34,396 nucleotides of DNA from a virus. The notes under the pieces are model-generated. The model ran no database searches and was not told the DNA's origin. It saw only the letters and a list, made by a program, of their open reading frames with translations. The DNA is taken from positions 1-34,396 of IMG/VR virus record IMGVR_UViG_3300042543_000811. One strand, given 5' to 3'. Below are positions 1-34,396 of the stretch, piece after piece (the first letter of the stretch is position 1; each line of letters begins with the position of its first letter). The position numbers and the translations under genes were made by a program.

Positions 1-135
1 TGATCTGCTCTCCCAAGCCCGGAGGGCTGACACAACATCGTGTTGATTGGTGCAAACGAATTCATACGGATCTGCAATTCAAAATAAAACCTTGATAGGG
101 CTAGACTTTGGGTTTGGATTGGATATCCTTCTCCC

Positions 136-209
<74 letters not shown>

Positions 210-217
210 TTTTTTCT

Positions 218-248
218 AAAGCCGTCGGCCCCCTCCGACGGCTTTTTT
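218..248 (+). terminator. Rho-independent terminator after tRNA-Met
   Basis: A perfect stem, GCCGTCGG (221-228) with CCGACGGC (235-242), encloses a 6-nt loop. A-T pairs extend the base and a run of six T follows. It lies nine bases after the tRNA and should end its transcript. Confidence 0.9.
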
Positions 249-260
249 CTTTGCTATAAA

Positions 261-326
261 GTCGCTGATTTCTCCGAAATCAGACGCTCCTGTTGCTACG
301 ATCGTCGCTGATTTCTCCGAAATCAG
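261..326. repeat. Two identical 23-bp hairpin repeats
   Basis: The same 23-bp unit occurs at 261-283 and 304-326. Each ends in a perfect hairpin, CTGATTTC-TCC-GAAATCAG, with an 8-bp stem and 3-nt loop (265-283 and 308-326). The period is 43 bp. The position, between the tRNA terminator and the nucleotidyltransferase pair, would suit a REP-like element or a binding site for the downstream operon. There is no T-run, so these are unlikely to be terminators. Confidence 0.6.
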
Positions 327-413
327 CATCGCATCACTGATGCACCAAAAAAGCTACCAAGGCACAGGCAAACCTCCCCCACAATCAGCCATTAGCGATT
401 TACAATCAAACGC

Positions 414-672
414 ATGAACCCAGTTGCAAAGCATTCCGACACCTCCGACGAAGCATTAGAGATCCAATTGGAATGTTTCCGTAGGATGACGCCGCAGGAA
501 CGGATCGCAAAGATGAGCTCTTGGTCGAGCCAGATCAAGCGGATGGGTTTCGAAGCGATCCGGAGGAGGCATCCTGAGTACGACGATCTTCAGGTGCAGT
601 CCAAATTCATTGAGCTTACCTATGGGAAGGAGTTAGCGGAGGGATTTCGCAGATGTCTAGAGGGCAAAACGG

Positions 673-689
<17 letters not shown>
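414..689 (+). CDS. Small hypothetical protein paired with nucleotidyltransferase
   Basis: This is a 91-residue charged protein beginning at ATG. It has no membrane segment or recognised catalytic motif. The central part (MTPQERIAKM ... IRRRHPEYDD) and the ending (ELTYGKELAEGFR) resemble a small helical family that I recall lying directly before nucleotidyltransferase-fold genes in planctomycetes and other bacteria. The next gene starts inside this one, 17 nt before its end, so the two are probably translationally coupled. A toxin-antitoxin role is plausible from the pairing, with this as the small partner, but nothing in the protein alone proves it. Confidence 0.7.
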
Positions 690-1286
<597 letters not shown>

Positions 1287-1806
1287 CTGAACCGCTGGGT
1301 TGCGAACCAAAAATACCCAGGACTTATAAATGCAGGCCGACGTCCAAAAACGTCGGCCTGTTTGCTTTTTACGACTATTTTCTCAGTGTTTTTCGAGGTT
1401 TTAGGCTCTCGGATTCTCCCCGGAACGGCACCACTCTTGGCCAAGTTCCGATGATCTGCCGACGGTCTTGCCGCATCCTGGCCCCAAACTCTCGCGGTTC
1501 TCGGAGTCTCTTGGGAATCGGGGTTATACGAAGGTTGCGATCGGGTGTGGATTGGGAAACGAACAACGAAATTCCATTTTTTCCAGTGCGGTTAGGCGTT
1601 GGAACTGGCTCTTTGGCGGACCAGGACCATGCCAATTAGGTTAGACCGAAACAGCCTATGGCTACATAAAATTCTTGAAACTTTGCACGTGCCTGATATG
1701 ATTCGATTTCGGATCGAGGCCAGCTTGCGTGATAACATGCATTGGTGCGGTCTACAGGGTTTATGCTGATCCGTAAATAAACCTGTTAGCTGAAGAGGGC
1801 TTCGAT
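1287..1806. other. Intergenic region, no gene seen
   Basis: Apart from the terminator at 1333-1370, I see nothing supportable. Short open frames on both strands (around 1375-1640) overlap each other and lack a plausible start site or recognisable protein pattern. A purine-rich GAAGAGGG stretch at the far end is a likely ribosome-binding site for the TTG start at 1807. Confidence 0.5.
1333..1370 (+). terminator. Rho-independent terminator after second att copy
   Basis: An 11-bp perfect stem, CAGGCCGACGT (1333-1343) with ACGTCGGCCTG (1350-1360), encloses the loop CCAAAA and is followed by TTTGCTTTTT. It may be the original tRNA terminator, displaced by the island, or may serve the nucleotidyltransferase gene. 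Confidence 0.85.
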
Positions 1807-2247
1807 TTGCTACTGTATCACCGCACATGGGCCGTATCCGCCGGACATATTCTCCGCGGTGGCTTCGTCAATGGTATTGGAGGTTTTGTGTGGGTCGCCG
1901 ATTCCCCGGTTGAACCCGAAATGATGAAGGGGGGGCAAGGGGGCGGGGGTGACGTTGTGCTGCAGATCGAGATGCCTCGAAATGTGGTGGAGTCCCACCC
2001 ATTTGATGAACGGAAAAAGTACAAAGCGTACCGTATCCCAGCTGAGCAGCTGAACCTAGGCAAAGTTTCCTTGGCTTTCACAGATTACCAAGGGCTTTCT
2101 CGCAGACATCTGGTCACCTTTTTCGAGGAGGCGACGGCTGCCGAAGCGGTCGGCCATCCGAGAGGGCTGAAAGACTCAAAGTGGGCCAAGGCAGCAACCT
2201 ACCGGGAAGCGTTAGACTTCCTCGACGAGTTCGGGCGTTTGCAATGA
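1807..2247 (+). CDS. Hypothetical protein, possibly ADP-ribosyltransferase-like fold
   Basis: This is a 146-residue protein with a TTG start behind a good GAAGAGGG ribosome-binding site. The opening LYHRTWAVSAGHILRGGF, followed by a W-V-A-D-S-P strand and later GDVVLQIEMP, resembles small proteins with an LYHxT...IxxxGF...VWLSDxP pattern that I associate with ART/KptA-like folds. The C-terminal third is helical and charged. The pattern match is from memory and the C-terminal half is not diagnostic. It opens a run of + strand genes with defence-like or toxin-like content. An unrelated hypothetical protein remains possible. Confidence 0.6.
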   Translation: MLLYHRTWAVSAGHILRGGFVNGIGGFVWVADSPVEPEMMKGGQGGGGDVVLQIEMPRNVVESHPFDERKKYKAYRIPAEQLNLGKVSLAFTDYQGLSRRHLVTFFEEATAAEAVGHPRGLKDSKWAKAATYREALDFLDEFGRLQ

Positions 2248-2518
2248 TGGAGCAAGACGCCGAAATAGACGCTGCGAAGCTTGGTTTTATCAGACCTACG
2301 CCCACTGGCTAGCAATCTAAGTTCGGGAATTGACGGAGATCGACGGATTTGACATGATAGAGTCCGGGCCATGATCGTAACGCGTTCTGAATCCGCTCTC
2401 CGTTCCTCCTTGAACGCGGTTGTGGTGTCGTAGCGAATTCCGATGACCTTTTCAACTCAGCGGCTTTGGCAGAGTCCCTGCCTCTGGTTTTAAATAATTC
2501 GACCAAGTAGGAGTGGCA

Positions 2519-3151
2519 TTGGAACCTATCGAAACCGTACTCGATGATCTTAAGATCCGCGCTCGAGAACAACAAAACTACCTTGAAGCATTGGCAGAGT
2601 CATACGAACAAAGTGTTGCGTCCCTAGTCTTTCGTACTCGCTTCCTGCAGTTCGGTTCGCTAGCGCTCGCCTTGATTACACTTGCTATTCAATTCCTAAT
2701 AGGGAATCGTCAATCTGAGATGAGCGATTTGGTTGGACGAATCCAACTGATTTTGGCCGTCTCACTTGCTGTTACGGGAATTTGGGCGTTGGTCTATCAG
2801 TGGGATGGGATGCTAGAAAAACAGCGAGAAATTGTTGCAGCACTGCATCGTCTTGTGTCCGAGTATTCGATTTCCGAAACATCGGATTCTATCTCATTAA
2901 AAAAGATGAAAGACTGGGAACAGAAAAGAGTCGATGTGGAAACTCTAAGAAAACACAAACACGCAAGAATTCAGCAGCGGTTCTTTCAAATGGGTTATTG
3001 TCACGTTGCAAAAAAGTATCCTCAGTTTGGGATAAAGTGCAACGAGTGTAATCGTAGTTGGAAACCTGAATATGCACATCAGACAGCTTGGGCGTTCCTT
3101 CCTTGGATGAAAAAGTGTAGTAATTGCGGGATTATCTTAAATGACAGATAA
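2519..3151 (+). CDS. Two-TM SLATT-like membrane protein with C-terminal zinc ribbon
   Basis: The protein of about 210 residues has a charged N-terminal helix, then two hydrophobic segments at about 43-63 and 77-96. A long charged helical stretch follows, and the C-terminus carries CNEC and CSNC pairs about 22 residues apart, a probable zinc ribbon. Two TM helices followed by a cytoplasmic helical bundle is the layout of SLATT domains, predicted pore-forming effectors of nucleotide-activated defence systems. I chose TTG at 2519 because AGGAG (2509-2513) sits five bases before it; GTG at 2513 would overlap that site. The stop overlaps the next start, so the pair is coupled. No cyclase or sensor gene is adjacent, so the effector role is inference. 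Confidence 0.72.
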   Translation: MEPIETVLDDLKIRAREQQNYLEALAESYEQSVASLVFRTRFLQFGSLALALITLAIQFLIGNRQSEMSDLVGRIQLILAVSLAVTGIWALVYQWDGMLEKQREIVAALHRLVSEYSISETSDSISLKKMKDWEQKRVDVETLRKHKHARIQQRFFQMGYCHVAKKYPQFGIKCNECNRSWKPEYAHQTAWAFLPWMKKCSNCGIILNDR

Positions 3152-3416
3152 ATTGTTCGTGATCGCGTATAACCTGTTAAAAAATCATTCGGCAAAAGAA
3201 ATCAATGAGCTTGTTGCAACACTAACCGATTACAACGACCACTGTTTTGAAGGATCCCGTGCGGATTGCCTGCTAAATGGATGTGAGGGTCGTGGTAAAA
3301 GACCTGATCAAAAACAGATATCAGAATCCATCGAGCGATACAGGGCAAAATCTGCGCAAGACATCTACATGAGTTCAAGTACAGACAAATGCTCGTGCTG
3401 CGGTCGCAAATTCTGA
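3141..3416 (+). CDS. Small cysteine-containing hypothetical protein
   Basis: This is a 91-residue protein beginning at ATG inside the last codons of the SLATT-like gene (11-nt overlap). It has cysteines in the middle (CFEGSRADCLLNGC) and a C-terminal CSCCGRKF, which could bind zinc. There is no membrane segment. I do not recognise a family. Tight coupling to the membrane protein suggests an accessory or immunity-type partner, which is inference from position only. Confidence 0.65.
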   Translation: MTDKLFVIAYNLLKNHSAKEINELVATLTDYNDHCFEGSRADCLLNGCEGRGKRPDQKQISESIERYRAKSAQDIYMSSSTDKCSCCGRKF

Positions 3417-3532
3417 TAGGTGAAACTTTCGACCTAATTTCTCTGACGTTATGTTTCGCAATAGAATCCGTGTTGGTGAGGGATCGATCGACATGGTGGT
3501 TGTCTCGTCACAATTAACAGACTACGCGTTTT

Positions 3533-4357
3533 ATGAATCGACTCCAAGAAAAATACACGCTTTTCACCAAGCTCGGCGCACTTCTTGGGCCTTTGCAAAG
3601 GCTGGTTGACCATCCAGAGCAGTTCGACGAACAGGAGTCTGCAAGGGTCATAGCCAGGTACTGCGACGAGCATCAACGCCTCGCCAACGAGATGAACGTG
3701 TTCTCAAAAGGGGAACCGGGTCACGATTATCTCATTCAATACTCGCATTTCTTTACCGCCCTTCACGAGATCAGATTAGGTCTTCAGAACAATAAGAAGC
3801 TCGAAGATCTCCTGCCGGTTTCTTCAGCAAAGGCACAAGCTGCCATAGATTCCATTCCGGTGCATTCCCCGTCCGTAATCCTTGATGCTGGCAGTCCATT
3901 TACTGCGTACTGTCGACTGCGCGAACTCTGTGAAGTTGACGCTACATGCTCACTCGTTTGGCTTGATCCTTACTTGGATTACTCACTGTTTCATCGCTAT
4001 TTGCAACACGTCCGCCTCACGGCGACTATCACGATCGTCACCTGTGAGCCACATACGAATGCTCGACCTCGCGATCACCAACGGTGGGCAGCGTTCCTCG
4101 ATATCTCTCGTCTATTTGCCAGCGAACGAACGCATTCCACCTATCGACTCGTCGTACAAAAGTCGCTGCACGATCGCTGGCTCATGCTTGACGAAAAACG
4201 GATTTACAATTTGGGTGGTTCGGCCAAAGACGCAGCGACGAGAGATGACTTCACAATCTCAACAGTTGATTCAACGTCGGTAAATCTCGCGGCGATCGCT
4301 CGGAATTTAAACGCTGGCACCGAATTGTTTGGCCCATCAACGCCGAACCACGCTTGA
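3533..4357 (+). CDS. Phospholipase D-like domain protein
   Basis: The 274-residue protein has a helical N-terminal half (1-105) and an alpha/beta C-terminal half. The latter contains WLDPYLD (143-149) and then HDRWLMLDE with a downstream LGGSAKD (213-232). The order H-x-R/K-x4-D followed by GGS matches the half-site of phospholipase D/MIT_C-like domains, with arginine where HKD enzymes have lysine. A single half-site implies a dimeric active site, or a degenerate site used for binding. Single-HKD proteins of this sort occur in defence loci as nucleases or effectors. It stands alone, about 115 nt after the preceding gene and 220 nt before the next. Confidence 0.7.
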   Translation: MNRLQEKYTLFTKLGALLGPLQRLVDHPEQFDEQESARVIARYCDEHQRLANEMNVFSKGEPGHDYLIQYSHFFTALHEIRLGLQNNKKLEDLLPVSSAKAQAAIDSIPVHSPSVILDAGSPFTAYCRLRELCEVDATCSLVWLDPYLDYSLFHRYLQHVRLTATITIVTCEPHTNARPRDHQRWAAFLDISRLFASERTHSTYRLVVQKSLHDRWLMLDEKRIYNLGGSAKDAATRDDFTISTVDSTSVNLAAIARNLNAGTELFGPSTPNHA

Positions 4358-4610
4358 AATGCGGTATAAATCGATCTTGAATCGCTGTCGGGCACTCGCC
4401 ACACCACCTCATTCCTGTATTCTCAAAGATGTCATCTGGTATACTGATCTATTGGGAATTGCTATCTCGCACAGCGGAATTTAACCCCATAAAACATGCC
4501 CATGTCGGGTCCAACTAATCACAGGCAACGAACTCGGCAGCCAGGGCAGCTTTGAATTCCACGCGACATGCACCGGCCCAATGTCCCGAATCGTTAGAAG
4601 CAGAAAGCCT

Positions 4611-5381
4611 ATGGAAACACCATTTATCTCCGAGCTAGAATCACTTTTAGGAACCCTTGCTCGCCTCTTCGCGTCCGAGGGCGCAGCACTTGAGGTGGCG
4701 TTGCTCACGTACTCAAAGCCGGAAATCCTCGAGGAACACTACAACAATTGGAACGGCGGAACAACTTATTACTCGCTAACACTTCATCTTCCACTGAAGC
4801 TATTCACGCAGGTAGAACACCAGAAAGAAGGCATCGAATCGCGGTTGTCCGAACGCCTAAAGGTTTTTGGTTCTTCGGGTGATCGTGACATTCTCTCCTC
4901 GGTGAAGATACGACCAGCCGTTGTCGATGATCCTCAGTGGCGAGAAAAGTCTCACGCATGGCTAACCGGCGCGTCGGTAAACAATCAAGGGCGCGTGCGA
5001 TCTGCTAACGTCGCACCACTCGCCGAAAACGGATTGCTGTTTCGGTCTCAGCAAGAGATCAATCTGTACAAAGCGCTCAAATCGCAAGGCGTGTCATTTG
5101 CACCTCTTGCGGTGTTCATTCGAGGGGGCGATTCCTACCGTCGAATCGAGCCCGACTTTTTCATCGTACGCAATGGTTTCTCTATGGTGGTTGAGGTGGA
5201 CGGCGACACGGTCCACACAGAGACTCCGGAAGAAGCACATGCAAGAACAACCATGCTCCAGCATGAAGGCGTCCACATCGAAAGAATACGCGCCTCTGAG
5301 TGCGATACGCTCGAAAAAGCACAGGCGTCCGCACGGTCTCTGCTGGAGACGATGAAGAAAGTTAAAGAGTCACGTAAATAG
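4611..5381 (+). CDS. PD-(D/E)XK-like (DUF559-type) nuclease-domain protein
   Basis: Residues 1-140 form an unassigned alpha/beta domain with a YNNWNGGTTYYSL segment. The C-terminal 110 residues look like a Vsr/DUF559-type nuclease: RSQQEINLYKAL with an acidic residue at about 149, then EPDFFI (PD at 181-182) and VVEVDGD (195-197). The usual catalytic lysine is replaced (EVD), as in Vsr-like relatives, so activity is likely but not certain. ATG at 4611 is chosen because the conserved-looking part (METPFISEL) starts there; ATG at 4581 would add ten basic residues. The gene lies alone between the PLD-like and RES genes and is probably a defence factor. Confidence 0.72.
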   Translation: METPFISELESLLGTLARLFASEGAALEVALLTYSKPEILEEHYNNWNGGTTYYSLTLHLPLKLFTQVEHQKEGIESRLSERLKVFGSSGDRDILSSVKIRPAVVDDPQWREKSHAWLTGASVNNQGRVRSANVAPLAENGLLFRSQQEINLYKALKSQGVSFAPLAVFIRGGDSYRRIEPDFFIVRNGFSMVVEVDGDTVHTETPEEAHARTTMLQHEGVHIERIRASECDTLEKAQASARSLLETMKKVKESRK

Positions 5382-5405
5382 CTTAATATTGAGTAGAGAA
5401 TCAGA

Positions 5406-6011
5406 ATGTCTGGCGAGAACTTCAAGTCCGAATACCGTGATTTCCGAAACTCTGTTGTTACGGGAAGGCGGTTTGTTATGGAAGAGCGGGCGGTTAGATT
5501 TCTTGATGGCGTTCGCAACAGTGTCCCGGAAAAAGTCGTCAAATTGCCGAAGGGAACAATTGTCTACAGAGCGCAACTCGGATATCGACAGAATGATTCT
5601 ACTGATCCCCCTAGTCCATTGAATTGCCACGAAACAAAGAGAATGCTTCCGAGCGGTAATTATGTGGGTCAGGGCAGGGCAAATTCTGATCGAAAAGTTG
5701 TGTTTTACGCTGCGAATAACAAAGAGACCGCAATCAAAGAGATGCGACCGTGGATTGGATCTTATGTCTCTGTCGCTGCGTTTAAGATCAAAAGAGAACT
5801 CAAGATTGTTGATTTCTTCAGTTCCTACGGCGGTTTACATCAAAGCTTTGCATTTGCGATGAAACGAAAAACGATGTCTGCTAAAGAGTTCGACGACTAT
5901 GTTTGGCATTCAATAGGAGAGGCATTTTGCCAGCCTGTAACGATTTCGGATGATCCGCTTGGATATTTGCCGACCCAAATTATAGCTGAATTAATTGAGT
6001 CTCTAGGTTAA
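5406..6011 (+). CDS. RES-domain protein (NAD+-degrading toxin family)
   Basis: The 201-residue product carries the RES-domain pattern. VYRAQLGYR (53-61) supplies the conserved arginine. GQGRANSDRKVVFYAA (88-103) is the usual G-R-x-N...FYA segment, and TAIKEMRPWIG (108-118) supplies the glutamate. VSVAAF follows, and the C-terminal YLPTQIIAELIE matches the family's end. Known RES proteins (for example MbcT) degrade NAD+ and are neutralised by an Xre-type antitoxin encoded beside them. Here the upstream gene is a nuclease-like protein and no antitoxin-like HTH gene is adjacent, so this is either an orphan or controlled differently. The gene converges on the truncated phage module, 26 nt from its last gene. 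Confidence 0.85.
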   Translation: MSGENFKSEYRDFRNSVVTGRRFVMEERAVRFLDGVRNSVPEKVVKLPKGTIVYRAQLGYRQNDSTDPPSPLNCHETKRMLPSGNYVGQGRANSDRKVVFYAANNKETAIKEMRPWIGSYVSVAAFKIKRELKIVDFFSSYGGLHQSFAFAMKRKTMSAKEFDDYVWHSIGEAFCQPVTISDDPLGYLPTQIIAELIESLG

Positions 6012-6037
6012 GGTCCAACATCACCTGTGGTCATCGG

Positions 6038-6466
6038 TTATCTCCAGAGACGATAGGTTAGGGTTAAGACGCTTGTGAATTGCATCATGGTCTCCAGATG
6101 GTCTGGAGCATAAATCTGGTTGTTCTCGACGCTGATGAAACGAGCACCCGGATAGCTTGCCAGCGGATTTGCACGCAAATAGTCGCTGATCTCTTCAACC
6201 AGAAGCATCATTGCATCGATGGTTGCCATTTCATTTTTTGTTTTCTTTTGGATGCCGACATCGATCTGGTAGTCGAAGTTGTCACGCGAGCGATCCAGCG
6301 ATGAAGTGCTGAGCCCCTTGGGTACGACCGAGACTTTTAATCCCGACATCGTTTTAAGATCGTAGATGGGCAGATACAGTCGCTGCGCAGTAAACGGCTG
6401 GCTGAAGCTAATGCCGTTTAGCTCTGCGGTGATTGCATCTGCGATAGCTACGATGTTCGCGGGCAT
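6038..6466 (-). CDS. Phage head-tail joining/completion-type protein
   Basis: This 142-residue protein starts at ATG overlapping the stop of the previous gene by one base (ATGA). The opening MPANIVAIADAITAELNG, a central conserved-looking FDYQIDVGIQKK strand, and the final TLTYRLW resemble small phage proteins that bridge head and tail. It is the last gene of the head module and no tail gene follows. Function is assigned mainly by position. The exact family (minor tail, tail completion or head-tail connector) is not determined. Confidence 0.65.
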   Translation of the reverse strand: MPANIVAIADAITAELNGISFSQPFTAQRLYLPIYDLKTMSGLKVSVVPKGLSTSSLDRSRDNFDYQIDVGIQKKTKNEMATIDAMMLLVEEISDYLRANPLASYPGARFISVENNQIYAPDHLETMMQFTSVLTLTYRLWR

Positions 6467-6846
6467 CAGGTGATTCCGATTTCCTTGGTATGGATTCGAT
6501 ACAGGCTGCGATGAGGATCCGACCAGCGCCAAGCAGGTTCTCCACCGGGTGCGTTGACTTCGTAGGTGTAGACTTTGGTTCCAACGGTCTCGAGGATCGT
6601 GTCACCACGCTCTGGTGTGATCGCCGATCCAGCTATGATCAAATCGGAGGGAGCGATGAGGAAATCACGGTCGGTCCATTGCATCCGGATCCCACCGTAA
6701 CCGTCATCGAGTTTCATCAGCGTCCGGCCTATCGTGGCCAAGACGCTTACTTGATTCGTACCTCGCACATAAACCACAGCGATTGAGGCATGCGATTTGA
6801 GCTTGCTTGCAAGCCACTGCTGGCCCATGCGAAGTAGATCCGGCAT
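6466..6846 (-). CDS. Phage head-completion-type protein
   Basis: The 126-residue product begins at ATG nine bases after the stop of the trypsin-like gene and shares one base with the next. Beta-rich segments (ASIAVVYVRGTNQVSVLAT, FLIAPSDLI, WRWSDPHRSLYRIHTKEIG) suit a small capsid-connector or stabilisation protein, as found between capsid and tail genes. I do not recognise a precise family. The assignment rests on gene order in the module. Confidence 0.62.
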   Translation of the reverse strand: MPDLLRMGQQWLASKLKSHASIAVVYVRGTNQVSVLATIGRTLMKLDDGYGGIRMQWTDRDFLIAPSDLIIAGSAITPERGDTILETVGTKVYTYEVNAPGGEPAWRWSDPHRSLYRIHTKEIGIT

Positions 6847-6854
6847 CGCTTCAC

Positions 6855-8114
6855 CTAGGTCTTAATGGTGGGCGGCTGATTGGTAGGTGGCTGATTGTTT
6901 TGTTCCAAAAGCTTGAGCAGGGTTTGGTACTGATCCATGAGCTTTTTGAACTGCTCGTCATCGAGCACCGCATTGCCACGTTGCTTCCTGGCATTGCGAA
7001 GTGCCTGAAGTACCAGCGGAATTCCATACTGCAAGCCCAACAGCAAAGCGATGCTCGAACCAGCCGAAGTGGCGATCAGTCCCCCCGGAGTCCACTGCGG
7101 GCCGATTCGGAGTCGATCCGTGATGATCCCTGAATCCTCTGGCTCACGTTGCGAGGGTCGGAGCTTAGGACGATCCACGATCGAGTCGATCAGATCTTCC
7201 TGGGTGTCTGCCTGGGCTAGAAAGCCGAGTGGAACCTGCATAGGCTCTCCGTAGATCGTCGACGGAACCTGAACGATCTCTTTGCTTTCATCGATTTGGC
7301 AACTCACCTCGCGAGCGCCCGCTGGAAGTCCCTCGAGGGTTGCAGGTAGCTTGCCTCGCATCGCGCTAAGTAAAAATGGGGTCGATTGGCCTAGTCCTTC
7401 TCCACCACCGGCCCAGGTAAGCAAGCCAACGACTCGGGGCCCATCGTCGCTATAGTCAACGATGCTCGAACCGCTTCGGCCACCGATCGCTTCAGGTTTC
7501 CAGGAAAGAAGTTGGCCTTCTTTGCGGTTTAGCCGTAGCACTTGCAGGCTGGGCCATTCACATCTTGGGCATCCGAAGGTCGTGATGAGTGATTGGGTGT
7601 TCGGGTAGCGATCGGCGATCGGGATCGGTTCGACATCCCTTGCGAATGCTCCATTGCACTTCAGTAGTGCAAAGTCGACGCTAGTTCCACGTCCGTATCC
7701 CGAAGCAATGATCGATGCAGTTCCCCGCTCGCTCGATCCGTTGGTGTTCCAACGTTCCACGTTGACGGTTCGACCACGCGTGGTACCGGCCACATGGGCG
7801 TTGGTAAGTACGATCGCGTTTCCATCAGATGTGCGGCCTACAACTGTCCCGCTACCGCAGACATTGTTTACTGTAACTCGCACCGTTGCTCGGATGACCT
7901 GATCAAATCGATCGAGACTTTGAGCTTGGGTTCTAAGCCCCGATCTTGCAGTTTCGAAGGTTAGATTCTCTTTGAGTGGATCCAAGACAATCGTCCCGGG
8001 CATACTCTGCACGATCGGACAATTGCCATCTGGGCAGATCCGATCTTGGGCAAAGCCTATGCTGCCAAAGGTGGCAGCAACCATAAACAACAGAGCAAAA
8101 CATTTGCTTTTCAT
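6855..8114 (-). CDS. Secreted, membrane-anchored trypsin-like serine protease
   Basis: The 419-residue protein starts with a signal peptide (hydrophobic core about 6-20, likely cleavage after GFA at 22). A trypsin-fold domain follows with an apparent complete triad: His107 in TNAHV, Asp147 in SVDFALL, and Ser214 in GGRSGSS. The motif before the histidine (CGSGTVV) is typical of HtrA/trypsin-like enzymes. A hydrophobic segment at about 344-370 followed by basic residues suggests a C-terminal membrane anchor, and the tail is Gln/Pro-rich. No PDZ domain is evident. It lies in a phage head operon between the cement and head-completion genes, an unusual place for an exported protease. Possible roles are lysis, superinfection exclusion or surface modification, all inferred. 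Confidence 0.82.
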   Translation of the reverse strand: MKSKCFALLFMVAATFGSIGFAQDRICPDGNCPIVQSMPGTIVLDPLKENLTFETARSGLRTQAQSLDRFDQVIRATVRVTVNNVCGSGTVVGRTSDGNAIVLTNAHVAGTTRGRTVNVERWNTNGSSERGTASIIASGYGRGTSVDFALLKCNGAFARDVEPIPIADRYPNTQSLITTFGCPRCEWPSLQVLRLNRKEGQLLSWKPEAIGGRSGSSIVDYSDDGPRVVGLLTWAGGGEGLGQSTPFLLSAMRGKLPATLEGLPAGAREVSCQIDESKEIVQVPSTIYGEPMQVPLGFLAQADTQEDLIDSIVDRPKLRPSQREPEDSGIITDRLRIGPQWTPGGLIATSAGSSIALLLGLQYGIPLVLQALRNARKQRGNAVLDDEQFKKLMDQYQTLLKLLEQNNQPPTNQPPTIKT

Positions 8115-8175
8115 AGTGATCCCTGCGATGAAAATGGAGCGGAAATCTGTGGTGAAGCGGTAAGCAGAACCTGCG

Positions 8176-8505
8176 TTACTGACTCAGACGCATACGGACC
8201 GTGGTGTCGGCCGATGCCGCAGCACGAACGACTTTGCCGATGGACTTGTTCCCTGCGGAGGTGGTGGTCACGACGTTTGCGGTGTCATCCCAATAGAGGA
8301 TGGTCCCGACGGTAAAGGCCACGCCAGTGTTCTTGTTGAAGTCAAAGACCCCATCGACAGCAAGCGAACCGAGTTCCCCTGCTGCAATAGGACGAACCGT
8401 AACTCCCACAAGATCGCCTTGGACGACCACGTCTCCGGATGCAAGAGCACCCACGGGGGTGTGATCGATGTAATGACCTTCTTGGATGAATGTTGCCTGT
8501 GGCAT
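8176..8505 (-). CDS. DUF2190 capsid decoration (cement) protein
   Basis: The 109-residue protein has the DUF2190 pattern: an opening FIQEGHYIDHTPVGALASGDVV, a central GVTVRPIAAGELGSLAVDGVFDF, a YWDDTANVVTTTSAGNKSIGKVV strand, and the end TVRMRLS. This family binds the outside of phage capsids and stabilises them. It lies just after the capsid fusion gene, the usual location. Length is normal and the protein appears intact. Confidence 0.88.
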   Translation of the reverse strand: MPQATFIQEGHYIDHTPVGALASGDVVVQGDLVGVTVRPIAAGELGSLAVDGVFDFNKNTGVAFTVGTILYWDDTANVVTTTSAGNKSIGKVVRAAASADTTVRMRLSQ

Positions 8506-8564
8506 GTTTTGTGAACCTCAATCAGTGAATCGGATCAAACAATAGACGACGGGTCAGGTAAGGC

Positions 8565-10568
8565 TTATGCCTCACCCTTGCACTTGATCGCTGCGCGTGG
8601 GTCTTGAAGAGCAACGCCGAAGTCGTGGTAACCACGCATCTGAACACCCAGGACATTGAAGTCCGCATCGGCGGTTTCGATCGTTGGAGCTTCTTGGCCG
8701 TTGAGGAACGCGACCTCGATTAGTGGCAGATCGTTCGGGTCGGTGATCAAGTACCAAGCCTTCGACGAGTTACCGGTATAAAGAGCGTTGGCCAGATACC
8801 GGCTCACTTCCACGCGGAACTTACCCACGTGTGGGTTGGTGATCGGAACACGAGCATTGGCGGTGCCATCACGCATCTCGAGCGACTTGTAGAGCTGCGA
8901 GCCGATGGCCGACAATGCGGTTGGCACGAGCATGATGGCAGGCATGGTACCGATCGGTTTGCCGTCGGAATCAACGAGGTCGTAGTAGGCAACTTCGGCC
9001 TTGGTCAGTCCGTCGATGGAGAGCACCGTATCGGTCCCCGACAGGAAATTCTTGTTTCCAACCGTGAAAAACGCGGAGTTGGCGAGGAAAACGGTCCAAA
9101 AGACATCATTGATCTTCAAACCCGAACCGCGACCAAGTTTCCTCGGTACCGTAGTGATCGCCCCGAGGTCATCGTTGATGATGTCGCGCCGGTCGACTGC
9201 CATCATCAAGCCGTAGGTGTCGGCTCGGTTGGTGTAACTTTCGTTCCCAAGGTTGCCGTGCTTGAGCTCACCCCCAGGGGCGACCAGTTCGTACTGATCC
9301 TTACCAATCAGGCGGTAGCTGGTAACGGTCTTGAAGTCCGAGACATTTCGAACCGCACAGATGTTTCGCCACACGCGCTCAACGCTGTAGAACCCGTCCA
9401 AGAGAAACTTGTTAGCTACGTTCGAGAGAATCCCACCGATGTCGATGTTGCTCACAGAACTTGCTTCGATGAAGCTACCGAACGCGGCTCGCATCACAGC
9501 GCGGTGATCGCGGAAGTTACGTCCCGAGTATCCATTAGCCCATGCGGCTTCGAGAATCAGCTCTTGAAGACCAATCCCACCTCGGAAACGACGGGATGCC
9601 AATTCAAGAGATTGCTCATCGGAAACTGCTTCGATGTTCGTGAGATTGGCTGCCATGAAGCAAGCCGCTTCAAGGACCGATGCACTGATCGTGTTGTTGG
9701 TCACATGAACAGCAGCAACTGCAGGACGCGTCCCTCGGATCTTTTCCAGCTCTGCCTTCTCGAGGTTCCAGCCCTCTCGAATCGCTTGGGCCTCCAAGCT
9801 CGGAAGTGCCCCGTTGTAAATGCGACGAATCCCCGCGATGCGATCAAGTTCCGTTGCATGAGCACTGCGCATGGCTTCGATGGCTGCATTGACCTCCGGC
9901 TGATTCGGTACAGGCTCTTGCGTTACAGGACTTGGAGCGACGGGTGCTGCAGGAGTTGTGTTTGGATCGTCTTGATTTGGGGTTTGAGGGTCGTCCATGG
10001 TTTGGTCTCCAGGGGTTGAAGATGCCTGAGCAGCGACACTCGCGCTGGTTGCTCCGTCGGCACCAAGGTCTACAAAACTGATTTCACCGAGTGAGGACTT
10101 TCGGACGACATTCACGGGGCCGCTGTACTGCGTCCCGTTGACGGTCACCTTTTGTCCCTCTTTGACAAACTCGTATTCATCCACTCCGGCACCCACCGAG
10201 GCTTGCCAGGGGAATCCGTTCTTTGAGCTCACCACGACTTCGCGTGCTGCCGGGGTGTCCCGCGAGACGATGCCGGTGGCGATCAGTTGACTGTTCTCGA
10301 CTCGGATCGCATCGGTATGACCAACACCCGAAAGAGGATCGTGACCAAAGCGGATGGGCCGAGCCTGCGATGGGATCGATAGACCAGCAAGATCGATGAT
10401 TACGGGGTATCGCCAACCAGACACTCGCATCGGTCCACCGGTGTAGGCGACCATGCGGAACTTCGGTAGCGATGCAGTAGTAGAACCATCTGCTGCAGCA
10501 TCGATGTCGAAGACAGCAGTTGCGCAGATGCTCAGTTGGCTTTGCGTTTGGTCTGGCTTAAGCGTCAT
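8565..10568 (-). CDS. Prohead protease / major capsid protein fusion
   Basis: The protein of about 667 residues joins three parts. The N-terminal 170 or so are a prohead-protease-like domain (RFGHDPLSGVGHTD, then FPWQASVGAG and ISFVDLGADGAT). A proline- and glutamine-rich linker and a helical scaffold-like region follow (about 185-290). The last 370 or so are a major capsid protein (ANKFLLDGFYSVERVW, VTSYRLIG, GYHDFGVALQDPRAA). Fusions of protease, scaffold and capsid are known in phages of this type; the protease would cut itself free during maturation. I chose ATG at 10568, nine bases after AGAGG; starts at 10601 (ATG) and 10595 are also open. The start overlaps the portal stop by 11 nt. 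Confidence 0.87.
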   Translation of the reverse strand: MTLKPDQTQSQLSICATAVFDIDAAADGSTTASLPKFRMVAYTGGPMRVSGWRYPVIIDLAGLSIPSQARPIRFGHDPLSGVGHTDAIRVENSQLIATGIVSRDTPAAREVVVSSKNGFPWQASVGAGVDEYEFVKEGQKVTVNGTQYSGPVNVVRKSSLGEISFVDLGADGATSASVAAQASSTPGDQTMDDPQTPNQDDPNTTPAAPVAPSPVTQEPVPNQPEVNAAIEAMRSAHATELDRIAGIRRIYNGALPSLEAQAIREGWNLEKAELEKIRGTRPAVAAVHVTNNTISASVLEAACFMAANLTNIEAVSDEQSLELASRRFRGGIGLQELILEAAWANGYSGRNFRDHRAVMRAAFGSFIEASSVSNIDIGGILSNVANKFLLDGFYSVERVWRNICAVRNVSDFKTVTSYRLIGKDQYELVAPGGELKHGNLGNESYTNRADTYGLMMAVDRRDIINDDLGAITTVPRKLGRGSGLKINDVFWTVFLANSAFFTVGNKNFLSGTDTVLSIDGLTKAEVAYYDLVDSDGKPIGTMPAIMLVPTALSAIGSQLYKSLEMRDGTANARVPITNPHVGKFRVEVSRYLANALYTGNSSKAWYLITDPNDLPLIEVAFLNGQEAPTIETADADFNVLGVQMRGYHDFGVALQDPRAAIKCKGEA

Positions 10569-11103
10569 CGGCTGGGACCTCTTCGTCTTGGACATTTGCA
10601 TAATCCTGTGAAGGAGCGGGGGTTACTTGCCCGATACTTAAACCGAGCTGTGACATAAGTGAAACTTCCTTGGCTCGCTGACGAAGCTGGACCTCCCAGT
10701 CTTGACCTCGCTTGGCGTACTCATCAGCCAAAGTGGTCGTGTGACTTTCAAGCCGAGTAGCTTGCGCGCTTGCCTCTTTGGCAGGATCCACATGTTCATG
10801 TCCGTCCCAAAACCATTGATGCGGCCATTGTGCAAATGGACCTAGACCTGATGGGAGTAAATCAGGTACAAGCGATGCTTCATCGAGCCATGTTCCAAGG
10901 AGCCGATCAAGCACAACGCGTTCAAGATGCGACTGGTCAACACGGATCGCCTTGTAGTAGGTCTGATGATCTAACCTACCTGAGCTATAATTGTATTGCG
11001 AACTATTGCATAATGCGATATTTAGAGGCATGTTAAGACATCGCGCGATCTCGTTTAAGAGCTCTTGTTTGAACTCCTTATAGGTCGTCGTTGGCTGTCC
11101 GGC
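10558..11103 (-). pseudogene. Phage portal protein, C-terminal fragment
   Basis: The open frame begins after an in-frame stop at 11104-11106 and reads QPTTTYKEFKQELLNEIA, then NMPLNIALCNSS and NYSSGRLDHQTYYKAI, the hallmark C-terminal segment of lambda-family portals (NYSSAR-like). It then runs about 120 residues to the stop. An ATG at 11031 could give a 157-residue fragment. The N-terminal two thirds lie 16.3 kb away at 27412-28377 in the same orientation. The phage frame ends at the GGCTG core (11093-11097); the two codons before it are element sequence. A functional portal ring is not expected from this fragment alone. Confidence 0.88.
11093..11097. repeat. Recombination core, left junction (attL-like)
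   Basis: The five bases GGCTG are shared with 27455-27459. To the left is portal sequence; to the right is element sequence. Joining left-of-core here with right-of-core at 27459 restores the portal frame (AEQP then TTTYKEF). A very short identical core is typical of large serine recombinases. The element-side arms hold an inverted GTGGG/CCCAC pair (11114-11118 and 27438-27442), as expected of an attP site. Confidence 0.8.
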
Positions 11104-11173
11104 TTAGGCAATCCCCACCCAATTTCAATAGAACCAGAATGCCGAAGTTTTGGCTACCTGTGCCCAGGTAACT

Positions 11174-11254
11174 AGTCGATCGCTACCCAACCACCTTGGT
11201 GGCCAATCTTCCGCACAAGGCCTGCTTCCTGTGCGCGTCGCATGTGATAACGCA
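11174..11254 (-). pseudogene. Remnant 3' end of a serine recombinase gene
   Basis: About 82 bp match the 3' end of the recombinase gene at 12460-12542 at roughly 90% by eye. The encoded ending (RRAQEAGLVRKIGHQGGWVAID) differs from the intact gene's C-terminus at two positions. The rest of the gene is absent. It lies 76 bp from the left att core, where a recombinase gene would normally end, so it may mark the original position of an earlier related recombinase, or a repeat made when the PEP-CTERM cassette entered. Confidence 0.8.
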
Positions 11255-11314
11255 TTTTTCCAGAATGTCGGACATTTCCGGAGTGCGAAGAAACACTAAC
11301 TATTTTGACAATTA

Positions 11315-11351
11315 GGCCTCTTTTGTGGGTTGTTTGGCTTTTTTGGGGGGG
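11315..11351 (+). promoter_or_regulatory. Possible promoter with T6-G7 homopolymer tract
   Basis: A perfect -35-type hexamer TTGACA (11315-11320) is followed, at the spacing where a -10 box would lie, by a T6 then G7 run (11339-11351). No good TATAAT is present. Homopolymer runs here could change length and so vary transcription of the downstream PEP-CTERM gene. This rests on motif reading alone. Confidence 0.3.
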
Positions 11352-11395
11352 TAATTTACTGCAGATACAAGGATGCTCAGTTTCTACCAAGGAGG

Positions 11396-11434
11396 ATGAA
11401 TTCATCATCACTTAGTTTGAGATCAGTATTGTGA
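11396..11434 (+). CDS. Possible 12-codon leader ORF
   Basis: ATG at 11396 opens a 12-codon frame rich in Ser and Leu (MNSSSLSLRSVL). Its TGA stop overlaps the GTG start of the PEP-CTERM gene by three bases (GTGA). The best ribosome-binding site of the region, AAGGAGG (11389-11395), abuts this ATG, which is too close for normal use. An in-frame stop at 11413 prevents the main gene from starting nearer to it. This may be a coupling leader, or simply an arrangement made by past rearrangement. Confidence 0.25.
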   Translation: MNSSSLSLRSVL

Positions 11435-12414
11435 GAAGAAGACAATCCCATTTTGTCGTTGCGGTTTCTATGGCGCTTGCAAGCATGGTTTCAGCGGTGC
11501 AAGGCGCAGTCGTGAGCTTCGGATCTGGTGGCAACACTTTCACCATGGAGTTTGTCACGATCGGCAATCCAGGGAATGCAGCCGATACAACTGGTGATCC
11601 GAATCCTGCAGGTGCCGTCGGTTACATATATGGCATCGGCAAGTTCGAAGTCAGCCGTGATATGATTACGAAGTTCAACGCTTCGCAGTCGCTTCAAATA
11701 ACGCTTGCAGATATGACCTCCTTCGGAGGCAATGGAGCGATCAAGCCAGCAACCAGTGTTTCTTGGAACGAGGCGGCTCGGTTCGTCAACTGGCTTAACA
11801 CCAGCAGTGGTGGCTTTGCCGCTTATAAGTTCACAACCGGTGGCGTCAACGATAACATAGCAGTATGGACTGTGTCTGACACGCTTGATTACGATGCATC
11901 GAATCCGTATCGCAGCAAGCGAGCCACCTATGTCCTCCCTAGCTACAACGAGTGGTACAAGGCGGCGTATTACAATCCTAACAACAGCACCTATTACGAC
12001 TTCCCTAATGGCAGCAACACAGCACCAACTGCGGTAGCAAGCGGGACGGCAGCGAATACGGCAGTGTACAACCAGGATTTTTTCCAGGGCCCAGCAGATG
12101 TGAACCTAACAGGTGGCTTTAGCCCTTACGGCGTGATGGGCCTAGGAGGAAACGCTTGGGAATGGGAAGAGAGTTCCTTTGACCGGGCTAATATTAGTGC
12201 TTCTTCGTCTCGTGGGATCCGCGGCGGCTCTTGGCTTCACGGCTCCAGCTTCTTGTCGTCGTCGTCTCGCTTCGCCAACGGCCCTAGCAATGTGTATGAT
12301 GACTACGGTTTTCGCGTCGTAAATCTTTCTCCAGTGCCTGAGCCGAGCATGATGGTGATAGGGACGCTATTTGGTTTAGGGGGGCTAGTTGCTAAGAGGC
12401 GGATGAAGAAGTGA
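11431..12414 (+). CDS. PEP-CTERM-anchored FGE-sulfatase (SUMF1-like) protein
   Basis: The 327-residue protein starts at GTG with a signal peptide (about 1-25, ending VQGA). The main domain is formylglycine-generating-enzyme-like: YIYGIGKFEVSRDM, PATSVSWNEAARFVNWLN, YVLPSYNEWYKAAYY, GVMGLGGNAWEWEES, RGIRGGSWLHG and YGFRVV. The C-terminus is a PEP-CTERM signal: VPEP, a hydrophobic stretch, then KRRMKK. The exported protein would be sorted by an exosortase, which is not encoded in this window. The cysteines used by true FGE are not seen, so it is more likely a binding or structural protein than a sulfatase activator. It lies between two copies of a recombinase 3' end, as a cassette. Confidence 0.9.
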   Translation: MRRRQSHFVVAVSMALASMVSAVQGAVVSFGSGGNTFTMEFVTIGNPGNAADTTGDPNPAGAVGYIYGIGKFEVSRDMITKFNASQSLQITLADMTSFGGNGAIKPATSVSWNEAARFVNWLNTSSGGFAAYKFTTGGVNDNIAVWTVSDTLDYDASNPYRSKRATYVLPSYNEWYKAAYYNPNNSTYYDFPNGSNTAPTAVASGTAANTAVYNQDFFQGPADVNLTGGFSPYGVMGLGGNAWEWEESSFDRANISASSSRGIRGGSWLHGSSFLSSSSRFANGPSNVYDDYGFRVVNLSPVPEPSMMVIGTLFGLGGLVAKRRMKK

Positions 12415-12457
12415 CTGAATCCTTCACGCGCATCATAGCGGCGTATCGTAGAGACCT

Positions 12458-14272
12458 TCAGTCGATCGCTACCCAACCACCTTTGTGGCCAATCTTCCGC
12501 ACTAGACCTGCTGCCTGTGCCCGTCGCATGTGATAGCACGCATGCGACGGGTCCGGTGATTCGATCATCTCACACACATCCGCAAGATGAATTGGTTGCT
12601 TCGATCGACGAGCCAGCTCGCCAATCTCACGCCAGATTCGACGCTGGCCAAGCACTTCATCTGGGATCTTGATGGGATCAATACCAAACGCGGGATGGAA
12701 CTCCAGTGCTCCGGTGATTTCGCGATAGCTTATCTTGCCGCATTTGGCATCATGAATACCGATAGTGATCGATGCGATCGTTTGTCGGATCGCGACCGCC
12801 AATTTCGCTTGATCCGCTTTGGCGAGGTTCTCGGTGATTTCGCTGTACCGAGAAAGTACGGATAGTGCTTCAGGGATCGGCTCCAACGAACGACTGCGCT
12901 GGTCGATACGGTCTTGGATTGCAGCTAGTTCGTCTTTCCATCGGCCCAGCAACTTGGAAATGGATTGAAAATCGTCTCGGTCGGCCAGCGCGAGGTTCTC
13001 TGTGCCACGCTCGATCTTGCGCTGTAGGTCGGCCATGATCCGTTCGTCTTTTGACTGCGATGTAGAATCTCGCCGTTTCGAGATCTCGATAGCCTTTTTG
13101 ATTTTGGCTTGAGCACCAGCCTTAAGCAGTCGCTCCCGAATGGTCTGTAGCACGAAACTCTCGAGTCGATCGCATCGAACCGAGGGGTGAGGGCAATTCG
13201 CGTCGTAGGGCTGAACCAATGGGGATGTGTTGCAGGAATAGAATCGAACTACGGTGGTTCCATGTTGCTTGCGTCGCACCCCATACATTCGTGTTCCGCA
13301 GTGCTGGCAAACAACGACCGTGCTGAGCAGATAAGACCCAGATCGTATTCGGGTCTTGGATGTCGATCGCTGCTGAAGAATCTTTTGAACTCGATCGAAT
13401 TGGTCTTGGGTGATAAGCCCTTCGTGTGCGTTCTCGACGACGATCAACCCCTCTTCGGCGACGCGCGTAAATTTGCCACGGCCATAGTGGCCAACTCGAA
13501 GCGTCCCTGCGTATGCAGGATTCTTCAAGATACCCATCGTGCTGGAGAACGTGAAACTGTTGCCTTGTGCAGTTTTTATCTTGCGTCGATTTAGCTCTCG
13601 AGCCACAGAGCCCACCGATTCGCACCGCAGTATCGCTTTAAATGCACATCGGATGGCATCGACGACGTCTTTGTTCTCGGTCGGCACCAACTTGGATTTC
13701 CAGGTTGGTGGCTTTTTGAACCGCTCGTAATAGCGAACCCGTTTGACCAGTCGTCCGGTCTCATCGTAGATCTCTCGATCGTAGCCAAAGACCACACCAC
13801 CGATACGTTGTCCTTGTTGAGCCTTCAATCGTTGCCCGCTAGCAACGCGATGCGCTAGCTTGACCGATTCCTCTCTGGCTCCGTATTGATCAACGATGGC
13901 GGTGATCACACCACCTAGGTTGCTGAAATCCAACTCACCACGTTGGCAGGTGACGATCTTTACGCCGGCATCGCGGAGCTGCTTCCAGTGCTGCATGGCA
14001 TCAAAAACATCTTCCCGCGACATACGGCTCTGCTCTGAAAGCAGTACGGCTTCAAATCGCCTGTTCTTGGCGTTTGCCAGCAAGCGACGAAACTCGGGTC
14101 TGTTGGCCGACTCGGTGCCCGTCAATCCATGGTCTTCGTACCACGTGGTGATTCGGTATCCGTTGCGTTCGGCCATGGCCTCGATGTCGCGTCGATGACG
14201 CGCAGGGCTATCCTCTTGCTTATCGGTGCTCATGCGAATGTAGCCGACGGCCGGTTTTGATTTTGCAATCAT
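12458..14272 (-). CDS. Large serine recombinase (site-specific integrase)
   Basis: The 604-residue protein begins at ATG. The resolvase catalytic domain opens AVGYIRMSTDKQEDS (nucleophile Ser15), with ARHRRDIEAM and LLSEQSRMSREDV following (the Arg-rich active site). The Recombinase domain comes next (about 155-325: FGYDRE, LNRRKIKT, ILKNPAYAGTLRVG). A zinc ribbon (CQHCGTRM ... C ... C, about 350-395) and a coiled-coil region (about 415-510) follow. A C-terminal winged-helix-like tail (HLADVCEMI ... GLVRKIGHKGGWVAID) is an extra module. All expected parts are present, so it is probably active and responsible for insertion into the portal gene. The PEP-CTERM cassette separates it from the att core. 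Confidence 0.93.
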   Translation of the reverse strand: MIAKSKPAVGYIRMSTDKQEDSPARHRRDIEAMAERNGYRITTWYEDHGLTGTESANRPEFRRLLANAKNRRFEAVLLSEQSRMSREDVFDAMQHWKQLRDAGVKIVTCQRGELDFSNLGGVITAIVDQYGAREESVKLAHRVASGQRLKAQQGQRIGGVVFGYDREIYDETGRLVKRVRYYERFKKPPTWKSKLVPTENKDVVDAIRCAFKAILRCESVGSVARELNRRKIKTAQGNSFTFSSTMGILKNPAYAGTLRVGHYGRGKFTRVAEEGLIVVENAHEGLITQDQFDRVQKILQQRSTSKTRIRSGSYLLSTVVVCQHCGTRMYGVRRKQHGTTVVRFYSCNTSPLVQPYDANCPHPSVRCDRLESFVLQTIRERLLKAGAQAKIKKAIEISKRRDSTSQSKDERIMADLQRKIERGTENLALADRDDFQSISKLLGRWKDELAAIQDRIDQRSRSLEPIPEALSVLSRYSEITENLAKADQAKLAVAIRQTIASITIGIHDAKCGKISYREITGALEFHPAFGIDPIKIPDEVLGQRRIWREIGELARRSKQPIHLADVCEMIESPDPSHACYHMRRAQAAGLVRKIGHKGGWVAID

Positions 14273-14308
14273 GTTTTTTCGTCCTACTTTGGAATTGGTG
14301 TGGTTGGT

Positions 14309-14542
14309 CTAAAGCCCCTTGGTTTCCATCACGGCGTACTTGCCCCCACGAGGGGCCCGTGCGTAGGCTCCTTGCCAGTTGTCGATGGTTCGTATCAGCT
14401 CGCATTTGGCTGCGATCTCTTCGGGTGTCGGGTGGTACTCGTAGACGCCGTTTCGAGCGCGTTTCCATTCGCCTCGATCGATCCATTTGCCATCCGCTTC
14501 CCATTGGCGTACCTGGGGTGCGAGTTCGGTTTGTTCGTACAT
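14309..14542 (-). CDS. Small hypothetical protein
   Basis: This is a 77-residue protein starting MYEQTELAPQVRQWEADG, with AGGGG about eight bases before the ATG. The sequence is rich in Trp, Glu and Arg, with a YEYHPTPEEIAAKCELIR helix and a basic, glycine-rich tail. There is no membrane segment. A TTG at 14626 would extend it by 28 residues of poor quality. It lies 37 nt before the recombinase start on the same strand, so it is probably co-transcribed with it. A role in recombination directionality is possible from position only. Confidence 0.6.
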   Translation of the reverse strand: MYEQTELAPQVRQWEADGKWIDRGEWKRARNGVYEYHPTPEEIAAKCELIRTIDNWQGAYARAPRGGKYAVMETKGL

Positions 14543-14790
14543 GTCTGAAGCCCCTATGATTGGTGTTTGAAAACGCGGTCGGCTAACCCGCCGACGGGAA
14601 ACACACAGGAGCCAGGACATTTGCAATCAAGCAAGCCAAGCGGCTCGACCACTGGCTAAGAATTGCCAAGGTCGCCACAGAATCGCCCAGGAATAGCCCG
14701 TTTGCGGGCTTGGACGTTAGAGCCAGAAGCGACACAAGACCGCGCGTGCGGCCTCGTGTGCGTTGTGGTGGCGATTGGTGTGGTCGCGTT

Positions 14791-15186
14791 CTACTTGCGG
14801 CTGGCTAGCGCGAAGTGGCCCCGCTCGGTCTTGCGGAATCGGGCGTCTTTCCCTTTGGCGTTGATCTCCCGCAGGATCGAGGCGTAGAGCGTCGCGTCGG
14901 GCGTTGCCCCCTTGGGCGTCGACCAAAGACCCGCGACCTGCATCGCCTCGACCATCGCCTTGCAATTCATCGCGTCCTTCGATTTGCCAAGGACAATGAT
15001 CGCGGCTTCGATCTGGCTGATCTTCTTGGCCGGCGTTTCCGTTGGCTTGGACGGTTTCGAATCCTTGGCGTCGCGTTTGGCCACGGTTGCGTTCTTGGTC
15101 GTAGGCTTGGCCGTTTGTACCTTGGTCGCCTTCTTCGCGTTACGTGCGTTCGTGGTGGCCTTGGTGGTTTTGGTCTTGGTCGTCAT
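14791..15186 (-). CDS. H1-like tail plus HARE-HTH domain DNA-binding protein
   Basis: Residues 1-55 are almost entirely Lys, Thr, Ala and Asn, like a bacterial histone-H1 tail. Residues 58-131 form a HARE-HTH (HB1/ASXL) winged helix: KKISQIEAAIIVLGKSKDAM, MVEAMQVAGLWSTPKGATP, DATLYASILREI, and RFRKTERGHFAL. HARE-HTH domains occur in restriction enzymes, RNA polymerase delta and chromatin proteins, and are thought to sense modified DNA or to bind DNA generally. A homologue with the same HARE domain is encoded at 33537-34082 in the neighbouring element. DNA binding is likely; the specific role is unknown. Confidence 0.82.
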   Translation of the reverse strand: MTTKTKTTKATTNARNAKKATKVQTAKPTTKNATVAKRDAKDSKPSKPTETPAKKISQIEAAIIVLGKSKDAMNCKAMVEAMQVAGLWSTPKGATPDATLYASILREINAKGKDARFRKTERGHFALASRK

Positions 15187-15274
15187 CGTCTGGTCTCCCG
15201 TTGTTCGAATGGTATGGCTGCCATCATCAGGCCCGGCGAACCACCGCCGAGCGACGCCCGCAGGCGTTTCGGCG

Positions 15275-15538
15275 TTAGTTAGCGATCTCCCACGCGCGTT
15301 TGGTGCCGTAGCCTAGTTGTTGGCCTTCGACGATGTAGAGCACCGCATCGTCGTCTACGTCGCCGTCGTCGTCCGGGTCATCCTCGTCGGCCGCATCGTT
15401 GATCTCTTCGCCCGAGCACAGGCCGGTGATCGAATTTTCGAAGGGCCAGTTCTGTTGCGTCATCAGGCGTACCTCGGCATCGCCACCGATGAGGTCGCGG
15501 TATTCTTCCAGGCGTTCGATGAGTTGGTCGATGGTCAT
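15275..15538 (-). CDS. Small acidic protein, conserved accessory family
   Basis: This is an 87-residue protein starting MTIDQLIERLEEYRDLIGGDAEV. The N-terminal helix is followed by MTQQNWPFENSI, then an Asp/Glu-only stretch of about 20 residues, and the end YIVEGQQLGYGTKRAWEI. A homologue with more than 80% identity in both conserved blocks is encoded at 32694-32972 on the other strand. The acidic centre differs freely between the two, so the two ends carry the function. I know no function for this family. DNA mimicry is imaginable from the acidity, but unproven. Confidence 0.75.
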   Translation of the reverse strand: MTIDQLIERLEEYRDLIGGDAEVRLMTQQNWPFENSITGLCSGEEINDAADEDDPDDDGDVDDDAVLYIVEGQQLGYGTKRAWEIAN

Positions 15539-15568
15539 GTTCGTGGTCTCCGTTTTGGTTGGGGGTTA

Positions 15569-15790
15569 CTACTTCTCGGTTCCGGTCATGAAAGCGATCA
15601 CCGCTGAAAGGCGGCTGTTGATCTCGTTGAGGTCACCTACGTTGCCCCAATGGATCGGGTGTTCGTCGTTGCCCGGTGCGGGCAGGTCGAATAGCAATTC
15701 GCCGATTCGCGTTACTAGGTCTTGGGCCACTAGGTGTGCGTTCTCGTATGCTGCCTCGGCGTTGATCTTTGGTTTGGCGTTCTTGGCCAT
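15569..15790 (-). CDS. Small hypothetical protein
   Basis: The 73-residue product starts at ATG (MAKNAKPKINAEAAYENAHLVAQ) with GGAG about ten bases upstream. It is predicted mostly helical (LVTRIGELLFDL, LNEINSRLSAVIAFM). No family is recognised. It is the first gene of the - strand run leading to the recombinase and faces the excisionase-like gene across a 232-bp divergent promoter region. Confidence 0.62.
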   Translation of the reverse strand: MAKNAKPKINAEAAYENAHLVAQDLVTRIGELLFDLPAPGNDEHPIHWGNVGDLNEINSRLSAVIAFMTGTEK

Positions 15791-15968
15791 CGTCTCGTCT
15801 CCGTGTGTTGGGGTTTCGAATTCGTCGTTGCGACGACACACATGGAGCCATGGAAACCGGAACGCCTCAAGCGCTCTCTAACCACAATTCGGCTGGAATT
15901 TCCATGATTTCCGGTGTTGGGCCGGAATTAGCCGGGAATAGCGTCGTGCTGTTCAAACTGTGTAGGGT

Positions 15969-15979
15969 TAGTTAAACTA
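15969..15979. promoter_or_regulatory. Possible operator palindrome in divergent promoter region
   Basis: TAGTTAAACTA is a perfect palindrome around a central A, flanked by GG and CC, in the gap between the - strand run and the HTH gene. It would suit self-regulation by the HTH protein at 16023. This is a single short site, so the assignment is weak. Confidence 0.3.
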
Positions 15980-16022
15980 CCGGTCTTGCGAAACTCGCGC
16001 CCCAATTTTTGAGGCCAAGACC

Positions 16023-16226
16023 ATGACCAAATTGTCGGAATACATGCACACCGCAGAAGCGGCCGAGTATCTCGGCGTCCACCACAACACCGTTCGCAAA
16101 TGGGCAGCCCGTGGTGAGATCCCGATGCATCGGAACCCAGCCAATGGCTACCGACTGTTCAAACGAAGCGACTTGGACAAGCTGCTCAAGAAGGTGGCCG
16201 TTCCAGTAAAACCGAAATCATCGTAG
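16023..16226 (+). CDS. Excisionase-type MerR-like HTH protein
   Basis: The 67-residue protein is a single winged-helix HTH of the excisionase/MerR type: HTAEAAEYLGVHHNTVRKWAARG (about 9-31), then IPMHR and NGYRLFKRSDLDKLL (42-56). Proteins of this class act as recombination directionality factors or small repressors. Here it begins the + strand transcript that leads into the type I R-M operon (99-nt gap) and faces the recombinase run. It could direct excision by the serine recombinase, control restriction gene expression, or both. Confidence 0.85.
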   Translation: MTKLSEYMHTAEAAEYLGVHHNTVRKWAARGEIPMHRNPANGYRLFKRSDLDKLLKKVAVPVKPKSS

Positions 16227-16325
16227 AGCATCAGTAACCCAAGAATCCATGGCCAGGAAATCCAAGTCTTACGTGCTTTGCGACATCACCATCTCCAGCT
16301 TGCTTTCCGAAAGCCGCATAAGTCC

Positions 16326-18386
16326 ATGAACGAACCTGCCAAATTCAACTCCGTCGTTAGCTTCCTTTGGGCGATTGCCGACCTGCTCAACGGAGCTTTC
16401 AAGAAAAGCGAGTTCCAAAAGATCATTCTGCCCTTCACGGTGCTGCGTCGTCTCGATTACGCATTGGAGAAAACCAAGGCCAAGGTGCTGGAAACCGAGC
16501 GCAAGGAGAAGGAGAAGGGCCTGGAGAACCGCCACCGCCAGCTTTGCCGCGCTGCGGGTTACGCCTTTTACAATACCTCCAAGTTCAGCTACGAGAGCCT
16601 ACTCCACGACGACGCCAACGTCGCCCTGAATCTCCGCCAGTATGTCGCAGGCTTCTCGCCCAACGTCCGCGAGATCTTTGCCGCTTTCAACTTCGACGAC
16701 ACCATCCGCGACCTTAGCCGGGTCAATCTGCTGTACCTCCTCATGGAGCGATTCAATGAGAAGAGCAAGGTAGACCTGCGGCCCGAATCCATGTCCAACC
16801 ACGAGATGGGATACGTCTTCGAGCACCTGCTCCGCAAGTTCAACGAAGCCCTTAATGAAAACCCTGGTGAGCACTTTACGCCCCGCGACGGCATCCGCCT
16901 GATGGTCGATCTGGTGCTCATGCTCGACACGGCGTTGACGGGCAAGGAGGCCGTCACCCGCACTGTCAACGACTGCGGATGCGGCACCGGCGGCATCCTG
17001 TCCATCACCAAGGAACACATCCTTAAGATCAACCCTCAAGCCAAGGTATTCCTCTACGGGCAGGAGCTGAACCCATTCACTTGGGCCATCGCCCGCGCCG
17101 ACATGCTCATCCTTGAGCCCGAGGGAAAGGACGCAGAAAACATCAAGCTCGGCAGCACGCTCTCCAACGACCAGTTGTCGAATATGCGTTTTGACCTTCA
17201 GTTCATCAATCCGCCTTACGGCTACGAGTGGAGCAAGGACTTCGACGCGGTCACCGCCGAGGCAGACCTTGGGTTCGATGGCCGCTTTGGGGCCGGACTG
17301 CCGCGAAAGTCGGATGGGCAGATGCTCTTCCTCCAGCACCTCATCGCTCGGATGAACGACCCAGAGGAATCACAGAGCTACATCGGCATCATTCTGAACG
17401 GCTCGCCACTCTTCACCGGTGGCGCGGGTTCGGGTGAATCGGAAATCCGTCGCTGGATCCTGGAAAACGACTGGCTGGAGGCGATCGTCGCTCTGCCTCA
17501 GCAGCTCTTTTACAACACTGGCATCGGCACCTACATTTGGCTGCTCAGCAACCGCAAACCAGCTAAGCACCGTGGCAAGGTCCTGTTGGTGGACGCTTCG
17601 GGCGAGCAGTTTTGGTCCCCCATGTCCAAGAGCCTCGGTAATAAGCGCCGCGAGATCACCGAAACCCACAAGCAGGCCATCCTCAAGCTGGTCAAGGAAC
17701 GCAAGGAAGGCCCGCACCTGAAGATTTTCAATACTACGGACTTCGGTTACCGGGAGATCAGGGTGCTGCGCCCGCTGAAACTCCGCTTCGAGGTCAATGC
17801 CGAATCCCTCGCTCGGCTCGACACACAATCCGCCTTCAAAAATTTGGCGGTAAGCAAAAAGAAATCCCCCGCCGAGCAGAAGCAGGAGGAGAAAGAAGGC
17901 CGCGCCCTGCAAGCAGCCATCCGCGCCGCCCTGCAAACCCTCGCTGGCACCACCTTCATGCAGCGGGACAAGTTCACCGTTGCTTTGGAAGCCGCGCTCA
18001 AGAAGGCAGGGTTGAAACTCAAGGCCCCCGTGCTCAAAGCCATCATCGCTGGCATTGGCGAGCGGGATGACGCCGCCGAAATCTGCCGCGACAGCGACGG
18101 CAACCCCGAACCCGACACCGAACTGAACGACACCGAGAATGTGCCGCTCAAGGAAAACATCGAGACCTACTTCGCCCGCGAGGTCACACCGCATGTGCCG
18201 GACGCGTGGATCGACCCCACCTACTGCGATGCCAAGGACGGCGAGGTAGGCCGTGTTGGCTATGAAATCCCCTTCAACCGGCATTTCTACGTTTTCCAAC
18301 CGCCTCGCCCCCTAAGCGCAATCGATGCTGACCTGAAAGCCTCCACCGACCGTATCCTCAAAATGATCGGAGGGCTGACCCAATGA
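16326..18386 (+). CDS. hsdM: Type I restriction-modification, DNA methyltransferase subunit HsdM
   Basis: The 686-residue protein has a helical N-terminal HsdM_N domain (1-140) and an N6-adenine methyltransferase domain. Motif I is DCGCGTGG (216-223), the SAM site, and motif IV is NPPY (295-298), the catalytic site; HFTPRD precedes motif I as usual. The C-terminal 200 residues are a helical extension. With HsdS it would methylate adenine in a bipartite site. I chose ATG at 16326 (MNEPAKFNS), where the family homology begins; an upstream TTG at 16278 adds an unconvincing His-rich stretch. The stop overlaps the hsdS start by four bases. Codon use is more GC-rich than the neighbouring phage genes, in keeping with separate acquisition. 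Confidence 0.95.
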   Translation: MNEPAKFNSVVSFLWAIADLLNGAFKKSEFQKIILPFTVLRRLDYALEKTKAKVLETERKEKEKGLENRHRQLCRAAGYAFYNTSKFSYESLLHDDANVALNLRQYVAGFSPNVREIFAAFNFDDTIRDLSRVNLLYLLMERFNEKSKVDLRPESMSNHEMGYVFEHLLRKFNEALNENPGEHFTPRDGIRLMVDLVLMLDTALTGKEAVTRTVNDCGCGTGGILSITKEHILKINPQAKVFLYGQELNPFTWAIARADMLILEPEGKDAENIKLGSTLSNDQLSNMRFDLQFINPPYGYEWSKDFDAVTAEADLGFDGRFGAGLPRKSDGQMLFLQHLIARMNDPEESQSYIGIILNGSPLFTGGAGSGESEIRRWILENDWLEAIVALPQQLFYNTGIGTYIWLLSNRKPAKHRGKVLLVDASGEQFWSPMSKSLGNKRREITETHKQAILKLVKERKEGPHLKIFNTTDFGYREIRVLRPLKLRFEVNAESLARLDTQSAFKNLAVSKKKSPAEQKQEEKEGRALQAAIRAALQTLAGTTFMQRDKFTVALEAALKKAGLKLKAPVLKAIIAGIGERDDAAEICRDSDGNPEPDTELNDTENVPLKENIETYFAREVTPHVPDAWIDPTYCDAKDGEVGRVGYEIPFNRHFYVFQPPRPLSAIDADLKASTDRILKMIGGLTQ

Positions 18387-19717
18387 GCTTCCCGCGTTAT
18401 CCGAAATACAAGCAGAGTGGCGTGGAGTGGCTGGGGGAGGTGCCGGAACATTGGGGTTTACCGAAACTCAAAAGCGTCGCAACGTTTTCGGGCGGAGGGA
18501 CGCCAAGCCGAGATAATCCCGCGTATTGGAATGGGGACATCCCTTGGGTTTCGCCTAAAGACATGAAGTCTGAACGAATCGAGGGTGCAGAAGAATTGAT
18601 CACCGAGGAAGGACTGCGAAGTAGTGCGTCAAATTTGTTACCACCCGGGCGTGTTTTAATCGTTGTTCGCTCCGGCATTCTAAAACACACAATTCCAATC
18701 GCGATCACTGAGATCGCCGTTGCACTAAATCAGGACATGAAGGCGTTTTCCTTCGATCGCTCCAAGTGTGTGTCTCGATTCTTTCTCCGTTGGGTTCAAG
18801 GTCACAACGACCAACTTTTATTCGCTTGGGCAAAGCAAGGCGCCACTGTCGAAAGCATCGAGCATAGCTATCTAGCTCAGACTGTGATCCCGCTGCCACC
18901 CCTCCCCGAGCAAACGGCCATTGCGGAGTTTCTGGACCGGGAGACGGGGAGGATTGATGAGCTGGTGGCGGAGCAGCGGCGACTGATGGAACTGCTGAAA
19001 GAAAAACGCCAGGCCGTCATCTCCCACGCTGTCACCAAAGGCCTCAACCCCCACGCCCCCATGAAGCCTTCCGGCATCGAATGGCTCGGCGATGTGCCGG
19101 TGGGGTGGGCGGTGAAGCGCCTGAAACGCATCTCACCATTCATCGCTGTGGGGATCGTCGTGAACCCAAGCAACTGTATTGCGGAGGAAGGTCTGCCATT
19201 CATCTACGGAGGCGACATCCGCGAGGGAGTGATCGACTCAACCAATTCTCGGCGAATATCTAAAGAATCTAGCTTGGCGAATGCAAAGACACTTCTGCGC
19301 GCTGGAGACTTACTCACTGTCCGAGTAGGTGCGCCCGGTGTGACTGCTGTTGTCCCCCCTGAGTGCGACGGCGGAAATTGTGCATCCGTGATGCTGGTCA
19401 GGAAAGGCCCGTTCAACTCGGAGTGGTTGTGTTACGCGATGAATACTCCGGTGGTTCGATTTCAGGTTGATGTGGTCAAATACGGAGCAGCCCAAGAGCA
19501 GTTCAATATCAGCCACGCCGTCGATTTCTGGGTGCCCTGTCCGCCGCGTTCAGAACAAGATGAGATTGTGAAGTTCCTGACGCGAGAGACCGCCAAATTC
19601 GACACCCTCACCGCCGAAGCGCAACGCGCCATCGACCTACTGCAAGAACGCCGCACCGCGCTCATCTCCGCCGCCGTCACGGGGCAGATTGATGTGCGCA
19701 AACCACCGAAGAACTAG
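18383..19717 (+). CDS. hsdS: Type I restriction-modification specificity subunit HsdS
   Basis: The 444-residue protein shows the usual two-half organisation. Target-recognition domain 1 opens with GVEWLGEVPEHW and ends before the spacer helix (TAIAEFLDRETGRIDEL ... KRQAVISHAVTKG, about 177-218). Domain 2 opens with GIEWLGDVPVGW (about 228-239) and ends with the matching helix (EIVKFLTRETAKFDTL ... RRTALISAAVTGQ). Each recognition domain reads half of a split DNA target. The DNA coding for both recognition domains is visibly richer in A+T than the conserved parts, as expected where these domains are exchanged by recombination. It overlaps hsdM and is followed two bases later by hsdR. Confidence 0.95.
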   Translation: MSFPRYPKYKQSGVEWLGEVPEHWGLPKLKSVATFSGGGTPSRDNPAYWNGDIPWVSPKDMKSERIEGAEELITEEGLRSSASNLLPPGRVLIVVRSGILKHTIPIAITEIAVALNQDMKAFSFDRSKCVSRFFLRWVQGHNDQLLFAWAKQGATVESIEHSYLAQTVIPLPPLPEQTAIAEFLDRETGRIDELVAEQRRLMELLKEKRQAVISHAVTKGLNPHAPMKPSGIEWLGDVPVGWAVKRLKRISPFIAVGIVVNPSNCIAEEGLPFIYGGDIREGVIDSTNSRRISKESSLANAKTLLRAGDLLTVRVGAPGVTAVVPPECDGGNCASVMLVRKGPFNSEWLCYAMNTPVVRFQVDVVKYGAAQEQFNISHAVDFWVPCPPRSEQDEIVKFLTRETAKFDTLTAEAQRAIDLLQERRTALISAAVTGQIDVRKPPKN

Positions 19718-19719
19718 CC

Positions 19720-22692
19720 ATGGCCAAAATCACCTCCGAAGCTGCCTTTGAAGAACACGTCGAAGCCGTCCTGTTGAAGCAGCACGGTTTCTTCTCCGGC
19801 AAGCAGGACGACTACGACAAGAAGCTGTGTCTGCGGCCCGAGACGGTCATTTCCTTCATCCGCGCCACGCAAACCAAGAAGTGGGCCGACTACTGCGAGT
19901 TAGTCGGCGACAAAGATCAGGCCGCCCGCAACCTGCTCAAGCGCATCAAGGAAGTGGTGGACAAGGAAGGCACGCTGCACGCCCTGCGCAAAGGCTTCGA
20001 CGTGATCGGCGCTGGACATTTCGACTTGTGCTACTTCGAGCCGACCAATCCGGTGGCAGAGGAGAGTCGGCGTCTTTATCAGGAAAACCTCCTGCATGTG
20101 CAGCGCCAATGGAAGTTCTCCGAAGCCGACGAGAAGTCTCTCGACATGGGTATCTTCCTCAACGGCCTGCCGATCTTCACCATTGAGCTGAAGAACCAGA
20201 TCTCCGGCCAAAACATCGCTCATGCGATGAAGCAATACAAAGACACTCGCGACCCCAAGGAGCCACTGTTCCGCTTCAAGCGTTGCCTCGCACACTTTGC
20301 CGTAGACAACGACCTCGTCTATGTGACCACCGAGCTCGCCGGAGCGAAGACGCGGTTTCTCCCATTCAACCAAGGCCATGACGGCGGCGCAGGCAATCCG
20401 CCCTGCAAGGTGGGCTACGCGACGAGCTATTTGTGGCAGGATCTCTGGCAGAAGCCCCGAATCCTCGACCTGATCCAGAGATTCATCCGCGTGGTGGATG
20501 TGCTGGATGACAAGGGCAAGAAGACCGACAAGCAGCAACAAATCTTCCCTCGATTCCATCAGCTAACCTGCGTGCGCGAACTGTGTGCTGATGCCCAGAA
20601 GCACGGCGCGGGGAGGAATTACCTGAATCAACACAGCGCAGGCAGCGGCAAAACCAACGCGATCGCTTGGCTGGCGAACAGCCTCGCCACGCTGCATACG
20701 ACCAAAGGCGCACCCGTTTTCAGCTCGGTGGTCGTCATCTCTGACCGGCGCGTGATTGACCGCCAACTCCAACGCACGCTCAAGCAGGTGATCGAGACGC
20801 CGGGGATGTTGGTGAACATTGCTTCCGATGACGGCATGACCTCGGAGAATCTAAAGCAGGCGCTGGAAGACGGGAAACGCATCATCGTGACAACGCTGCA
20901 AAAGTTTGGTGTGATCATGGACCGCATGGGCGAGCTGCCAGGAGAACGCTTTGCGGTGATCGTGGACGAAGCGCACTCCTCACAGGCTGGAACAGCCGCC
21001 AAGGCGGTGCAAAAGGTCTTGTCCTACTCCTCAGAGGACGAGCAGAAGGAAGAAGAGGAAAAGACGGTGGAGGATCGGATTCTCGAAGAGCTCAAGACTC
21101 GCGGCCCGCAAAAGAACGTAAGCTATTTCGCCTACACGGCCACACCCAAGCCGGAGACACTGCAACAGTTTGGCACCAAACAGCCGGATGGCACCTTCAA
21201 ACCGTTCAGCCTCTACACCATGCGGCAGGCCATCGAGGAGAAGTTTATTCTCGATGTGCTCAAGAACTACACGACCTACGATCAATACTGGGCATTGCTC
21301 AAGAAAGTAAAGGACGATCCGGAGTTTGATGGAGCTAAGGCAAAGTCACTGCTCAAGCAGTTCGTTAGTCGCCACGAGCGAACCATCTCCAAGAAGGTGG
21401 CCATCATCGTGGAGCACTTCCACACTACGGTCGCGGACAAGCTCAGTGGCAAGGCCAAAGCGATGGTTGTCACTTCCTCCCGCCTGCATGCGGTCCGCTA
21501 CAAGCTGGCGGTGGATGCCTCTCTCAAGAAGCTGGGGCTTCCCTACAAAGCGTTGGTGGCCTTTACCGACGTGGTCAAGGACGCCAAGGACGGCAAAGAG
21601 TACACGGAGGCGAACATGAATGGTTTTCCCGAGGCGACGACGGGAGACCGCTTCGATGGAGATGAATACCGCTTCCTTATTGTTGCGAGTAAATTCCAGA
21701 CAGGTTTCGATCAGCCAAAATTGGTGGCCATGTATGTGGACAAAAAACTAAGCGGCGTGACTTGTGTGCAGACGCTGTCCCGCTTGAACCGCACGATGCC
21801 AGGGAAAGAAGAAACCTTCGTATTGGACTTCGAGAACAGCGCCGAAGACATCGAAAAAGGCTTCCAGCCGTTCTACGACCGCATCACCCTGTCCAAGGAA
21901 ACTGACGCCAACCAACTCTACAACATCCGTACCGATTTAGGGAAGTTCGCGATCCATGAGGATGTGGACTTAGAGGCGTTTTCCAAGGAGTGGTTCGGTG
22001 CCAAGCGAAGCGTTGAGAAGTTACAAGGTGTGGTAAATCCGGTGGCTAAGAAGTGGCAAGTGGAGGACGAGGAAGACCAAGTGGACTACAAGTCCAAGGC
22101 GAGAGATTTCGTAAAGTTGTATTCATTCCTTTCGCAACTGGTCCCGCTTCGGGATGTCGGACTGGAAAAGCTATTTGTATTCCTCCGATTCTTGCTACCA
22201 CTGCTTCAGGGCAAGAAGGGTGAGAACCCACTGGAGGTGCTGGCCATGGTGGACATGGAGAAACTGGCTATTCGGAAGAAGGAGAAGAAGGACATCGGTC
22301 TCAAACGAGGGGAGGTGCGCGAGGAACCGCTAAACTACGGTGGTGGCGCAATGTTGACGCAAGAGGAGCATGAAGCGCTCTCGATGATCATCGAAGATCT
22401 CAATACGCGGTTTAATACCTCATTCACCGAGGACGAGATCATGGTAATCAATCAGATTGAGAAGAAAATTAGCGAAGATGAGGCTCTCCAGCAACAGCTC
22501 AAAAATGGCTCGCGGCACGCCGTCGAAGCGACCTTCCGACAAGTAGCCGAAGATGCCTTCGAGGACTTGGTGGACGGCAACTATAAGTTCTACCAAAAGG
22601 TCAGTAATGACGAAGAAGTAGCAAAGGAGTTGTTTTCCCGGCTACTTGAGCGATTCCTTGAGGGGAGAAAAAAGCCACCGAAGAAGAAGTAA
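19720..22692 (+). CDS. hsdR: Type I restriction enzyme, HsdR motor/endonuclease subunit
   Basis: The 990-residue protein has an N-terminal PD-(D/E)XK nuclease with the ExK motif at FTIELKNQ (E156-K158) and the preceding acidic residue near 142. An SF2 translocase follows: Walker A AGSGKT at about 308-313, DEAH at about 414-417 (VDEAHSSQAG), FAYTATPKPETL, and the second RecA lobe with FQTGFDQPKL and QTLSRLNRTMPGK. The C-terminal part is a charged helical region for assembly with HsdM. Length and motifs are complete, so the R-M system appears functional. It is the last gene of the operon and ends before a hairpin at 22794. Confidence 0.95.
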   Translation: MAKITSEAAFEEHVEAVLLKQHGFFSGKQDDYDKKLCLRPETVISFIRATQTKKWADYCELVGDKDQAARNLLKRIKEVVDKEGTLHALRKGFDVIGAGHFDLCYFEPTNPVAEESRRLYQENLLHVQRQWKFSEADEKSLDMGIFLNGLPIFTIELKNQISGQNIAHAMKQYKDTRDPKEPLFRFKRCLAHFAVDNDLVYVTTELAGAKTRFLPFNQGHDGGAGNPPCKVGYATSYLWQDLWQKPRILDLIQRFIRVVDVLDDKGKKTDKQQQIFPRFHQLTCVRELCADAQKHGAGRNYLNQHSAGSGKTNAIAWLANSLATLHTTKGAPVFSSVVVISDRRVIDRQLQRTLKQVIETPGMLVNIASDDGMTSENLKQALEDGKRIIVTTLQKFGVIMDRMGELPGERFAVIVDEAHSSQAGTAAKAVQKVLSYSSEDEQKEEEEKTVEDRILEELKTRGPQKNVSYFAYTATPKPETLQQFGTKQPDGTFKPFSLYTMRQAIEEKFILDVLKNYTTYDQYWALLKKVKDDPEFDGAKAKSLLKQFVSRHERTISKKVAIIVEHFHTTVADKLSGKAKAMVVTSSRLHAVRYKLAVDASLKKLGLPYKALVAFTDVVKDAKDGKEYTEANMNGFPEATTGDRFDGDEYRFLIVASKFQTGFDQPKLVAMYVDKKLSGVTCVQTLSRLNRTMPGKEETFVLDFENSAEDIEKGFQPFYDRITLSKETDANQLYNIRTDLGKFAIHEDVDLEAFSKEWFGAKRSVEKLQGVVNPVAKKWQVEDEEDQVDYKSKARDFVKLYSFLSQLVPLRDVGLEKLFVFLRFLLPLLQGKKGENPLEVLAMVDMEKLAIRKKEKKDIGLKRGEVREEPLNYGGGAMLTQEEHEALSMIIEDLNTRFNTSFTEDEIMVINQIEKKISEDEALQQQLKNGSRHAVEATFRQVAEDAFEDLVDGNYKFYQKVSNDEEVAKELFSRLLERFLEGRKKPPKKK

Positions 22693-22793
22693 ATCTGGCA
22701 TTGCGTTGCGTGTTCTAAGACAAGGTCGGCGGTTTGTTCGTAGATTAATTTGGCGTTTCTGATCATCTTATTCGAGCGTTTGCAACCACCCTC

Positions 22794-22824
22794 GAGCCGT
22801 CGGGCTCCCCAGACCCGACGGCTC
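22794..22824. terminator. Hairpin between convergent genes
   Basis: An 11-bp perfect stem, GAGCCGTCGGG (22794-22804) with CCCGACGGCTC (22814-22824), has a 9-nt loop. It lies between the ends of hsdR and the coiled-coil gene and could stop transcription from both sides, though no T-run follows on either strand. Confidence 0.55.
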
Positions 22825-22871
22825 ACTACGATTCAACCAGATTGTCAAAGAACCAAGATCAACGGTAGCGA

Positions 22872-23579
22872 CTACGCGAGGCGCATTCGCTCTTCGATTT
22901 CCTCGCGTCGCTTCACAAGCTGCTCCTGCGATCGCGTGTTCTCCCTGATCTTTTGCCGGATCGATTCAGCTTGCTTCTGGAACGCGTTGGCCTGCTCCAA
23001 TCGATGATCCCGATCGGCTTGTTTGATCTCGGTTTCGGACTTGCGACGCTCTGTAAACACTCTTCCCTCCACGTAGGCCGCTTGCGATTCCAACTCTTGG
23101 TTGACCTTCGCTAGCGCCTCCATTTCGGATTCGACCTGTTCGTACTCCTCATCGAGCTCCGGGCTATCGCAGGTGTTGAATAACTCCTGGCGAGCCTGAG
23201 AGATCTCTTTCCGCACTTCGTTGATCTCTCGGAGCCGGCCGTAAAGCGGTGCGGTCGTGTCCTCGTACCGTTGCTCTGCTGCTTCCAGCTCCCGATCTGC
23301 TGCTGCAATCTTCTGTTGCACCAGCGCGGTCTCTTGATCGATCTTCGGGAGCGTGGCGACCAGTGCCTTGAGTGCCATCCGGGTCTGGTAGACTTCGACG
23401 TCTTGCTTTAAGTCGTCGAGCGACATGCCAAACTCAGAAAGCAGTCGTTCCACCTCGGCCAGATTGGGTTCCTTGCCCGTCGCGATCGCAGCTACCAGCT
23501 CTCGATAGCTGTTTTGCTTTTGTTGCGATCGCTGTTTTTGCAAACCGATCATCTTCTCGAAAAACTTTGAAACGCTCAT
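22872..23579 (-). CDS. Coiled-coil protein (partner of metallopeptidase-like protein)
   Basis: The 235-residue protein starts MSVSKFFEKMIGLQKQR. From about residue 75 to the end it is nearly all charged heptad-like helix (IAAADRELEAAEQRYED, EEYEQVESEMEALAKVNQELE, ESIRQKIRENTRSQEQLVKRREEIEERM), a long coiled coil. No catalytic motif or membrane segment is seen. Its ATG overlaps the stop of the upstream gene (ATGA), so the two are co-translated. It may be a scaffold or substrate for that protein. I recognise no named family, and long coiled coils make fold-based guesses unreliable. Confidence 0.75.
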   Translation of the reverse strand: MSVSKFFEKMIGLQKQRSQQKQNSYRELVAAIATGKEPNLAEVERLLSEFGMSLDDLKQDVEVYQTRMALKALVATLPKIDQETALVQQKIAAADRELEAAEQRYEDTTAPLYGRLREINEVRKEISQARQELFNTCDSPELDEEYEQVESEMEALAKVNQELESQAAYVEGRVFTERRKSETEIKQADRDHRLEQANAFQKQAESIRQKIRENTRSQEQLVKRREEIEERMRLA

Positions 23580-24331
23580 ACAGAAGGCTCCTTGGGAGTA
23601 GAGAAACGAGAAACGTACCTGTCCATGTCTGCAGACCATTGCTGCGTGAATTCAACATCGGGCGCGATCGCTAGAAGATCGCTAAGCGGGGTTTCGAGGT
23701 GGCGATGGGGTTCGTCCCCAAGGGCTTCCTCGTAAAAGCCGATGGGTGAAAGACCAAGGCGATGGGCTGCAAAGATGCCAGCGGGCTTGACCTCAAAGCC
23801 GGCCAGTGTCGCTCGGTGTGCTAAATGGATCACAAGCCGGATGTAGCTCAGGCCGTGGCCATAATAGAGTGGCAGGTCGGAGCGACCCGGTCGTTGCGAG
23901 ACGTCCGAAAGCACCATCGCATCGAATTGGAGCCGATTTGGATCATCGCAGTCCTCGTTGTCGTACAACTCTGGCCGATCCAGGATGTGGCCAAGTTCGT
24001 GTAGAGCTAGGCAGTGAATGAAGTATTCGAGGTCCTCGTCGGCATAGTCTTCAGCGATCGCGATGTCGTTGATTACCGCGCATGGGCCACGGCCACGCCA
24101 TGGTTTGATGTAGTGGCGATACAAAAGATCCGCATGCGGGTGGGTGAACCCATAGTGGTATTTGGTTCCGAGTCCGACCTGCAACTGCGATTGGGGGAGC
24201 AGGTAAAGCGGCGTCTGGCCCAGCTCCCGACTCGCGACGGTTCGGCACAGCCGTTCTGCCTTGGCGATAACCAGCCGAATGTAGCCCCCTGGCGTGCCCA
24301 CAGGCGCGTTTTGTTGGGTTTCTTGGGACAT
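23576..24331 (-). CDS. Zincin-like metallopeptidase-motif protein
   Basis: The 251-residue protein has HELGH at 111-115 in a helical setting (FIHCLALHELGHILDRPE), the HExxH zinc site of gluzincin/zincin peptidases; a later Glu or His as third ligand is not certain (D129-D130 follow closely). An upstream PCAVINDIAIAEDY strand and a downstream HGLSYIRLVIHLAHRA helix frame it. ATG at 24331 has AAAGGA upstream and is preferred to an earlier frame start. No signal peptide is present, so it acts in the cytoplasm. It overlaps the coiled-coil gene. A predicted protease with a coiled-coil partner could be a regulator or defence effector; the function is unproven. Confidence 0.75.
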   Translation of the reverse strand: MSQETQQNAPVGTPGGYIRLVIAKAERLCRTVASRELGQTPLYLLPQSQLQVGLGTKYHYGFTHPHADLLYRHYIKPWRGRGPCAVINDIAIAEDYADEDLEYFIHCLALHELGHILDRPELYDNEDCDDPNRLQFDAMVLSDVSQRPGRSDLPLYYGHGLSYIRLVIHLAHRATLAGFEVKPAGIFAAHRLGLSPIGFYEEALGDEPHRHLETPLSDLLAIAPDVEFTQQWSADMDRYVSRFSTPKEPSV

Positions 24332-24445
24332 TGGTAGATCCTTTCTAAAATCCCGACATTCAAAACAAACTGTGTCTAATACCGCGACCGTTCCCACGCC
24401 CCTCAGGAGCGGAGAAATGGCCGGAAGTACCTAATCGAGTCAGCC

Positions 24446-24646
24446 AGTGACGGATGACGGCAAGTGACGGCAAATTTCCTATGTGCGCCTATGGGATACG
24501 TAACATGAGCGCGAATACATGTGCGTGTGTTATTCATATTCGTGTTTGGAGTCTTAGAGCGATTAACAGGAATCTGACGTCATCTGCCGTCACCCGTCAC
24601 TTTTCGATACTGCCCCCAATATCGAAAGTGACCGCAGTGACGGCAG
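24446..24646. other. Putative replication origin with TGACGG iterons and cruciform
   Basis: Three direct TGACGG units (24446-24472, AGTGACGG / TGACGGCA / AGTGACGGCA) precede about 100 bp of A+T-richer sequence. A large imperfect hairpin then lies at 24584-24646: CTGCCGTCAC and GTCACTTTTCGATA pair with TATCGAAAGTGAC and GTGACGGCAG around a C-rich loop. The hairpin arms contain four more copies of the same unit, two per arm. A TGACGTCA palindrome lies at 24575-24582. The block sits immediately after the 3' end of the primase-helicase gene, where P4-type elements keep their origin repeats. The 330-bp gap (24332-24661) otherwise contains no gene. Confidence 0.6.
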
Positions 24647-24661
24647 AATCGGGATAAGCAT

Positions 24662-26968
24662 TTACGGAAACGATGATTCATCGTTACGAACTCCAAACTC
24701 GGGGTCGGACGACATTTGCAGGGAGGTCCTCAGGTCTAGCGCGATTCCGTTCCATATCTTGCCGTGCGAGGTGTGCTGTTTGCTGAATCCCATCTGGACG
24801 CCCCGGTGCTCCATCCACTGGGAGAATCGCTTCTGGGAGAGCGTGCGCTCGCCGGCGTCCGTGGCCCAGCGTTTGTATTCGGCGTAGAGGTCTTGGCTGG
24901 CGACTTTTGCACTAGCATCCAGCACGCAGCATTCGGCCAGGAAATCCTGCAGGACATCCATTTCGTCTCTATAACCTGCGGTTGCGATGCGTACCTCGGG
25001 TGGTTCGCCCATTCCGTAGCGTTGCCAATCCAGGCAGCCTCGAACGGCCCAATTACAGATGCCTGATAGTTCCTGCTGGAATTCCGTGAGGATCTGTTCC
25101 ATTGGTCGGCGTTCCTCTTCTGGGATGCGAATGAGGAACGGGACAAGTTTCAAGCGATCCCAGATCGCATCGTCGGTGCCTGAGACTCGAGGCTTGTAAT
25201 TGCTGCTCAAGTAAATTTTGAATCGCGGTGTGAATTCAAACCATTCTCCACGCATGAATCGAGCGACTATTCGATCGCCACCTGAGAGGTCTTTTACAAG
25301 CGCTTCGTCGAGTCGGTTGCCGTCGCCGGTCTCGCTGGCGGTCACCAGCCGAACTCCACGGAGGCGTGCGATGTCGTTTGGGATCGTGTCGCCTTTCTTG
25401 CTTAGCAGCGTTTGTGTTGGGGTTCGTGCTGTGTAGCCATCGCCAAGGAGCAACCGCATCCCCTCGAGGAATACAGTCTTTCCGTTCTTGCCAACACCAT
25501 GCAGAATAAACAAGCATCGCTCGGAGGTAGATCCCGTGATGGTGTAGCCGACAGCACGCTGGATGAATGTGACCAGGTCGCGATTGCCGTCCATGATTCG
25601 CTCGAGGAAGCTTTCCCAATGAGGGCAAGTCGCCTCGATGTCGTAGTCCAAGTTCAGACACCTTGTGATAAGGTCGGTCTGCCGATGTGGGAGCAGCAGT
25701 CCGGTTCGCAGGTCGATCGTCCCGTTGTGGCAATTCAGCAGCCACGAGTCTCGATCCAACTCGTCTGGCCCGATGGCGATCCCCGGCTCGCTGCGTGCAA
25801 GGGCTAGCATCGCCGTGATGCGAGATACCTGCTCTGATTGAATCGCATGCCGATGTAGCTCCTCGCGATCCTCGGAGTCGGCAACTTCGCTCACCTCGCT
25901 GTAGATACTCAACACGGTATCTTTGGCCAATCGTTCGGCCACAGCCTGATCGAAGGACCAATGCGTTCCATTCCAGGCGAGCCATTGGTTGAACTCATAG
26001 CAGTACCGAATGTTGGCTCCGTGTTTACGAACCAAGCGTTGTGCGTTGCCGAAGTCTGTGCAACCGAGGCCACGTAGTTGCTCGACGCCGGCCATGCGAT
26101 CGGCAGTGACCCTGGCTGGTTTTGCTCGCACTTCCTCTAGGCCGGCTCTGAAACCGCTTGAAAAGGTCGATTGCGACTTATCTGATTCCTCGGCTAGGAG
26201 CCCACATAGATCGGCCGCGCGGAGGCACAGGCTGCGTGCTTCGCTCTCTGGTATTCTCGCTTTGGCGCAGTGGTACGATGCGCTGTTGAGTGCATCGTTG
26301 CGATAGCCGGGCGCAACGAACCCTCGTAGGAAATCGAGCGTCGGCTTAGCTAGTCGCTTGCTGGGTGCCTTGGGCAACTGCCGGATGATGCAGCTATCGA
26401 TTGTCCCACATAGATACCTGTCGCCACCTCGCTCGTTGGGCTCGTTGGGTAGCCAGACTGCGGATCGCTTTTCGGTCTTAGGGAAGCACTCGATGTCCCC
26501 TCGACGATTGAATCCCCAGGACTTTGACCATTCGTTGAACGCTTCGATGGCCATGGGCTCGGCGAGTGCGTAGAAGCAGTGCAGCCCCTTGCCACTCTTG
26601 CTGGTAAATCGGATCGACGAAGCACCTAGAAATCGGTCAACGCGATCGGCTAGGTGTACGTTACCACCGTCCCCTTCGTGATCATCGAAATCAAAACAGA
26701 CTCGCACGACCCCACCATCGCGGTGTGGAACGAACGCCAAACGCGAACCGTTGGTGATTCGATAAGGCTTGCCGTCTTGAGTGATGGAATCGAAAGATTC
26801 AGAAGCCAGGGAGCCGGCTCGATAGGCACCGATCGCGCGCTCCGAGTGCTCCTGCCCATTGACCCAACCAGGACCGTCGCTCTTCCCTTTGGGATACATG
26901 ATGCAAACGGTGTTGGGTTCACAATAAGGCAGGAGCCACTCGAGTAAAGACAAACGATCAATGGACAT
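24662..26968 (-). CDS. P4-like primase-helicase (prim-pol / D5_N / SF3 ATPase)
   Basis: The 768-residue protein has an N-terminal primase-polymerase-like domain with RVCFDFDDH (D93 and D95) and TSKSGKGLHCFY (122-133), the acidic pair and basic motif of archaeo-eukaryotic primases. A D5_N-type region (NCHNGTIDLRTG, about 412-423) precedes an SF3 helicase with Walker A GVGKNGKT (491-498), a following sensor stretch (RLRGVRLVTASETG) and IYLSSNYKPRV. A winged C-terminal tail (LYAEYKRWATDAGE) completes it. This layout belongs to self-replicating satellites and plasmids (P4 alpha type). It lies next to an iteron-like region and is the likely initiator of the element's own replication. Confidence 0.9.
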   Translation of the reverse strand: MSIDRLSLLEWLLPYCEPNTVCIMYPKGKSDGPGWVNGQEHSERAIGAYRAGSLASESFDSITQDGKPYRITNGSRLAFVPHRDGGVVRVCFDFDDHEGDGGNVHLADRVDRFLGASSIRFTSKSGKGLHCFYALAEPMAIEAFNEWSKSWGFNRRGDIECFPKTEKRSAVWLPNEPNERGGDRYLCGTIDSCIIRQLPKAPSKRLAKPTLDFLRGFVAPGYRNDALNSASYHCAKARIPESEARSLCLRAADLCGLLAEESDKSQSTFSSGFRAGLEEVRAKPARVTADRMAGVEQLRGLGCTDFGNAQRLVRKHGANIRYCYEFNQWLAWNGTHWSFDQAVAERLAKDTVLSIYSEVSEVADSEDREELHRHAIQSEQVSRITAMLALARSEPGIAIGPDELDRDSWLLNCHNGTIDLRTGLLLPHRQTDLITRCLNLDYDIEATCPHWESFLERIMDGNRDLVTFIQRAVGYTITGSTSERCLFILHGVGKNGKTVFLEGMRLLLGDGYTARTPTQTLLSKKGDTIPNDIARLRGVRLVTASETGDGNRLDEALVKDLSGGDRIVARFMRGEWFEFTPRFKIYLSSNYKPRVSGTDDAIWDRLKLVPFLIRIPEEERRPMEQILTEFQQELSGICNWAVRGCLDWQRYGMGEPPEVRIATAGYRDEMDVLQDFLAECCVLDASAKVASQDLYAEYKRWATDAGERTLSQKRFSQWMEHRGVQMGFSKQHTSHGKIWNGIALDLRTSLQMSSDPEFGVRNDESSFP

Positions 26969-27019
26969 AAAATGCGTATCCTTGACAGGGGGCAGAGGAA
27001 ACGGGCCAACTGATGGCAG

Positions 27020-27409
27020 CTAGGTCTGAAGCGGAATCCAGCCGAAGGATTTGATTTCCTTGATTGCCTTCATCTCAGCCGCATGTCGCAGGTTCGAGGC
27101 GATTGCACCCTCGGATAGCTTGAACGATGCAGCAATTGCTTTTGCCGAGACGGGCTTTTTGCCGTCGTACATTTGCGATATGCGCTCGACGAGCATATCG
27201 ATCGTCGGCACTGGGAAATCCATTGGCGCGTCGCAGGTGATGTATTCAGTGACCATCGGTTCCTCCTTCGGAGTGGTTTGGGTTTGAGAACTAGCTAACG
27301 TTTCGGCATCGAGTTTTTCAGCGATGTCGAGATAGACCTCAGCCCAAGCTTCAGCAGCGCTGCTTGGGATGGAGAATGTTTCGTTGGGCAACTCGTCCAT
27401 TGGATTCAT
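27020..27409 (-). CDS. Possible winged-HTH regulatory protein
   Basis: The 129-residue product starts at ATG with GGAGG seven bases upstream, one of the best ribosome-binding sites in the window. The N-terminal half is acidic and flexible (PMDELPNETFSIPSS, TQTTPKEEP). The C-terminal half (PTIDMLVERISQMYDG, PVSAKAIAASFKLSEGAI, ASNLRHAAEMKAIKEIKSFGW) looks like a winged helix-turn-helix. It is the first gene inside the right att junction, 46 bp from the core, and lies 51 bp before the primase, so it probably starts the replication operon and may control it or help loading. Confidence 0.65.
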   Translation of the reverse strand: MNPMDELPNETFSIPSSAAEAWAEVYLDIAEKLDAETLASSQTQTTPKEEPMVTEYITCDAPMDFPVPTIDMLVERISQMYDGKKPVSAKAIAASFKLSEGAIASNLRHAAEMKAIKEIKSFGWIPLQT

Positions 27410-27411
27410 CC

Positions 27412-28377
27412 CTAGACCTCCGCTACTTGAAAATGGAGTGGGTTAGTATGCGCAGGCTGCTCAGCCTGAATTTGAGCCATTCGCCAACCACCTGGCATCG
27501 TGACCAATGCTCGCTTTTCGAGCTCGATCGGTTCGAATGGTTCTGCCGCATCGGCTTCACCGTTAGCAGGTGCATCGGTGTAGAGGATCCCTGCAAAGTC
27601 GGCCGCAGTCTCTGCTGCAGCAAGCACTGCTAAAGTGAACCTTCGCAATTGTGCAAACAGTGGCAGCGCTGGCATGATGTCAGGAATACCGCGAGTCTGT
27701 CCTGGTCGGTCAGCACGGAACCAATGGAGCACGGCCGAAGCGTCGATTCGATCGTAGTCGCTGCGAGCCGAGTAAAATCCGTCCCCGGGATGATTCTTTA
27801 GTACGTGGTACTCGATCGGATTGCCAGCCGCATCAAAGACGATCCCATCAACCGCACTTGTCGATAGCCGATCCAAATCGGGAGTTGTGACCTGGTCGGC
27901 TTCGACAAGTCGAAGGTCAAGCTGGACATCAGTGCTTAATCGTGGGTTGGTCGTAAAGATCGCGAAAGATTCGCCATCCGTGGCGCGAGCCATCCGCATC
28001 GTGCGTAGTTTTTCCGCGAGGTTGATCGATTTTGCCCACATCATGAAGGCATGTTCGATGCGTCTATTTGCGTCTGCATCGTTGGTGAGCATCTGCAACC
28101 GGGGGCCGGTACCGACGATGTCGTGGGCAAGGGTTAGCACAATCCCACGAGCATACGAGTTGTTGGCCGTTTCATACCGAGCACGGTTCCTAAGGATCCG
28201 GCGAACTTCGGCGCTATTGGATGCGTTGGGTGAGAGCCCATCGGCATTGGCCCAATGGCGACGATTATCATCGGTAGTCACCGCAGCGTCATAACGAGCG
28301 CGCACAACCCTCGCAACGCTTCGCGATTGCGAGAGAGTGTTTTTGGGAGACCACCAATTGGAAATCCAGGACAACAC
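27412..28377 (-). pseudogene. Phage portal protein, N-terminal fragment
   Basis: The 321-residue frame starts at GTG (28377) and matches the N-terminal two thirds of lambda-family portals: YETANNSYARGIVLTLAHDIVGTGPRLQ, the AIFTTNPRL strand, VQLDLRLVEADQV, IDASAVLHWFRADRPGQTRGIP and FTLAVLAAAETAADFAGILY. Full members are near 500 residues. Homology stops at RMAQIQAEQP; the final 13 residues (AHTNPLHFQVAEV) and the TAG stop come from the inserted element. The missing part is at 10558-11097. Joining the two at GGCTG restores the frame. If translated, the fragment lacks the clip and crown region and could even interfere with portal assembly. Confidence 0.9.
27455..27459. repeat. Recombination core, right junction (attR-like)
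   Basis: This is the second GGCTG copy, matching 11093-11097. Phage portal sequence lies to the right (encoding IQAE) and element sequence to the left. GTGGG at 27438-27442 is the inverted partner of CCCAC at 11114-11118, giving the reconstructed attP near-symmetrical arms. Confidence 0.8.
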
Positions 28378-28379
28378 GG

Positions 28380-28577
28380 TTACTCGGCCCCCGGTGGAAC
28401 GATTTTGTTGAAGATCAAGCCACGGCGCTTGGATTTTGCGGCTTGCTTGGAGGCTAGATAGCGATCGGCTTCGATCTGGTCGGTCAGCTTGTGCTGCTCG
28501 ATACTGCCAGCATCGCCCGAGGCCTTGGCAGGACCTTGCGCGTTTTCTGTGATAGCTTGCTGAAGATCGTCAGACAT
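28380..28577 (-). CDS. Small phage protein between zinc ribbon and portal
   Basis: This 65-residue protein begins at ATG and ends two bases before the portal GTG. It is helical and charged (LTDQIEADRYLASKQAAKSKRRGLIF), with a flexible N-terminus. A short gene between large terminase and portal is often a head-tail connector of the gpW type, but I do not recognise the gpW fold here, so the role is unassigned. Size and place fit an intact phage gene. Confidence 0.6.
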   Translation of the reverse strand: MSDDLQQAITENAQGPAKASGDAGSIEQHKLTDQIEADRYLASKQAAKSKRRGLIFNKIVPPGAE

Positions 28578-28690
28578 TCTGGCAACGTGACCTGCGATTG
28601 AAGGATCCGGAACTCTGGTTTACCCCTCACTTACCTATGCCAGAAAGTTTTCTCCGTGCGCGCAAAAATCCATGTTTGGAATCATCGTTG

Positions 28691-28885
28691 CTACATGTAG
28701 CAATCTTGGTCCTTAGTGGTCGTGATTTCATAGGTCACGATCCGCCTGCCGCAATGCCGACACTCCTTGCGCCTGCGAATACGACCATCACGAAGCGGTT
28801 CGGTATTGGTCGTGTAAAAGTGTCGGCACCCGCACTGCGGGCATACGATCCCTCGATCCGGAGGGTCTTGCTTTTGATCGCTCAT
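28691..28885 (-). CDS. NrdR-type zinc-ribbon protein
   Basis: The 64-residue protein is one zinc ribbon: CPQCGCRHFY (18-27) and RRRKECRHCGRRIVTYE (37-53), with four cysteines in CxxC pairs. The order CPxC ... RRRxECxxCxxRxxTYE closely resembles the N-terminal ribbon of the NrdR repressor but lacks its ATP-cone. The start overlaps the terminase stop (ATGA). Phages use such free ribbons as DNA-binding regulators or late-gene activators (Ogr-like). Which gene it regulates cannot be told from the sequence. Confidence 0.75.
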   Translation of the reverse strand: MSDQKQDPPDRGIVCPQCGCRHFYTTNTEPLRDGRIRRRKECRHCGRRIVTYEITTTKDQDCYM

Positions 28886-31149
28886 CGGTTTCGTTTCCTT
28901 TGCATTTCAGCGAAACTGATCCGACCCGATTTAGGGATACCAACCGATTCGCTTCCTGAGAGCGCGACCCCTTGCATCGACGCTCCAACGCAGCAACCGA
29001 CGATGCAATCAAGCCAGTGGTTGTCACCTCGCTCTGGGCGCTGCTTCCATTCATCCACGGTTCGACCACGGCCTTCGGTCCGCACTCGGTACTCGGCACA
29101 AAGGTGCTCGGCTAGAAGCCGATGGGTCTCAGGGCTTGTTCCAAAAAAGGACAGGCAACCTTTACTCCCCATCGAGACAGCCAGGCGAGCGTGCATGAAG
29201 GTTTTCCAGTAGTTGGTGTCATAGACCACGTGCCGAACGGCTCGTTTCCCATGAATGTTAGGGATTCGCCAGTTGTGGCCCACGCGATCCCCTGGGCGAC
29301 GCTTGTACTCGGAGAACGGCTGGCTCGATGCCCCAACGAACCTCCCGTGGCTTGGGATTACGATGCCAGCGTGGGCACTTTGCCTGCAGAACTGGTAGAC
29401 CACATCGGTCGAAGCACCCCAGTTGGCATCGATCAGGCATCGCTCGATTCGCATCATGGCACCATCATCACGTCGCCATTCCCGACCGATTAGATCCCCG
29501 GTCAATTGCTCAAGTCCGGCGTAGATACTCCCCTCGAGCCCACCGGCTTTGGTCGCGGTTGCTAGGGTGCTCCTTGCATCCCGAAGTGTAAAATACGGCC
29601 GCTTCTGATCCGGATAGCTTCCATAGTCGATAAGGTATCCAGTGAAATCGCTCTCCCAGGCGACCACGGTGTAAAACAGGAGCGTTGCCTGGACGTCGAC
29701 GAACATCGTTAGATGGTTGGTGGAAATCGGGACCACCCGCCTGTCAATCCGATTGAACTTTGCAGCGATCTGATCTGCTGTCAGTTCGTTGTCGTTTGCT
29801 TCCTGTTCTGGTAGCGGTTCGTTTTGGTACTCGGCAAAGAACGCTGCTTCGTCTTGAAGCTTGAGGTTCATCGCATGTTGGATCGCTGAGAGTTCATCGT
29901 GGTTGTAGCGCTCGGGCCATGCGACCTGCGATCCCAGATCCATAGCGGCCCGATTCGAGCCGTAGAATTCGGTGGCCAACGATAGATCCCCACGGCTACG
30001 AAGGCTCTCGGCGCGGAGCTCTGCGTACTTGGCCCAAAGTTTTTCGTCGCTTGGGAACTCATAGACCATCCGGGTCCGTTCCCCATTCCATTCTGGATGT
30101 TTGTCACGCGAAAGGATGTTGTCGGCCATATCACCTGGGCGAATAACCGTGCAGGGCATGATCCCAGAGATTTTTTTACCAGGGCCCGAGAGACCCAGGA
30201 TAGCCCCCGCGAGGATACTTTCACGCGTGGCGCACTGGGAAAGGGACCTTGCTGATTCGTCCGTTTGTGGATCGTCGATGACCACAAGGGTTGGCCGAAC
30301 GGTCCTGCCATCGGACCGTTTGTACTTCATACCGCGGATTCGACCGGTGATACCAGCGACTTTGATGATCGCTCCGCTTGCGATGCTTCCGGGCATCGTA
30401 GGCAGGACGATCTCTTTGGCGGTCCATCCAATGTGGGTTCGCTCCCCTTTGTAGAGCTGGCCATTGCAGCGATTGGCGATTCCATCTAGGGATTGGATCG
30501 GAAACACCACCTCGGGGTAATCGGCAAGAAGCAGCTCGTTTCCATCGAGTTCCATCTTGATCGACTCGAGCATATCGCAGGCATGACCCTCGTCGCTACC
30601 GATGAGGCATACGAACTCACGATGCCCGTTGAGAACCGCCCAAATGCAAGCACATTCACAGATGGTGGTCTTGCCACTCCCCCGAGGCATTGCCATCGAG
30701 AAGAGTCCCCCTCGCAGAACCGCTTGCTCGATCCGGTTTATGACCTTCAGGTGATCATCCGACCAAGCCAGATGAAACGTCAATGGAAAATAGCTCTCGC
30801 AGAAGTATCGAAAATTCGTTGCTGCCTTGGCTTTTCGCTCAGGGGCGGCGATCTCGGGCAGCTCGCCGATGTCACGACCCGCCGTTGCGATAGCCACATT
30901 GCGCGCCCGTGCTCGTTCTTTGAGCTTCTCGTATGGATCGCCAGAGGTCTCGGGCTCTGGCGCATGCCGAGTCTCGACTAGCCATGCCCCGTAGCGAAGA
31001 AGGTCAACGTACCTTGCATCGCCGATGCGCATGCCAGCGCGAGTTCGGTGTCGATACAGTTGCCTCTCGCTAATGACCTCACCCAGGGGTGTGGAGTTTA
31101 GCATTCTGCAAAGTTCGCTAGGTCGAAGTTTTCTTGGATCACTCACCAC
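28882..31149 (-). CDS. Phage terminase large subunit
   Basis: The 755-residue protein (GTG start; the next codon is also GTG) has an N-terminal helical region (1-110). The packaging ATPase has Walker A at MPRGSGKTT and Walker B at LVVIDDPQTDES. The C-terminal RNase H-like nuclease shows acidic residues at TMFVDVQATL, CLIDANWGAST and NHWLDCIVG. It cuts concatemeric phage DNA and pumps it through the portal. No internal break is visible, so the gene appears intact although the portal it would drive is split. It overlaps the small upstream gene by 11 nt and the zinc-ribbon gene by four. Confidence 0.9.
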   Translation of the reverse strand: MVSDPRKLRPSELCRMLNSTPLGEVISERQLYRHRTRAGMRIGDARYVDLLRYGAWLVETRHAPEPETSGDPYEKLKERARARNVAIATAGRDIGELPEIAAPERKAKAATNFRYFCESYFPLTFHLAWSDDHLKVINRIEQAVLRGGLFSMAMPRGSGKTTICECACIWAVLNGHREFVCLIGSDEGHACDMLESIKMELDGNELLLADYPEVVFPIQSLDGIANRCNGQLYKGERTHIGWTAKEIVLPTMPGSIASGAIIKVAGITGRIRGMKYKRSDGRTVRPTLVVIDDPQTDESARSLSQCATRESILAGAILGLSGPGKKISGIMPCTVIRPGDMADNILSRDKHPEWNGERTRMVYEFPSDEKLWAKYAELRAESLRSRGDLSLATEFYGSNRAAMDLGSQVAWPERYNHDELSAIQHAMNLKLQDEAAFFAEYQNEPLPEQEANDNELTADQIAAKFNRIDRRVVPISTNHLTMFVDVQATLLFYTVVAWESDFTGYLIDYGSYPDQKRPYFTLRDARSTLATATKAGGLEGSIYAGLEQLTGDLIGREWRRDDGAMMRIERCLIDANWGASTDVVYQFCRQSAHAGIVIPSHGRFVGASSQPFSEYKRRPGDRVGHNWRIPNIHGKRAVRHVVYDTNYWKTFMHARLAVSMGSKGCLSFFGTSPETHRLLAEHLCAEYRVRTEGRGRTVDEWKQRPERGDNHWLDCIVGCCVGASMQGVALSGSESVGIPKSGRISFAEMQRKRNR

Positions 31150-31345
31150 GGCCCATCTCCTTTACCATCCATGCGATGTAGTGGACCAAGTTGATTGATC
31201 CATCTTGGTTTGTTGGAGCACCGCTTTCGATGTCCAGCACGATGTTTTCCTCGGGGATCCGGATCTTGGCCGCTGCCGAGAGGAGTTTGGCCGCTTGCTC
31301 GGGGGTTAGTCGGTTCGGATCGATCGGTTTTTTTTCATCACTCAT
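31139..31345 (-). CDS. Small phage protein, possible terminase small subunit
   Basis: The 68-residue product starts at ATG (MSDEKKPIDPNRLTPEQAAKLL) with GGGAG upstream. It has an N-terminal HTH-like helix pair and ends HYIAWMVKEMGRG. It lies directly before the large terminase with an 11-nt overlap, where a small terminase subunit would be. It is shorter than most such subunits and I see no clear signature, so it could equally be another packaging accessory. The 274-bp gap upstream (31346-31619) should carry divergent promoters for this operon and the amidoligase operon; no clear boxes were found. Confidence 0.62.
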   Translation of the reverse strand: MSDEKKPIDPNRLTPEQAAKLLSAAAKIRIPEENIVLDIESGAPTNQDGSINLVHYIAWMVKEMGRGE

Positions 31346-31619
31346 GCCAGGCTCCCTTCGTAGAGGATTGGCACCGTGGCCCACACGGGGCCCACCGGCG
31401 TGTTTTCTTTTGACGTTCGGCCCCTTGGGCAAGGTGATTTCGCATGCGTGTTATTGCAAGCCGTGGCGTTGGTTCGCATGCCAATAAAGTTTGCCAAATA
31501 ACATGCTTTTCTTCCATAGATAGCTGGATTGAATCCGAACCGCATGGCTCAATGTCAACACGCAAACGCAATGGCGATTGCAAACGACAGACCAACCCAA
31601 ACCAAACGGAAAGACGCAG

Positions 31620-32477
31620 ATGAACGCTAACGAGATCGCCTTCGGAATTGAATTCGAGACCACCCTCCCAAACAGCGACACCACACCGATCGGACCATAC
31701 CACCACGGATACCAAGTACCTTGGCTCCCCACCGGATGGAGAGCAGAACGCGACGCGAGCATCAAACCAGAAACCCCCAACCGCAAGGGATGCGAATTCG
31801 TAAGCCCCAAGCTCAAGGGATACGAAGGCCTCAAACAGATCGAAGACGCGATCGACAAGATCAACGAACACGGAGCGAGGGTCAATGCAACCTGCGGTTT
31901 GCACATAACGATCGAATGGAATGGGGATGCAGCCGCCTTGGCCAGATTGATTTCCTTGGTCGGCAACCACGAAAAAGCGATTTTCGCAAGCACCGGAACA
32001 CGCCGGCGAGAACAAACGGTCTACACCAAACGGATCAAACAATACGGGGACAAAGACGCCGCTAAGAACCGATGCGAAGCGGATCGCTACCACCTTTTGA
32101 ACCTCACCCACCTGGCAGCCGGTAAGAACCGGATCGAATTTCGGGCTTTCGCCGGAACGCTCAACAAGACCAAGGTGGTCGGATACCTGATGATGGTCCT
32201 GGGGTTGGCAGAGCTCGCGATGAATACCAAACGATGCGCCGATTGGGACTACGCCAAGAAAGACGGAACCAAGAGCTGCTGGGATCGACCCGGGGCTGGC
32301 CTGGGCGAGACAGAACTCAACCGCCTTTTCTACCGGCTCGGATGGACCAAGGGTTGGTACAAGGGAGAGCTTCGAAGCAAGATCTTCGGCGAGATCACCG
32401 GCGAGACCACCCGCGAATGGAAAACGATCAAGAACAAGCTTTTGGAGATGGCCAAGAAATACGACCAAGCGGCCTAA
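31620..32477 (+). CDS. Amidoligase-family (COOH-NH2 ligase) enzyme
   Basis: The 285-residue protein carries the putative amidoligase pattern (Amidoligase_2 type). IAFGIEFET (5-13) supplies acidic metal ligands, RDASI then GCEFVSPKL (about 46-66) follow, CGLHITIEW comes at about 95-103, and NRIEFRAFAGTL at about 175-186. These enzymes belong to the glutamate-cysteine ligase/glutamine synthetase fold and are predicted to form amide bonds on peptides, proteins or cell-wall components using ATP. ATG at 31620 is used; an upstream ATG at 31578 adds only Gln/Pro/Lys-rich sequence. It opens a + strand operon diverging from the phage packaging genes. No peptidase or amidotransferase partner is seen before the window ends. 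Confidence 0.8.
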   Translation: MNANEIAFGIEFETTLPNSDTTPIGPYHHGYQVPWLPTGWRAERDASIKPETPNRKGCEFVSPKLKGYEGLKQIEDAIDKINEHGARVNATCGLHITIEWNGDAAALARLISLVGNHEKAIFASTGTRRREQTVYTKRIKQYGDKDAAKNRCEADRYHLLNLTHLAAGKNRIEFRAFAGTLNKTKVVGYLMMVLGLAELAMNTKRCADWDYAKKDGTKSCWDRPGAGLGETELNRLFYRLGWTKGWYKGELRSKIFGEITGETTREWKTIKNKLLEMAKKYDQAA

Positions 32478-32492
32478 GGGCCTAGCGGGCAA

Positions 32493-32518
32493 GACCCTTG
32501 GGACAACCCCCAAGGGTC
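32493..32518 (+). terminator. Hairpin after amidoligase gene
   Basis: GACCCTTGGG (32493-32502) pairs perfectly with CCCAAGGGTC (32509-32518) around a 6-nt loop, 16 nt after the amidoligase stop. No T-run follows, so it may be a weak terminator, an attenuator or an RNA-stability hairpin. Confidence 0.5.
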
Positions 32519-32693
32519 GCTGGCCGGTCGCAACACGGCGCGATTGGTGCGTTGTGTTTGCAAACCAGCTCTCTGGCATGACTGGGTTATTTGATTTTCT
32601 TACCGGAACCGTATTGATGTCTTTGTGCTGGATGTACTGATGTCTAGCGACCTTTTGTTTTGAACCTATTTCAAAATCTATGGAGAACAGACC

Positions 32694-32972
32694 ATGACGA
32701 TCGACGAATTGATTGCGCGCCTCGAAGACTACCGCGATGAGATCGGTGGCGATGCCCAGGTCCGGTTGATGACCCAGCAGAACTGGCCCTTTGAGAACTC
32801 TATCTACGGATTGGCATCCGGGGCCGAGATCAACGACTACCAGGACGATGAGGACGGGGATGACGACGATGACAGCGACGATGCGGCCGAGGATTCGGTG
32901 CTCTTTATCGTCGAAGGCCAGCAGCTGGGATACGGAACCAAGCGGGCCTGGGACGTAGCTCGCGGCAATTAA
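32694..32972 (+). CDS. Small acidic protein, homologue of 15275-15538
   Basis: The 92-residue protein starts MTIDELIARLEDYRDEIGGDAQV behind a GGAG ribosome site. It has the same block plan as the gene at 15275-15538: MTQQNWPFENSI, a run of about 20 Asp/Glu residues, and the end FIVEGQQLGYGTKRAW. In the first 48 residues only about eight positions differ. The function is unknown. The pairing with a HARE-HTH gene downstream occurs in both elements, so the two small proteins may work together. Confidence 0.75.
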   Translation: MTIDELIARLEDYRDEIGGDAQVRLMTQQNWPFENSIYGLASGAEINDYQDDEDGDDDDDSDDAAEDSVLFIVEGQQLGYGTKRAWDVARGN

Positions 32973-33116
32973 TTTTAGGCGATTCAAATGATTTTTCAAA
33001 AGCTGGAAGATTACTGCCGGAATCTCGCATAACCGAGTTGCAATTGTTTTGCGACCATTGCAATGTTTGTCATACGCCAAACGAAGCACCACCCTTTCCA
33101 AGACGGAGAAACAAAA

Positions 33117-33443
33117 ATGGCCAACGAAAAGATTGACGTAACGGACCTCGACCTGGTGATCACCAAGATCGAAAAGCGAACTTCCAGCGGGGGAGCTTGG
33201 GTACGAGGCAAGATCAACAACGCGGTTCGGTTCGAAGCCCTGGTCTTCGCCGAACACGCAGAGAGCGAAGACTACGAACTCGGACGCACCAAGATTTCGA
33301 AGCTCTGGATTCAAGACATCCAAACCAAGAAGACCCTTTTCAACTTCGACCGCGGGTTGGATGTACCTGCCACGACCACCGAGATTCAGGTGGTGGTCGA
33401 CTTCCTCGGATGCGGGTTGGCCGACCTGGTCTGGGGATCCTAA
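33117..33443 (+). CDS. Small hypothetical protein
   Basis: This is a 108-residue protein beginning MANEKIDVTDLDLVITKIEKR, with GGAG about ten bases before the ATG. An upstream ATG at 33063 would add 18 unconvincing residues. Predicted strands (AWVRGKINNAVRFEALVFAE, ISKLWIQDI, KKTLFNFDRG, TEIQVVVDFLGCGLADLVWG) suggest a compact beta-rich domain. No family is recognised. It lies between the acidic protein and the HARE-HTH protein. Confidence 0.65.
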   Translation: MANEKIDVTDLDLVITKIEKRTSSGGAWVRGKINNAVRFEALVFAEHAESEDYELGRTKISKLWIQDIQTKKTLFNFDRGLDVPATTTEIQVVVDFLGCGLADLVWGS

Positions 33444-33449
33444 GCCGAA

Positions 33450-33489
33450 ATCCCGACGCGATCGGGATCGTCGCTCGGTAGTGCGAGCG
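33450..33489. repeat. Two tandem small hairpins between genes
   Basis: ATCCCGA (33450-33456) pairs with TCGGGAT (33462-33468), and CGCTCG (33472-33477) pairs with CGAGCG (33484-33489). They fill most of the gap before the HARE-HTH gene. They may affect RNA stability or readthrough; there is no T-run. Confidence 0.4.
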
Positions 33490-33536
33490 GCCTGACGATG
33501 GCAGCTAACCACGGTTCCAATACGGGAGAGAGACGA

Positions 33537-34082
33537 ATGAAGAAGGCAGAGGTCAAGATCGGTGGCAAGTACTACGCGAACGTCACCGGCAAGAAGGTCG
33601 AGGTTCAGATCGATAGCGAGAAACCCAGCGGTGGTTGGTTCGCCACCAATCTCGCGACAGGCAAGAAGATCGTGATCCAAACCGCGCAGCGATTGCACGG
33701 CGAGGTCGGCAAAAGCAAATCGACCGCGAAAACACAAAGCGAATCGCCGGTCGAACAACCCGCCGATGCAAACCCGGATGTGGTTCCAATCAAACCCAAG
33801 CGGGTCGCGAAGAAGACCGAGGGCCAAGAACCCAAACGTTTGAGTGCTTTGGCTGCCGCCCACAAAGTTTTGTGCGAAGCGACCGAGCCTTTGAACGTCC
33901 AGCAGATGATCGAGGCGATGACCAGCAAGGGATACTGGACCAGCCCCGGTGGCAAGACACCCCACGCAACGCTCTACAGCGCGATCCTTCGCGAGCTGGC
34001 CAAGGGGGAGACTTCGCGATTCGTAAAGACCGATCGGGGACGATTCGTAGCCGCTAACGCCAACGCCGAGGTGGCCCAGTGA
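33537..34082 (+). CDS. HARE-HTH domain protein, homologue of 14791-15186
   Basis: The 181-residue protein (ATG 33537, GGGAG site seven bases upstream) has an N-terminal small beta domain (MKKAEVKIGGKYYANVTGK ... GWFATNLATGKKI, 1-45). A basic, proline- and lysine-rich linker follows (about 57-105). A C-terminal HARE-HTH winged helix ends it: LSALAAAHKVL, QQMIEAMTSKGYWTSPGGKTP, HATLYSAILREL and RFVKTDRGRFVAA. The HARE part clearly matches the protein at 14791-15186, but the N-terminal domain is different, so the HARE domain has been shuffled. It probably binds DNA. The next gene starts inside its stop codon. Confidence 0.82.
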   Translation: MKKAEVKIGGKYYANVTGKKVEVQIDSEKPSGGWFATNLATGKKIVIQTAQRLHGEVGKSKSTAKTQSESPVEQPADANPDVVPIKPKRVAKKTEGQEPKRLSALAAAHKVLCEATEPLNVQQMIEAMTSKGYWTSPGGKTPHATLYSAILRELAKGETSRFVKTDRGRFVAANANAEVAQ

Positions 34083-34273
34083 GCGACGATCCGAACTACC
34101 GAGTCGCAGACGCGATGCGAAGGGTCGCGCTGCGACTCGATGAGGCTTTTGAATCGGGGAAGGTGGCTTGCATCTACGCCAACCAACTTGCCGAGATCCT
34201 GCTCTCGATCGCCGAAGAGCTAGATCCACCGTTACCCAATCGCGACCAGACCACCACAACCACGGAGCGCTAG
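34079..34273 (+). CDS. Small hypothetical protein
   Basis: The 64-residue product starts at GTG overlapping the previous stop by three bases, so it is co-translated with the HARE-HTH gene. It has one long helical region (YRVADAMRRVALRLDEAFESG, then YANQLAEILLSIAEELDP) and a Thr-rich tail. No family is recognised. It looks like a helical partner protein. Confidence 0.6.
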   Translation: MSDDPNYRVADAMRRVALRLDEAFESGKVACIYANQLAEILLSIAEELDPPLPNRDQTTTTTER

Positions 34274-34274
34274 C

Positions 34275-34396
34275 ATGCACATCGGACAGATTCATTTGGT
34301 AAGCGACCTTACCGACGGCCAGAGGGTTTACCCCGATGCCGACCATTCGTACCAGATCCAATCCGAAGACGATCCCTCGCTCGATACCACGGTCGA
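34275..34396 (+). CDS. Hypothetical protein, partial (runs off the window)
   Basis: An ATG at 34275, one base after the previous stop, opens a frame that stays open to the window's end, 40 codons so far (MHIGQIHLVSDLTDG, then YPDADHSYQIQSEDD). No family is recognised from this much. It continues the + strand operon that begins at the amidoligase. Confidence 0.55.
   Translation, partial: MHIGQIHLVSDLTDGQRVYPDADHSYQIQSEDDPSLDTTV

Follow-up and report, generated by a model that had tools for sequence, protein, structure and literature searches.

The question that this locus raises is what a dense block of short repeats does directly behind a primase-helicase gene in the analysed stretch of viral DNA (34,396 bp, here referred to as the window). 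We conclude that a small mobile element, lodged in a planctomycete phage within the gene for the portal protein, very probably starts its replication at these repeats. In the complete reading, to which we assign a probability of about 0.87, the block serves a 16.4-kb integrative element as its replication origin, the adjacent primase-helicase is its initiator, and the GTGACGG repeats are iterons at which binding, melting and the start of replication would take place.

The block (24447-24643) contains seven GTGACGG units, of which five are exact and two deviate at one position. They are arranged beside the primase-helicase gene as follows:

24447-24470, + strand: array A, direct 7-bp units starting at 24447, 24454 and 24464, namely exact GTGACGG (24447-24453, +), one-mismatch ATGACGG (24454-24460, +) and exact GTGACGG (24464-24470, +)
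24471-24586, no strand: A+T-richer core, presumed melting region (from A+T content and alignment)
24587-24600, - strand: array B, two abutting exact GTGACGG units (24587-24593, -, and 24594-24600, -) in opposite orientation to array A
24628-24643, + strand: array C, one-mismatch GTGACCG (24628-24634, +) and exact GTGACGG (24637-24643, +), facing array B
24662-26968, - strand: primase-helicase of 768 aa, presumed initiator (Pfam D5_N and Pox_D5)

These positions agree with the original prediction, made from the letters of the window, of seven TGACGG-type units within 200 bp, three of them direct and four in the arms of a hairpin. When up to one mismatch is allowed, the background density of the unit is 0.5 per 200 bp. 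With 6 copies in 200 bp, TGACGG forms the densest 6-mer cluster of the 34-kb window; any 6-mer reached at most 5 in 200 bp in 60 dinucleotide-preserving shuffles, and TGACGG itself at most 4 in 300 such shuffles. Only two further copies of GTGACGG are found elsewhere in the window. The DNA between the repeats had also been described as A+T-richer, and indeed the A+T content of 24471-24574 is 57.7% versus 44.7% for the element, placing it in the top 1.3% of same-size stretches, a moderate enrichment that falls to 48-52% A+T in some homologs. As predicted, the block abuts the 3′ end of the primase-helicase gene, with 19 bp between the stop (24662) and the nearest unit, and the gap is alike in the homologs.

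Arrays B and C together form a hairpin at approximately 24583-24647 (-23.4 kcal/mol, z -8.4), so the predicted hairpin is real, but it measures 65 nt rather than 63. Its interpretation as a large cruciform, a functional feature in its own right, was rejected: the homologs keep the units and their orientation but not the stem, which makes the hairpin a by-product of the inverted iterons. Two further conserved boxes were observed on the - strand near the arrays. One lies in the core at about 24530-24567 (TTAATCGCTCTAAG..AAACACGAATATGAA or TTAATCGCTCTAAG..AAACATGAACATGAA) and is kept even where the iteron unit differs, while the other, at about 24360-24430 (TAGGTACTT..GCGGGAACAGCCGC..CAGTTTGTTT), is kept in relatives.

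The primase carries a C-terminal winged-helix domain at about residues 675-747, which is the presumed iteron binder, with residues 712-726 modelled as its recognition helix. Profile searches of the PDB matched the primase to 7ola (E 1.1e-4), which we take to be SaPI5 Rep (its chain is labelled 'DNA primase'), and to ASFV C962R. The full-length model was too poor (mean pLDDT 56), so only the C-terminal domain, modelled with a pLDDT of about 92, was used for the structure search; the N-terminal half had low model confidence and no Pfam match. The best match of the domain among solved structures was to RFX domains (Z 10.8), followed by the P4 origin-binding domain 1ka8 (Z 9.9, rmsd 2.6, 82 residues, 21% identity) and, ranked after these, the ASFV primase C962R (Z 9.1). 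SaPI5 Rep (7ola) was absent from the structural matches, though present in the sequence search, and this absence excludes nothing. Two hallmarks of P4 alpha-like proteins, a D5_N helicase and a C-terminal winged helix of the origin-binding fold, are thus found in this primase. The original label 'P4-like' therefore holds at the level of fold, whereas the closest layout is that of the SaPI/PICI and phage A2 origins, described below.

Close homologs of the primase (approximately 66-76% identity) were present in viral contigs and in planctomycete genomes, and repeats in the inverted layout were found directly 3′ of the primase in all 8 close full-length homologs as well as in L005 and L006. In the close homologs the inverted arrays, including a counterpart of array A, flank a core of about 100-130 bp. 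The unit is GTGAAGG throughout in L006 and L016, and largely GTGACGC in L005. Degraded copies lose primase and repeats jointly: in L011 and G617 the primase C-terminus is lost, the N-terminal part is kept and the arrays are absent, while in L007 the primase is frameshifted and the right array is missing. Two observations had been named beforehand as counting against an origin, namely a wide spread of the repeat over a genome and primase-bearing homologs without repeats. Both were looked for and neither was found, since 4 of the 5 closely paired GTGACGG sites in the 9.0 Mb genome of the relative G748 fall within this block, and no close homolog with an intact primase lacked the repeats, which supports the candidate origin first proposed.

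For distant homologs, we scanned 392 Planctomycetota genomes and used the best matches, requiring an exact 6-mer in inverted arrays that flank a core of at least 35 bp, at p ≤ 0.05. This array test was passed by 16 of the 29 distant homologs (the other 13 failed this exact-repeat test) versus 1 of 29 coding controls taken from coding stretches of the same primases. The distant units were wholly different (TTGGAAC, ACCGAAG, GGACCGG, CGTACCC, TTGGACA and others), and 9-10 bp usually separated one copy from the next. Because the inverted arrays are present in distant homologs with entirely different units, the inverted layout is likely an old property of D5-type primases of this sort, and the unit the part that evolves.

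We also compared the unit with the protein. The helicase part of L006 is nearest to L015 (87%), which uses GTGACGG, whereas its winged helix is 88% identical to that of L016, with which it shares the unit GTGAAGG, and only 56% to that of L015. The changes common to L006 and L016 (SQWMEHRG to A/V-QGLE-Q/R-RG) are located in the modelled recognition helix. In a partial Mantel-type analysis corrected for the helicase, unit similarity followed the winged helix in the close family (partial r 0.46, p 0.009), a covariation that rests on few independent unit changes. The distant homologs together with the window gave weak support (r 0.18, p 0.024), and the correlation was not significant for all 25 homologs together (0.11, p 0.086), a set in which the helicase correlates with the unit at least as well as the winged helix does. 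Within the close family, these comparisons show the iteron unit changing together with the recognition helix of the primase.

The original prediction spoke of an inserted element, which was borne out, and its location could be refined to a precise place within a phage portal gene. The element covers 16,362 bp (11098-27459) and, together with the interrupted gene, comprises the following features in addition to the block and the primase:

10558-11100, - strand: portal gene, C-terminal portion
11093-11097, - strand: right junction, CAGCC core before the C-terminal part of the portal
11431-12414, + strand: FGE-sulfatase-domain gene, cargo (domain match)
12458-14272, - strand: large serine recombinase, presumed integrase (domain matches to Resolvase, Recombinase and Zn-ribbon)
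16023-16226, + strand: HTH_17/MerR-like protein of 67 aa, excisionase/regulator-like
16278-22692, + strand: type I restriction-modification cargo (hsdM, hsdS, hsdR)
22872-23639, - strand: g255, conserved gene of the module, present in homologous loci
23576-24397, - strand: g273, conserved gene 3′ of the origin, with a zinc-peptidase-like HELGH motif (translation; tblastn in homologous loci)
27020-27409, - strand: p129, small conserved gene 5′ of the primase, present in homologous loci
27412-28377, - strand: portal gene, N-terminal portion, residues to about 307
27455-27459, - strand: left junction, CAGCC core ending the N-terminal part of the portal

No phage structural or lytic genes were recognised between 11098 and 27459, and g273 had no Pfam or PHROG match. 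The serine recombinase showed 66% identity to the copy in contig L019 and 45% to that in L020. Among 14 phage records with an intact portal, 12 had no such primase and 2 had a distant one; thus, the primase and the origin belong to the element and not to the phage. As for cargo in relatives, a DNA methylase was found in L019. Cas3g/Cas8g-like genes were noticed beside the primase/iteron module in L144 (8556-12652, genome G001), possibly a CRISPR type I-G cargo.

Joining the two portal parts at their common 5-bp CAGCC core restored an open, in-frame portal with 98.1% identity over 486 residues to the intact portal of L022. This site was uninterrupted in 78 of 80 related portals from viral contigs; one of the other two stops at the contig end, and the last comes from a second metagenome that contains the element of the window itself together with its left junction (8.2 kb at 99.9% identity). 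Altogether, three complete elements, including that of the window, and two partial ones were identified in the portal gene, at two sites. L019 has about 15.8 kb between its portal parts, inserted at the same codon as in the window, while the 9.9 kb element of L020 (934-10857) has an 8-bp CCGTTCAA core (codons NMPF) about 70 bp downstream of the window site. L014 and L016 have one junction each at this second site (CCGTTCAA). Related modules were also found off portals, in the G748 chromosome at 7.296 Mb and in L011, which shares the element end but has a different flank; the portal is therefore a frequent but not an exclusive place, a frequency to be read with the fact that a viral-contig collection favours phage contexts. 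No circular junction of the element was found in viral contigs. The repeat block was also considered as an attachment site and rejected, the junctions being at CAGCC about 3 kb and 13 kb away. The arrangement is another one, or a degenerate one, in L008 and L004, two copies in one genome (MAG TH-plancto1), where the primase and iterons come after the N-terminal part of a terminase and, in L008, are followed by the C-terminal part of a capsid gene.

The insertion place in the portal gene is unusual, and a literature search of partial coverage yielded no description of an element that integrates in a portal gene; the origin type, on the other hand, is already known. In Lactobacillus phage A2 (NC_004112), an annotated rep_origin (32208-32717) begins at the 3′ end of the gene for a primase homologous to that of the window (38% identity over residues 305-722), and it shows the same inverted arrays around A+T-rich DNA, with four forward units and three reverse ones; however, its unit is ACGGGAG and it is part of a complete phage. 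Phages AcaML1 and phi105 also passed the array test. With P4 alpha, the primase-helicase of the window shares a C-terminal winged helix of the origin-binding fold (1ka8, Z 9.9). P4 requires both ori and crr, which are separate sites, whereas all repeats of the window are in one block.

The origins of SaPI/PICI elements are described as directly adjoining the 3′ end of the initiator gene and as containing an A+T-rich region with a set of iterons on each side (PMC6092414; see also PMC7581432). In the window, the last unit is likewise 19 bp from the primase stop, and arrays A and B are inverted around the 57.7% A+T core. The initiator, a presumed one in the window, is in both cases a helicase of the D5/Primase_Cterm kind; the iterons are recognised by its C-terminal domain in PICIs (PMC6092414, PMC7581432) and presumably also in the window. 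The elements are also alike in having no structural or lytic genes and in size, being 16.4 kb in the window, about 15.8 kb in L019 and 9.9 kb in L020 as compared with about 12-15 kb for PICIs. The gene set includes a serine recombinase, which sets the element apart from SaPI/PICI, and the primase, and the only possible regulator or excisionase is the 67-aa HTH_17 protein. The host group, Planctomycetota, differs as well. PICI att sites are described as being on the bacterial chromosome and never occupied by prophages (PMC6092414, PMC7581432), whereas that of the window element is inside a phage portal gene, and no phage induction or packaging is known for this element; we therefore do not classify it as a PICI. 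In SCCmec, direct repeats downstream of the gene for the D5-family helicase Cch2, a putative origin, are bound by the C-terminal domain of this helicase, and inverted repeats are dispensable for the binding (PMC7581432), which fits the view that the hairpin of the window is not the functional part. Cch2 differs in having a separate CCPol-MP primase and a 5-nt AAGTG unit (PMC7581432). Taken with these counterparts, the window origin would be of the SaPI/PICI, P4 and A2 type.

Iteron-like repeats often double as operators, and the block could on this general ground be a site at which a regulator of the element controls transcription of g273 and g255 or of the primase, with the origin elsewhere. 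The HTH protein encoded at 16023-16226 and the conserved box TAGGTACTT..GGGAAC, which sits between array A and g273, would suit such a role. Nevertheless, we regard it as very unlikely, as the unit follows the winged helix of the primase, the inverted layout is kept beside distant primases, and the annotated origin of phage A2 matches in both layout and position. It is still harder to read the block, situated between the primase and g273, as a structured RNA or a transcription terminator in which the hairpin would be the functional unit: the strength of the predicted hairpin (z -8.4) is what speaks for it, but no T-run follows the large hairpin, no Rfam match came near the gathering score, homologs either pair other sub-arrays with other loops or pair across the whole core, and conservation tracks the iteron units and not the stem between them. 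We consider this extremely improbable.

Another explanation accepts an origin but takes it as decayed, once functional and now silent in a defective prophage. Since the portal gene is broken and some relatives (L007, L011 and G617) are degraded, this deserves slightly more weight, yet it too is unlikely, for the primase of the window is free of stops, the arrays are complete, and the element recurs with its left junction, almost unchanged, in the second metagenome.

We thus return to a functional origin, for which the following course is proposed by analogy with PICI, P4, A2 and Cch2. The C-terminal winged-helix domains of the primase would bind the GTGACGG iterons, and the inverted arrays would load two helicase hexamers, one on each side of the core, in facing orientation. 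The A+T-richer core would then melt, the primase-helicase itself unwinding and priming. Replication would most likely follow excision of the element by the serine recombinase, probably as a circle, and excision would restore the portal reading frame. Perhaps these are self-replicating elements that have specialised in parking inside planctomycete phage portal genes, where they would disable the packaging motor until precise excision while carrying restriction or other defence cargo, as a phage parasite or a phage trap living in the phage genome; we put this forward tentatively, at somewhat under even odds.

The locus provides a concrete, testable pair of candidate origin and initiator in Planctomycetota. 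It also points to an inverted-iteron origin, with a 7-bp unit that varies, which even distant homologs keep directly behind their D5-type primase genes, and natural pairs of unit and winged helix could for this reason reveal the recognition code of the latter. The portal-gene habit, if real, would be an unusual control of one mobile element by another. Apart from the origin, similar stretches in opposite orientation were observed at 15264-15551, inside the element, and at about 32682-32953, outside it, both being regions of strong A/T skew.
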